IMG/VR virus record: IMGVR_UViG_3300047497_000272
Location: 1 to 50,028 of that record
From: a virus
Direction: 5' to 3' (one strand)
Length of the DNA stretch: 50,028 nucleotides
Below, in pieces: positions 1 to 50,028 of this stretch (position 1 is its first letter; each line of letters begins with the position of its first letter). Under the pieces are notes generated by a model, which saw nothing but the letters and a program-made list of their open reading frames with translations, searched no databases and was not told the DNA's origin. A program made the translations under genes and the position numbers.

Positions 1-1269
1 TCAGGTTCCGTTCTTGTTCACAGCTTCGGCTTTGGTCGGAACACCCTTCCCCTCGGCCTCCGCACGCTGTCCAAACGCCAGTTGGGCCATCTTGCTGGTC
101 CGGACCATGTAGCGCTCCAGGATGCCGTCGACGGTCGCCAGGCTGTGGCCGCTGATCGTGGCGATCAGCTTGGTGTCTACCTCCGCCTCCCCCATCCGCG
201 TCACGGCCGTATGGCGGAGCCGCATGAAGGTCAGATCCTTCATCGCGATCATGAACGCCTTCGGATCCGTGGGATCCCGGCCGGGCATGAGGTAGTCGAT
301 TTCGAACTCTGGCTGGATCTTCGCGGCGGCCGCACGGACCTCGGCAAAGGCGTGGCGGAAATGGTCCGCCTTCCACGGCAGCCTGGTGCGCTCGCAGATC
401 AGCAGCGTCGCCGGCACTGGATCGTCGGGGCCAAGGGACGCCTTGAGGGCGCCGGCGCGGACGGCTTCTTCCTCTAGCCGTGCGACCAGATGCGGCACCA
501 TCTGAACGGGCAGAGCGACGCCGGCGCCGGTCTTGCCCTGGCGCACCCATAGGCTGCCGGCGCGGAGAGATGACGCAGTCAGGCGCAGGATATCCGCCTC
601 CCGTTGGCCTAGCCATTCGTTCAGCATGACGGCGGTTCCGATGGACCATAGCTTGGCAGCGTCGGCGGCCTCGACGAAGGCGTCGACCGCCGCCCGAGGC
701 CAGATGATGCCGGCGGGTTCGGCGGTGGCCAGGCCGGGCCGGATGGCGGGGTTCACGGTGATCCATCCCTGTCCGCGCGCGAACTCCAACAGCAGGCGCA
801 GGACCCGGATGACCGCGTTGGCGAAGGCCGGCGTCTTTATCAGCGCCTGGTGCAGCTTTCGAACGCGCGGCGTGTCGATCAGGCGCACCGCGACGTCGCC
901 GCCCCAGAACTCCAGCTTTTCCAGGCACTGCCGGTAGCTTCGCTGCGTCGCGGCGGCCTTGGCCTTGAACCCGTCGCTGGCCTGATAAGCCCTGATGACG
1001 TCCCCCAGTGTGCGGACAGCCGGAGGCGACACGGAAATGCGCGACGCCTGCAGGTATTTCGCGTCCGCTTCCTCGTTCAGTTCCCGCGCGCGTGCGGCGG
1101 CCGCGAGCTCGAGCGCGCTGGCATCGTCGTAGTTGGCCCAGTCCAGAGGCACCCGCTGACCATGCCAACCGAGCTTGCGAAGCCGAGGACTTGGTTGCCA
1201 GAAGTAACGAGGCAACCCATTCGCTGGGCCATTGAACCGCACCAGGTGCTTGACTTTGATGGTTGCCAT
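1..1269 (-). CDS. int: Phage tyrosine recombinase (integrase)
   Basis: Site-specific recombinase that would integrate unit 1 at a tRNA-Lys gene. The 422-residue protein has an N-terminal arm and core-binding half and a C-terminal catalytic domain. Visible catalytic parts are the Arg of box I (LGQREADILRL, about residue 222), the RLRHTAVT block, the second-His motif SGHS and the nucleophile Tyr in ERYM. The usual first His of the HxLRH motif is replaced (MRLRH), as in some phage integrases. The start is placed at MATIKV because GGAGG lies a few bases upstream; a longer in-frame start exists but lacks a ribosome site. It is the last gene of a leftward run and points at the expected tRNA beyond the window edge. 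Confidence 0.93.
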   Translation of the reverse strand: MATIKVKHLVRFNGPANGLPRYFWQPSPRLRKLGWHGQRVPLDWANYDDASALELAAAARARELNEEADAKYLQASRISVSPPAVRTLGDVIRAYQASDGFKAKAAATQRSYRQCLEKLEFWGGDVAVRLIDTPRVRKLHQALIKTPAFANAVIRVLRLLLEFARGQGWITVNPAIRPGLATAEPAGIIWPRAAVDAFVEAADAAKLWSIGTAVMLNEWLGQREADILRLTASSLRAGSLWVRQGKTGAGVALPVQMVPHLVARLEEEAVRAGALKASLGPDDPVPATLLICERTRLPWKADHFRHAFAEVRAAAAKIQPEFEIDYLMPGRDPTDPKAFMIAMKDLTFMRLRHTAVTRMGEAEVDTKLIATISGHSLATVDGILERYMVRTSKMAQLAFGQRAEAEGKGVPTKAEAVNKNGT

Positions 1270-1297
1270 GTTGCGCCTCCGCGCTGACCCCAGGACG

Positions 1298-1573
1298 TTA
1301 GCGGCGCGAGACGCCCGCTGCCAACTGCTCGGCGCGGCGATCAAGGAGGGTCGCGGGATCGAGTTCGATGCTCAGTGTCTGGACTGGCCCGGCCTGGCGC
1401 TGGATCCAGGCGTCTATTGCCCGGCCATCCCAGCGGCCAATCACAGGCAGCGCCTTTGGAAACCCATGCTCTGTCTGTAGGTTCCGGATATGGCGGTTCA
1501 ACCAGTTCATCGACCGCTTCAGCTTCGCGGCGACCTCGCCGCGCGTCAGAAGCTCGCTATCAGCGGAATGCAC
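1298..1573 (-). CDS. AlpA/excisionase-like helix-turn-helix protein
   Basis: A 91-residue protein with a MerR/AlpA-like N-terminus (LLTRGEVAAKLKRSMNWLNRHI) typical of small winged-helix proteins that bind prophage arm sites or activate integrase genes. It starts with GTG and overlaps the end of the upstream gene by 14 bases; the integrase start is 28 bases downstream. Excisionase or integrase activation is inferred from position and fold only. The C-terminal half (DAWIQRQAGPVQTLSIELDP) is not recognised. Confidence 0.7.
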   Translation of the reverse strand: MHSADSELLTRGEVAAKLKRSMNWLNRHIRNLQTEHGFPKALPVIGRWDGRAIDAWIQRQAGPVQTLSIELDPATLLDRRAEQLAAGVSRR

Positions 1574-1802
1574 GCCTGGTCCCCGCTGGTACGGCCGTGC
1601 AGACGAAAGATAGCCCCTCGATCAGATAGACGGCATTTAGGATTTCAACCTGTTCGTGTGCCCACCGGAAACTTCCAATGTGCGCGGAACTCGATCTCCT
1701 CCGCCATCGCCAGCGACGGGGACCCACATCCTCGCATAGGTAGCCGAGGAAACGATCATTCACCATGCGCCATTTGACGACGACCCATAGATCAGATTCC
1801 AT
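1560..1802 (-). CDS. Small phage protein of unknown function
   Basis: An 80-residue basic protein, rich in Trp and Arg, in the leftward early operon. Its ATG overlaps the stop of the preceding gene (ATGA arrangement) and its end overlaps the next gene, which is the main support that it is translated. No domain is recognised. The C-terminus (LIEGLSFVCTAVPAGTRRAFR) gives no clue. Confidence 0.45.
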   Translation of the reverse strand: MESDLWVVVKWRMVNDRFLGYLCEDVGPRRWRWRRRSSSAHIGSFRWAHEQVEILNAVYLIEGLSFVCTAVPAGTRRAFR

Positions 1803-2107
1803 CAGACGATCCTCCGCACGATCTCATCAAGGACGAATTCCAAGGTTACCTGGTCGAGGCGCGGATGAAGTTGGCCATCTTCGAGAAGCGGCAAGCAGCG
1901 CACTTCGACAGGATAGGGTGGGATGCTGACGGCGACGTAGTCGACGCGGAAAAGCCGCGCCCCATATCGAATGGTGTCATTGGGGACCAGGTGCTGCGCC
2001 TTGACTTCGCGGCCACGGCGGCTGATCGGACCATGATCGTCGTCTAGATCGTTCGCCGGGAACGCCGCCGGCGGAGCGATCAACTGAAAAGCGGGTGCGG
2101 CGGTCAT
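1802..2107 (-). CDS. Hypothetical early phage protein
   Basis: A 101-residue soluble protein. After a Pro/Ala-rich start it has a run that looks like a small beta barrel (VKAQHLVPNDTIRYGARLFRVDYVAV), then an acidic C-terminus. It overlaps both neighbours by a few bases, so it belongs to the 2682-to-1 leftward operon. Function is unknown. Confidence 0.6.
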   Translation of the reverse strand: MTAAPAFQLIAPPAAFPANDLDDDHGPISRRGREVKAQHLVPNDTIRYGARLFRVDYVAVSIPPYPVEVRCLPLLEDGQLHPRLDQVTLEFVLDEIVRRIV

Positions 2108-2325
2108 TGGATGTCAGCCGCGGAAAAGAGTGAATTCAGTTCCTCGATATCGTGCGCCAGCCAGCGAAACGCTTCTTCTATGTTGCGTCGCTGCAGCGCC
2201 AGCGCCTCCCGATCGCCGTTTCGATTCCCAACGGAAGCGGCTTTAAGACACCGTTTAAGGTACTCCGCGTCCCTGCTCGTCTCAGTTAGCCGAAAAGGAA
2301 GACCATTGCTGATCAGTTTCGTCAT
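2104..2325 (-). CDS. Hypothetical small helical phage protein
   Basis: A 73-residue, mostly helical, charged protein (MTKLISNGLPFRLTETSRD at its start). It begins with an ATGA overlap with the membrane peptide upstream and ends four bases into the next gene. No family is recognised. Confidence 0.55.
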   Translation of the reverse strand: MTKLISNGLPFRLTETSRDAEYLKRCLKAASVGNRNGDREALALQRRNIEEAFRWLAHDIEELNSLFSAADIQ

Positions 2326-2417
2326 ATCAGCACCACAATGACCAGAAGGATGCCGATGCCGGCGCCGATCATGATGCAGACGGCGGCATCGAGCAGGATG
2401 GAGAGGGTGCGCGACAT
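2322..2417 (-). CDS. Tiny membrane peptide (31 aa)
   Basis: The peptide starts MSRTLSILLDAA and is almost entirely one hydrophobic segment (VCIMIGAGIGILLVIVVLI), so it should sit in the inner membrane. Its ATG is one base after the TGA of the gene upstream, and its TGA overlaps the next ATG. A longer reading of the frame would run through the upstream gene. Its role is unknown. Confidence 0.5.
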   Translation of the reverse strand: MSRTLSILLDAAVCIMIGAGIGILLVIVVLI

Positions 2418-2418
2418 G

Positions 2419-2682
2419 TCACGCCGCCTTGCGGATCGCGCGGCGCCGCTGGAACTCGGCCCGGGCGGCATCCTCGGTCGGAAACAGGTCGTATTGGCGA
2501 ACATAGGTCACTGACAGGCGCCAGTGACGCGTGTGACCTTCCTGCGGGGAAATCTGGATTGGATATCCGACCGCTCGGCTGACCTCGCAGAAGCCGTTCT
2601 CCGAACGGCCGCGGAACAGCACCGGGACCACGCCCGTTCGCATGACAAGGTAGAGGGAAGTGTCGGCAGGCGGCCAAGACAT
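2419..2682 (-). CDS. Hypothetical early phage protein, first gene of the leftward operon
   Basis: An 87-residue protein with alternating beta-like strands and a basic helical tail (EDAARAEFQRRRAIRKAA). It is the first gene after a candidate promoter at 2712-2740 and is followed by five tightly packed genes leading to the integrase. No domain is recognised. Confidence 0.55.
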   Translation of the reverse strand: MSWPPADTSLYLVMRTGVVPVLFRGRSENGFCEVSRAVGYPIQISPQEGHTRHWRLSVTYVRQYDLFPTEDAARAEFQRRRAIRKAA

Positions 2683-2711
2683 CGTGCGGCTCCGTCAGTT
2701 AGACGGCGCAA

Positions 2712-2740
2712 CAATTACTCCACAGGTAATTTAATGACAA
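2712..2740 (-). promoter_or_regulatory. Candidate promoter of the leftward early operon
   Basis: On the minus strand TTGTCA is followed after 17 bases by TAATTG, about 30 bases ahead of the 2682 start codon. The region is AT-rich compared with its surroundings. The -35 is a good match and the -10 a weak one. Confidence 0.35.
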
Positions 2741-2766
2741 GCCAAAAATTACTCAGAATGTAAATG

Positions 2767-3201
2767 TTAATTGGGAAGACAGCCGTGCGCTCTGGCCTCT
2801 CGGATTGTGGATATGTAGATGCAGACACCCATTAAAGCCATCTCATATGCCTGATCGTAGCTAACTGTGATGGGACTCGTGATCAGGCCGGAAATATGAG
2901 AGCAAGCTGATGTTCTTTCGCGGTAAGCATTATCACTGGCACACTGTTGGCGCATAACTCTCGATTCTTCTTCAGAACTTTTCCGCTCTTTCTCCGCTGA
3001 TTCCTTATAATCTTCCATAATCTTCTTTGCTATACTAGGTAGCTCTCGTATTTGATCGTCGCTTAGACTTGCGAGTCGGAAAGCGCGCATCTGTGCATAG
3101 CTAGGTTCGGCGTTCTCATGCCAACCCCATAGCCCCAGGCCTAGCGAGGCAATCACTCCAAAGATGATTACTGCAAGAATTATCTTATTTAACGGTTTCA
3201 T
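2767..3201 (-). CDS. Membrane-anchored protein co-transcribed with the repressor
   Basis: A 144-residue protein with one N-terminal membrane segment (IILAVIIFGVIASLGLGLWGW, about residues 7-27), then a charged helical region and a Cys-containing C-terminal domain (ACSHISGLITSP, MGVCIYIS). The start used is MKPLNK, which overlaps the repressor's last codons; an upstream start would overlap the repressor further. GC content is clearly lower than the rest of the phage, as is common for lysogenic conversion genes. A single membrane anchor beside the repressor suggests a superinfection-exclusion or moron protein, but nothing in the sequence proves that. Confidence 0.65.
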   Translation of the reverse strand: MKPLNKIILAVIIFGVIASLGLGLWGWHENAEPSYAQMRAFRLASLSDDQIRELPSIAKKIMEDYKESAEKERKSSEEESRVMRQQCASDNAYRERTSACSHISGLITSPITVSYDQAYEMALMGVCIYISTIREARAHGCLPN

Positions 3202-3577
3202 CAGGATCTTCGCGTCGTCGGTTTGAGCGCAGCTCACTCAAATTCTGTCCAACCGACAGCCAGTTCTTGCGTTCTTCGGGAGTGAGTATGGAAATCACCC
3301 TCCACGCATCTTCAAGCGCTTTGGCAGCCTCCTCATTTGCCGGTGCGAACATCAACTGCCCTGGCGAAACACCATAAAGCTCAGCCAATCGGAAGAAGTT
3401 TTCCGTAGACATTGGCGCCTTGCCCGTTTCCCACCGATGTATTGTGACGTTAGAGACGTTAAATGTTTCTGATACGTTCTCCTGTGTCAAGCCCATGCGC
3501 TCTCGCCATGCGCTCAGAAAAGCCCACGGGTGAGGACCAACCATCTCGGGATTTGAGGAGGCGCTCCGCTTCGTCAT
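3185..3577 (-). CDS. Cro/CI-type phage repressor
   Basis: A 130-residue transcriptional regulator. The helix-turn-helix spans about residues 22-55 (MGLTQENVSETFNVSNVTIHR then WETGK), typical of the XRE family. The remaining 75 residues are acidic/helical and lack a LexA-type protease domain, so induction would not be by RecA-driven self-cleavage. It faces away from the early rightward genes across a roughly 100-base control region, the classic place for an immunity repressor. Base composition is AT-rich relative to flanks. Confidence 0.8.
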   Translation of the reverse strand: MTKRSASSNPEMVGPHPWAFLSAWRERMGLTQENVSETFNVSNVTIHRWETGKAPMSTENFFRLAELYGVSPGQLMFAPANEEAAKALEDAWRVISILTPEERKNWLSVGQNLSELRSNRRREDPDETVK

Positions 3578-3645
3578 GCGACAATGGATGCAGCAGCGCG
3601 GGACGCGAGACCATGACGCCGTACGTAAATCAGCTAAAGCACCTC

Positions 3646-3674
3646 TTGACGGGAATCTTACTCGACACGTAAAT
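3646..3674 (+). promoter_or_regulatory. Candidate rightward early promoter in the immunity region
   Basis: TTGACG at 3646-3651 is followed by a 17-base spacer and GTAAAT. Transcription would begin almost at the ATG at 3682, and no Shine-Dalgarno is visible, so the first message may be leaderless. Two copies of ACGTAAAT (about 3622-3629 and 3667-3674) bracket the promoter and could be operator half-sites. Confidence 0.4.
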
Positions 3675-3681
3675 ATGACGA

Positions 3682-3933
3682 ATGTGGATCAAAGAATGGC
3701 GCGAACTCGCTGGAATCACACAGATTGCTCTCGGCCACATGCTGGGCGTGTCGGGCGTTACCGTGCATCGTTGGGAGCAAAGATTGAGTCGTCCCAGCTG
3801 GCGCCATATGGATAAGATCGTGGCGCTCACAGACGGATCGGTCTCGGCAACCGACTTCACTTGTCCGATAAGCGCCGTCGAAACAAGTTCGGCCAGCGGA
3901 CACCATCTTTTTGGTCCGGTGGAAGCTGACTGA
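3682..3933 (+). CDS. Cro-like helix-turn-helix protein
   Basis: An 83-residue regulator with a helix-turn-helix in its first half (ITQIALGHMLGVSGVTVHRW). The recognition helix resembles that of the divergent repressor (SNVTIHRW against SGVTVHRW), as expected for a repressor/Cro pair sharing operators. It has no obvious ribosome site and ends in a TGATG overlap with the next gene. Confidence 0.75.
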   Translation: MWIKEWRELAGITQIALGHMLGVSGVTVHRWEQRLSRPSWRHMDKIVALTDGSVSATDFTCPISAVETSSASGHHLFGPVEAD

Positions 3934-4235
3934 TGCGCGTCATCCCCCTCAAGCGGCGTGAGCCGCCCTTGTTCGCCCACCGCCAGCGCATGGACGCCCA
4001 GACGCGCGCCAAGAAACGAGCACAGGAGCACGCCAAATACCAGGAATGGCTGACCGAGCAAGTCGATCGGCAGCCATCCTTGTTTGGCGTGCTCCGCTAT
4101 GATCCCCGTCCCGGTTTGCCTGCCAGCGTGTCCGGGACTGAACGCATCGATCCTCTGACCTCCTTTCCGTCTGCCATGGACCCACCATGGCAGGACAGGA
4201 GATCAGAGACATGCTCGATCAGGACAGAAGCGTGA
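3933..4235 (+). CDS. Hypothetical basic early protein
   Basis: A 100-residue protein, very basic at the N-terminus (MRVIPLKRREPP; helix with DAQTRAKKRAQEHAKYQEW) and Pro/Ser-rich at the end. It starts by TGATG coupling to the Cro-like gene. The C-terminal part overlaps the next gene's start region. No domain is recognised. Confidence 0.5.
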   Translation: MRVIPLKRREPPLFAHRQRMDAQTRAKKRAQEHAKYQEWLTEQVDRQPSLFGVLRYDPRPGLPASVSGTERIDPLTSFPSAMDPPWQDRRSETCSIRTEA

Positions 4236-4588
4236 TGAATCAGGTCGCGACCGTGACCGAGATGCAGGCCATCGTGCGGTTCGCCGCCGAACCGACCCGC
4301 GCCGGCGAACTGGTGAAAGCGCAGATCAACCGCGCGGCACGGATCCTGGGGCTGACACCCCGGCGCGCCGAGACCTTCTGGTATGGCCGCCCCGGCCGCG
4401 TTCTGGCCGAGGAAGCCGATGCCATGCGCGCCTGGCGCGAGCACGCCAAACGGACGCGCCGGGACCGGCTGCTGGCGGAGATCGCCGAACTGGATCGGCG
4501 CGAGCTGCAGCTGCGGCTGGATATTGGCGGCGAGAAGGAACAGCTGCGGCTGTCGATGAAGATCGGCGACACGAGTGTGGACCTATGA
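4211..4588 (+). CDS. Hypothetical phage early protein (helical, possibly DNA-binding)
   Basis: A protein of about 125 residues. The start MLDQDR is preferred because AGGAG lies nine bases upstream; ATG at 4187 or 4235 is possible. The middle contains a helix-turn-helix-like stretch (AARILGLTPRRAETFWYGRP), then a long basic/acidic coiled helix (HAKRTRRDRLLAEIAELDRR). It sits between Cro-like genes and the primase. A DNA-binding accessory role is inference. Confidence 0.6.
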   Translation: MLDQDRSVMNQVATVTEMQAIVRFAAEPTRAGELVKAQINRAARILGLTPRRAETFWYGRPGRVLAEEADAMRAWREHAKRTRRDRLLAEIAELDRRELQLRLDIGGEKEQLRLSMKIGDTSVDL

Positions 4589-4764
4589 CCTCCGTCAAGC
4601 GCCTGCTGCGCCGCCTTCTGCTGGCGTCGTCGGAGCGGATGCTGGCGTTGTCGCAGAAGGTCAATCCCGACAAGCGGTACACGGCGAAGGGGGCCTGCGA
4701 TGAAGCTGAGGTTGTATCTCAACGAACAGCACCTCACCCAGACCGCCTTCGCCAAGCGGATTGA
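4585..4764 (+). CDS. Small basic protein (59 aa), overlapping genes on both sides
   Basis: The frame begins with an ATGA overlap with the preceding gene and gives a protein starting MTSVKRLLRRLLLASSERM, with a hydrophobic-basic helix. Its last 65 bases overlap the next gene in another frame. The tight coupling supports translation; the overlap argues for caution. Confidence 0.35.
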   Translation: MTSVKRLLRRLLLASSERMLALSQKVNPDKRYTAKGACDEAEVVSQRTAPHPDRLRQAD

Positions 4765-4921
4765 AATCAGTGACGCCGAGATGACGCGGTTGCTGAGCGG
4801 CGAGCGGCTGCCGAACCTGCGCCTGTGCGCGCGCATCCAGGCGGCAACGAACGGCAAGGTCACGGCGATGGACTTCCTGCCGCCCCTGCCTGCGAAGCAG
4901 GCCGATGAGATGGCGACGTAG
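4700..4921 (+). CDS. Small helix-turn-helix regulator
   Basis: A 73-residue protein whose body is a helix-turn-helix (LTQTAFAKRIEISDAEMTRLL, read with its last residues SGERLP) in the Cro/YdaS style. It stops two bases before the primase start. It probably regulates the replication genes or the immunity switch, being the second small Cro-like protein in this early operon. Confidence 0.65.
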   Translation: MKLRLYLNEQHLTQTAFAKRIEISDAEMTRLLSGERLPNLRLCARIQAATNGKVTAMDFLPPLPAKQADEMAT

Positions 4922-4923
4922 CC

Positions 4924-5997
4924 ATGCAGACCCAGACCCGTCCGCTCTATGACATCTCCGAAGTCGCGCGGATGCTTGCCGCCGACATGGAGAATTTGTG
5001 CCACCGGCTGCTGCCGGGCGGCCGGCGCCAGGGCGCGGAATGGACCTGCGGATCCGTGGCGGGCGAGCCTGGCACTCGGATGTCCGTTCACCTGCATGGG
5101 CCCAAGGCTGGCGTGTGGAAGGATTTCGCGGCGGATGAGGGCGGCGACGCCATGGACCTGGTCGCGGCCTGTCTGTTCGGTGGCGACAAGAAACAAGCCT
5201 TCGCCTGGTCGCGGCAGTGGCTGGGAATCGAACAGGGCGGTCCGGCCTTGGAAGAGCGCCGCAGGGCCATGCCGGACCCGGAAAAGCAGCGCAAATTGGC
5301 CGACGACGAGGCCGAGAAGATCCGCGCCAGCGCGAAACGCGTTTGGTTCGGCGCCCAGTACGATCTGACCGATACACCGGTGGACTGGTATCTGCGGGCG
5401 CGCGGCATCCGCCTGGACAAGCTGGTGCGGCCGCCGGGCGCGATACGTTATGCGCCCGAACTTTGGAATGATGAAACCAAACGCCACTGGCCAGCGATGG
5501 TGTCGCAGATCATCGGTCCGTCTGGTTTCATGGCGATCCACCGCACCTGGCTGGAAGTGACCGCGCCCGGCCAAGCCCAAAAAGCGCCGCTGGACAATCC
5601 TAAGAAAACACTGGGGACCTATCGAGGCGGCCACATCCCGATCGCGCGCGGCGAAAGCAACAAGGCGATCGCGCAGGCGCCGGCCGGGGAAACCGTCGAT
5701 ATCACCGAAGGGATCGAGGATGCGCTATCGGTGGCGCAGGCGATCCCGGAATGCCGCGTGGTTGCCGCCGTCTCACTGTCGAACCTCGCGGCGTTGGCGC
5801 TGCCGAGCCAGCTCAAATCGGTTCGTATCTGGCGGCAAAACGATACGCACCCGGCGGCGATCAGCGCCTTCGAGCGCGCGTTGACGGCGCAGATCAAGGC
5901 CGATCGGGACGTGATCATCCCCCAGATGCCAAAGGGCGTGAAAGACGTGAATGACTGGCTCCGCGCGTTGATCGAGGCTCCCCCCAATGTCGGATGA
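4924..5997 (+). CDS. Phage Toprim-domain DNA primase
   Basis: A 357-residue primase-like protein. The N-terminal part (GAEWTCGSVAGEPG, VWKDFAADEGGDAMDLV) matches the DNA-binding/primase half of phage primases. The C-terminal Toprim domain has the catalytic Glu in DITEGIEDALS (about 259-269). Where the DxD motif should be, the sequence reads RIWRQNDTHP (301-310), while the homologue at 48499-49536 reads ILCADND; the first Asp appears lost. It overlaps the helicase by 11 bases, so the two likely act together at the phage origin. Confidence 0.82.
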   Translation: MQTQTRPLYDISEVARMLAADMENLCHRLLPGGRRQGAEWTCGSVAGEPGTRMSVHLHGPKAGVWKDFAADEGGDAMDLVAACLFGGDKKQAFAWSRQWLGIEQGGPALEERRRAMPDPEKQRKLADDEAEKIRASAKRVWFGAQYDLTDTPVDWYLRARGIRLDKLVRPPGAIRYAPELWNDETKRHWPAMVSQIIGPSGFMAIHRTWLEVTAPGQAQKAPLDNPKKTLGTYRGGHIPIARGESNKAIAQAPAGETVDITEGIEDALSVAQAIPECRVVAAVSLSNLAALALPSQLKSVRIWRQNDTHPAAISAFERALTAQIKADRDVIIPQMPKGVKDVNDWLRALIEAPPNVG

Positions 5998-7846
5998 CGT
6001 CAACCGCGACTTGGCCAATTCGCTGATCCGCCAGGCGGCGAAAAACGGTGCGAAGGTCAAGGGCGGCGGCCGCCCGAAACCCGCGCCCGTCGACGACGAC
6101 ACCACCGACACGCTGGATGGGCTTGGCCTGCCGGAAAACTGCCCGGTGACGCCGCTTGGATTGCTCGGTCAGACGCGGTTCTACCTCGATTGCCAGAAGC
6201 AACTGATTGCGCTCGACGCCGGCGATCATTCGCGCCAGCGCCTGGTGGGGTTGTTCGGCGAGAAACTGGATTTCCTGTACACCGTGAAGCGCTGGACGCG
6301 GCGCAATACCGAGGGGATGGTCACTGGTATCCGCCCCGAACACATCGCCGAGGATCTGATCAAGGCGTGTGGCCGTCGCGGTATCTGGGATCCCACCAAT
6401 CGCGAGCGCGGCCGCGGCGCCTGGCGCGGGGATGACGGCGAGCTGGTGCTGCACACCGGCAACCAGGTGATGACGTTCGGCCGGCATGATCCGATCGGTT
6501 TGCGCCAGGTGGCGCCGGCGGGCTTGCTCGGCCGCTATGTCTATCCCGCCGCCGAACCGATTCCAGCGCCAACGTTTGACGACGATGACGTCGACCGCGT
6601 CGCCGAACTGTTTCGTGTGGTCCAGACATGGAACTGGCGCCGCACGGATCTGGATGCGGTGTTGCTGCTTGGCTGGGTCGGTGCCGCGATGATCGGCGGC
6701 GCGCTGGACTGGCGCCCCAGCTGCTGGATGACGGGCGGCAAGGGGACCGGTAAATCGACCCTACAGGCCATCCTGCGCCAGGTGCTGGGCGCCGGCGTGT
6801 TGGCGTTGGAGGATACCTCCGGCGCCGGCGTGTGGCAGACGCTGGGCCAGCAGACGCTGCCGGTCGCCGTGGACGAGATGGAGGCGAGCGACGACAACCG
6901 GCGTGCGCTGCAGGTGATCGCCCTGGCGCGCCTGGCGGCATCCGGGGGCAAGATGGCGCGCGGGTCTGATCGTCATACCTCAGTGCAGTTTCAGCTGCGC
7001 AGCTGCTTCATGTTTTCCTCGGTGCTGGTCCCACCGATGATGGGGCCCGACCGGTCGCGCTTGGCGTTTCTGGAACTCGATGAGCTCGATCCCACCGCGC
7101 CCGAACCCAACTTCGACGCGAAGAAGTCGCGCGCGGTGGGCGAGCAGATGCGCAAGCGCCTGGTGCTGGGCTGGAAGCGTTTCGAGGCCACCTTGAAGTG
7201 GTGGCGTGACGCGCTCACCAAAGCGGGGCACACCAAGCGCACGACCGACACATTTGGCACGCTCTTGGCGTGTGCCGACCTGGTGCTCTGGCCGGACGGC
7301 ACGAACGAGGATCAGGCAGACGAATGGTTGAGCCGCATGCAATCGGCCGACCTGGCCGAAACGGTCGATGACGTACGCGACGAACAGCAATGCCTCGACC
7401 ATCTGCTGGCGCAGTTCATCGATCCCTATCGTTCTGGCGAGAAATACACGATCGGTGAATGGATACACCGTGCGGCCGGCCAGAGTGCGGATGTCAGCAT
7501 GGACACCGGCAAGCAGCAGGACGCCCAGCGCGTGCTGCAAAGCTATGGCATTCGTTACGAATTGATCCTACCGCAATACGCTGGCGCGCAGCCGGCGAAA
7601 TGGATCGCGATTGCCAACGCACATTCGTCTCTGGCTCAGTTGTTTGAGCGCACTCGGTGGGGTGCGCCGCGTGGCATCACAGGCGTATGGACGCAAGCCT
7701 TGCGCCGCCTGCCAGGCGCTGAACGATCGGGTCGCACGCTGTATTTTGGTGGCCCGTCCTGTCGGGCGACATTGTTGCCGTTGCAACTCATACCTCGTCC
7801 CGCGTTGCCTCACGACAAACCCGTCAACCCTTTTGATCCGGAGTAG
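5987..7846 (+). CDS. Phage replicative helicase (AAA/SF3-like ATPase)
   Basis: A 619-residue protein with an ATPase core in the middle: Walker A GGKGTGKST (about 250-258) and Walker B LPVAVDEME (about 292-300), followed by a sensor-like block (MARGSDRHTS, FMFSSVLVPPMMGPDRSRL). The N-terminal 200 residues resemble the domain that precedes such ATPases in phage and plasmid replication proteins. A long C-terminal region (WLSRMQSADL, EQQCLDHLLAQFIDPYRSGE) probably gives winged-helix DNA contacts. Together with the upstream primase it forms the phage replication pair. Confidence 0.82.
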   Translation: MSDDVNRDLANSLIRQAAKNGAKVKGGGRPKPAPVDDDTTDTLDGLGLPENCPVTPLGLLGQTRFYLDCQKQLIALDAGDHSRQRLVGLFGEKLDFLYTVKRWTRRNTEGMVTGIRPEHIAEDLIKACGRRGIWDPTNRERGRGAWRGDDGELVLHTGNQVMTFGRHDPIGLRQVAPAGLLGRYVYPAAEPIPAPTFDDDDVDRVAELFRVVQTWNWRRTDLDAVLLLGWVGAAMIGGALDWRPSCWMTGGKGTGKSTLQAILRQVLGAGVLALEDTSGAGVWQTLGQQTLPVAVDEMEASDDNRRALQVIALARLAASGGKMARGSDRHTSVQFQLRSCFMFSSVLVPPMMGPDRSRLAFLELDELDPTAPEPNFDAKKSRAVGEQMRKRLVLGWKRFEATLKWWRDALTKAGHTKRTTDTFGTLLACADLVLWPDGTNEDQADEWLSRMQSADLAETVDDVRDEQQCLDHLLAQFIDPYRSGEKYTIGEWIHRAAGQSADVSMDTGKQQDAQRVLQSYGIRYELILPQYAGAQPAKWIAIANAHSSLAQLFERTRWGAPRGITGVWTQALRRLPGAERSGRTLYFGGPSCRATLLPLQLIPRPALPHDKPVNPFDPE

Positions 7847-7848
7847 TC

Positions 7849-8136
7849 ATGAAGGTCGAAATCGAAGGCGACAACATTACCGTCAGGATTTCCTCTGATA
7901 CGATCAAGACGGCGACAGAACATTGTCCGCAGCTTGGTCAGTTCAATCATGCGCGCGGCGACTTTGAAGGTCCGAAGGTCACCGATATCCACGCCTGGTG
8001 CAGGGCAGTTTTGCGCGTCCTCAATGCGGAATCAGAAGATGGTTCAACGCTGATGACGCGCGTCTTCGACAAAGCGTTTCTCGAAGCTGTTGAGGCGGGC
8101 GCCGAGGGTATCGAAATACCCGGCGTTCTCGACTGA
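7849..8136 (+). CDS. Hypothetical acidic protein
   Basis: A 95-residue acidic protein (starts MKVEIEGDNITVRISSDTIK) two bases after the helicase stop. The first strands and helices look well folded, but no family is recognised. It ends in an ATGA overlap with the zinc-finger gene. GC content is slightly lower than the neighbours. Confidence 0.6.
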   Translation: MKVEIEGDNITVRISSDTIKTATEHCPQLGQFNHARGDFEGPKVTDIHAWCRAVLRVLNAESEDGSTLMTRVFDKAFLEAVEAGAEGIEIPGVLD

Positions 8137-8327
8137 TGAGCGCACCCACGCCTGCACCCGTTCAGAAGCCGATCAGCGACCGCATGAAATGTCGCTTCTG
8201 CAACTACACGGTGCAGAAATGGCGCACCAACAGCGACGGCCACCGCATCAGCGGCTGGCGACGGCTGCAAGCGCACCTGCTTGAGGCGCATGACAGGCAG
8301 GTCGACCTGATCGACGATCCGCAATGA
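8136..8327 (+). CDS. Small zinc-finger protein
   Basis: A 63-residue protein with one zinc-binding pattern: Cys19 and Cys22 (CRFC) and His47 and His52 in RLQAHLLEAH, the last helix of a C2H2-like finger. It probably contacts nucleic acid. It is translationally coupled on both sides and is the last clear gene before the repeat-rich stretch. Confidence 0.62.
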   Translation: MSAPTPAPVQKPISDRMKCRFCNYTVQKWRTNSDGHRISGWRRLQAHLLEAHDRQVDLIDDPQ

Positions 8328-8545
8328 ACGCGTGGGCCCGCATTCAGCTATCGGCCTGGCGCCGGCGTATGAACCGTCTGCGCCTGGTTGTGGGTGTCGC
8401 ACCGCAGATGACGGTGGCAGCGCACGCCGGCGCGTGCGCGGGCACATCGCCCCGCTGCCGCCACCAGGCCAGCGCTGCGAAGCAGCGCGTCACTGACACT
8501 TCGCAGGCGCAGCCTGCGTCCGCTCACTCTCCCCACACAGACTGA
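8324..8545 (+). CDS. Doubtful small reading frame
   Basis: A 73-codon frame that starts with an ATGA overlap with the zinc-finger gene. Its first 30 residues are basic (MNAWARIQLSAWRRRMNRLR); the rest is Ala/Ser-rich low-complexity sequence crossing two perfect DNA hairpins. It may be a real short gene whose end runs into non-coding DNA, or chance. Confidence 0.25.
   Translation: MNAWARIQLSAWRRRMNRLRLVVGVAPQMTVAAHAGACAGTSPRCRHQASAAKQRVTDTSQAQPASAHSPHTD
8472..8518. repeat. Two adjacent perfect hairpins
   Basis: GCGCTGC-gaa-GCAGCGC at 8472-8488 and CGCAGGC-gca-GCCTGCG at 8502-8518. Each has a 7-bp stem and a 3-base loop, with 13 bases between them. They open the stretch between the replication and packaging genes and could end the early transcript or mark an origin. 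Confidence 0.5.
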
Positions 8546-8588
8546 CCTAACCATGACCCGCACCCGCTCGCTTCCCAGCCCCGCTTTG

Positions 8589-8609
8589 CCCGCGCCCGCA
8601 CCCGCGCCC
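8589..8609 (-). other. Perfect G-quadruplex motif on the minus strand
   Basis: Four runs of three G separated by exactly three bases on the minus strand (four CCC runs on the plus strand, spacers gcg, gca, gcg). It lies 60 bases before the AACGTCA repeat cluster. Formation in the cell is inference. Confidence 0.5.
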
Positions 8610-8670
8610 GGTTGGACAAACAAAGACACGCGGCGGATCGGTCACGGTCGTTGGGTTCGGGGAACGATCC

Positions 8671-8895
8671 GTCAGAAACGTCAGCGTAACGTCAGAAGCG
8701 CTAACGCGCTGATTTGGCGACTGAAACACTCTGTTTCTGACGTTCTGACGATCTGTCACCCCTCGCACGTATGCGCATCCGCGCGCGCGCTCATACGCGT
8801 GACGTGCTGTCAGAACGTCATAACGTCAGAAATAGGGGGAATGAGACATAGTCTCAAAGGCTTAGACAACAGACGTTTCGCTGACGTTTCTGACG
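8671..8895. repeat. AACGTCA/TGACGTT repeat cluster, origin- or operator-like
   Basis: At least six exact AACGTCA or TGACGTT heptamers and several near copies, often paired as TCTGACG...TCTGACG. Examples are GTCAGAAACGTCA (8671-8683), TTCTGACGTTCTGACG (8735-8750), two inverted-phase sites at 8811-8832, and CTGACGTTTCTGACG (8881-8895). A perfect palindrome TGAGACATAGTCTCA lies at 8842-8856 and an alternating GC tract near 8781-8790. The cluster ends 20 bases before the next gene. It follows the primase and helicase genes, so a replication origin or a binding array for a phage regulator is likely. Confidence 0.65.
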
Positions 8896-8916
8896 GAATA
8901 TCTTCGGGGGTGTTTA

Positions 8917-9432
8917 ATGGCTGATCCGACCGGCCTGCCTGCGATCATCGCCGAAACCGAAGCTGGCACGATCCTGGCTGATGATCTCGATGACGCGGAA
9001 CAGCTGGCGTTCGATGATCTGGGTCTGCCCGGCACGCCGAAGCGTGCGCGTGGGCGTCCGTCCGGGCAGCGCAACAAGCGCAACCAGCGTGTGGCCGACT
9101 ACCTGCTGGCCAGATACCGCGATCCGCTCGAAGGACTGACGCAGATGGCCAGTCTCGGCGTCGAGGACATCCAGGCCGCGCTGGGCTGCACCAAGCTGGA
9201 GGCGTGGCAGGAGAAGCGGCTGTGCGCCATTGCCGCGCTGCCTTACCTGCACCAGCGCCAGCCCATCGCGGTCGATCTGACGAACCGCAACGTGGTGCAT
9301 CTGACGATCAACACCGGCGCGACGGAGGCTGCCTCGGTTGGTGATGGAGAGACGTTCGTGTTGGGTCAGATCGTCGAAGGCGAAATCATGTCGGATCAAT
9401 CACTTAGCGATGGTGGCAATGATGCAGTCTGA
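8917..9432 (+). CDS. Probable terminase small subunit-like protein
   Basis: A 171-residue protein with an acidic start, a basic patch (KRARGRPSGQRNKRNQRVADY) and a helical DNA-binding-like domain (LGVEDIQAALGCTKLEAWQEKR), then an acidic C-terminus. Position ahead of the large terminase and the domain order fit a small terminase subunit that recognises the packaging site; the family match is not certain. Possible recognition repeats flank it on both sides. Confidence 0.5.
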   Translation: MADPTGLPAIIAETEAGTILADDLDDAEQLAFDDLGLPGTPKRARGRPSGQRNKRNQRVADYLLARYRDPLEGLTQMASLGVEDIQAALGCTKLEAWQEKRLCAIAALPYLHQRQPIAVDLTNRNVVHLTINTGATEAASVGDGETFVLGQIVEGEIMSDQSLSDGGNDAV

Positions 9433-9449
9433 CACTCGGCAGTCTGACA
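9425..9449 (+). repeat. Direct repeat CAGTCTGACA
   Basis: CAGTCTGACA occurs at 9425-9434 and 9440-9449, straddling the stop codon of the preceding gene. The core TCTGAC is shared with the 8671-8895 cluster, so the same protein may bind both sides of the 8917-9432 gene. Confidence 0.4.
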
Positions 9450-9766
9450 GTGTGAGAAAGCCTAGGTATTCTGCCGGCTTTGCGCGTGCGCGTGCCGCTG
9501 ATTGCCAATCAGCCGGATGGACAACCGATGCCACCCCCCTCGACCTTGGCAAACGCCGATCGGCGAGGGGGTGCCCCGGTTTCGCGATGCGACGCGCCGC
9601 CGCCGCCCCTGTCGGTGTGCTTTACCCCCTCGGCCCCAGTTTTTGACGCCGGTACGGAACGAGGCGAGGGCGCGGGGGAGGGGCCGACTGCGAAGCGAAC
9701 CGAGGCGATGGAGGGACGGGGCTCGGGAAATGGGCGCGAGTTTGGGACTGGGAAAGGGAATTGGAC
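9450..9766. other. Intergenic stretch with no convincing gene
   Basis: About 320 bases between the small-terminase-like gene and the next gene. Open frames exist but encode low-complexity Pro/Arg or Gly/Glu sequence. The last 100 bases are strongly purine-rich on the plus strand with G runs (about 9668-9755). A packaging signal would fit here, but I see no diagnostic motif. Confidence 0.4.
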
Positions 9767-10099
9767 ATGACGACCGATGCCGAACGTGCGCTGATCGATG
9801 CCGCACTGGAATGGGACGAAATGCAATTTGCCTCGGTGCCGCTATTGATGACGGCCGAACGCAAGCTGGTGCAGGCGATCAGAAGCGTCGAGCGGGAAAG
9901 GCGTGAAGCTCCGGCGGCGGCCCCAATCTCCGTCCCCGGTCGCAGCTGGCGGAACATGCAGGCCGAGATCCTGCGGCCGATGATCGAACGCATGCTCGCC
10001 ATCCTATTGCGACACGGCATCATCACCAGGGCGGACGCCGAGGATCATTTGGCAGCGCTGCTGGAAACGATCAATCAAGGGGATGCGCCCCATGGTTGA
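9767..10099 (+). CDS. Hypothetical phage protein
   Basis: A 110-residue mostly helical protein (MTTDAERALIDAALEWDEMQ). The ATG at 9767 is chosen over an in-frame TTG at 9761 because GGAAAGGG sits at the right distance. Its C-terminus (RHGIITRADAEDHLAALLE) resembles an EF-hand-like or helical-pair motif without clear ligands. Function is unknown. Confidence 0.55.
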   Translation: MTTDAERALIDAALEWDEMQFASVPLLMTAERKLVQAIRSVERERREAPAAAPISVPGRSWRNMQAEILRPMIERMLAILLRHGIITRADAEDHLAALLETINQGDAPHG

Positions 10100-10166
10100 C
10101 TCCAGCATAGTCGTCACGCTTCTGGCCACCGCCGTCGCCGGCGAAGCCGCAGCGGACGCTGCCTGA
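10092..10166 (+). CDS. Possible 24-residue leader/coupling peptide
   Basis: ATG at 10092 overlaps the previous gene's end and its TGA overlaps the next ATG (TGATG). The peptide is hydrophobic (MVDSSIVVTLLATAVAGE). It may be a real small membrane peptide or only a device that carries ribosomes to the next start. Confidence 0.3.
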   Translation: MVDSSIVVTLLATAVAGEAAADAA

Positions 10167-10402
10167 TGGCAACGATCGAACATGTGCCGCTGGGTGACGT
10201 CTATGGCCTGCTCAACCGTGCCATTCGTGAGGCTGGCAGTCAGGCCAAATTTGCTTCCGATCACGGCATCACCGCTACGCACGTCAACGATGTGCTGCAC
10301 GCCAGGCGGCCGCCCAGCCCTCAGATCCTTGCGGCGCTGAAAGCAGCTAAAGCGGCTGAGAGCAAAATCAAAACCGCAACGACCGACGGTGAGTTCCGGT
10401 GA
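10166..10402 (+). CDS. Small helix-turn-helix protein
   Basis: A 78-residue protein with a Cro-like helix-turn-helix (GSQAKFASDHGITATHVNDV) followed by RRPPSPQILAALKA, which is the usual end of this fold in small phage regulators. It lies just before the large terminase and may control late genes. Confidence 0.6.
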   Translation: MATIEHVPLGDVYGLLNRAIREAGSQAKFASDHGITATHVNDVLHARRPPSPQILAALKAAKAAESKIKTATTDGEFR

Positions 10403-10605
10403 GTCGGCCACCGTTCGACCTCCGGCCGGGTGCGGTAAACTACGTCGGCACCGGACCTAGGGCATTGCCTGTGCGCATCGACCCTATCGCCGAGATCATC
10501 CGTGAGGTGGCCGAGATCGAGCGCGATCCGCTGCCCGGGCAGAACCCTGAGGAAATGCGTGTAACGGCCGATGAGCTACGCGCGATCCTGGAAAACTACC
10601 TATGA
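10399..10605 (+). CDS. Hypothetical small phage protein
   Basis: A 68-residue protein that starts with GTG in a GTGA overlap and ends in an ATGA overlap with the terminase gene. It has a Pro/Gly-rich start and an acidic helical end (EEMRVTADELRAILENYL). No family is recognised. Confidence 0.5.
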   Translation: MSRPPFDLRPGAVNYVGTGPRALPVRIDPIAEIIREVAEIERDPLPGQNPEEMRVTADELRAILENYL

Positions 10606-12104
10606 CCGCCAGCATCAACCTCGCCTGGAAAACGCCTGGTCCGATCTCGACGGCGTTCATGCGTGCCGAGGCGGATGCGATCCTGCTGAATGGGCCGATC
10701 GGCTCAGCCAAGACATCGACCTGCGGCGTCAAGATGCTGAACTTCGCAGCGGCACAATGGCCCAGCCGCACACGACGGATGCACAATGATCGCGGCGAGC
10801 TGGTTCCGGTGCGGCGGTTCCGCGCCTGCGTCATCCGCGACACTTACCGCAATCTCTGGCGGTCGACGTTGAAAACCTGGTGGGAGCGTGTGCCGCAGGA
10901 AGCCGGCAAATGGGCCGGTGCGGAAAATGGCCCGTGCAGCCATGACATCCAGTTTCAGCTCCCCGACAACACCATCGTCGACTTCCACGCTGACTTCGTC
11001 GCGATCGGCGATAACGCCGCCGAGGAAGTCATGCGCGGCTATGAGCCCACGCTATTCTACCTGAACGAAATGGACATGCTGAAGGCCGATGTCTTTACCT
11101 ATGCGTCCGGCCGCACCGGCCGCTTCCCGCCGCTTGAGGACGGCGGCCCGCGTTGGCACGGCATCATCGGTGATCTGAACGCGCCCGAGCTGCACAATTG
11201 GTCCTATGACGAATTCTTCAAATCGTCGCCGGAAGATCTGGCGGCCCGCGGGATCAAGCTGTTCCGTCAGCCAAGCGGCCTCAGCCCGCATGCGGAAAAC
11301 CGGCAAAATCTGATCCCTGACTATTACGAACGCCAGCTGCGGATGAACGCCAACAAGCCTTGGTATATCAACCGCATGATCAAGAACATTCCGGGCTACT
11401 CGCGTGACGGCAAGCCGGTCTACCTGGACGAATATTCCGATGACCTGCACGTCAAGCCGGGCCTGGTCTGGTTCCCGCATCTGCCCCTGCAGGTGGGGCT
11501 CGATGCTGGACTGAACCCGGCGGCGATCTTCGGCCAGCAGCTGCCAAACGGCCGGTGGCATGTCGTCGCCGAGTTCATCGGGGAGACAGGCACCGGCGGA
11601 ATGCGGTTCGGAAAGGGCCTCGCGGTTTTCATACGCCAGACCTTTCCTGGCGTGCGCAAGATCACGGGTTATGCCGATCCGTCCGCCCAGCACGGTAACG
11701 ACAAGAAGGCGGGCGAGAAAAGCTGGATTGAGATCGTCGCCAAGGAAACCGGCATCATCATCCGCCCGGCGCCGACCAATAATCTGCTGCCCCGGCTGGA
11801 AGCGGTGCGCCTACCCCTGACGAGACTGATCGACGGCCAACCTGGCTTCCTGTTGTCCGACGCCTGCCCAAAGCTGCGCGCTGGTTTCAACGCGACGTAT
11901 CGCTTCAAGCGGGTGCGGCCGGGCGAGGAATCCTATCACGAGACGCCGGAGAAGAACGAGGCGTCGCATCCGCACGACGCGCTGCAATACTTGTGCGCCG
12001 GCGGCGGCGAGCACGTTGCGGTGCATGAGCGTCACACCGTGCAGCGCCAGGCGCTACAGCAAGCGCAACACATCCACGACTGGAATCCGCTGGATCAGTC
12101 ATGA
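10602..12104 (+). CDS. Terminase large subunit
   Basis: The 500-residue packaging motor and nuclease. The ATPase domain has Walker A GPIGSAKTS (31-39) and Walker B LFYLNEMD (151-158, the acidic pair partly shifted). The C-terminal RNase H-like nuclease shows its first Asp in VGLDAG (about 301) and the last in SHPHDALQYL (about 458). It pumps DNA through the portal encoded at 18196. Length and motifs are normal for podovirus-type terminases. The portal does not follow directly, because 6 kb of other genes intervene. Confidence 0.9.
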   Translation: MTASINLAWKTPGPISTAFMRAEADAILLNGPIGSAKTSTCGVKMLNFAAAQWPSRTRRMHNDRGELVPVRRFRACVIRDTYRNLWRSTLKTWWERVPQEAGKWAGAENGPCSHDIQFQLPDNTIVDFHADFVAIGDNAAEEVMRGYEPTLFYLNEMDMLKADVFTYASGRTGRFPPLEDGGPRWHGIIGDLNAPELHNWSYDEFFKSSPEDLAARGIKLFRQPSGLSPHAENRQNLIPDYYERQLRMNANKPWYINRMIKNIPGYSRDGKPVYLDEYSDDLHVKPGLVWFPHLPLQVGLDAGLNPAAIFGQQLPNGRWHVVAEFIGETGTGGMRFGKGLAVFIRQTFPGVRKITGYADPSAQHGNDKKAGEKSWIEIVAKETGIIIRPAPTNNLLPRLEAVRLPLTRLIDGQPGFLLSDACPKLRAGFNATYRFKRVRPGEESYHETPEKNEASHPHDALQYLCAGGGEHVAVHERHTVQRQALQQAQHIHDWNPLDQS

Positions 12105-12289
12105 AGCATCTAACGCCCGAACAAGTGGCGGAGATCGCGGACCAGGTGCGACGTGCCCGGACGGAGCAGGCGAAAGTGCCGTGGAAGGTTTTGGCCCAGG
12201 TCTATAACCGGACGGAGCAGCAATTGCGGCGGTATGTCGCGCGGTCTGTAACAATTATTGCCAGAGAAGAAAAACCTCTTACCAAATAA
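12101..12289 (+). CDS. Small helix-turn-helix-like protein
   Basis: A 62-residue protein (MKHLTPEQVAEIADQVRRAR) with a sigma-factor-like or homeodomain-like helical pair (WKVLAQVYNRTEQQLRRYV). It overlaps the terminase stop by an ATGA. Its 3' end contributes one arm of a hairpin at 12263-12310. Confidence 0.5.
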   Translation: MKHLTPEQVAEIADQVRRARTEQAKVPWKVLAQVYNRTEQQLRRYVARSVTIIAREEKPLTK

Positions 12290-12310
12290 GAAATGTTCGG
12301 TTTTTTCTCT
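12263..12310 (+). terminator. Weak terminator or attenuator-like hairpin
   Basis: AGAGAAGAAAAACC at 12263-12276 can pair, with bulges, to GGTTTTTTCTCT at 12299-12310; the T run is within the 3' arm. It lies in the one real gap between packaging and structural genes and may reduce, rather than stop, read-through. Confidence 0.3.
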
Positions 12311-12383
12311 TGCGGTTCGCAATGGGGCCTGGCGAAGAATTGCGCCCGACTGATCGTTTCCTTTGCAGCTGCAGGATTCCCTC

Positions 12384-12932
12384 ATGGCCCAACTCGGCGA
12401 TACTGTCATCTTCGTTCCGCACAATGAGCACTCACAATTCGCGGATTTCCAGGCGCTTGCCGCGATCGTCGGACATGTTCACGAGGACAATGCCAACTCC
12501 CTGGATCTGTATGTCCTGACCCCGAACAAGGAATCGGTCTGGATGGACAAGGTGCCGCAGGCGGCACAGGAAGGGCCTGGCCATTTTCATTGGTTGCACG
12601 ACTGGGAGCATTATTGCTCCTGGAAAGCCTGGAGCGACCGCAAGGCCACGAAGCCCGAAGGCGACCTGCTCAGCGCTGAAGGCATGGCCATTGCGGCCGC
12701 CGCGAACGCCGGCGCCGGCGGCTGGGGCGCGCCCGTGGCGATCGCAGGCACTGTCGACAGTGCGACAGGCGCCATCACCCATAACCCCCCCGAGCCTGTG
12801 GACCAAAGCGGGGGCGGCAATCCGGCCGCCCCCGCGGCCGGGGATCAGACCACCGCATCGGTTCAGGCCGCGCCACAGCCGGCGCCAGCAACCGCGACCG
12901 CTGATCCTGCAGCGTTGCCGGCGAGCGCCTGA
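12384..12932 (+). CDS. Hypothetical virion-associated protein with Pro/Ala-rich tail
   Basis: A 182-residue protein. The first 100 residues form a compact domain rich in His and Trp (HFHWLHDWEHYCSWKAW); the rest is a Pro/Ala/Thr linker-like tail. The ATG at 12384 is chosen for the AGGA ten bases upstream. No family is recognised. Confidence 0.6.
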   Translation: MAQLGDTVIFVPHNEHSQFADFQALAAIVGHVHEDNANSLDLYVLTPNKESVWMDKVPQAAQEGPGHFHWLHDWEHYCSWKAWSDRKATKPEGDLLSAEGMAIAAAANAGAGGWGAPVAIAGTVDSATGAITHNPPEPVDQSGGGNPAAPAAGDQTTASVQAAPQPAPATATADPAALPASA

Positions 12933-12934
12933 CG

Positions 12935-13156
12935 ATGCGGTGCGACACGCCCTGCCGGTTCTATCACCCGCCTCCGCCCATGGATGCTGCCAAAGCGCGC
13001 ACGGCGGAGCAGTACGGCGTGAACCGGCAGGGCGAATGTCGCCGCTATCCTACGCCGAAGAAGACGCCGGCCGATTACGGATGTGGCGAGTTCAAAGCGC
13101 CGCTTTCCGAGGAAATCGACGCCCTGCTGGATGGGTTGGAGACCGATAAGCCATGA
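12935..13156 (+). CDS. Small four-cysteine protein
   Basis: A 73-residue protein with Cys3, Cys7, Cys35 and Cys50 and a His near the start, a spacing that could bind one zinc ion or an Fe-S cluster. The tail is acidic (LSEEIDALLDGLETDKP). Its end overlaps the next ATG. Confidence 0.5.
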   Translation: MRCDTPCRFYHPPPPMDAAKARTAEQYGVNRQGECRRYPTPKKTPADYGCGEFKAPLSEEIDALLDGLETDKP

Positions 13157-13479
13157 ACCCGACCGGGACGCGGCAGCGCCAGACAACCCTTACGCGCCAT
13201 CCCGACCAGGGCGCGGAAACGCGGTTTCATGCGAGCGACAAGGGCATGAGCAAATACGCCTCCGCCTCCATCACGTTCGCCAATACTGGGTCACTGTCGG
13301 CAGCGAACGGCACTTTCGCGAGCTTCGCGGTCAACGACGAACTGATCGTCGAGGGCACCAACAAGAACAACGGGTTTTTCACTGTCACCGGGATCGATGG
13401 GGCCAACCATGCGTTCCTGGTGACAGATCCATCGCCGGAGGCGGAAGGGCCGCTGACCGCGACCGTGAGGACGGTGTAA
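13153..13479 (+). CDS. Small beta-rich virion-like protein
   Basis: A 108-residue protein; residues 32 onward are Thr/Ser/Ala-rich beta strands (ASITFANTGSLSAANGTF, DELIVEGTNKNNGFFTVTG) typical of tail or head decoration parts. An internal ATG at 13246 (MSKYAS) with AAGG upstream is an alternative start. The stop overlaps the next ATG. Confidence 0.5.
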   Translation: MNPTGTRQRQTTLTRHPDQGAETRFHASDKGMSKYASASITFANTGSLSAANGTFASFAVNDELIVEGTNKNNGFFTVTGIDGANHAFLVTDPSPEAEGPLTATVRTV

Positions 13480-13775
13480 TGGGCGGCTATGTCAACTTTT
13501 CCGGGTCCGAAGGGACCGATTGGTCGGAAAATGCCCCCGCCATCGGGACCCTTGGATCGTTGCTTAAAACGATCCCCATCAATCGAAAGCGCGCAAAAAT
13601 CGGCGTGCAGAACCAGAGCGCCAACACGCTCTATCTGGTGCGCCAAGATGACGCAGTCGCCAACCAAACCATTCTGACCCTCGTCCCCAACGACGATTGG
13701 GAAACCCAAACATTCAAGGGCACGCTGCTGATCTATGGCGCTCCGGGTAGTCAGCTCGCGGCCTGGGAGGACTGA
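13479..13775 (+). CDS. Small beta-rich virion-like protein
   Basis: A 98-residue protein starting MGGYVNFSGSEGTDW and containing a strand-rich domain (KIGVQNQSANTLYLVR, LLIYGAPGSQLAAWED). It starts in a TAATG overlap. An open frame extends upstream in the same phase but that part is a shadow of other genes. It is probably structural, with the same style as the preceding protein. Confidence 0.5.
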   Translation: MGGYVNFSGSEGTDWSENAPAIGTLGSLLKTIPINRKRAKIGVQNQSANTLYLVRQDDAVANQTILTLVPNDDWETQTFKGTLLIYGAPGSQLAAWED

Positions 13776-13778
13776 TCC

Positions 13779-14714
13779 ATGTTCCTGCCCAGGCGGCTGC
13801 TGTTTCTTGTTCTCGCCGCGGCGTTGTCCATCGCACCAGCCTTTGCTGCTCGTGATTTCGGCGGCCCGCCAAATTCATCCAACTGCCAGAACTTCACATC
13901 CTCCGGGACATGGACGAAGAACCCAACCGCCCAAACCGTATTCGTTTGGGGCTTCGCCGGCGGCGGCGGGGGCGGTGCTGGTGTCGTCGCGACCTCCGGC
14001 CAATCCGCTAGCGGCGGCTCGGGCGGAGCCTCGGGCGCCAACAGCCAGAACTGGATGCCGGCATCGCAGGTGCCCGCAACTGTCTCGGTGACGATCGGAG
14101 CTGGAGGCGCCCCCGGCATAAGCGGCGGAGCGACACAGTTTGGTAACCTGCTGAAGTGGGGGGGCGGCGGTGCGGGAAGCACTGGCGTCGTTGGCAGCAG
14201 CACAAATGGCGGTACCTGCCCGGGCGTTTCCGGTACAGGCGCTTTCAGTAACACGGGCAACACGGGCAACGGTTCCGTATGCACATCCACTTATAGCACA
14301 ACGGGCGGCGGATCCACGGCAACTGGCGCTTCCAGTGGATCGAACAGTTCGGCGACATCCATCACGGGCGGCGGCGCGGGCGGCGGTTTTAATGCTGGTA
14401 CGGCTGCGAACGGCGGCAACGGTGCCCAGGCAGGCGCCAACAGCCCGGTGACCGGTGGAACGGCGCCTGGCGGTGCCGGTGTGGCGGGTGCCTCCAAATC
14501 AGCCTTCCCGCTGATGGCGACCACCGGAAACATCGCTGATGCGCCGTCGCAAGGTGGATCTGGCGGCGCGTCGAACGCCGCCGGCAATGGTGGCGCCGGA
14601 GGCGCTGGCGGGTTCCCAGGCGGCGGTGGCGGCGGTGGTGGTGACTCGATCGGAGGCACCGCAGGCGCTGGCGGCTCGGGCGGAAACGGCGCCATGGAGG
14701 TCTGCCAATGGTAA
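13779..14714 (+). CDS. Secreted glycine-rich protein
   Basis: A 311-residue protein with a textbook Sec signal: basic start MFLPRR, a hydrophobic core and cleavage after AFA (residue 23). The mature part begins with a small domain (NFTSSGTWTKNPTAQTVFVW) seen at the start of glycine-rich tail proteins, then becomes more than one third Gly with GGAGG-type runs to the end. Glycine-rich regions of this kind form flat bundles in some phage tail tips. An export signal on a phage structural protein is unusual. It starts the three-gene export block. Confidence 0.7.
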   Translation: MFLPRRLLFLVLAAALSIAPAFAARDFGGPPNSSNCQNFTSSGTWTKNPTAQTVFVWGFAGGGGGGAGVVATSGQSASGGSGGASGANSQNWMPASQVPATVSVTIGAGGAPGISGGATQFGNLLKWGGGGAGSTGVVGSSTNGGTCPGVSGTGAFSNTGNTGNGSVCTSTYSTTGGGSTATGASSGSNSSATSITGGGAGGGFNAGTAANGGNGAQAGANSPVTGGTAPGGAGVAGASKSAFPLMATTGNIADAPSQGGSGGASNAAGNGGAGGAGGFPGGGGGGGGDSIGGTAGAGGSGGNGAMEVCQW

Positions 14715-15163
14715 GGGCGCTCACGTTTCTGCTGCTTCTGACCGCGACAGCGTCCGCTCAGCCAGCCCGTTATGTTGTCCAGTGCAACGCAACCTGCACA
14801 GCGTCGGACGGCACAATGCAACCGGCTGGCACCGCGCTGAACAGGATCATCGCGGATCCGGCCAGCTTCACGCCACCGACGAACACCGCGCTGGTCGCGG
14901 ATACCGGCCAAGCGCTCTATGCGCCTCCGCCGCCAACGCCCACCACGATCGATGCGCTGAGCTTTATCCGGCGTTTCACGCCAGCGGAGCAAAGCGTGTT
15001 GCAGCAAGCGAACCCGCTTTGGGGGCTGCAAATCGCGGCGGCCGGCACGATCAACGTCGATGATCCGACGCTGATCGCCGACATGCAGACGGCCGTCACC
15101 GCTGGACTGCTGACACAGGCGCGGATGAACCAGGTGTTGAACCTGGGAACTGCTTCGCCATGA
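14708..15163 (+). CDS. Secreted small phage protein
   Basis: A 151-residue protein with a signal peptide (MVRALTFLLLLTATASA, cleavage before Gln18). The mature part has two Cys (VQCNATCTAS) and a helical C-terminal domain (FIRRFTPAEQSVLQQANPLW) that I know as a common tail-associated phage module of unknown function. It overlaps both neighbours. Confidence 0.65.
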   Translation: MVRALTFLLLLTATASAQPARYVVQCNATCTASDGTMQPAGTALNRIIADPASFTPPTNTALVADTGQALYAPPPPTPTTIDALSFIRRFTPAEQSVLQQANPLWGLQIAAAGTINVDDPTLIADMQTAVTAGLLTQARMNQVLNLGTASP

Positions 15164-17718
15164 CGCGCCCATCATGGTTCTGGCGCTTTGGCGAGGCTCT
15201 TGATCAGTTCCTGAACGTCGCTCTGCTAAATGGCGAGGTGGGCGAGACGATCTCAATGCACGCCGCCTTGAGCGAAATCTATCGGCATCGCTGGGCCTGT
15301 TGCCTGTGTTGCTGGCTGTCCCGAACGGTCGAGCGCAATCACTGCCAGAAGGTCCTGCTGGGCCACTCTCTATCGGAGCGCGGCGGGCTTAGCGCAGGAC
15401 TTCAGCTATTCGCGATTTTTCTCTTACTGACCGGCGCACTTTGGCGTCTGGTATTTCATCTGCGCTGGCTGTTCCTGCCTGTCCTTCTGTTCGGCGCCAA
15501 TCTGGCCCAGGCCCAATCATCCCCAGGCTGGACCAGGGGTTATGTGCCCGGCGTGCAGGAATGGAACGGCCTGTGGGGATCCAAGCTCGATCAGAACAAT
15601 CCCGTTATGAACGGGACCATGCAGGGACCGAGTGCCGTGCTCACCGGCCCCGGCCTTTACGGCAAAGGGGTAGGACTGCCCGGGCCCTATGGCATTCTGG
15701 CCTGGTGGCGCGCCGACGACGCAACGAGCGATGTCAACTGCACGACGCCGGCGACCAACATGGGCGTCGTGGGATGTATCCCTGACCACGCCTTTGCGCT
15801 TGGTTGGACCGTAACGCCGCACAACGCAACACAGTCGACGGTAGGCGCCCAGCCCGGTTTCATCGCCAACACCGGTAACGGCCTTCCCGCAATCAACTTC
15901 AACGGCACCAGCCAGTACCTCAATTTCAACCTGGCCACCGAACCTTACACGCTGTTCATCGTCTACAACACGACCATTCCGCTTCCGGTGCCGGCGGCCG
16001 GAAACACGTTCTATGGCCTGATCGGCGGCGATGCCTCGAATGGTGCCAACGGCTATGGCGCCTACGAGGCCTTCGCACTGACCGGTCTTGAAGCAGTGAA
16101 AAGCTGGGGACGATATCGCCAGTTCGTGCGCACCGTCACCAGCGACGGTTCGGGTAATCCCTTCACATGGGATTATGCGGCGAACACCCAACCGATCACC
16201 GGATTGTGGGATGTCTTCGGTATCCGCAACACCGGCTCCGGCTTGAGGACCTATCACGGGATTTATCCCGAAGGTCCGCAGATGAACCTGTCGGACAATT
16301 TTACCCCTAGCACACTCAATGGCGCGGGGCTGATCGGCGCAGCCTTCTATAACCATGTGCCGCAGTGGTTCTTCAACGGTCAAATCAAGGAAATCCTGTT
16401 GTTCGGCGCCCTGACCGACCAGCAGTATGGCCATGCCGCCGAGTATTTAGACGCCCGCCACGACAGGAAGTTTCCGGCTGGACGGGATGTCTATACGGCA
16501 TTTCAGGCAAACAACGAGACGGCTCCGATCACGACATCAAGCAACGAAAATCTGCTTATGTTGACGCGGCTGGATAACCTGAACTTTGCTTACAAACCGT
16601 CGCATCTGGTGCCGTATTACAACAGCAACAATGCGACTTTCCCTTACCATGGACTGAGAGACCCGCAGACCTGGCTGTACAAGGGGGCGTGCTATACGAC
16701 GTTTACGCCGGCGGTCTGGTGGGGCCAAGGTTCGACAGAGGTCGGCGTCGACATCTATCAGTCCGATGGTGATTGTCGCGCCAACCCCAACCCACAATTC
16801 AATTATTGCACAACGATCTACACCGGAGGAACCGCCAACGCCTGGTCACCGTCGCCGTTCGTCGATAGCGACGGTTCGACGCATATTTTCTTCAGCATGG
16901 TTGACGGCAGTTCTCATCGACAGATCTACGAAGTGCATCCGAACGTCCCTGACAATTTCTGCGGCGTGGGTGCCTGGTCAACGCCAATTGAACTAACTGG
17001 CACTAGCCTGCCGACATCGATGCTCGATCAATGGATGTTCAAGATCGGCGCAACCTATTACCTCTGGTATGCAAACCAATCATCCGGACCCTCCAATATT
17101 GAAGTTATCAGCAGCACCAACCTGCTAACCGGCTGGGCCGCACTGGAATCCGGAAATTGGCTGAACCTGCCGGCGACCATGAACGGTGTGAATGTCAGCG
17201 GCAACGTCGAGGCACCGTGTCCACTCTATCGTGGCCCATCCGCGGCAATCAGCGGCTTCAATAGTTACTGGGAAGTGCTGGCTGACGCGAAAGGACAGGG
17301 TATGTTCAGCGTCACCAGCGAAAACGGCATGACGGGCACCTATGGGTCAATCGCGGCCATAAACACAGAGGGTGGACCGGTTCAGCACCTTTGTCCCGTG
17401 CGAGTGCTTCCGAATGATACCGTTTTTCAGCAAAACGTATCCTTGAAGACGGCCGCGCCAACTTTCGCCTGTAACAGCAACAACGGCACACTCGACCAGA
17501 CGGCACGCGATGACGCAGCCTACGTGACGGAACCATCCAGCAGCACCAGCTGCAGCTTCACCTTCTCCCAGCCGAAGGCGATTCCGCCGCATTGCAGTCT
17601 GTCGCCGATATCGAGCGGCGCCTTGCAGCCGGTCGTCACGCCGGCCACGACAAGCGGCGTGAGTTGGACGCATGCCAGCCAGAGCGGAGCGCAATACGCG
17701 CTTACGTGCTCGCCATGA
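15160..17718 (+). CDS. Membrane/secreted fusion with LamG-like and GH43-like propeller domains
   Basis: An 852-residue modular protein. Residues 1-66 resemble a small phage protein that usually stands alone (FGEALDQFLNVALLNG, ending HCQKV). Residues 80-118 are two hydrophobic segments ending in a signal-like AQA site. About 175-435 is a concanavalin/LamG-like domain (WFFNGQIKEILLFGALTDQQ). About 495-760 has repeated propeller-like blades (YHGLRDPQTWLYKGACYTTF, WSPSPFVDSDGSTHIFFSM) like the GH43/GH32 sugar-hydrolase superfamily. A carbohydrate-binding or cleaving function at the cell surface is likely. The end overlaps the next ATG. Confidence 0.65.
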   Translation: MTRPSWFWRFGEALDQFLNVALLNGEVGETISMHAALSEIYRHRWACCLCCWLSRTVERNHCQKVLLGHSLSERGGLSAGLQLFAIFLLLTGALWRLVFHLRWLFLPVLLFGANLAQAQSSPGWTRGYVPGVQEWNGLWGSKLDQNNPVMNGTMQGPSAVLTGPGLYGKGVGLPGPYGILAWWRADDATSDVNCTTPATNMGVVGCIPDHAFALGWTVTPHNATQSTVGAQPGFIANTGNGLPAINFNGTSQYLNFNLATEPYTLFIVYNTTIPLPVPAAGNTFYGLIGGDASNGANGYGAYEAFALTGLEAVKSWGRYRQFVRTVTSDGSGNPFTWDYAANTQPITGLWDVFGIRNTGSGLRTYHGIYPEGPQMNLSDNFTPSTLNGAGLIGAAFYNHVPQWFFNGQIKEILLFGALTDQQYGHAAEYLDARHDRKFPAGRDVYTAFQANNETAPITTSSNENLLMLTRLDNLNFAYKPSHLVPYYNSNNATFPYHGLRDPQTWLYKGACYTTFTPAVWWGQGSTEVGVDIYQSDGDCRANPNPQFNYCTTIYTGGTANAWSPSPFVDSDGSTHIFFSMVDGSSHRQIYEVHPNVPDNFCGVGAWSTPIELTGTSLPTSMLDQWMFKIGATYYLWYANQSSGPSNIEVISSTNLLTGWAALESGNWLNLPATMNGVNVSGNVEAPCPLYRGPSAAISGFNSYWEVLADAKGQGMFSVTSENGMTGTYGSIAAINTEGGPVQHLCPVRVLPNDTVFQQNVSLKTAAPTFACNSNNGTLDQTARDDAAYVTEPSSSTSCSFTFSQPKAIPPHCSLSPISSGALQPVVTPATTSGVSWTHASQSGAQYALTCSP

Positions 17719-17987
17719 GCGGGGCGATTGGCATAGCCGATATCGGCGATTTTGCGATCGGCGTCGATACGCCACCCGTGGCGCCAGGCACCAGCACATA
17801 CGACTATATCGCAGTCATTGACCTGCTTGCGCCTGGCGTCGTTCTGCAACGCGAGATCCTGGACGGTGTTTCCGCCGCCTACGCGGCCAACAATTTCCAG
17901 CCGTTGACCCAAGCGCAGGTCGTCGCGGTCACCGGTCCGCTGCCGTCCTATCCCACAACACTGAAACGCGGAGGCGAGGCGCTCTGA
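17715..17987 (+). CDS. Hypothetical phage protein
   Basis: A 90-residue protein starting MSGAIGIADIGDFAIGVD in an ATGA overlap. A longer frame upstream is a shadow of the preceding gene. The C-terminal half (ANNFQPLTQAQVVAVTGPLP) recalls the helical module of the 14708 protein. It is probably tail-associated; function is unknown. Confidence 0.5.
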   Translation: MSGAIGIADIGDFAIGVDTPPVAPGTSTYDYIAVIDLLAPGVVLQREILDGVSAAYAANNFQPLTQAQVVAVTGPLPSYPTTLKRGGEAL

Positions 17988-18196
17988 TGGGTGGTCTATT
18001 CTCCTCACCGAAAGCGCCGCCGCCGCCGGCGCCGACACCGCCGCCTCCGACACCCACGGATCCGACCGTGACGGCTGCCGCTGACGCCCTGGCGCGCGAG
18101 CAGGCCCAGGCGAACGGAGCCCGCGCCACCATGCTCACCGGCGGCCAGGGCACGTCCACACCGACCACCGCGCGTAAGTCGCTGTTGGGAAGCTGA
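17987..18196 (+). CDS. Small proline-rich phage protein
   Basis: A 69-residue protein with a Pro-rich first third, then a helical part (VTAAADALAREQAQANG) and a Gly/Thr/Ser tail ending KSLLGS. Short proteins of this type (GGLFSSPKAP start) commonly precede podovirus portals. It ends directly on the portal ATG. Confidence 0.55.
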   Translation: MGGLFSSPKAPPPPAPTPPPPTPTDPTVTAAADALAREQAQANGARATMLTGGQGTSTPTTARKSLLGS

Positions 18197-19875
18197 TGCC
18201 GGACGATCGCGCAACCGAGGAACTGCGGCTGTGGGAACGCCTGGAAGGCGATCGCCAGGTGTTCAAAACGCATTGGCAAGACATCGCCAATAACCTGCAG
18301 CCGGAACGATCAGACTACATCACCACGCGCACGCCGGGGATGAAGCTGATGAGCTACATCTACGACAGCGTGCCGATGTGGGCGCTGGAAAGCTTCGCGG
18401 CCGGGATCCATGCATTGCTGACCTCCCCCACCCTCAGGTGGTTTGCCCTGCAGCTGGATGACGATCGGCTGAACAAAAAGCCGAACGTCCGGGTTTGGTG
18501 CGAGGCAGTGTCGGACGCGATGTATCGCCGCTTCAATGGACCGAAGCATAATTTCGCGTCGCAATCCTACCAGCTTTACGAGGATATCGGCGCGATCGGG
18601 CAGGCCGCCATGGCGGTGCTGGATAGCCCGAAATCCGGCACGCTGTTTTCCTGCCGGCACATGAAGGAATGCGTCATCCAGCCGGATGATGAGGACCGAA
18701 TCACCACGCTGATCCGGAGCTGGGAATATAGCGCCGCCCAAGCGGTCGACGCCTTCGGCAATGCCGCCGGCGAAAGTGCCCTGAAAGCCTATGGAAAGGG
18801 CGATATCAACCGGAAGTTCCGTTACATCCATTCGGTTCGGCCGCGCCGGAACCGCGATCCCCAGCGAGCGGACCGGATGCACATGCCGTTCCAGTCGCGC
18901 TATGTGAACGTCACCGACAAAACGCTGATCAGCGAAAGCGGCTTCCACGAATTCCCCTATCTGGCACCGCGTCTGCGCGTGAAGACCGGGGAAGATTACG
19001 GCCGCGGCATCGGCACCACGGCGCTGCCCGACATCAAGATGCTGTATGTGATGAAGCAGACGATCATGAAATCGGCGCAAAAAATCGTCGATCCAGCGCT
19101 GCTGATCCCTGATGACGGCTATATGCTGCCGATCAAGTCAACGCCGGGCGCGATGATTTTTTATCGTGCTGGCACCGAGGCAATCAAGCCGCTGGAGACG
19201 AACGGCAACCTGCCGATCGGCCTGGAAATGCTGCAGGCCCTGCAAACCCAGATCATCCGCACCTTCTACGTCGAATGGATGCTGATGCCGTCCAGCCCTG
19301 ACGATCCGGCCGCTGCCGGCAAGGGCGTCACGGCCACCTATGTGCTGCAGCAGCGGGACGAGAAGATGCGGCTGCTGTCGCCGATGTTGGCCCGGTTGCA
19401 ATCGGAGTTTCTTGGCCCACTGATTGACCGCACCTTCGCGATCATGTGGCGCCAGTCGGTGATGCGCGGTTTCGGGCCTGGTTCGCCATTTCCGCCGCCG
19501 CCGCCGGAAATTTCGGCCTCGCCGTTCCATGTCGAGTATATCTCGCCGATCGCGGTGGCGCAGAAGTCCAGCCAGCTGGATACGCTGGCGCGCCTGGTGC
19601 AGACGCAGCTGCAGTTGATCCAGGCCGATCCGACGACGCCAAAGGTGCTGGATGGCGAGGCCATCCTGCGTATCACCGCGCGCGACCTGAACGCACCCAG
19701 CATGGCGCTGAAAACACCGGACCAGGTGAAAGCGCAGCAGCAGGCGGAGCAAGAGGCACAACAGCAGCTGAACGGACACGCCGCCCTGGCCAACATCGCC
19801 GGCGCGATGCGCGACGGCGGCGCCGGCGTTGCCAGCCTGGCGCAGGCAAGCCAACCGCAGAGGCTGGCGGCATGA
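18196..19875 (+). CDS. Portal protein (head-to-tail connector)
   Basis: The 559-residue dodecameric connector through which DNA enters and leaves the head. Characteristic stretches are LWERLEGDRQVFKTHWQDIA at the start and YIYDSVPMWALESFAAGIH near 60-80, followed by LTSPTLRWF; then KTGEDYGRGIGTTALPDIK in the clip/stem and a long helical, Gln-rich C-terminal barrel (QQQAEQEAQQQLNGH). Length and motifs fit T7/BPP-1-type connectors. Confidence 0.9.
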   Translation: MPDDRATEELRLWERLEGDRQVFKTHWQDIANNLQPERSDYITTRTPGMKLMSYIYDSVPMWALESFAAGIHALLTSPTLRWFALQLDDDRLNKKPNVRVWCEAVSDAMYRRFNGPKHNFASQSYQLYEDIGAIGQAAMAVLDSPKSGTLFSCRHMKECVIQPDDEDRITTLIRSWEYSAAQAVDAFGNAAGESALKAYGKGDINRKFRYIHSVRPRRNRDPQRADRMHMPFQSRYVNVTDKTLISESGFHEFPYLAPRLRVKTGEDYGRGIGTTALPDIKMLYVMKQTIMKSAQKIVDPALLIPDDGYMLPIKSTPGAMIFYRAGTEAIKPLETNGNLPIGLEMLQALQTQIIRTFYVEWMLMPSSPDDPAAAGKGVTATYVLQQRDEKMRLLSPMLARLQSEFLGPLIDRTFAIMWRQSVMRGFGPGSPFPPPPPEISASPFHVEYISPIAVAQKSSQLDTLARLVQTQLQLIQADPTTPKVLDGEAILRITARDLNAPSMALKTPDQVKAQQQAEQEAQQQLNGHAALANIAGAMRDGGAGVASLAQASQPQRLAA

Positions 19876-20255
19876 ACCTGCAGGACAACATCCCCACCCC
19901 GCGCATGTGCTGCGACCACACCGGATTTCGCTGTTTGCGGGAAGTGCGGCGCGCACCGGTCATTGTGATCCCGGCGCGGCCGCCGTTTGCGACGGTCTAT
20001 AAGCCGATCCGGATTTATACGCCGCTGCATTACTGCGAATGGCACCGTGGCGACTTCAAGGTGCAGGATTATCTGTCCGACGCACAGAAACACCGTATCG
20101 AGACCGAGGCCCGGCTAATCCGGATGCCGGAGTTTAAGCCGGATTTCGACGATGCGTTCTGCGACCTGGTGCTGGTGACCACGCCGGAATATCGGCGCTT
20201 CATGGTGCATATCGGTGTGGTCCAGAAACGAGGCGACGGCTATGTCGCTGCTTGA
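19872..20255 (+). CDS. Hypothetical Cys/His-containing phage protein
   Basis: A 127-residue protein. Cys13, Cys14, His16, Cys21 and then His53, Cys55, His58 (PLHYCEWHRGDF) could form a metal site. The C-terminal half is a helix-strand domain (EFKPDFDDAFCDLVLVTTPE). It starts in an ATGA overlap with the portal and overlaps the next gene. Function is unknown; genes here often encode head-tail joining factors. Confidence 0.55.
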   Translation: MNLQDNIPTPRMCCDHTGFRCLREVRRAPVIVIPARPPFATVYKPIRIYTPLHYCEWHRGDFKVQDYLSDAQKHRIETEARLIRMPEFKPDFDDAFCDLVLVTTPEYRRFMVHIGVVQKRGDGYVAA

Positions 20256-20550
20256 CCAAGCCAAAACCATCCTCAGTCGCCAGCTGGCTTTGCGCGCCGC
20301 CTACAAGACGATGTGGGACCATCCGCAGGGCCACATGGTGCTGACGGATCTGCTGCGAGAGTCCGGCGTGCTGACGGTCGGCCATGTCCAGGGCGATCCC
20401 CACGCAGCGATCTGGCACGACGGACGCCGGAGCGCCGGCCTGCACATCATCCACAGGCTGCGCTGGTCCGAGGGCGAAATGATGCAGCTGGCAATGCAGC
20501 AGACCAGTGATCAGTTGCAAGCGACACAAGAGGGTTCCGATGTTTATTAG
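20242..20550 (+). CDS. Bbp19-like small phage protein
   Basis: A 102-residue protein with the pattern MWDHPQGHMVLTDLLRESGV ... HDGRRSAGLHIIHRL, which matches the small Bbp19-type proteins found beside portal and scaffold genes in BPP-1-like podoviruses. Its function in the virion is not established. It overlaps the genes on both sides. Confidence 0.6.
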   Translation: MSLLDQAKTILSRQLALRAAYKTMWDHPQGHMVLTDLLRESGVLTVGHVQGDPHAAIWHDGRRSAGLHIIHRLRWSEGEMMQLAMQQTSDQLQATQEGSDVY

Positions 20551-21469
20551 GACATATCTACCCAGGATTGCTTTTTCGGGCTCAGACGGAGGCGGATCGC
20601 CAGCGCCAGCGCCAGCCCCCGCTGCCCCGGCTCCCGCCGCCCCAGCTCCAGCAGCCCCGGCTCCGGCCGCGCCCGCGCCAAGCACGCCCGCCTTCGCTGA
20701 GACCTTGCCAGCAGATATCCGTGGCGAGGCCATGTTCAAGGACATCAAGGACCTTGAAGGCCTGGCGCGAGGATATCACGGGGCAACCAAGCTGATCGGC
20801 GTTCCGGCCGACCAGCTGATCCGTATGCCCGGCGCCGACGATCAGGCTGCCTGGGACACCGTCTATAACCGCCTTGGACGCCCCGAAAAGGCCGATGGCT
20901 ACAAGTTCGAGGCGCCGAAGCTGCCCGAAGGTCTGTCCGTCGACGAAAAGCTGCAGGGTTGGTTTCAGACGACGGCGCACAAACACGGTCTGTCCGCGAG
21001 GCAGGCTGCTGGCCTCTACGCCGACTGGAACGCGCTGCAGGGCGAGAATTTCACCGCAAGCAATGCGGCGACGGCAGCAAAAATCGCCGCCGATCAGCAG
21101 GCGTTGAAGACCGAATGGGGCGATGCGTATGATCAGAAACTGGACGACGCGCGCAACGCCATCCGCCACTACGGCGGCGACAAGGTCGGCGACCTGATCA
21201 AGGAATTGGACACCACCGGCTGGGCCAATCACCCGACATTGACGCGCGCCATGGCAGAAATGGGCAAACAGCTACGCGAGGACGGTCTGATCGGCAAAGG
21301 CGGCGGATCCAGCGCGCTGTCGCCGGCTGAGGCGCAGCAGCAGATCAACGCCCTTCGGGCAGATGCCGCCTTCCTTAAGGTCTACACCACGAAAAGTGAC
21401 CCTGGCCATGCCGATGCGGTCGCCAGGATGCAGGCGCTTTATGCCCAGGCCCATCCGGCCACGCAATGA
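20540..21469 (+). CDS. Capsid scaffolding protein
   Basis: A 309-residue acidic, helical protein directly before the capsid gene, with the order expected for a scaffold: a flexible Ala/Pro linker (residues about 20-50), a conserved folded part (YNRLGRPEKADGYKFEAPKL, then a helical HKHGLSARQAAGLYADWNAL), and a C-terminal capsid-binding segment (AEAQQQINALRADAAFLKVY). The start MFIRTYLP is chosen because AGAGGG lies at the right distance; a longer frame overlaps the previous gene. The RPxxxDGY segment is typical of podovirus scaffolds. Confidence 0.8.
   Translation: MFIRTYLPRIAFSGSDGGGSPAPAPAPAAPAPAAPAPAAPAPAAPAPSTPAFAETLPADIRGEAMFKDIKDLEGLARGYHGATKLIGVPADQLIRMPGADDQAAWDTVYNRLGRPEKADGYKFEAPKLPEGLSVDEKLQGWFQTTAHKHGLSARQAAGLYADWNALQGENFTASNAATAAKIAADQQALKTEWGDAYDQKLDDARNAIRHYGGDKVGDLIKELDTTGWANHPTLTRAMAEMGKQLREDGLIGKGGGSSALSPAEAQQQINALRADAAFLKVYTTKSDPGHADAVARMQALYAQAHPATQ
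20600..20685 (+). repeat. Ala-Pro coding simple repeat
   Basis: About 85 bases of degenerate GCCCCAGCTCC-type repeats encode alternating Ala-Pro in the scaffold's flexible linker. Such tracts change length easily by slippage in steps of six bases. Confidence 0.7.
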
Positions 21470-21675
21470 ATTACCGGCGTCCGGGGAGCGCGCTGTTTGT
21501 GCGTCCGGCCAATGGCAACGGTGTAGGCGGACCGTAACCGCCAGGCACGGGTCCGGCGTAGCGCGCAAGCGCAGGGCCGGGGAACTCAGCCGCCCCAGGA
21601 TCGGCCATCAGTCCCGATGGTCACGAGTGCAACCGGCGCGGCGTTGGACCGCTCGCGTCAACAAGGTGGAATGAC
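21470..21675 (+). promoter_or_regulatory. Structured leader before the capsid gene
   Basis: The largest gap in the head genes. Predicted hairpins are GGCGG/CCGCC (21526-21542); a two-part stem with CCGGC (21553-21557) paired to GCCGG (21576-21580), capped by GCGC-GCAA-GCGC (21561-21572), a GNRA tetraloop; and GGCCATC/GATGGTC (21603-21622). GCGTCCGG occurs twice near 21477-21508. Open frames here are low-complexity and unlikely to code. A cis-acting RNA that boosts or processes capsid mRNA is my inference. Confidence 0.45.
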
Positions 21676-22593
21676 ATGAGTTTCCAAATCACGACTGCCT
21701 TCGTGCAGCAGTTCACCGGCAACGTTCAGCTGCTGGCGCAGCAGATGGAATCCCGATTGAACGGATGCGTGCTCACCGACAACATCACCGGTGAAAGCGC
21801 CTATATGGAACAAATCGCGCCGACCTCAGCCCGCAAGCGTATCTCGCGGCATGAAGACAGCCCGATCATGAACACCCAGCATCTGCGCCGGCGCATCGCC
21901 CCTTATGATTACGAATGGGGCGACCTGGTCGACCGGGAGGATAAGGTGCGGCTGCTGATCGACCCAGTCAGCACTTACGCGCAGAACGCCGCGGCGGCGA
22001 TGAACCGATCCAAGGACGATGAGATCATCAACGCCTTTTTCGCAACCGCCTACACCGGCCACACCGGATCCACGACGGTAACCTGGCCCAACGGTGACGC
22101 GGAAAGCAGCCCGACCACGCCGGCCGGCACGCAGGTTGCCGTCAACGATTGGACCTACGGTAACGGCAGCGGCAACGTCGGGTTGACCATCTCCAAGCTG
22201 ATCAGCGCCTCCGTAGCCCTGGATGCCGCCGAGGGCGATGAGAATGAGGAAAGGTTCATTGCCATTGGCGCCAAGCAGAAGGGCAACCTGCTGGCCACCA
22301 CCGAAGCCACGAATGCCGACTACACCGCCGTCAAGGCCCTGACGGAAGGAAAGATCGACCGTTTCATGGGCTTCCGGTTCATCCATTCCGAGCGGCTACT
22401 GACCAATGGCAGCGGCTACACCCGCGTGCCGGCGTGGCGCAAGTCCGCGATGGGGCTAGGCATCTCCAAGGATATCGAGGGCCGCATTGCCGAGCGGGCC
22501 GACAAGAACTTCGCAACCTACGTGCATGCGTCCGAAACGATCGGCGCGTCGCGGCTGGAAGAGGTCAAGCTGGTCGAACTCATCTGCGCCTGA
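21676..22593 (+). CDS. Major capsid protein
   Basis: A 305-residue protein directly after the scaffold with a strong ribosome site (AAGGTGG). Segments such as AYMEQIAPTSARKRISRHED, LRRRIAPYDYEWGDLVD and FMGFRFIHSERLL match podovirus capsid proteins with the HK97-type fold. It would be the most abundant virion protein, in line with the special leader upstream. Confidence 0.85.
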   Translation: MSFQITTAFVQQFTGNVQLLAQQMESRLNGCVLTDNITGESAYMEQIAPTSARKRISRHEDSPIMNTQHLRRRIAPYDYEWGDLVDREDKVRLLIDPVSTYAQNAAAAMNRSKDDEIINAFFATAYTGHTGSTTVTWPNGDAESSPTTPAGTQVAVNDWTYGNGSGNVGLTISKLISASVALDAAEGDENEERFIAIGAKQKGNLLATTEATNADYTAVKALTEGKIDRFMGFRFIHSERLLTNGSGYTRVPAWRKSAMGLGISKDIEGRIAERADKNFATYVHASETIGASRLEEVKLVELICA

Positions 22594-22644
22594 CGGCAAT
22601 CCACTCATCGCAACAACTCTTGAAACAGTAAAGGAAACCCTTCC

Positions 22645-23121
22645 ATGGGTGTCGCAACCCTCTTCAGCACCGTGATGGGCCTGCTGACCGGTAACACCGG
22701 CGGCGCGGTCCAGTCCCTGCCGGCGGCCAACGTCGCCGGCGGCCGTCAACGCACCTTCATCGCCACCATCGCACTCGCCGCGCAGGCCAGTGGATCGGTG
22801 ATCGCGGTTGCCCGCCTGCCCCTGTTGGCGGTCATCACCGGTATCACAGCGATCACGGACACCAGCCTTGGTTCGGCCACGATCGCGCTTGGCGATACGA
22901 ACACCGCCAACCTCTATGCCGCGGCGCAGACGCTGACCAGCACCAACACCCCGACGCGGATCGGCGCGGCCGCAACCCACGGTCAGCCGATCACGACGGG
23001 CTACGACTGTGTCAGCGGGGCTGTTTCGAAAGCCTATGAAGATGTCGTGCTGACCACCGCCGCTGCCGCTCTGCCAGCCAGCGGGAACCTGACGATCATC
23101 TTCGAATACACGATCGACTAA
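22645..23121 (+). CDS. Head decoration or cement-like protein
   Basis: A 158-residue Ala/Thr/Gly-rich, beta-strand protein (ATIALAAQASGSVIAVARLP, GSATIALGDTNTANLY, ASGNLTIIFEYTID). It lies between capsid and tail-tube genes with its own ribosome site (AAGGAA). The position and strand-rich sequence suggest a head decoration or stabilising protein; the family is not certain. Confidence 0.5.
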   Translation: MGVATLFSTVMGLLTGNTGGAVQSLPAANVAGGRQRTFIATIALAAQASGSVIAVARLPLLAVITGITAITDTSLGSATIALGDTNTANLYAAAQTLTSTNTPTRIGAAATHGQPITTGYDCVSGAVSKAYEDVVLTTAAAALPASGNLTIIFEYTID

Positions 23122-23131
23122 GGAAGCGACC

Positions 23132-23719
23132 ATGGCGGCCGGAGATTCCATCGTGTCCATCATGAACGCGGCATTGATCGCGCTCGGTGAGGACTTGATC
23201 GTTTCTCCGACCGACCAGACCAAACGCGCCGTTGTCCTTAACAACCGATTTCACCCCGTGCGGCGCAGGGTGTTGCGGGAATTCCCCTATGATTCCGCGA
23301 AGCAACAGATCCAGCTCACGCTGTCCACCTATTCGCCGCCGGTGACGTATGACTACGCCTATGCGTTGCCGGCCGACTGCCTACGTTTCTGGGACCTTCC
23401 CGATAATGACCAGGCGGAATGGGAGGTCGGCCAGGACGCAACCGCTGGGCCGTTGCTGTTTACCAACGAAGTGACCCCACTGTATGGCGTTTATATCCGC
23501 GATCTGATGGACCCAACGCGGATGGACAGCTTGCTCGTCGACGTGCTCGGCCTGGAACTGGCCATCGACACCTGCGAAGCCATCACCCAATCGACCGCCA
23601 AGCTGAATGACATCAAGGGCCGTCTGGCGGATATCAAGCCGGTATCGCAACTGGTGTCGTCGGATGAGGCCTCGGCCAAGGAATGGGACGAGGACGTCTG
23701 GCTGAGGGCGCGCCGATGA
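23132..23719 (+). CDS. Tail tubular protein A (T7 gp11-like adaptor)
   Basis: The 195-residue ring protein that joins portal to nozzle. The opening SIVSIMNAALIALGEDLI, VLREFPYDSAKQQIQL and YAYALPADCLRFW are characteristic of this family. Length is normal. It overlaps the nozzle gene by four bases. Confidence 0.85.
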   Translation: MAAGDSIVSIMNAALIALGEDLIVSPTDQTKRAVVLNNRFHPVRRRVLREFPYDSAKQQIQLTLSTYSPPVTYDYAYALPADCLRFWDLPDNDQAEWEVGQDATAGPLLFTNEVTPLYGVYIRDLMDPTRMDSLLVDVLGLELAIDTCEAITQSTAKLNDIKGRLADIKPVSQLVSSDEASAKEWDEDVWLRARR

Positions 23720-26283
23720 AGCAAGACATCGACCTCACCAATTTCACCGCTGGCGAGGTCTCGCCCTTGTTCATGGGGCGATACGATCACGAGAAATACT
23801 ATTCGGCGCTGAAGACGCAGAAGAATTTGGTGAACATGCCGCAGGGCGGCATTGTCCGCCGTCCTGGCACGATGTTCGTTTCCAAGCCGCCGGATCAGAC
23901 CGATGGCGAGACGATGATCCCGTTCATCTACTCGACCACCCAATCCTATGTTGTCGGTTTCGGCGACCGGTATGCCAGCCTCTACGCCATCGACGCCGTC
24001 GTCACGTCGGGCGGTTCACCGGTCATCGTCGACACCCCCTACGCCGCCGCCGACACTAAACAGCTGTGGTATACGCAGAGCTTCGACGTGCTGTTCCTGA
24101 CGCACGGAACCTACCCGCCGCAGCAGCTGGAACGCACGGGTGCGGAAACGTTCCAGCTCGTGCCGATGGTGTTCAAGGACGGTCCCTATGAGGATCAGAA
24201 CGGGACCACCACGACGGTTGCACCATCCGGGAGCTCCGGCGCAATCACGCTCACCTGGTCATCGACCGCCGGGCTGAACGGCGGCGCGGGCCTTAGCGCC
24301 GGCGATATCGGCCGCTTCGTGCGGATCCGCATGATCGGTATCTGGGCCTGGTGCCTGATTACCGGCACCAGTTCATCCACCGTGGCTCAGGCCACGGTGC
24401 AAGCCAGCGTCAACAACGGCGCTTTCGGTTTGATCGACAACGCGCCATGGCCTGTATTGACCAGCGTGCCCGCCGGCTTCGTCTGTTCCAACGGCAGCAA
24501 CAGTTTCAAATGCACCGTTGCTGGCACCACCGGCCAGTCGGCGCCAAGCTGGACGACCACGGCGAACACCGATATCCCGGATGGAACGGCAACCTGGCAG
24601 GTTTACACCCTGCCGATTCCGACCGCGACGGCCGCGTGGCGCCTGTCGAAATGGTGCGCGGCCAACGGCTATCCGGAAATCTGTGGCTTCTGGCAGGGGC
24701 GCCTGGTCATGCTGGGCAGCCTGGAAACGCCGAACGTCGTGGAAGGGAGCGTCACCGGCGACTTCACCAATTTCGCGCCGACACAGGCCGATGGGACGGT
24801 GGTGGATTCCAACGCCTTTTCCTGGCTGATCAGTGACAGCGAGGCGAATAACGTCACCTGGATATCCGCCGCCGGCAGCGCGCAGGCAATGCAGCTGGGC
24901 ATCGGCACCAGCGGCGGCGAGGAAATCATCCAGGCGGCCTCAACGGCGGCCGCGCTGACGCCATCCAACGTTCAAGCCTACCAGGAAACCTCGGTGGGCA
25001 GCAGCAAGGTGCGCCCATTGCGCATCGGCAAATCCGACCTGTTCGTCAGCAGGTCTGGCCGGAAACTGTTCGAATGGACCTTCACCTGGCAGGTCAACGG
25101 CTACGTCGCACCCGACCTGGCGGTGCTGGCGGAGCACATCACGCGGTCCGTTTCGTCTGATCCCGACGCGATCGGCCTGACCAAGATCGTTTACCAGCAG
25201 GATCCGCACAGCGTGGTCTGGGGCATCCGCTCGGACGGCCAACTGGTGAGCATGACCTATCTGCGCGACCAAAGCGTGACAGCCTGGGCACAGCACCAGC
25301 TGGGCGGAAACTATTACGGTGGCGCACCGTTAGTCAAAGACATCTGCGTCATCCCGTCCCCCAACGGCGGCTATGATCAGCTGTGGCTGGAAGTGCTGCG
25401 CACCATCAACGGCCAGCCGGTCATCACGATCGAAGTCATGCGGCCCTATTTGGTCGGGGTGTCGCCAGATCAAGCCTGGTTCGTCGATTGCGGCCTGCAG
25501 ACGATCCTTCAAACGCCGAGCGTCACCTTGACCCCTTCCGGCCTGACCGTCAGCACCGATCCGGATAAACCACCGACCTTCTCCGGAACCGGATTGCTGA
25601 ATGCCGCCAGCACGGGCGCGGATCTGAGCGTTGGATCGCTTGTCCGCATGAATGGCGGCAAGCTGGTGGTGACCGCCGTCAACGGCCCGCAGCAGTTCGC
25701 GGTGCAAGTGCTTGAACCACTCACCAGCCAGGTGCCGGCGGCGGCCGGACAATGGACCCTTGGCATACCCGTCAACACAATTTCTGGGCTGGACCACCTG
25801 GATGGCGAGACCGTCGCCATCCTGGGCGACGGCCAGGTGCTGGACCCCGCCGTGGTGACCGCTGGCAGCGCCGCCTTGTCCACTCCAGCCGGCCTGGTGA
25901 CCGCTGGGCTGCTGTTCACCTCCGTCGCGGTGACACTGCCCTGGGAGCCGCAGCGGGCCGCCCAGGCCTCTGCCAACGGCAAGGTCAAGCGCGTCAACCA
26001 CCTCTATCTGCGGTTCTTCGAAAGCATGGGTGGGCAGTTCGGCATCCGCCAGGTCGATCCCATGACCTACTGGGAGGAAGTCAAGCTCGAAACGATCGAG
26101 GCGCGGCTTGCGGCCTATCCGATGTCGCAATCGGCGCCGCTGTTCACCGGCGTGCGCCGGTTGCCGGCCCTGGGCGGTTACGACCGGGAAGGGCAGCTGA
26201 TGGTCGTGCAGAACTTGCCCCTGCCGATGACGATCCTGGCTTTGTCGGCCAATGCCGATGTCGAGGAGATGGACGAGCCATGA
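23716..26283 (+). CDS. Tail tubular protein B (nozzle, T7 gp12-like)
   Basis: An 855-residue tail nozzle. The start MKQDIDLTNFTAGEVSPLFM and the block NLVNMPQGGIVRRPGTMFVS are signatures of this family, followed by beta-propeller-like repeats and a long C-terminal beta region. A central insertion (about residues 160-300) is Ser/Thr/Gly-rich and varies between phages of this type. It is translated by ATGA coupling from the adaptor gene. Confidence 0.85.
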   Translation: MKQDIDLTNFTAGEVSPLFMGRYDHEKYYSALKTQKNLVNMPQGGIVRRPGTMFVSKPPDQTDGETMIPFIYSTTQSYVVGFGDRYASLYAIDAVVTSGGSPVIVDTPYAAADTKQLWYTQSFDVLFLTHGTYPPQQLERTGAETFQLVPMVFKDGPYEDQNGTTTTVAPSGSSGAITLTWSSTAGLNGGAGLSAGDIGRFVRIRMIGIWAWCLITGTSSSTVAQATVQASVNNGAFGLIDNAPWPVLTSVPAGFVCSNGSNSFKCTVAGTTGQSAPSWTTTANTDIPDGTATWQVYTLPIPTATAAWRLSKWCAANGYPEICGFWQGRLVMLGSLETPNVVEGSVTGDFTNFAPTQADGTVVDSNAFSWLISDSEANNVTWISAAGSAQAMQLGIGTSGGEEIIQAASTAAALTPSNVQAYQETSVGSSKVRPLRIGKSDLFVSRSGRKLFEWTFTWQVNGYVAPDLAVLAEHITRSVSSDPDAIGLTKIVYQQDPHSVVWGIRSDGQLVSMTYLRDQSVTAWAQHQLGGNYYGGAPLVKDICVIPSPNGGYDQLWLEVLRTINGQPVITIEVMRPYLVGVSPDQAWFVDCGLQTILQTPSVTLTPSGLTVSTDPDKPPTFSGTGLLNAASTGADLSVGSLVRMNGGKLVVTAVNGPQQFAVQVLEPLTSQVPAAAGQWTLGIPVNTISGLDHLDGETVAILGDGQVLDPAVVTAGSAALSTPAGLVTAGLLFTSVAVTLPWEPQRAAQASANGKVKRVNHLYLRFFESMGGQFGIRQVDPMTYWEEVKLETIEARLAAYPMSQSAPLFTGVRRLPALGGYDREGQLMVVQNLPLPMTILALSANADVEEMDEP

Positions 26284-26747
26284 GCGTGCGCTTCGTCCGC
26301 CTCACCGCTGACCTGCTGGCATGGGCGCTGTTGGACGATCCGGACCCGAGCGTGCGCGCGATCGCGGATATGACGGGGCTGCTGAGGCGGATCGCGGAGC
26401 CACCGGCGTTTGGCGAGGCGTTGCTGGATCAGGGCCGCGTGATGATGGCCGCCGCGATCGTGCCGCACTGGCCGGGCCGGGTCGAGGTCTGGTCCACGAT
26501 CAGCCGGTTCGCCGACTACCGACACCGCGCGGTCGCGTGGCGCCGCTGCCAGGCCGCGCTGGATGCGGCCGCGCAAACGGCCGAGGCACGGCGGATGGAA
26601 ATGACGGTGCGCGCCGACGCGCCCTGGCGCGACACCTTCGCCCACCTGCTGGGGTTCCAACTCGAAGGCGTCATGCGCGCCTGGCACCCGAACGGGTCGG
26701 ATTACTGCCTGTATGCGCGGATCAATACCGCCGGGAAGGACGCATAG
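26280..26747 (+). CDS. Internal virion protein A-like (gp13-type, GNAT-like fold)
   Basis: A 155-residue protein between nozzle and internal core genes, the place of gp13 in T7-like phages. It has strands and helices arranged like an N-acetyltransferase (AAAIVPHWPGRVEVWSTISR ... LLGFQLEGVMRAWHPNG). Acetyl-CoA binding residues are not clear, so the fold may be only structural. Confidence 0.6.
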   Translation: MSVRFVRLTADLLAWALLDDPDPSVRAIADMTGLLRRIAEPPAFGEALLDQGRVMMAAAIVPHWPGRVEVWSTISRFADYRHRAVAWRRCQAALDAAAQTAEARRMEMTVRADAPWRDTFAHLLGFQLEGVMRAWHPNGSDYCLYARINTAGKDA

Positions 26748-27275
26748 ATGGCCCAGGCCGCCGGCATCATTGCGGCAGTCGCCGCCGTCGCTGGCACCGC
26801 CGTCGCTGCCGTCAGCGCGGTGCGCAGTGGTGAGGCGCAGCAGCAGGCCGAGGACTACAACGCCGCGGTCCAAAAACAGGAAGCCGAAACCGCGCAGCAG
26901 GCATCCGAGACACAGGCACAGATCACCGCGCAGCAGACGCGCCAGAAGCTGGGTGAAGCCGAGTCGATGTACGGCTCGAGCGGCGTCGATGTCACGACCG
27001 GCAGTCCGCTCGCGGTGCTGTCCGGCATGGCGCAGACCGGCGAGCTCAATCGCCAGATGAATCTCTGGCAGGGCAAGACGCAGGCCACGGCCTTTGGGAA
27101 CCAGGCCGGTCTGAGCCTGGTGTCCGGAACCAACGCCGCGGCTGCCGGGTCGATCCAGGCTGGCACCAATCTGCTGACCGGGTCCTCCAACGCTCTGCTG
27201 AACCTCAGCAAGGGGCTCAGCACCAGCAGCCCGGCCACTAATCCCGCTGGCGGCGCACCGGGGGCACCTTACTGA
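26748..27275 (+). CDS. Internal virion protein B-like (gp14-type)
   Basis: A 175-residue protein with a hydrophobic Ala-rich N-terminus (GIIAAVAAVAGTAVAAVSAV), a Gln/Ala-rich coiled helix, and the motif GSSGVDVTTGSPLAVLSGMA, typical of gp14-like ejected proteins that insert into the outer membrane during infection. It overlaps the next gene by one base. Confidence 0.7.
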   Translation: MAQAAGIIAAVAAVAGTAVAAVSAVRSGEAQQQAEDYNAAVQKQEAETAQQASETQAQITAQQTRQKLGEAESMYGSSGVDVTTGSPLAVLSGMAQTGELNRQMNLWQGKTQATAFGNQAGLSLVSGTNAAAAGSIQAGTNLLTGSSNALLNLSKGLSTSSPATNPAGGAPGAPY

Positions 27276-30049
27276 TGCCACAGATCCCCGCCTTTGAACC
27301 GAACAGTGTCCCGCAGCCGGCGGCACAAGCGCGCATCGATCCCGCCGCGCTGGCCGCACCGTATGCCGCCACGGCGCAGGCTGGCACCGCGCTGGCGAAC
27401 GTCGCCGACAAATGGGGCGCGGTCTATGCCCAGGCACGCCAGCAGCAGTTATCCTCGAAGCTGATCTCAAACGGCACCAATCAGTTGAACGATTTGTCGT
27501 TTCAGCTGAGCAAGCTGCCTGACAGCCAGGCCGCCCTGTCGCAGTTCCAGACCCAGGCGGACGCGATCAAGACCCAGTTGCTGGCACAGACCTCCGACCC
27601 GGAGGTCGCCGCGCACGTCGACGGCCAATTGTCGCAGTACAGCGACATGATGGCGGAGCGCACGCGGCATAACGCGTTTGGCGTGGAATCATCGGCTCAC
27701 CTGGCGGACCTGCAGGGCAACCAGTTGCCGGGCTACGCCAGCACGATCGCCAACGCGCAGACCCCGCAGGAACGGGATTTCGCGGTCAATCAGATCCGCG
27801 ACAACCTCGATAGCGCGGCCAGCGCCGGCTGGATCACGCCTGACGCAGCCGTGGTCCTGCGATCGAAGACGCTGCATGACGCAGTGCGCCAGCGGGCATC
27901 CAGTGATCCGATCGGCGCGCAATCGCTGCTGAACAGCCTGCAACCGCAAATGACGTCGGGCGATTTCGCCAACGTCGATGAGCAACTGAAGACGCTGGTC
28001 CCGCGCCGCCAGGCCGAGGACGCGGCGGCATCGGTTTGGACCGGCGGCGGCCAAAGTGCCAGCCCGCTGACACTGGATAATAACATCGGCAACATCCGCG
28101 CCACCAACGTCGCCTGGGACGGCAAGGGCGAGCCCGCCAACGGTTTTGAAACCTTCGCCACACCAGAACTGGGGGCGCGCGCGGCGCTGCAAAACATCCG
28201 CACGCAGGAACGAAAAAATGGCGGTAGCATCACGCTCTCCGACCTGATCGGCAAATGGGCACCCCCATCGGAAAACAACACCAGCGCCTATGTCAGCGAC
28301 GTGTCATCGCGCACCGGTATCGCGCCAGATCAGACGCTGAACACTGGCGACGCCGGCCAAATGCAGCAGTTGCTCGCTGCCATAAACCAACACGAAAAGG
28401 GGCGGCGCACAATCACGGACGACCAGCTCAATACAGGCATCGCCAGTGTGCTAGGTGGCGCGCCGCTGCCAGCGACGCAGAGCGACCTGCAAACCCAGCT
28501 ACAGGACGTCCGCGCCAAGACGGCAGACCTGCCGGTCTGGGCGCAGGAGCACGCCGAATTCACGCTGCTGCGCCACGTCCATGACACGATGGCGGTCACG
28601 GCCGGCCAGCGTGGGGATCTGGAACGCAATCTCGCCAATTTGGAAACCGCTTACCTCCAAGGTGAGACCGGTCAAGATCCCCCGGAAGGCGACATCCGTA
28701 GCCTTCTGCCGCCGGACAAGGCGCAGGACGCGCTGGACAAGCTGACCATCGCGCGACAGGCAGGCGATCTGTTCGCCGGGGTGCGCTACGCGACGCCACA
28801 GCAGGAACAGGATGCTCTCGCGGCGCTGGCAACGCCGGGCAGCCTTGCTGCCGGCAAGGTGACGGTGCGCAACCACCAGGTTGTGCCGCCAGTCGGTGGC
28901 GACATCGAACCGAGCAGCGAAACGCCGGACAACATGCAACTGCGCGACCGAGCGCTTGGTCTGCTTGTTCAGAAAATCCGAGAGAAGCATCAAGCGCTCG
29001 ATGACGACCCCGCCGGTTATGCCGCCACTCAGCCGGACGTCAGTTCGGCTTACGCTGCCGTAGATCCCAACCAACCAGAGACGCGACAGACGGCAATCGC
29101 CAAGTCCCTTGGCCTGCAGGCGCATTTTGGCGTGCCGCCGCAAAACCAGCGCGTGCTGACCAACAGTCAGGTCGCGGGCATCGTCCAGGGGCTGAAAAGC
29201 CAGGACCCGGCGACAGTCGACATCGGCAAGGAACTGGACAATCTCAAACAGCAATACGGCGATTATTGGCCGCAGGCCTTCGGCGACCTGGTCCAGGTCG
29301 GCAAGCTTTCGCCCGACTGGCAGGTAGTGGCCAACATGACCGCGCCGGAACAGGCGGCCGCGCGCAGCGACATGGTGCGCACGCTGCAGACGATCGCCCA
29401 GCCGGGCGGCCTGGAGAAGATGGAGAAATCCGTCCCGGCGACCGACAAGTCGACGATCGACAAGAACCTGCCGGGCGATCTCGCGCCCTTCCGTAGCACG
29501 CTGATGGTGCCCGGGCTCGCCGACAACATGGGCGTCTACCAGGCCGTGCAGGAGAGCGTCCGCGCCCTTGCCTACAGCAACGTCCTGAAAGGCACCGCCG
29601 GCGGCGAGCAGGCCCTGGCGGACGCCGTCAACGCCGTCGTGGGTGCCCGCTACGACCTGCCGAGCGCCACGTCGGGACCATTCGCTACCCTTCGCACCCC
29701 AAAGGGTCAGATGGCCCAGGCGCAGGCCCTGGCGACCTGGATGCAGACCAGGCTGACCGGCGCCGACATCAAGCCGCCGGCACGGGGCGATGACAACCTA
29801 ACGGCCGATCAGAACGCGGACGTCGTCGCGGACGCGGCCCGGCGCAACGGTCAATGGGTGGTCACGCCGAAGGACGATGGCGCGCAGCTGGTGACGACGC
29901 TGCGCGATGGCTCCCGCGTGCCGGTCATCCGCCGTGACGGCACGCCGGTCATGTTCCATTTCTCCTCGCTAGCCGATCCTGGCACCGTCGCAGCGCCGGT
30001 GCAGGTCGACCAGACGTCGCCGACCCTGCTGGGAGGCGTGCTGCAATGA
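27275..30049 (+). CDS. Internal virion protein C-like with lysozyme-like domain
   Basis: A 924-residue ejected core protein. A peptidoglycan-hydrolase-like domain lies near residues 265-350 (NNIGNIRATNVAWDGKG, FETFATPELGARAALQNIRT, GKWAPPSENNTSAYVSDVSS), the pattern NIR ... F ... WAP.EN.T known from phage structural lysozymes. The rest is long helical repeats. It would help DNA cross the cell wall. It ends in an ATGA overlap. Confidence 0.78.
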   Translation: MPQIPAFEPNSVPQPAAQARIDPAALAAPYAATAQAGTALANVADKWGAVYAQARQQQLSSKLISNGTNQLNDLSFQLSKLPDSQAALSQFQTQADAIKTQLLAQTSDPEVAAHVDGQLSQYSDMMAERTRHNAFGVESSAHLADLQGNQLPGYASTIANAQTPQERDFAVNQIRDNLDSAASAGWITPDAAVVLRSKTLHDAVRQRASSDPIGAQSLLNSLQPQMTSGDFANVDEQLKTLVPRRQAEDAAASVWTGGGQSASPLTLDNNIGNIRATNVAWDGKGEPANGFETFATPELGARAALQNIRTQERKNGGSITLSDLIGKWAPPSENNTSAYVSDVSSRTGIAPDQTLNTGDAGQMQQLLAAINQHEKGRRTITDDQLNTGIASVLGGAPLPATQSDLQTQLQDVRAKTADLPVWAQEHAEFTLLRHVHDTMAVTAGQRGDLERNLANLETAYLQGETGQDPPEGDIRSLLPPDKAQDALDKLTIARQAGDLFAGVRYATPQQEQDALAALATPGSLAAGKVTVRNHQVVPPVGGDIEPSSETPDNMQLRDRALGLLVQKIREKHQALDDDPAGYAATQPDVSSAYAAVDPNQPETRQTAIAKSLGLQAHFGVPPQNQRVLTNSQVAGIVQGLKSQDPATVDIGKELDNLKQQYGDYWPQAFGDLVQVGKLSPDWQVVANMTAPEQAAARSDMVRTLQTIAQPGGLEKMEKSVPATDKSTIDKNLPGDLAPFRSTLMVPGLADNMGVYQAVQESVRALAYSNVLKGTAGGEQALADAVNAVVGARYDLPSATSGPFATLRTPKGQMAQAQALATWMQTRLTGADIKPPARGDDNLTADQNADVVADAARRNGQWVVTPKDDGAQLVTTLRDGSRVPVIRRDGTPVMFHFSSLADPGTVAAPVQVDQTSPTLLGGVLQ

Positions 30050-32820
30050 GCGACGCGCCCGGCCTGATCACCGCGCCGATCGGCAACGCCGCCCTCGCCG
30101 CGCCTGGTGAGAACGCGCCGACAAGCGCCTACCCATCCAGCGTCTGGGACTACACGCCGTTCCTGGAGGATTCCAGCCGTCTCGTTCGCGCGATCGGCAA
30201 CGATCAGGCGACCTTTGGCGCGATCGACGAGTACGGGCGCCAGATAACAGCACCGGAACCGACGATCCCAGCGGCCGAGGCCAACCAGAAATACGGCATT
30301 CCGGGCCAGCTGACCTTTGGCAACGACGTGCCGGAAAGCGTGGCGGCGGACAAATATCAAGCGAAACGGGATGAACTGATGCGCCAGGACGCGGCGTCGC
30401 GCAGCGATGCCGGCCTGTTCACCCGGCTTGGCGCGGGCTTCGCCGCCGGCATCGCCGATCCGCTCAATCTGGCGGCTGCTTTCGTGCCGGGTGTCGGCGA
30501 GGCGCGGATCGAAGGCTTGCTCGCCAGAGCCGGTATCGAGGGCGTCGCCGGCAGCACGCTCGGCCGCCTGGGTGCCGGCGCCATCAACGCCGAGCTCGGC
30601 CAGGTGCCTCTGACGGCGCTCCGCTTTGGCTTAGCCAAAGATGAGGGCGAGGACTATACCATGGCGAACGCGGCGGCCGATGTCCTGATGGGCGGGGCAA
30701 TCGGCGCCGGCGGCCACCTGTTCGCCGGGCTGGCCAAGGATGTGATCGGCAGCGCCTTTGGCCGCTCCGCCGTCGCGCGCTTGGTGGCCGACGATCCCGT
30801 GGCGAACGAACAGACCGCCCGCGCGGCGATCGCCCAGCAGCTGCAGGACGAACCGGTCAACCTGGCGCCGGTGCTGGATTCCACGGCCCTGCGGAGCGCC
30901 TATGCCGATCGGCTGTCGGCGCGCGGCACGGCAACCGAGGGCACATATAACGCCTTCACGCCCGAGGGCATGCGCGTCGAACTGCGTCCCGAGGTCGCGG
31001 AAGCCTCCGACCTGGTGCCATCGAACCTGGAAAGCGGCGAGGTCAATCCCGCCTATCCGGCGGAGCTGCAACCGCGCGATCGCACGAACGCCGCGAGCCT
31101 CGCCCAGGTGCAGGAAATGGCCAGCCGGCTAGAGCCGGAACGGCTGGGTCCATCACCCGAGGCGTCCACCGGCGCGCCGATCGTCAACGACCAGAACGTC
31201 GTGGAAAGCGGCAATGGCCGCACAATGGCGTTGATGCGCGCCTACCGCGATCCGGCCTTCGCCGACCAGGCCACCGCCTACCGGGCGTTCCTGGAGGCGC
31301 AGGGCCACGATGTGAGTGGCATGCGCGAGCCGATCCTGATCGGGCGCCGGGTCACTCAGCTATCGTCCGAGGAAACCGCGCGTTTTACGAAGGCGGCCAA
31401 TGAGCGGGCAACCCTTGGCATGTCGGCGGCCGAGCAGGCGCGCGCCGATGTAGGGCGGGCGGCGAAGGCGATCGATAGCTATGAGCCCGGGCCGCTGAAT
31501 GGTGCGGGCAATCGCGATTTCATCGCACGGTTCATGGCGCAGATCCCGAGCGAGGAACGCGGCGGGATGATCCTGGGGGATGGCCATCTGTCCGTCGCCG
31601 GCGAAACGCGGATCCGCGCAGCCCTGTTCGCCCATGCCTATGGCGACGCGCTCGGTCCGACGCTGGAACGCATGCTGAATGGCAACGTCGACGGCATGAA
31701 GGGCCCGGCAAACGCCCTTGCTGATGTCGCCGGCAAATGGTCGCAGCTGCGCGCGGCGGCCGCCGGCGGCGAGATCCCCGCGGGCCTCGATATCACGCCG
31801 GCGATCGGCGAGGCGATGCAGCTGCTGGATCGCGCGCAGAAGACCGGCACGCCGATCGCTGACCTGCTGGCGCAGTCCGATATGATTGGCGGTCCATCGC
31901 CGGCGGCGGCCGGGCTGTTGCGGCTCATGTTCCGCGACGAGGGCATGCGCCAGCCGGTCGCGCGGGCAAAGATTGCCGATCTGCTAAGCCGCTATGTCGA
32001 CCAGGCGATGGAGGCCAAACCCGGCCCCGGCCTGTTCGGCGAGGCAGAGACGACGCCGGCCGATATCCTGCGCGCGATCCTGTCCGGCGATGATCGTGGC
32101 GAAACGGCCGCACGCGGCTTGGAGACGGCGGCGGAGGAACAGCAGCCTCATCCTACCGGACACGACATCGATGTCAGCGATAGAAAACCATCAGATCCCA
32201 TAAGCACTGTTGATATCGCCGAAATGGCAAAAAGCGGCGATCTCTACCCGCTTTCGATCCGTGACGACAATGGAAAGCCTATCGACCCATTGAACTCGGT
32301 CATCTTGGCCCAGGTCAAAGACGCAGCTTTACAAATCCATTCGGTGAAACTCAACGAGGACTATCAAGGCCGCGGATTGGCAATCGCCGCTTACGAACAA
32401 TTAGTCAATTGGTCACATGACCGCGGACTTCGTTTTCTCAGTGATTCAGAGGTGTCTCCGGATGCGCAACGGCTCTATCAAGCGCTAGAACGGCGCGGAT
32501 ACAAAGTTGAGCGGACCGAGGGTATTAATGATGGCGAAGGTGAAACGCTCCGTGCCGCAGATAAATCAAGTAGTGTTTTTGAAGTTGGACCAAAAGCCGA
32601 TAAAAATTCAGAAGTCGCGATAAACAACAGTAAAGCCCCGCCGGAGCTGACGAAACAGATCGATACGTTGGAAAGCGAATTCCGTGACCTGGACGCCGCT
32701 GGCGCGCTGGATCCGGACATCGCCGATGAGCTGCAGCGTATCAGCGACGCCGACGCGGAAACTCAAGGCGTCGCCGGCGCGATCGGGCAGGCCGCCCTGT
32801 GCCTGTTGGGAGGCCTCTGA
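30046..32820 (+). CDS. Ejected virion protein with DdrB/ParB-like and GNAT domains
   Basis: A 924-residue polyvalent protein. Residues about 130-250 are Ala/Gly-rich membrane-like helices. About 350-560 is a DdrB/ParB-like domain (IVNDQNVVESGNGRTMALMR, ILIGRRVTQLSSEETARF). About 765-825 is a GNAT acetyltransferase domain with the acetyl-CoA loop YQGRGLA and the end RLYQALERRGYKVE. DNA for the GNAT part (about 32160-32640) is 43-53% GC against about 65% around it, which suggests recent insertion. Proteins like this are injected and act on the host before phage genes are expressed. Confidence 0.72.
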   Translation: MSDAPGLITAPIGNAALAAPGENAPTSAYPSSVWDYTPFLEDSSRLVRAIGNDQATFGAIDEYGRQITAPEPTIPAAEANQKYGIPGQLTFGNDVPESVAADKYQAKRDELMRQDAASRSDAGLFTRLGAGFAAGIADPLNLAAAFVPGVGEARIEGLLARAGIEGVAGSTLGRLGAGAINAELGQVPLTALRFGLAKDEGEDYTMANAAADVLMGGAIGAGGHLFAGLAKDVIGSAFGRSAVARLVADDPVANEQTARAAIAQQLQDEPVNLAPVLDSTALRSAYADRLSARGTATEGTYNAFTPEGMRVELRPEVAEASDLVPSNLESGEVNPAYPAELQPRDRTNAASLAQVQEMASRLEPERLGPSPEASTGAPIVNDQNVVESGNGRTMALMRAYRDPAFADQATAYRAFLEAQGHDVSGMREPILIGRRVTQLSSEETARFTKAANERATLGMSAAEQARADVGRAAKAIDSYEPGPLNGAGNRDFIARFMAQIPSEERGGMILGDGHLSVAGETRIRAALFAHAYGDALGPTLERMLNGNVDGMKGPANALADVAGKWSQLRAAAAGGEIPAGLDITPAIGEAMQLLDRAQKTGTPIADLLAQSDMIGGPSPAAAGLLRLMFRDEGMRQPVARAKIADLLSRYVDQAMEAKPGPGLFGEAETTPADILRAILSGDDRGETAARGLETAAEEQQPHPTGHDIDVSDRKPSDPISTVDIAEMAKSGDLYPLSIRDDNGKPIDPLNSVILAQVKDAALQIHSVKLNEDYQGRGLAIAAYEQLVNWSHDRGLRFLSDSEVSPDAQRLYQALERRGYKVERTEGINDGEGETLRAADKSSSVFEVGPKADKNSEVAINNSKAPPELTKQIDTLESEFRDLDAAGALDPDIADELQRISDADAETQGVAGAIGQAALCLLGGL

Positions 32821-35396
32821 TGCCGCGTTCAATCTCTGAGTGCATCGCCTCGGTCGCCAAGGCTGGCAAGCTAACCGGCAAAGCCGCCAAGCAAATGCTG
32901 GAACAGTTGGAGGCCCGCGCGGAACGGATCAGCCGCGAGACGGGCCTGGCGCCGGCAGACGCGGTGCGCCAGGCGCAGACCGAAATGAAGGATGGTTTGG
33001 CGGCGGCTGCCGCCATCGAGAAACGGAATCAACTGCTGAACCTGCAGAAGCGCATCGACCGCCGCCAGCGGATCGAGACGACGGCCGAGGCGTTGAAGGG
33101 TGACCTTGCAACCGCGGTGCGCAACCAGATCGTGGCGATTGCGACACCGGTCAAAGGCGGCCGCCTGTCCGCCGAAGCCGCATGGAAGTCACGGGCGGAA
33201 CGCGTGATCGGCCGCGTGCTGATCCAGTTGAAGAACGAAGGCCTGTTCCGGACCGTTCGCAATGGCACGCTGGAGGACCAATGGGCGCGCGAACTCTATG
33301 AACGCAGCCTGCAGGCAGCGGAAGACCCACGCGCGCAGCCTGGTGTGACCGGAAGTGCCGAGGCGCAGCGCGTCGCGGAGATCTTCCACGACGCCCAGGA
33401 ACAGATGCGCGCGCGGCTGAACCGCCAGGGCGCCTGGATCGGCCAGTATGCCGGCTTCATCACGCGCACCACACATGACGCCGACATCATACGCCGCGCC
33501 GGTTTCGAGGCATGGCGCAACTTCATCGAACCGCGGCTTGATCCACGCACCTTCGACGGTATCGACGATCGCACGGCGTTCCTGCGTAGCTCCTACGACG
33601 GCCTCGCGACAGGCGTCCATCTCTCGGACGATGGGGGTATCGGCTACAAGGATCCTGCGTTCAACGGACCTGGCAATTTGGCGGCGAAACTGTCGGAAAG
33701 CCGGTTGCTGCATTTCAAGGACGCGGAGAGCTGGCTGGCTTATCAGCGCCGCTTTGGCACAGGCGATCTGCTGGGGCAAATGCTGCACAGTTTCGACCAG
33801 GCGGCGCGGATGGAATCCATCCTTGAACGCTTCGGCACCAACCCGGCCGGCGAACTCGACAACGACATGCGCTACCTGGCCGAGCGCTATCGCGGCAGCA
33901 GCCCAGACCAGGTCGCGAAACTGCGCCAGGCGCAAAAGAGTATCACCGGCCTGTTCGGCATGCTGGATGGCAGCGCCAACCGCCCGGTCAACCAGTGGGC
34001 GGCCCAACTGTCCGCCGATGCCCGAACGGTCGAAAGCATGGCAAAGCTTGGCATGGTGGCCTTCACCCACCTGTCGTCGGCGATCACCAAGGCGGCCGAA
34101 CTGCGCTACCAAGGCCTGGGCTTTTTCGAACGCTACGGCAATTTCTTCGATAGCCTCATGCAGGGACGCGGCCGGGGCGAGCAGCGCGACCTCGCTGACC
34201 TGTTGTCCGCCGGCGTCGAAGGCATGCACGGACGGCTGCTGGCGCGGTTCGCACCCGACGACACGGTGCCGGGAACCCTTTCGAAACTCGCCAGTCATTT
34301 CTTCGACGCGACGGGCCTCACCTGGTTGCTCGATGCGCAGAAGGCGGGCACGGCGCGGATCATGTCGCGCCACTTAGGACGCCTGGTGGACGCGGACTAC
34401 GAACACCTTCCACCGGAGGTGCGGCGCGGCCTGCTACAATACGACATTTCCGCCCATGAGTGGGATCTGCTGCGCCAGGCGCCGGACCATTTCACCGACA
34501 AGGATGGACGGGTGTTCCTGACGCCTGACGCCGCCGATCGCGCGGCCGACACAGACATCGCAGCCACATGGAAAGCCAAGCGGACCGGACTTGTTTTGGG
34601 AACCGACGGCGACGCTAGGCCAACGCTGCCGGAACGCGACCCGAGTGAGGCCGACATCCGAACCTATCGCGACCAGCTCGCGATGAAGCTGCATGCCTAC
34701 ATGAAGGATGTCGCCGATCGTGCCATCGTTACGCCTGGCATTGCTGACCGCGCCATCCTCACGCTCGGCACGCAGCCTGGCACCGTAGCGGGAGAGGCAA
34801 TGCGCTTCGTCTCCCAGTTCAAGCTGTGGGGCCTCGCGGCGGTGCGCCAGGGCCTAGGCCGCGAATTGACCCAGGGGAGAGCAGGGGCTGCCGCTGGCAT
34901 AGCTCAGATGGCCGCTGGCGCCGCCCTGTTCGGCTATCTGACCATGACCTTGAAGGACATCTTCAAGGGACAAAACCCACGCGCGCCCAACGACCCGAAA
35001 ACCTGGATGGCAGCGCTGATCCAGGGCGGCGGCTTCGGCATCATGGGCGACTATCTGTTCGGCGAGTATTCCCGGTTTGGCGGCTCAATCGGTGAAAGCA
35101 TTCTCGGCCCCGTGCTTGGTCAAGGTCTGACCGAAGTCATGAATATCTGGAATGCCGCGAAAGAAGGCCGGGCAAAAGACATTCCACCGGAAGCGCTACG
35201 GATTGTCATGAACAACCTGCCGTTCGTCAACATGTTCTACACCCGCACGGCACTGAATTACTTGTTCCTGCACTCGCTGCAGGAGCGGATGAACCCCGGT
35301 TATCTACGGCGCAGCGAGCAGAACATGAAGCGACGCACCGGCCAGAGCTACTTCCTCAGCCCGGCTTCGACCCACCTCCATACCTTCGGGGCATGA
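32820..35396 (+). CDS. Large internal virion protein (gp16-like position)
   Basis: An 858-residue helical protein, the last of the ejected set. The C-terminal part has several hydrophobic helices (GAALFGYLTMTLKDIFKGQN, GGGFGIMGDYLFGEYSRFGG) and the conserved end RRTGQSYFLSPASTHLHTFG. The start MPRSIS overlaps the previous stop. A full-length homologue, similar from end to end, lies at 43678-46248 on the other strand. Confidence 0.75.
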   Translation: MPRSISECIASVAKAGKLTGKAAKQMLEQLEARAERISRETGLAPADAVRQAQTEMKDGLAAAAAIEKRNQLLNLQKRIDRRQRIETTAEALKGDLATAVRNQIVAIATPVKGGRLSAEAAWKSRAERVIGRVLIQLKNEGLFRTVRNGTLEDQWARELYERSLQAAEDPRAQPGVTGSAEAQRVAEIFHDAQEQMRARLNRQGAWIGQYAGFITRTTHDADIIRRAGFEAWRNFIEPRLDPRTFDGIDDRTAFLRSSYDGLATGVHLSDDGGIGYKDPAFNGPGNLAAKLSESRLLHFKDAESWLAYQRRFGTGDLLGQMLHSFDQAARMESILERFGTNPAGELDNDMRYLAERYRGSSPDQVAKLRQAQKSITGLFGMLDGSANRPVNQWAAQLSADARTVESMAKLGMVAFTHLSSAITKAAELRYQGLGFFERYGNFFDSLMQGRGRGEQRDLADLLSAGVEGMHGRLLARFAPDDTVPGTLSKLASHFFDATGLTWLLDAQKAGTARIMSRHLGRLVDADYEHLPPEVRRGLLQYDISAHEWDLLRQAPDHFTDKDGRVFLTPDAADRAADTDIAATWKAKRTGLVLGTDGDARPTLPERDPSEADIRTYRDQLAMKLHAYMKDVADRAIVTPGIADRAILTLGTQPGTVAGEAMRFVSQFKLWGLAAVRQGLGRELTQGRAGAAAGIAQMAAGAALFGYLTMTLKDIFKGQNPRAPNDPKTWMAALIQGGGFGIMGDYLFGEYSRFGGSIGESILGPVLGQGLTEVMNIWNAAKEGRAKDIPPEALRIVMNNLPFVNMFYTRTALNYLFLHSLQERMNPGYLRRSEQNMKRRTGQSYFLSPASTHLHTFGA

Positions 35397-35397
35397 A

Positions 35398-37695
35398 ATG
35401 ACGGTCAACAACATCTACGCGCCGCCTCAATATACTTGCGATGGAACCGCCCGAACCTTTTCGTTTCCGTTCCCATTCTTCGATCTCTCCGATCTGTCGG
35501 TGCAAATCTTTGATCCGACAACAGAAACTATTACCGTGCCTAGTCAAAACGGTGCCGGCATCTATGATTTTGCAGTCAATGGAACAGCCGATCCTAGCGG
35601 AACGGGGGAGTTTCTCTACGCCTCTGTTGTGTTGAACAACGCGCCACCAAGCGGACAAGTGTTGACCGTCTTTCGGAATGTGACGGCGACGCAAAACTCC
35701 GTCTTCACCGATTTCGCACCGCTGCCGGCAAAAGCGTTGGAGGCGGCCCTTGATCGCCTGACGATCATCGCCCAGCAGCTGGCGGCGACGACAGCGCGCG
35801 CCCTTGTTCTGCCTGTCGGTGATACCGCGAGCACGACGCTCCCCGATCAAACAGAGCGCGCAAACGGGGCAATGGTCTTCGATGCGCAGGGCAATCCCGC
35901 CGTGGGTCAGATGCCTGCTTCCGGCGTCATTTCAACCGCGATGCAGCCGGTCACGGAAGCAGCCTCGCTGGCGGCCGCGCTGCAACTGCTGGACGGCGTC
36001 CCGGCCATTGCGAGCATCGCCGCGCTGCGGCTCAACGTTCAGGCATTCCCCGCGGTTTATGTGGAGAATTTCTACGCGGGCATAGCCGGAGGCGGCGATC
36101 TGTTTTGGTGGAAGACGACCGACACAACCTCCGCCGATAACGGAGGCACCATCATCGTCGACGCCTCTGGACACCGCTATTACCGTGCCCTTGGCGCCAG
36201 GGTGCCGAGCGTCATCGATTTCGGTGCCGGTACCACGAGCGCTGACTACGTCAACGATGCCGCGTTTGCCGCCGCCTCGGTTGTCAACAGCATCTATGTG
36301 CCCGCCGGAACCTTCACCAAGACGACGCCGATTTCTACCCCACAATTCTGGGGACCTGGCGTCATCGAGGTCGACGGCGACATCGGGAACCCCTTGCAAA
36401 ATTTAAGTCCAACACCGACGCTGCCGCCGCCACCGCAGAACCTGGCGCCGAACAGCCAGGCCGAGGTTATCAGCAGTTTCGGCGCCAGTCAGCGAATGAA
36501 CGTCGCAGGCACCGCGCTGATGGCCACGATGGCGATGAGCGGTTATACGACCGGCAGCAACACCGTCGTGCTCACCCTCGCGGGCAGCCAGCTTACCGGC
36601 GATATGAAGGTTGGCGATCTTGTGAACGTCACAGGCGCCGGTGTCGATGTCGGTCTGACGTCAGCACCGCTGCGCGTCCAGTCATTCGTCGCGAACACCA
36701 GCATCACGGTGAAACTGCCCTTCGGGCGAGTAGCCGCGTCCTCCACGACGGGAACGATAACCAATGTGACCCCCGGCCTCGCCGCCAGCGCCGGCAACGG
36801 CGATGCGTGCGACGGGTGGAATAAGACGACCACCCTGTGGTTCTGGCGCGAAGACAACGCAGCGAACGTCCCGCCAAACATTTCTTACGCGTTCGGCGTC
36901 CAGAAAAATGCGGCAACCACCGAGAATCTGGGCATCGAATGGCCGGCATCGCATCCCCATCCTGGCGTGCCGATGGTGATCCCGAAGGGACGTCAAATCG
37001 TCTTCGGCGCGAACGTCTTTCAAAAAATCAAAGGCGGCAGTGGCACCTGGTATCCCTATATCTCCACCGACGGAACGGGTGGCGGCACGTTCAGGGGGCC
37101 GTCAGGAACTGGACAGGCATACCAGTGGTCCGAAGTTACCGCGATGATACCGACCGATGCGACCTCAATCGTGGTAGGTATCGGTTTTGCCGGCGCGGTC
37201 GGCGACGTCTACTACGTTGCGCAACCCGTGCTGACCTATGGATCATTCATCGGGCCGAGTAATTACATCAAGCCGCGCGGCGAAAAGATCATCCCGATCG
37301 CCGGGATTTCGCTGATCACCTGGCGGGGTGCGTCATTCAGCTTCCCCTCGACGCTTGATGATCAAAACACCTATTCCTTCACCGTCGACGTCTTCGCGGA
37401 GAGCGGCGGCTCTCTGGCGCCGACAATCCATGCCCTCGATATGCAATTGGAAGGCATCAACAGCCAGGCAGTCGTCACGGGCAACACCATCGCGCGGCTG
37501 ATCGCCTTCCGGTCCGATCCGGCCGCGCCGACAGTCTTTGCGCCTGTCATGCGACAGACGGTAAGCAACGTTGCGATGGAAACTTCTGGCACGCTGGTGT
37601 TGGACGGATCGGGGCGCGTGCTCTGCTATTCCGGCATCGCGTCCGACCCCTGGTTTTATGTTTCCATGGATACGTGGGGATATTTGCTCGCATGA
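35398..37695 (+). CDS. Tail fibre/tail spike protein
   Basis: A 765-residue receptor-binding protein. Residues 1-150 form the conserved tail-attachment domain (YTCDGTARTFSFPFPFFDLS, FRNVTATQNSVF, KALEAALDRLTIIAQQ). Residues about 200-300 have a pectate-lyase-like start (YYRALGARVPSVIDFGAGTT ... VPAGTFTKT). The rest is beta-rich carbohydrate-binding type. An enzymatic activity cannot be read from the sequence. Confidence 0.8.
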   Translation: MTVNNIYAPPQYTCDGTARTFSFPFPFFDLSDLSVQIFDPTTETITVPSQNGAGIYDFAVNGTADPSGTGEFLYASVVLNNAPPSGQVLTVFRNVTATQNSVFTDFAPLPAKALEAALDRLTIIAQQLAATTARALVLPVGDTASTTLPDQTERANGAMVFDAQGNPAVGQMPASGVISTAMQPVTEAASLAAALQLLDGVPAIASIAALRLNVQAFPAVYVENFYAGIAGGGDLFWWKTTDTTSADNGGTIIVDASGHRYYRALGARVPSVIDFGAGTTSADYVNDAAFAAASVVNSIYVPAGTFTKTTPISTPQFWGPGVIEVDGDIGNPLQNLSPTPTLPPPPQNLAPNSQAEVISSFGASQRMNVAGTALMATMAMSGYTTGSNTVVLTLAGSQLTGDMKVGDLVNVTGAGVDVGLTSAPLRVQSFVANTSITVKLPFGRVAASSTTGTITNVTPGLAASAGNGDACDGWNKTTTLWFWREDNAANVPPNISYAFGVQKNAATTENLGIEWPASHPHPGVPMVIPKGRQIVFGANVFQKIKGGSGTWYPYISTDGTGGGTFRGPSGTGQAYQWSEVTAMIPTDATSIVVGIGFAGAVGDVYYVAQPVLTYGSFIGPSNYIKPRGEKIIPIAGISLITWRGASFSFPSTLDDQNTYSFTVDVFAESGGSLAPTIHALDMQLEGINSQAVVTGNTIARLIAFRSDPAAPTVFAPVMRQTVSNVAMETSGTLVLDGSGRVLCYSGIASDPWFYVSMDTWGYLLA

Positions 37696-37940
37696 CCGAC
37701 GCTGAAACCGCCAAGCTGGCTCAAGCGGCAAAGACCGATAGCGGTATCGCGCGCGAGCTGCTGCGCCAGCACATCGAAGACTGCAACGCACGCCAGCAAC
37801 GCATCGAGGCGGCCATGGCGCGACTGCACGAGCGCATGGATGGATCCGGCCGGATCATCGTGGCCTCGTTGGTGACCGCCTTGATGACGCTGCTGGCGAG
37901 CGTGTTTCAACTCGCCCTGCATGGAGTGCGGATCCCATGA
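37692..37940 (+). CDS. Holin- or spanin-like membrane protein
   Basis: An 82-residue protein with a soluble helical N-terminal part (LRQHIEDCNARQQRIEAAMA) and one C-terminal membrane segment (IIVASLVTALMTLLASVFQL). It overlaps the endolysin gene, so a lysis role is probable. The single membrane pass does not tell holin from an inner-membrane lysis partner. Confidence 0.55.
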   Translation: MTDAETAKLAQAAKTDSGIARELLRQHIEDCNARQQRIEAAMARLHERMDGSGRIIVASLVTALMTLLASVFQLALHGVRIP

Positions 37941-38503
37941 ACACACTGTTCGATGTGTGCTTTGAAATCGTCGTCGATACCGAGGGCAGCATGTCGTTGC
38001 GTCCGGGAGATCCGGGCAACTGGACCGGCGGCCTGATTGGCGACGGCGTGCTGAAAGGCACGAAATGGGGGATCAGCGCCGCCGCCTATCCCCAACTTGA
38101 TATCGCGAACCTGACCGTCGCCGACGCGAAGGCGATTTATGAGCGCGATTACTGGAATCGGATCGCCGGCGATGCATTGGCCGCCCCGCTAGCCCTGATC
38201 ATCTTCGACAGCGCCGTCAACAGCGGCGTCAGCCGCGCCGTGGAGTGGTTGCAGACGGCGCTTCACCTAACCCCAGACGGATCCTTGGGGCCGGTTACGC
38301 AGGCCGCGATCCGCGCCATTCCGACCGACCAGGTGCAGGCAATCTGCATCGAGGCGCTGGCGCAGCGTATCCGCTTCGACGCGGCCCTGGCGATCTGGAA
38401 AACCGACGCCCTCGGCTTCGCCCGGCGCCTGGCCGCACTGCCCTTCCACGCCCTGACCCTATCGCCGGCCGACGCCGGCCCCGTCGTCGCGTCCGCGACA
38501 TAA
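37937..38503 (+). CDS. Endolysin, GH108 family
   Basis: A 188-residue muramidase. The N-terminal domain has the catalytic Glu16 in VDTEGSMSL, then the family landmarks GDPGNWTGG, KWGISAAAYPQLDIANLTV and IYERDYWNRI. The C-terminal domain fits the family's peptidoglycan-binding module (LTPDGSLGPVTQAAI). No signal peptide is present, so it needs a holin to reach the wall. Confidence 0.88.
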   Translation: MNTLFDVCFEIVVDTEGSMSLRPGDPGNWTGGLIGDGVLKGTKWGISAAAYPQLDIANLTVADAKAIYERDYWNRIAGDALAAPLALIIFDSAVNSGVSRAVEWLQTALHLTPDGSLGPVTQAAIRAIPTDQVQAICIEALAQRIRFDAALAIWKTDALGFARRLAALPFHALTLSPADAGPVVASAT

Positions 38504-38517
38504 CCCCGGAGAAACCT

Positions 38518-39123
38518 ATGTTAGCTCGCTTGAAATACCTTGATGACCGGCTCGCCGAAGGCAGCACCTGGTCGACCATCCTGGCCGGCCTGGTGCTGCT
38601 GCATATGAACGTCGATACCGATCTGTGGAAACAGATCACGGCATGGGGGATGGCGTTCGCCGGCGCCCTTGGGATCCTGCTGAAGGACCGCACCGCCGGC
38701 GTTTCAATGGTGCAGACCATCACGGATACCCTCGCCGGCGCGGCCAAGCAGCTGAACGGCACTACCGCCGCGTTGTTGTTCGCGATCCTGGCCACGATGG
38801 TGCTGGCGGCCTGCGGAAGCCAGACCGGTTCGCAGAATGCCGCTGAGGCCGCGGTTGGCCTGACAGCGGTCGAGCAGGCAGAGCTGGAATACGTGCAGCT
38901 TCCCGCCTGCCCGGTAACGGTAGGATCCTGCAAGGACACCGCGACCGTCGCGACGATGAAACGCCTGGATAACGTCGCCTATGCGGCGGTGAAAAAGGCG
39001 TTGGCCTCCGGCGACGCCACGGACGTGGTGGCGGCCAACGCGGCGATCGCCGCGTTGCAGGCTGCCATCCCGCTGTTCACCCCGGCCACCGTCACGGCGG
39101 CCGGCATCGGCACCACCAACTGA
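38518..39123 (+). CDS. Holin-like/lipoprotein fusion
   Basis: A 201-residue protein with two parts. Residues 1-60 resemble small phage holins (WSTILAGLVLLHM, TAWGMAFAGALGILLKD). Residues 86-99 are a second hydrophobic segment ending in a lipobox, VLAAC, with Cys99. The rest is a soluble alanine-rich domain. A start at M64 would give a free lipoprotein (outer-membrane spanin-like). The ribosome site GGAGA supports the first ATG. It belongs to the lysis block. Confidence 0.6.
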   Translation: MLARLKYLDDRLAEGSTWSTILAGLVLLHMNVDTDLWKQITAWGMAFAGALGILLKDRTAGVSMVQTITDTLAGAAKQLNGTTAALLFAILATMVLAACGSQTGSQNAAEAAVGLTAVEQAELEYVQLPACPVTVGSCKDTATVATMKRLDNVAYAAVKKALASGDATDVVAANAAIAALQAAIPLFTPATVTAAGIGTTN

Positions 39124-39134
39124 AAGAGGCACCC

Positions 39135-39320
39135 ATGCTCACTCTCGCCCCTGTTGTCGTGCAGGCCATCCAGGCCGGCATCACCCTCGCACCGGAGATC
39201 ATCGCCGCCGTGCAGCAGGAGATCGCACTGGTCAACGCCGGCACGGCGCCGAGCGCCGACCAGGTTGCGCAGATCGAAGCCGCGCTCGATGCCGCGCATG
39301 CGGCGTTGCAGGCCGCTTGA
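39135..39320 (+). CDS. Small amphipathic phage protein, last late gene
   Basis: A 61-residue alanine-rich protein made of amphipathic helices (VVQAIQAGITLAPEIIAAVQ). The AAGAGG ribosome site is good. Such proteins sit at the end of lysis blocks of related phages with no known role. The terminator follows 12 bases later. Confidence 0.55.
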   Translation: MLTLAPVVVQAIQAGITLAPEIIAAVQQEIALVNAGTAPSADQVAQIEAALDAAHAALQAA

Positions 39321-39331
39321 TGCGGACAACG

Positions 39332-39367
39332 GACTGTGCGACTTGAGCAAAAGTCGCACAGTCTTTT
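39332..39367 (+). terminator. Strong intrinsic terminator of the late operon
   Basis: A perfect 13-bp stem (GACTGTGCGACTT at 39332-39344 and its complement at 39351-39363), a 6-base loop GAGCAA, and TTTT. It serves the rightward direction only. Confidence 0.88.
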
Positions 39368-39403
39368 GTGTATAAGATATTGAAATTGCTTGATTACAAG
39401 CGC

Positions 39404-39450
39404 ACTCTTAATCAGCGGGTCCAAGGTTCGAATCCTTGTGCACCCACCAT
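39404..39450 (+). other. attR: Right attachment site: 3' part of tRNA-Lys(CUU)
   Basis: Forty-six bases match the anticodon loop (CTCTTAA), anticodon 3' stem, variable loop, T arm (GGTTCGAATCC), acceptor 3' strand and CCA of a tRNA-Lys with anticodon CUU. The 5' half is absent: the bases before the loop do not pair with the anticodon stem. This is the copy left at the far end by tRNA-directed integration. Orientation predicts the intact tRNA to the left of the integrase gene. Confidence 0.8.
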
Positions 39451-39806
39451 TTTTCCAAGGGGTTAGATCTGCCTCGACGGACTCAGGCTAATCCGTATTG
39501 ATCTTGCGGACTCGTGGCGGACTCATCGCGCGAGGATGATGGTGTTCCCATTCCATCGCCATCCAGGCCTACCGCGACGATCCTTCGCCCTGAATGTCGC
39601 GTCGCAAGGCCGTTCCGGCCGTCATGTTTGTTAGCTGGTTTGTCAGCCTTAACCGACGACCTCGGGTTAATTTCTACCCCCTAACATATTGTATATGCTG
39701 CTCTAGCCTCCTTAATAGGTCATCTATTCAATTCACTAAGGTCCATTTCCTCTTCGATTGTTCCGGCTTTATCCTTCATCAGCACAGGCATGTCTCCGAA
39801 AAGTCC
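39451..39806. other. Junction stretch without a convincing gene
   Basis: This stretch joins the attachment site to unit 2. It contains three GGACTC copies (about 39479-39523) and AT-rich sequence near 39670-39780. No frame is persuasive. It may be remains of another integration. Confidence 0.4.
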
Positions 39807-40056
39807 GGGGCCACCGGGTCCACCGGGGCCGCTCTCGATTTCTATGGGTATAACAACCTTGTATCTGGCCCCGGTCGTCGAGAATACCTGGCCCCAGCCA
39901 TTTGCCACTGGGGCCAACAACGGTTTTCTTTACTAACAGTTCGGCCCCGGTGGCCCCAGTCTGAAATATGACCGGGGCCACGCTACCGGGGCCAGATATA
40001 TCTATGATTTGATTATATAATCTCTTCTATAAAAGAGGCACGGCCCCGATGGCCCC
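39807..40056. repeat. GGGGCC repeat cluster
   Basis: Eleven exact GGGGCC/GGCCCC hexamers in 250 bases, at 39807, 39825, 39867, 39890, 39910, 39943, 39952, 39974, 39988, 40042 and 40051. Several have a 9-base period (GGCCCCGGTGGCCCC). Both orientations occur, and AT-rich DNA separates the last groups (39994-40040). It lies just past the replication-gene remnant of unit 2, the same relative place as the AACGTCA cluster in unit 1. Confidence 0.7.
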
Positions 40057-40174
40057 GGTATTTTTCGATTATGCGCCGACAGGGTTTAATCTGCTGGCAT
40101 GCCTCGGACACAAAAATGGCGCGAAGGAACGCCTCCCGCGCCGCGACCTCCCGCCGCGCCTTGCCGCTCTGCAT
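40013..40174 (-). CDS. Possible small gene (53 aa) after the DUF927 remnant
   Basis: A reading frame starting MQSGKARREVAAREAFLRAI and ending FIEEII. It is helical and charged with two Cys, and starts 12 bases after the stop of the broken DUF927 fragment. The end crosses two GGGGCC motifs (KYRGHRGRA). It has no clear ribosome site. Confidence 0.3.
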   Translation of the reverse strand: MQSGKARREVAAREAFLRAIFVSEACQQIKPCRRIIEKYRGHRGRASFIEEII

Positions 40175-40185
40175 TGCCGTTAAGG

Positions 40186-40345
40186 CTACTCATCAACTTT
40201 CGGCGCCACCACCCTCAGGCGGGACGTCCATGCCCCCAGCCGTCTATGCAGGCAGGTTAGCAACCTCAATATCGAATACCTCGGGGATCAGGCCATGCAC
40301 CCAGATCAGTTCAGCCGCTTTGTCCTTTTCCTGCCTCCCAGCACC
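40186..40345 (-). pseudogene. Broken 3' fragment of a DUF927 helicase gene
   Basis: On the minus strand it still encodes WVHGLIPEVFDIEVAN, matching WVHGLIPEVFDTEVAN of the intact gene at 46575-48497, and the last residues before the stop (RVVAPKVDE). About 60 bases between these blocks are deleted, the upstream part is gone, and a stop follows VDE. It shows that the 3' end of this gene is present twice in the same orientation. Confidence 0.75.
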
Positions 40346-40549
40346 AGTTCGACGCCGAACGGCTGCCACGCCGGCGTGTGCCTAGCAGGTGGAGCGCACA
40401 GGGATCCGCACCAGGTCTACGCCGCGCGGTCGCCATGCGGTGCGTGCATCGCCGACAAAGCGCACGAGGATCCGCGCCAGGTCGACACCGTGCGGCTGTT
40501 ATGGTCGCGTGTTGTCCGCCGACAGAGCCAGCGAGGATCCGCACCAGGT
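40346..40549. repeat. Left part of a roughly 65-bp tandem repeat array
   Basis: Units begin GAGGATCCGCACCAGGT or a variant and continue with CACCGTGCGG-type sequence and a GTCGCCATG-like centre. Clear units start near 40394, 40458 and 40532; the last is cut after CCAGGT by the inverted repeat of the inserted element. A more diverged unit lies near 40335-40393. They resemble no repeat type I know and are too long, too uneven and without constant spacers for CRISPR. Confidence 0.6.
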
Positions 40550-40570
40550 GGTAGCGTCTCAGTTTGAATT
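40550..40570 (+). repeat. Left terminal inverted repeat (21 bp)
   Basis: Begins GGTAGCGTCTCAG and ends TTTGAATT. It matches the reverse complement of 43461-43481 at every base; similarity stops sharply on both sides. Confidence 0.85.
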
Positions 40571-40682
40571 TCCGCTTGCGATCCAACTCGGTCATCCGGC
40601 GCCCAGAAACTTGGTGCCTAAAGCGGTCATCCACTGATGTAGAGTAGGGGCTCGGAATTTGCGCAACTGTCCAGGGCGGCGT

Positions 40683-41591
40683 TTAGCTCGCAGCTTTAAA
40701 AATCCCGAACCGTTGTGCCAGGTTAAGCGGGCTGGGCCAGTGTGCGGGATCGCGAGGAGTCCGAAGAGATGCACCCTCAAGGCTACTATACTCTGACACC
40801 GTCAGCTTTCCAGCGATTGCCACCCGCAATGTCTTCGGATCGACAGCTAATAGGCCGTAATCGAACAGGGTGTGGATGTCGGCGCGCAGCAGAAGACCGT
40901 TGGAAACCTGGTTCGTGGAAGGCCCGCCATAAGGCGAGATATGCGCAGCCTCCAGCACATCCGAAACGTTGCATCCGGTGATAGCGCACCTGCCTTCGTA
41001 CGCGTCGAGCAAGGCGGCGCGGAATGCTGGCTGGCCACGCCGTATGCAAATGGCCCGCAGCGCTTGTTCGCGTTCATCGAGGGTGCTGACAGAATCGAAG
41101 GCGGCGTCGACGGCCTGACCGCTGTCAGGCGCCAGTTGACCGGCCAGGAGAACCGGCGCAAGGCGCCGTTCCAGTTCGAGCGCTACGTCGTCGGGCACGG
41201 AGAAGCCGCTCGCTGCCGCCGTTACTAGCGATGCCGGGACGATGTCCTCGATGGCAAACAACGAGAGTAGAAACTCTTGGGTGGGATCGACGAGCTTCTG
41301 AAACCTGATCTCCACCCTCCAGCGTGGCGGCAAGTCGATCGGCGTGGGGCGGAAATCTGGAGCGGTGACGATCTCGCCGACACCGATGACACCTCTGGGT
41401 GAGGCCGTCCCCTGCTTGAAGATGTAAACTCGGTCACCGACCCGCGCCTGCTGATGGCTGTGGATGCGCCACCATTCTGTCGACTCGGGAGCCAGACTTA
41501 CGCGCGCTATTAGGTCGCGGAGTTCGGCCAGGGGCCACCCGCGATCCGGGGCTTCCTCGGCGGGGCAGAACGTGAGCCAGTAGGCAGACAT
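40683..41591 (-). CDS. EVE/PUA-like HNH endonuclease
   Basis: A 302-residue nuclease. Residues 1-80 look like an EVE/PUA-type modified-base reader (SAYWLTFCPAEEAPDRGW, WWRIHSHQQARVGDRVYIFK, GVIGVGEI). Residues 195-255 are an HNH_2 domain: CAITGC (202-207), AAHISPY with His217, NG at 231, and RADIHTLFD with His240. Known EVE-HNH enzymes (such as VcaM4I) cut DNA carrying modified cytosines, so a type IV-like restriction role is likely. The start MSAYW is chosen because GGAAG precedes it; a longer start would overlap the promoter. Confidence 0.75.
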   Translation of the reverse strand: MSAYWLTFCPAEEAPDRGWPLAELRDLIARVSLAPESTEWWRIHSHQQARVGDRVYIFKQGTASPRGVIGVGEIVTAPDFRPTPIDLPPRWRVEIRFQKLVDPTQEFLLSLFAIEDIVPASLVTAAASGFSVPDDVALELERRLAPVLLAGQLAPDSGQAVDAAFDSVSTLDEREQALRAICIRRGQPAFRAALLDAYEGRCAITGCNVSDVLEAAHISPYGGPSTNQVSNGLLLRADIHTLFDYGLLAVDPKTLRVAIAGKLTVSEYSSLEGASLRTPRDPAHWPSPLNLAQRFGIFKAAS

Positions 41592-41604
41592 CGGATACTT
41601 CCGG

Positions 41605-41654
41605 TTGGTGGGGACGCAGAGATAAATCATAGTCGGCTCGCCCTTGTAACCGAA
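41605..41654. promoter_or_regulatory. Overlapping divergent promoters of nuclease and reverse transcriptase
   Basis: Plus strand: TTGGTG (41605-41610), 17 bases, CATAGT (41628-41633). Minus strand: TTCGGT (complement of 41649-41654), 17 bases, TATGAT (complement of 41626-41631). The two -10 boxes overlap, so polymerase could serve only one direction at a time. Both are moderate matches. Confidence 0.4.
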
Positions 41655-41675
41655 CCATTCCGTCGGGAAGACCTG

Positions 41676-43367
41676 ATGGCTGCACCACCCGTTCGTTCAC
41701 GGCAGTCCGCCGCCCAGAGCCTGAGGCGCCTGCTGAAGTCACACTACCTTGCGGACGAATTCCCAGGCGTCCTGACAACGACGGCCTTTGCCGATTACTG
41801 TGCGAACAACTTTGCTAAACTGCCGACGAACGATAACCTCCTAAGCCGCATAACGCAGTACGGCCCGTACTCCGCACCACGTCAGATGGAAGCCCGCCGG
41901 CCCTTGGCGTTGCCGCATCCCGCAAGTCAACTCGCCCTGAGCCGCATTATTGCGGAAAACCGGGCAGAGATCGTAAGCGTCATCAACCGATCAAAGCTAA
42001 CCCTGTACAACACGGCCCCCGATGCCTCGCAAGATCGGCTCTTCTCGGGCGTGGATTATAAGGCGAGAGATGTCCGCAAGGCACAGATACTAGCCAGGTA
42101 TCCAGTGATACTGATGACTGATATCGCCAACTTCTTCCACACGATCTATTCGCATTCGTTGCCCTGGGCCGTTTTGGGCAAGCCGCATGTGAAGGATATT
42201 TTGGAGGCATCTGGCAAGAAGGCCGAAAAGAAGGCCTTGGAGCAGCATTGGTCGAACCAGATCGACCGCGCTATACAGCGCGGAAATTCCCGAGAGACAT
42301 TTGGTATACCGGTCGGTCCCGATACCTCGCGCATGATCGCGGAGATCCTCCTCTCGGGGATCCACTCCAACCAGAGCCTTGAAAGCATTTTACAGGAGAG
42401 AGATGGATACCGGCTTGTCGACGACTTCTTCATCGGCTTTGACGACGAGTCTGAGGCGCGGCGTTGTCGGGACACTCTTCGGCAAGCACTCTGGGATTAT
42501 AACCTGCATTTTAACGAGACGAAGACGGGCATCAAGCGATCCAGTACATTCTTCGATGATAGCTGGAAGTATGAGATCGATAGCTTTGACGTCCCGAAAG
42601 GGCGCATCCAAAAGCAACGTGACGCGATCCAGCGGCTTATGGAGATCGCGCTCGGACACTGTGCCGCCCGAGATGAACCCACCCCGGCAAGCTTTTTCTG
42701 CCAGAGGCTGACGCGTATCGATATTCTACCGGCCAACTTTCCGTTTGTTCGCGACTGCATGCTTCGTGTCGCAAGGGACTTCACGGGGTGCCTAAAGTCG
42801 GTCGTGATTTTCGTGACGCAGTTTCGGACGTATCTCTCCGGTGCCGACGATAAGACCGTAATAAAGCGTTGGCTAAAGCAGATTTTTGCAACGCACACCC
42901 ACCGTGGCCACGACATGGAGATCGCGAACGCGCTCGCGATCTGCGGAGTCCTTGGCCTGAACGTGGATCGGAAGTTTGTCGCACCTGGGGACATCGTCGT
43001 TTCGCCCGTTGTTCTGGCGGTACTCGGTCTGCTGAGTGAGGATGGCCTGCTTGCTGAACCGTGGGACGACTGGAAGCCAAAGGACGCGGGGAGCATCACG
43101 AACATCGTTAACGGACGGTATTGGTTACCCTACTACGAGGCGGTGACGCGGAAATGGACGAAGGATTCCGATCTGGTCGAGGCGTTCGCCGCAGATGATT
43201 TCTTCATGGCGCTGGCAAAGGAGTCTGTCAGTTTCCTGGATATGTCCGACTTTGCCAGCCAATTTAAGCTAATTCCGCCTTTGAAACGGCTGCGTCCAAA
43301 ATCTGGTGCGCTGCAGCGCGGACCAGTGCGCAGTGTGAGGCGGAGCGTGACAGATGAATATTCGTAG
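41676..43367 (+). CDS. Reverse transcriptase, unknown-group/abortive-infection type
   Basis: A 563-residue protein. Palm motifs are VILMTDIANFFHTIY (Asp149), GIPVGPDTSRMIAEI (210-224), YRLVDDFFIGF (Asp249 and Asp250; Leu replaces the usual Tyr/Phe of YxDD), and LHFNETKTGI. The C-terminal 200 residues contain HTHRGHDMEIANALAICGVL and VLAVLGLL, like the helical-repeat domain after the polymerase in AbiK/Abi-P2 and defence reverse transcriptases (DRT). No maturase, HNH or DGR-type motif is present. Ribosome site GGGAAG. Antiphage function is inferred from family and neighbour; the DRT class is not assignable by eye. Confidence 0.8.
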   Translation: MAAPPVRSRQSAAQSLRRLLKSHYLADEFPGVLTTTAFADYCANNFAKLPTNDNLLSRITQYGPYSAPRQMEARRPLALPHPASQLALSRIIAENRAEIVSVINRSKLTLYNTAPDASQDRLFSGVDYKARDVRKAQILARYPVILMTDIANFFHTIYSHSLPWAVLGKPHVKDILEASGKKAEKKALEQHWSNQIDRAIQRGNSRETFGIPVGPDTSRMIAEILLSGIHSNQSLESILQERDGYRLVDDFFIGFDDESEARRCRDTLRQALWDYNLHFNETKTGIKRSSTFFDDSWKYEIDSFDVPKGRIQKQRDAIQRLMEIALGHCAARDEPTPASFFCQRLTRIDILPANFPFVRDCMLRVARDFTGCLKSVVIFVTQFRTYLSGADDKTVIKRWLKQIFATHTHRGHDMEIANALAICGVLGLNVDRKFVAPGDIVVSPVVLAVLGLLSEDGLLAEPWDDWKPKDAGSITNIVNGRYWLPYYEAVTRKWTKDSDLVEAFAADDFFMALAKESVSFLDMSDFASQFKLIPPLKRLRPKSGALQRGPVRSVRRSVTDEYS

Positions 43368-43387
43368 TTTGGAGCCCCGGCCAAACT
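43366..43387 (+). terminator. Hairpin at the reverse transcriptase stop
   Basis: AGTTTGG (43366-43372) and CCAAACT (43381-43387) form a 7-bp stem with an 8-base GC-rich loop starting on the stop codon. There is no T run, so it may protect the message rather than end transcription. Confidence 0.35.
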
Positions 43388-43460
43388 CCGACGCGAACCG
43401 AATGTCTAGTTCGGGCACTCTCGATCCAGAATCAGACCGTCGGTTGACCACCCAATCCAG

Positions 43461-43481
43461 AATTCAAACTGAGACGCTACC
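43461..43481 (-). repeat. Right terminal inverted repeat (21 bp)
   Basis: Begins AATTCAAA and ends CTGAGACGCTACC on the plus strand, the exact reverse complement of 40550-40570. Confidence 0.85.
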
Positions 43482-43677
43482 GAGAAGATCGATGCCGCGC
43501 GGTCGCCATGTAGTGCGTGCGTCGCCGTGGAGCGCGCGAGGATCCGCGCCAGGTCAACACCATGCGGCCGTTGTGGCGGCATGGCCACCCGTAGGGCGCA
43601 CGAAGGTCAACACAAAGTCGACTCCAAATGGTTGCTGGCAGGGTGCGAGCTGGCGTCTCGCCCACCGGAGCCAGTCA
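43482..43677. repeat. Right part of the roughly 65-bp tandem repeat array
   Basis: The first unit lacks its beginning and starts near CGATGCCGCGCGGTCGCC, exactly the piece missing at 40549. A second full unit starts near 43545 (GAGGATCCGCGCCAGGTC). A third, diverged one (about 43608-43670) contains TGGTTGCTGGCAGG, which also occurs in the 3' end of the adjacent virion gene. This suggests the array grew from, or recombined with, that gene end. Confidence 0.6.
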
Positions 43678-46248
43678 TTAACGTCCGAAGATGTGAAGGT
43701 GGTTGCTGGCAGGACTAAGGAAATATGTCTGGCCAGTGCGGCGACGCAAGGATTGCTCCGATCGTTTCAAGTAACCAGGATTCATGGTCTCCTGAAGACT
43801 GTGCAGAAACAGGTAATTGATAGCTGCCCTGCTGTAGAACATATTTACAAAGGGAAGATTATCCATAATCAGCTTGACAGCATCCGGCGACAAGTCGCTA
43901 CCCCTTCCCTCTTTGAGATCATTCCAGATTTTGATTACCTGCGACGTTCCTTGGCCTAGGACAGGTCCTAACAACGTGTCCCCGAGACTTCCACCAAACC
44001 GAGAAAACTCGCCGAATACGAAGTCTCCGAGGATCCCGAAGCCGCCGCCCTGCATCAGGGCCGCCGCCCATGTCGCCGGACTGTTCGGCGGCCGCGGGTT
44101 CTTGCCCTGCGAGAGGTCGCTCAAAAACATGCGCATATAGCCGAAGGCCGTGGCGGCGATGGCCAGTTGGATGATCCCGCTTACAGCTCCGGCCAAACCT
44201 TGTTCGCCATAGAACTCACGGCCGAGACTCTGCCGCACTGCGGCAAGCCCCCAGAGCTTGAATTGAGCGACGAACCGCAGTGCCTCACCCGCCGGCGTCC
44301 CGGGCAATGTGCCCCCACGCACAAGCGCCCGGTCCGCGACGCCTGGTGTGATGATTGCTCTATCTGCCACATCCTGCAGATAGGCGTGCAGCTTGAGGCC
44401 GAGTTTGTCGCGGAAATCAGCGATTTCCCCGTCCGTGGGTGTCCGGTCCGGTAAAGCGTTCTGCAGAATTCTCTGTGTCGCGTCCCGGACGCTGGCGCGC
44501 GCGTCCTGCCAGGCCTGTGTAATGGCGCCGGTGTCCGCCCGGTTGGCGGCATCCGGCGTCAAATGAACGCGGCCGTTGACCTGGATGTGGTCCGGAGCCG
44601 TGCGTACCGCATCCCACTCCCTCGTGGTGATGTCGTATTGCCTGAAAGCACGCTGGGTCTCCGGCGGTAGCTTATCGAATTCCCGATCGACCAGCGTGCC
44701 CAGAAGGCGCGCCATCACGCGTTGGGCGCCTGATTTCTGGGCATCGATCATCCAGTTGAGGCCAGTGCCGGTTATGAAACGGTTCATCAGCTTAGACATC
44801 GTGCCAGGCCACGTGTCGTTCGGTGTGAACCGATTGAGGATCCACCCGTGCATCCCTTCCAAGCCCGCACTCAGTAGGTCGTTGAGCTCTGCCGCCTCGC
44901 CGGGCATCAACCTATTGAAGACGCTGGTAAAGAAATCCGCGTAACGCTCAAAAAATCCCACACCCTGATAGCGCAATTCCCCGGCTTTGGTGGCGCCGGA
45001 GCCGAGATGCGTCAGTAGAACGCCTCCCAGTTTTGCCATGCTCTCTTCGTTTCGCAAGCTGGCGCTGATTTCGGCACCCAGCTTGCTCACGGAGCGGTTT
45101 GCCGTGCCGTCCAACTCATCAAAAAGCGAGTTTAATACAGGGATACGTCGTTTCAGATCGTCCACGGCATTTGAGGGAAAGTTTGCGTATTTCCTTCGGA
45201 GATAGTCGATGTCGGCATTCAGCTCCGCCCGTGGATTGGTGCCCCAACGCGCCATCAACGCTTCCTGCCGCGCGGCGCGATCGAAGCTGCCGAGCATCTG
45301 TTGCAGCAACGTGCCGGTACCGAACCGTCTCTGATATGCCAGCCAGGACTCGGCGTCCTTGAAATGCAGCACCCGGCTCTCGGAAAGCTTGCCCGCGAGG
45401 TTCGCTGGTCCAGTGAAAGCGGGATCCTTGAAGGAGCCACTATCGCTGTCCGAAAGGTGGTCACCGGTTACCAACCCCCGGAATGCCCCGGCCAGGAAAG
45501 TGTTTCGATCAGGTCTGCCATCGAAGGTGTGTTCGTCCAGAAGAGGTGCGATGAACGCGCGCCACCCTTCAAGGCCAGCGCGTCGTATCAGGTCCGGATC
45601 ATGCGTTGTCCGCGTGATGTAGCCAGCATATTGGCCGATCCACGCACCCTCGCGGTTCAACCTGACCCGAGCGGCCTCCTGTGTCTCGTGGAAAATTTGC
45701 GCGATCTTCCGCGCCTCGGCGCTGCGAGTGACGCCAGGATTGGCGCGCGGATCGCCGGCGGCTTTCAGTGAAAGTTCGTAAAGCTCTCGCGCCCAGTCAT
45801 CGTCCAGGGTTCCTTTCCGGACGGTGTTGTCGAGACCTGCCTTTTTCAGGCGCGTGAGGACGTCATAATAGGATGTCCTGCGGGCATTCGCTTGGGCTTC
45901 CGCCGAATATCGACCGCCATCTACAGGCGTATTGATCGCGACGATCTGGTTGCGCATCGCCTGATACAAATCACCGTTGAGCGCCTTCGCCGTGTCCTCA
46001 AGTCGCCGGCGCCTGGCAATTCGCTTCTGAAGGTTTAGCAGCGCATTTCGCTTCTCTATCAACCTTATAGTTGTATTCGTGTCTTTGGCCTCTTTGGCGG
46101 CCGCGAGGATGGCGTCTCGCTCCGTTAATCCTCGTTCCAGACGCAATCTGTTCGATCGCTCTTCAATATCTTCAAGGAGACGCTTCGCTTCTGACAAACT
46201 CATCTTGCCAGCGGTAGCAATCAACTCGACGCAATTTTCAAGCGGCAT
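43678..46248 (-). CDS. Large internal virion protein of unit 2
   Basis: An 856-residue homologue of the 32820-35396 protein, similar from the start (KRLLEDIEERSNRLRLERGL) to the end (RRTGQTYFLSPASNHLHIFG). It has the same hydrophobic C-terminal helices (GGGFGILGDFVFGEFSRFGG). The frame is intact although the other virion genes of this unit are missing. It starts by TAATG coupling to the 92-residue gene. Confidence 0.75.
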   Translation of the reverse strand: MPLENCVELIATAGKMSLSEAKRLLEDIEERSNRLRLERGLTERDAILAAAKEAKDTNTTIRLIEKRNALLNLQKRIARRRRLEDTAKALNGDLYQAMRNQIVAINTPVDGGRYSAEAQANARRTSYYDVLTRLKKAGLDNTVRKGTLDDDWARELYELSLKAAGDPRANPGVTRSAEARKIAQIFHETQEAARVRLNREGAWIGQYAGYITRTTHDPDLIRRAGLEGWRAFIAPLLDEHTFDGRPDRNTFLAGAFRGLVTGDHLSDSDSGSFKDPAFTGPANLAGKLSESRVLHFKDAESWLAYQRRFGTGTLLQQMLGSFDRAARQEALMARWGTNPRAELNADIDYLRRKYANFPSNAVDDLKRRIPVLNSLFDELDGTANRSVSKLGAEISASLRNEESMAKLGGVLLTHLGSGATKAGELRYQGVGFFERYADFFTSVFNRLMPGEAAELNDLLSAGLEGMHGWILNRFTPNDTWPGTMSKLMNRFITGTGLNWMIDAQKSGAQRVMARLLGTLVDREFDKLPPETQRAFRQYDITTREWDAVRTAPDHIQVNGRVHLTPDAANRADTGAITQAWQDARASVRDATQRILQNALPDRTPTDGEIADFRDKLGLKLHAYLQDVADRAIITPGVADRALVRGGTLPGTPAGEALRFVAQFKLWGLAAVRQSLGREFYGEQGLAGAVSGIIQLAIAATAFGYMRMFLSDLSQGKNPRPPNSPATWAAALMQGGGFGILGDFVFGEFSRFGGSLGDTLLGPVLGQGTSQVIKIWNDLKEGRGSDLSPDAVKLIMDNLPFVNMFYSRAAINYLFLHSLQETMNPGYLKRSEQSLRRRTGQTYFLSPASNHLHIFGR

Positions 46249-46526
46249 TAGGATTTCCTTTCGATCAAGGCAGCTTCGGCCTCTTTCAGCGCAGCAGCGA
46301 GTTCTCGGGCCTTTTTGGATGTTTTGGAATTTTCAGTCAGTATCATCGGTAGCTCGGGTCGACCTTCGAGTTCGGCCATCAACTGTTCGGTTTGCATATT
46401 GATCTTGGCGATTTCGGCCTGGAGGGGGGAGATGGTCGAAGGCGCTGTCTCCGCTTCGTTTCCGACCTTCTCATGCGCCCTCGTCTTTCTGTTGGAAATA
46501 TGGTTGGCAACCTTCTTTTTTGGCAT
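46248..46526 (-). CDS. Small coiled-coil protein
   Basis: A 92-residue basic/acidic protein; residues 30-90 are a coiled coil (LQAEIAKINMQTEQLMAELE, KARELAAALKEAEAALIERK). Its TAA overlaps the next ATG. It has no counterpart in the matching place of unit 1. GC content is about 50%, lower than the helicase upstream. Function is unknown. Confidence 0.55.
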   Translation of the reverse strand: MPKKKVANHISNRKTRAHEKVGNEAETAPSTISPLQAEIAKINMQTEQLMAELEGRPELPMILTENSKTSKKARELAAALKEAEAALIERKS

Positions 46527-46574
46527 CGAGCTTCCCCATCATATTGTCTAGATTTATCCGATTAAGAAAAGCCA

Positions 46575-48497
46575 TCAGGGCGGCTCATCGACTTCTGGCA
46601 CCACCACCATCAGGCGGGGACGCCCGTGCCCTGGAATGCGCCTGGCTTTGAACGTCCAACGGGTCTCGCCATTCTCTTGTGCGCCCTTGATCATGCCTGC
46701 CTTGCCCAGTCGCGTCCGTGCTTCCCGGCCGTCCATGCCAAGCGGGTTGGCAACCTCGGTGTCGAATACCTCGGGGATCAGGCCATGCACCCAGAAGCGT
46801 TCACCCGCCTTGTTCTTTTCCTGCCAGCGCCAGCCTGCGCGGTTAATGGTCTTGGCGCCTTCCGGCAACGGGGGTTCGCTTTGTGCACCGTCGGTGCCTT
46901 CGCCCGGCTCCCGCACTACCTCAAATCGTGCAGAACCGTGCAGCGCCATGAATTTGCGGAAAGATGACGCCAAGTTTTGATCTTCGCGGCTTCCCGTGCC
47001 GCCCCGGTCCGCAAGCCAGTCGCGGAACAGGATGCCCACTGCATTGGCTGTGTCGTCGCGCTGCCAGCCTGTGATACCTGCCGCCGTCGCAAGCTCTCCC
47101 GCAACCGCCACCAGCGCCAAACGCCTCCCGGCCCGTTGCACTTGCCCATCAACATTCTTCGGTATGTGTTCGCCGCACCACCGCGTGATACCAGGCAGGA
47201 TCACCTGAGCGGCAAAGTCTGGCTCCCGGATCAGGCGTCCCGCGATGTAGTCCAAGAACGCGGGCGCCGCCGTGCCATGTTGCGAGATGACACTCCGCCT
47301 GAGACCTTGAGCAAAGGCGCTACCATCTGCGGCGCCGTGCAGCTCGTCAAAGCAGCCGAACCCACCCGGCACGATGGCGGGGATATCGAGCATGCGGATT
47401 TCCTGCCCCGCCTTCATCCGCTTGCCAGCATGCTCCGCCATGCGTGCCGCGCTTTCCTCGCTGCTGCTGAGAACAAGTGTCAGCCATGTCGTGCCGCGCC
47501 GATTACCACCGCCAGCACGTGCGCGGTCTTTTCCGGTGCCGTGCGCAAGCATATAGAGGGTCTCTGGGACCTCGCGCGGGTCCGCTTGGCCCATTTCATC
47601 CATGGGCAACAGGGCGTGGTTATGGGCAGCGGCGGTCGTTTCCAAGGCGTTCGAAGTTGTCCGCCACTGCCGAACAAACGAGTCCGGTCCCGTCTTGCTC
47701 GGCGCTCCCCAGACAGATGCGGCAACATCGATGATTGTCGTCTTGCCCTTACTGCTCTCGCCGCGAAGGTTGAAGCCGCCGCCTTCATCCCCTACCAACA
47801 TCAGCAATGGCGCCGCGAAAGCACACGCCACGCCGAAAATCAGGCGGTTATTGCCGACACAAGCGGCTGCCACCTCTTCACGCCAGCTCTCCAGTGTTCC
47901 GCGCCCAGTGTAGATCGTCGGCAGAGGATCCAGGTCGAGCCGCACCACCTCTCCCGGCACCGAGCCAATAGCACGGTCCGGCAAGATGAAAGCGGCACCA
48001 CCGCCAGAGGGTCTATACCAGCCCGTGCGCGGCACGGTGCGCACACGGGCTGGGGTGTGGACTGATGCTAGGAATTGCACCAGCGCTAGCCGGGCGCCCT
48101 GTGATGCGCTCACGTCCAGTCCGCATGCAGCTAGCCTTGCCCGCACTTCCACAGCCTCTCCAGCCAGCAAGCGGCGTGGCATGTTCCATTCGTGCCGCTT
48201 CCCGTCTCTATCATTCCAAGTCAGCAACAGGCCCCATTCTGCACCGTCTTCTGGCCTGCTTTCGGCGACGATCTCCATCGGTCCGCACACCCGAAACGGT
48301 GCTTTGCCTTCTCCCGGATCACGCCATAACCCGTTGGGTCGCATCTCAAAGCCGTGCGGTATGGCATAAGTCGTGCTATCCACGACGGGTGCCCCTGCAA
48401 CCGCGTCACTGACTGCATCTTTGCCATTTGCGGAGCGTTTCTTTTTCGTTTCAGTTGTAGCGATAGCGCCGTTTGCAGCGTTCTGATGTGCAGCCAT
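46575..48497 (-). CDS. DUF927-type phage helicase
   Basis: A 640-residue replication ATPase of unit 2. Walker A is GESSKGKTT (246-254) and Walker B ALLPMDEMGQ (295-304); RTGWYRPSGG and FNLRGESSKGKTT are family landmarks. The C-terminal part ends in a winged-helix-like block (ARTRLGKAGMIKGAQENGE). It starts one base after the primase stop (TGAcATG). It is unrelated in sequence to the unit 1 helicase apart from the ATPase motifs, so the two phages use different replication modules. Confidence 0.8.
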   Translation of the reverse strand: MAAHQNAANGAIATTETKKKRSANGKDAVSDAVAGAPVVDSTTYAIPHGFEMRPNGLWRDPGEGKAPFRVCGPMEIVAESRPEDGAEWGLLLTWNDRDGKRHEWNMPRRLLAGEAVEVRARLAACGLDVSASQGARLALVQFLASVHTPARVRTVPRTGWYRPSGGGAAFILPDRAIGSVPGEVVRLDLDPLPTIYTGRGTLESWREEVAAACVGNNRLIFGVACAFAAPLLMLVGDEGGGFNLRGESSKGKTTIIDVAASVWGAPSKTGPDSFVRQWRTTSNALETTAAAHNHALLPMDEMGQADPREVPETLYMLAHGTGKDRARAGGGNRRGTTWLTLVLSSSEESAARMAEHAGKRMKAGQEIRMLDIPAIVPGGFGCFDELHGAADGSAFAQGLRRSVISQHGTAAPAFLDYIAGRLIREPDFAAQVILPGITRWCGEHIPKNVDGQVQRAGRRLALVAVAGELATAAGITGWQRDDTANAVGILFRDWLADRGGTGSREDQNLASSFRKFMALHGSARFEVVREPGEGTDGAQSEPPLPEGAKTINRAGWRWQEKNKAGERFWVHGLIPEVFDTEVANPLGMDGREARTRLGKAGMIKGAQENGETRWTFKARRIPGHGRPRLMVVVPEVDEPP

Positions 48498-48498
48498 G

Positions 48499-49536
48499 TC
48501 AAGCGTTCGCCCGGAGGGTATCATTGAAGTCTTTCCCGGCAGGTGGGCGGGCAAGCCGCACAATCCGGCCGGGTCCGGAAAAATGGGCAATAGCCGCAAG
48601 CAATCCTCGTTTGGCCGCTTGATTGCCGGGACGATCATTGTCAGCGCAGAGGATGACCGTTCGCACTGAGTCAGGCAGCACGATCCGTGCCATGTTCGAC
48701 AACGCCACTGCCGCCAGCACTCTGAGGTGAGGACAGGCCACCGCCACGGACAACGCCGTTTCGATGCCTTCTGCAATGGCAACTGTCTCGCCATCCGGCG
48801 CAGCTCGCAACGGTTTCCCGGAGGCCCCGCGCTGCAACGGGATGAAGCCTCCGGCATAACTGCCGAACGTCTTCTTCACCTCCCGTAACGGTGCCTTGGC
48901 CCACACTCCTGCCGGGGTCCGAGCAAGCCAAGTCCTATGGGTGGCGATATGCTCGCCCTGTCCATCCGTGATGGCCCCCAGCATCGCCGGCAGCGAGGCG
49001 CGCACCTCCTGGCACCAGATATCGGGGCGGAAGCGTAGGGCCCTCGGTGTCCGGCCAAGCTCGGACAGGTCGATGCCGCGGGCTGCCAGATATGCCGCCG
49101 CCGGGGTGCCTGCTAACCCCTCTGACGCAGCCAGGAACATTGCCAGTGCCCTCTGCCGCCGTTTGGCTTCATCGACACGGGCGGCCTCTCGGCTTGCTTG
49201 TGGCGGCGGCCCGCGACGCTTTTCCGGAAGATCGACGGCGGTGTCAGTCAAGCCCAACCAGGCCCGCGCCCAATCGATAGCGAGCCTTATATCGCCAGCG
49301 AACAGAACGGCGGCCACAAGATCGAGAGCGTCACCCGCTTCGCCAGATGCGAAGTCGGACCAAAGGCCGGCCCGCACGCCGAAGATGCGGACAGAGAGAG
49401 ATTGCCCAGCCTCTCCCGCAAGACTGCCACACCGCCACTCTACGCCGTTGCGGCGGCCGTTTGGCAGCAACTCAGCCGCCAAGGCAGGTGCCTGCTGAGC
49501 GAGCATGGCGGATAGTGCTTTGGCGTCATGCTGCAT
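48499..49536 (-). CDS. Toprim-domain DNA primase of unit 2
   Basis: A 345-residue primase. The N-terminal half (GVEWRCGSLAGEAGQSLSVR, LWSDFASGEAGDALDLVAA) is homologous to the unit 1 primase. The Toprim domain is intact: catalytic Glu in VAIAEGIETALS (about 252-263) and DxD as ILCADND (about 295-301). It pairs with the DUF927 helicase directly downstream. Confidence 0.82.
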   Translation of the reverse strand: MQHDAKALSAMLAQQAPALAAELLPNGRRNGVEWRCGSLAGEAGQSLSVRIFGVRAGLWSDFASGEAGDALDLVAAVLFAGDIRLAIDWARAWLGLTDTAVDLPEKRRGPPPQASREAARVDEAKRRQRALAMFLAASEGLAGTPAAAYLAARGIDLSELGRTPRALRFRPDIWCQEVRASLPAMLGAITDGQGEHIATHRTWLARTPAGVWAKAPLREVKKTFGSYAGGFIPLQRGASGKPLRAAPDGETVAIAEGIETALSVAVACPHLRVLAAVALSNMARIVLPDSVRTVILCADNDRPGNQAAKRGLLAAIAHFSGPGRIVRLARPPAGKDFNDTLRANA

Positions 49537-49929
49537 CGTTGTAGCCGGAACGATGCACTACCAACGGTGGTTGTGGCTTACTGCCGGAGCGAGGATCTAT
49601 CAGTCGGAGCTGCGGGTTGCCTCCAGGCGCAATCAGGAAGCAGGCGGAATGCCGACCTGCCACCCGCGCGGTATGCGCAAAGTGCTGCCAGTTTGCACGG
49701 AGACGCCTATCCGTTATGAGCGGTCTGGGCCCTTTGCCAGCCCAAATGCCGTCGACAGTGAGCCTGAGGACGAATAACAGGCTGTTAGCGCTCTCGATAA
49801 CACTGCGCATCGCCTGGCGCTCATTCCGAAATCGGATGCATGATCCGCGCTCGATATTTTCCAGTCGAGTGCGACAGAAATCTAACTCGTTGCTTATTCC
49901 CCGTATCCATCCGGTGAATGACGCGCGAG
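49526..49929 (-). other. Stretch between primase and IS66, with a possible truncated gene
   Basis: A minus-strand frame crosses this stretch and overlaps the primase start by 11 bases, coding for helical sequence such as FRNERQAMRSVIESANSLLF. It runs without stop into the transposase end, so it could be a phage gene cut by the insertion sequence, or chance. No terminal repeat of the insertion sequence is recognisable here. Confidence 0.35.
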
Positions 49930-50028
49930 CTACTCGGCTGCTTGCGCTAGGGCGTTGGCCTTCTTCCATTCCCACGGCAGCAATTCATGCAGGTTCTTCG
50001 TGGGAATGTCGGCGATACGCCGGAGCAC
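49930..50028 (-). CDS. IS66-family transposase, C-terminal end (partial)
   Basis: The window edge cuts this gene. The last 32 residues read VLRRIADIPTKNLHELLPWE followed by WKKANALAQAAE and stop. The block RIA..P...L..LLPW.W is characteristic of the end of IS66 TnpC transposases. The rest of the element lies to the right. Confidence 0.75.
   Translation of the reverse strand: MLRRIADIPTKNLHELLPWEWKKANALAQAAE

What the first reader, a model, noticed from the sequence alone, without database searches (positions are those of the whole stretch)
40550..43481. A 2.9-kb inverted-repeat element that carries only a modified-DNA nuclease and a reverse transcriptase
A perfect 21-bp inverted repeat bounds the segment (seen directly). 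The outer flanks join into one normal tandem-repeat unit: the left ends in GGATCCGCACCAGGT, the right resumes at CGATGCCGCGCGG, which together match the neighbouring intact unit. No transposase is inside. This points to a non-autonomous mobile cassette whose cargo is two antiphage-type genes. I know of no described transposable unit of this composition.
Basis: partly seen in the sequence, partly recalled or inferred. Interest (0 to 1): 0.85.

Follow-up and report, generated by a model that had tools for sequence, protein, structure and literature searches.

The report
Transposase-less jumping cassette with defence genes
A 2.9-kb stretch is a jumping-DNA cassette without its own jumping enzyme; it uses the ends of a widespread IS1-type element and carries two likely antivirus genes, one of many such elements found here whose passengers resemble antivirus systems.

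Summary
A perfect 21-bp inverted repeat bounds 40550-43481, with no transposase inside. Removing the segment plus exactly 8 bp restores the interrupted 66-bp repeat unit.

The ends are not private to this record. GGTAGTGTCTCAGTTTGAA (C at position 6 here) bounds 0.28-4.3-kb units on Rhizobiaceae plasmids, in genomes of the order of Limobrevibacterium and on at least 119 IMG/VR contigs. Of 49 distinct paired units other than the window's, 41 have an 8-bp direct repeat (at least 7/8). Twenty-two of the 50 encode a full-length IS1-type transposase. The segment is therefore a non-autonomous, IS1-type mobile insertion cassette, presumably moved in trans.

Its cargo is a DRT6-type reverse transcriptase and an EVE-HNH-like nuclease with an intact H-N-H triad; I found this pair nowhere else. 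Sister elements carry other defence-type cargo (RosmerTA, PD-Lambda-2, HEC-09, HEC-04, methylase-nuclease).

Weak points: the window's own 8-bp repeat is only 4/8; no second copy or true empty site was found; mobility and defence are untested. It lies in decayed phage DNA between a prophage and an inverted prophage remnant, so "phage-borne" is uncertain. New variant of a known kind.

The parts
40550..40570 (+). Left terminal inverted repeat, GGTAGCGTCTCAGTTTGAATT
   Evidence: Perfect 21-bp partner at 43461-43481; 18 of its first 19 bases equal the family end GGTAGTGTCTCAGTTTGAA conserved over 82 ends of sister elements.
43461..43481 (-). Right terminal inverted repeat
40542..40549 (.). Left 8-bp target sequence, CACCAGGT (end of the interrupted repeat unit)
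   Evidence: Sisters have 8-bp direct repeats at this place; empty-site register.
43482..43489 (.). Right 8 bp, GAGAAGAT: in the position of the second target copy but only 4/8 identical to the left one
40683..41591 (-). EVE-HNH-like nuclease gene (longest ORF starts at 41630; the homologues start at the Met at 41591); triad H230/N244/H253 in the numbering of the longest ORF
   Evidence: HNH_2 1.3e-14 and EVE 18 bits, below cutoff; VcaM4I (PDB 6yex) 2.1e-11 over the C-terminal half; conserved triad.
41676..43367 (+). DRT6-type (UG/Abi group) reverse transcriptase gene
   Evidence: PADLOC Drt6 1.1e-114; PDB 9wy8 5.7e-79; D149, D249 and D250 invariant in seven homologues.
40393..40549 (.). 66-67-bp tandem repeat array that the element interrupts, left part
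43490..43583 (.). Right part of the interrupted repeat array

Best explanation
The segment is a non-autonomous transposable cassette (mobile insertion cassette). Its only transposition parts are two ~21-bp ends recognised by an IS1-type DDE transposase encoded elsewhere by an autonomous sister element; insertion makes an 8-bp target duplication. The cargo is a pair of divergent antiphage-type genes. One is a DRT6 reverse transcriptase, which by analogy with DRT4 would make toxic DNA during infection. The other is an EVE-HNH-like nuclease, which would cut DNA carrying modified cytosine. SHOWN: the ends, the lack of a transposase, the insertion register, and the existence, target duplications and varied cargo of sister elements with and without transposase. 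INFERRED: transposition in trans, antiphage activity, and that the two genes act as independent layers rather than as one system.
For: Perfect terminal repeat. The same ends bound units with 8-bp direct repeats on plasmids, viral contigs and genomes: 41 of 49 distinct pairs other than the window's have a repeat of at least 7/8. Twenty-two encode a full IS1-type transposase, others none; Pfam DDE_Tnp_IS1 above cutoff in four of four tested. Removal with exactly 8 bp restores the repeat unit. RT is Drt6; the nuclease matches EVE-HNH VcaM4I and has the H-N-H triad. Sister cargo matches defence families in 14 of 20 proteins against 2 of 10 flanking controls.
Against: The window's own 8-bp repeat is 4/8, against 8/8 in most sisters. 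No second copy of this cassette and no real empty site was found. No transposase with matching ends is known in the same cell. The C6 variant of the end is rare: 0 viral contigs and 0 of 385 sampled genomes of the class of Methylocella, though present in Limobrevibacterium and in L249, where a C6 end pairs with a T6 end and an exact 8-bp repeat. Sister transposases score below the NCBIfam IS1 cutoff (67-78 against 100 bits). The cargo comparison was not a random sample.
Confidence: 0.8

Rival explanations
1. It is a once-autonomous IS1-type transposon with passengers, like L086 or L138, that lost its transposase by deletion and is now an immobile relic in decayed prophage DNA.
For: Similar-sized sisters carry a transposase plus two or three passengers; transposase fragments occur in 8 of 50 elements; the insertion lies in decaying phage DNA; the target repeat is degenerate.
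Against: No transposase trace in the cassette; both ends stay identical over 21 bp, including the shared C6; transposase-less units with exact repeats up to 2505 bp (L185) show that units of this kind do insert.
Confidence: 0.15
2. The two genes and the flanking repeats are an ancestral phage defence locus, and the inverted repeat has another role (terminator, regulatory palindrome) or is chance.
For: RT and HNH genes are common in prophage defence loci (general knowledge).
Against: A 21-bp perfect repeat in 5 kb is far beyond chance; the end sequence recurs with 8-bp repeats in dozens of unrelated places, while the reversed control pattern gave 0 in 299 genomes.
Confidence: 0.02
3. HNH and RT form one obligate two-component defence system, rather than two independent genes that share a cassette.
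For: Divergent genes, 45-84 bp apart, inside one minimal cassette.
Against: Nearest RT relatives (51-56%) have no HNH neighbour, and nearest HNH relatives sit beside other genes such as type I restriction; DRT4/DRT6 are described as single-gene systems.
Confidence: 0.12

Closest known systems
Mobile insertion cassettes (MIC231 of Bacillus cereus; qnrD mic of Proteeae)
   Same: Passenger gene(s) between IS-type inverted repeats, no transposase, moved (MIC231) or presumably moved in trans (PMC3129680, PMC3913671).
   Different: Those use ends of other families (IS231, an IS4-family element, for MIC231) and carry endopeptidase or antibiotic-resistance genes; here IS1-type ends and two antiphage-type genes.
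IS1 family insertion sequences
   Same: Sister transposases match the IS1 DDE model; 8-bp target repeats; ends begin GGT (the last from general knowledge of IS1).
   Different: Single long ORF of about 290-320 aa, below the NCBIfam IS1 cutoff; passengers of 1-3 kb; the window element lacks the transposase.
IS1595-family and transporter IS elements with passenger genes
   Same: IS with passenger genes unrelated to transposition; related to IS1 (reference cited in PMC3129680).
   Different: IS1595 model scores only about 25 bits on these transposases against a cutoff of 75.
DRT6 (UG/Abi defensive reverse transcriptase)
   Same: Full-length match to Drt6 and best match PDB 9wy8.
   Different: Lies inside a transposable cassette next to a nuclease; only 51-56% identical to its nearest relatives found.
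EVE-HNH modification-dependent endonuclease VcaM4I
   Same: N-terminal EVE-like and C-terminal HNH layout; HNH triad aligned.
   Different: EVE match below cutoff; third triad residue is His here and Asp250 in VcaM4I; specificity unknown.
Tn7-like transposons with defence cargo
   Same: Transposons that ship defence genes, including defensive reverse transcriptases (PMC8649781).
   Different: Multi-gene targeted transposition machinery there; here a one-gene IS1-type transposase in sisters and a 3-kb cassette with none.

Membership tests
Mobile insertion cassette (MIC) | Passenger genes bracketed by terminal inverted repeats of an IS | tested here: met
Mobile insertion cassette (MIC) | No transposase gene | tested here: met
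Mobile insertion cassette (MIC) | Target-site duplication | tested here: inconclusive
   Register fits 8 bp but the two copies agree at only 4/8; most sisters 8/8.
Mobile insertion cassette (MIC) | Moves in trans by the transposase of a cognate IS | not testable with these tools
   Cognate autonomous elements exist but not shown in the same cell.
IS1 family (sister autonomous elements) | IS1-type DDE transposase | tested here: met
   Pfam DDE_Tnp_IS1 above cutoff in four of four.
IS1 family (sister autonomous elements) | NCBIfam IS1 equivalog cutoff | tested here: not met
   67-78 bits against 100; hence 'IS1-type', not filed as IS1.
DRT6 reverse transcriptase | Best and full-length match to Drt6 among defensive RTs | tested here: met
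   1.1e-114, next Drt4 5e-82; PDB 9wy8 5.7e-79.
DRT6 reverse transcriptase | Catalytic aspartates of the polymerase | tested here: met
   D149, D249, D250 invariant in seven homologues.
DRT6 reverse transcriptase | Antiphage activity | not testable with these tools
   None.
EVE-HNH modification-dependent endonuclease | HNH nuclease domain with intact triad | tested here: met
   HNH_2 1.3e-14; H230, N244, H253.
EVE-HNH modification-dependent endonuclease | N-terminal EVE (PUA superfamily) domain | tested here: inconclusive
   18.0 bits against a cutoff of 23; 16.8 in a homologue; no structure match; single-sequence fold uninformative, pLDDT 33.
EVE-HNH modification-dependent endonuclease | Cuts DNA with modified cytosine | not testable with these tools
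   None.

The most novel reading that the evidence does not exclude
An unrecognised branch of IS1-type elements works as a general shuttle for small antiphage cassettes across alphaproteobacteria, their plasmids and prophages. It exists in autonomous form (RosmerTA, PD-Lambda-2, HEC-09 and others) and as transposase-less cassettes; the window holds a two-gene member that pairs a DNA-making reverse transcriptase with a modified-DNA nuclease.
Probability: 0.5. Interest if true: 0.75.

Novelty: new variant of a known kind. Interest (0 to 1): 0.62.

Why it matters
Defence genes are known to cluster and move, but the transposons described as carrying them are mostly large. A 21-bp end plus an 8-bp target rule lets anyone cut precise, 0.3-4-kb cassettes out of raw sequence, so unknown cargo between these ends becomes a ranked list of defence candidates. 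Because transposase-bearing and transposase-less forms coexist, movement of a defence gene in trans by a simple IS can be tested directly.

Tried and rejected
Considered an IS66-type end (GTA at the terminus) from memory; rejected because the 8-bp repeats of sisters fall just outside GGT and the sisters' transposase is IS1-type. Searched close RT relatives for the same ends or an HNH partner: none. Searched viral contigs for HNH relatives: none by pattern. Exact 20-bp window end in viral contigs: none, because this copy has the rare C6; the T6/C6 pattern gives at least 119 stretches. Single-sequence AlphaFold of the nuclease: useless. One PDB search was sent by mistake with the C-terminal instead of the N-terminal half; one search replaced it. 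Rfam: no RNA family in 39900-44100. Promoter and terminator scans no better than shuffles. Relatives of the adjacent virion gene are too distant (31-32%) to supply an empty site. The exact end strings are not printed in the searchable literature.

Full report
OBSERVATION. The two arms at 40550-40570 and 43461-43481 are 21/21 complementary. Between them lie a minus-strand ORF (40683-41630) and a plus-strand ORF (41676-43367), divergent and 45 bp apart, and nothing else of size. The likely true nuclease start is Met-14, at 41591, because two ~50%-identical homologues start there. Outside the arms is a 66-67-bp tandem repeat. If the segment and exactly 8 further bases (GAGAAGAT) are removed, the flanks give one unit of the right length, 53/66 identical to unit 1; removing 0, 6, 7, 9 or 10 bases gives 23-33/66. 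This is the register left by an insertion with an 8-bp target duplication. The two 8-mers themselves, CACCAGGT and GAGAAGAT, agree at 4 positions, which is little better than chance.

THE ENDS BELONG TO A FAMILY. A blastn search of the left end against plasmids gave Neorhizobium, Shinella and Rhizobium places whose match starts exactly at 40550. In several of those loci and in a Hoeflea plasmid the end GGTAGTGTCTCAGTTTGAA has an inward-facing partner 0.5-4.2 kb away, with 8-bp direct repeats such as GATGATTG/GATGATTG. Over the loci with an end, 45 (the window included) have a pair; 34 have an 8/8 repeat and 2 have 7/8. Only one end of each pair had to match exactly to be found, so in many pairs the second end, and in all the direct repeat, are independent evidence. 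In a sample of 299 genomes from the order of Limobrevibacterium, 22 have the end (up to one mismatch) while the reversed control pattern has none. Four bacterial copies taken out in full have exact 8-bp repeats and a transposase gene, split into two ORFs in one of them, L287. After merging and removing duplicates there are 50 elements of 277-4324 bp: 22 with a full transposase (18 with a repeat of at least 7/8), 8 with a fragment (7) and 20 with none (16; the window is one of the other four). Conservation of 82 ends stops at about base 22, the same length as the window's arms. The window differs from the consensus in the first 19 bases only by C at position 6, in both arms.

TRANSPOSASE. The sister transposase hits Pfam DDE_Tnp_IS1 above cutoff in four of four tested. 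The NCBIfam IS1 model scores 67-78 bits, the best family but below its cutoff of 100. I therefore call it IS1-type: a divergent branch of, or next to, the IS1 family.

CARGO OF THE WINDOW ELEMENT. The RT matches PADLOC Drt6 over its length (1.1e-114; next best Drt4, 5e-82). A profile of seven homologues finds PDB 9wy8 first (5.7e-79) and then UG15/DRT4-type structures (3e-36). The output names 9wy8 only as a reverse-transcriptase domain protein; that it is the published DRT6 structure is my inference from the literature. D149, D249 and D250 are invariant. Reviews describe DRT4 as a single-gene, template-independent maker of toxic random ssDNA, and DRT6 as its relative sharing the phage trigger ORF55 (PMC13213688, PMC13314766). 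The nuclease has HNH_2 (1.3e-14) and a sub-threshold EVE match. Its C-terminal half matches the EVE-HNH enzyme VcaM4I, whose H224/N241/D250 (PMC7897488) correspond in that alignment to H230/N244/H253 here. A homologue sits beside type I restriction genes. The closest RT relatives (51-56%, Methylocella and Limobrevibacterium) have no HNH partner and no such ends, and no HNH-RT pair was found elsewhere. Independent action of the two genes is therefore more likely than one obligate system.

CARGO OF SISTERS. PADLOC matches (E below 1e-5) were found for 14 of 20 passenger proteins: RosmerTA in the autonomous Hoeflea element (RmrA 3e-191, RmrT 1e-97; that Rmr stands for RosmerTA is from my own knowledge), other RmrA proteins, PD-Lambda-2_B, HEC-09, HEC-04, PD-T4-5 and methylases. 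Of ten randomly drawn flanking ORFs of similar size, 2 matched; Fisher p = 0.019. The cargo proteins were chosen by eye from the larger ones, not at random, and methylases and generic ATPases match PADLOC easily, so this is suggestive only. The nearest transposase-less parallel is L185: 2505 bp, exact repeat, a methylase with an Mrr-like domain.

WHERE IT SITS. The record is not one clean phage. It has an integrase-to-endolysin prophage (about 1-39 kb), then, inverted, a second set of primase/helicase and virion genes (43.7-50 kb). The two virion genes are 59% identical. The left flank 40176-40335 is a decayed copy of the end of the second helicase gene (79-84%). The cassette therefore lies in decaying phage DNA at a prophage boundary. 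Whether a live phage carries it is open.

MECHANISM. Most likely a transposase from an autonomous sister in the same cell binds the 21-bp ends and inserts the cassette with an 8-bp duplication, delivering two antiphage genes as a unit (transposition in trans is inferred, not shown). The degenerate repeat means that either the flank has decayed since insertion or a rearrangement touched one side; 8 of the other 49 paired units also lack a good repeat.

NOVELTY. Mobile insertion cassettes are a described class (PMC3129680, PMC3913671), and defensive RTs are known as Tn7-like cargo (PMC8649781). I found no description of this IS1-type branch with defence-type cargo, nor of an RT plus EVE-HNH cassette; the search was limited to open-licence papers. 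Hence: new variant of a known kind.

Noticed in passing
window 32799-35396 (+) and 43678-46248 (-); 4924-7846 (+) and 46575-49536 (-): Two related virion genes (59% identical) and two primase/helicase modules in opposite orientation: the record holds a prophage plus an inverted, shortened remnant of a second one.
   Followed up: partly
window 40176-40335: Decayed copy of the 3' end of the helicase gene at 46571-46825 (79-84% identical), directly left of the tandem repeats.
   Followed up: partly
L102:7210-7488, L116, L153, L161, L163, L169, L177, L181, L286, L290: A recurrent small basic protein (KPKRPRDxNQLAKxIVDIATGE...GGLKGGKARA or a similar form) inside many of the IS1-type elements, sometimes the only gene left; no NCBIfam or Pfam match for those tested. 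Possibly an accessory gene of the element; absent from the window element.
   Followed up: no
L201:1156-2163, L285:1382-2428: P63C-domain proteins next to the IS1-type transposase.
   Followed up: no
L136:3860-4136, L119:3863-4316, L187:1197-1592, L200:7317-7712: 277-454-bp units with the same ends and exact 8-bp repeats: MITE-like copies of the family.
   Followed up: no
L264-L276: Thirteen viral contigs contain the core of the window's tandem repeat, AGGATCCGCRCCAGGTC; not examined for arrays or empty sites.
   Followed up: no
window 39802-39962: GGGGCCACCGGG-rich stretch with imperfect inverted repeats left of the element; function unknown.
   Followed up: no
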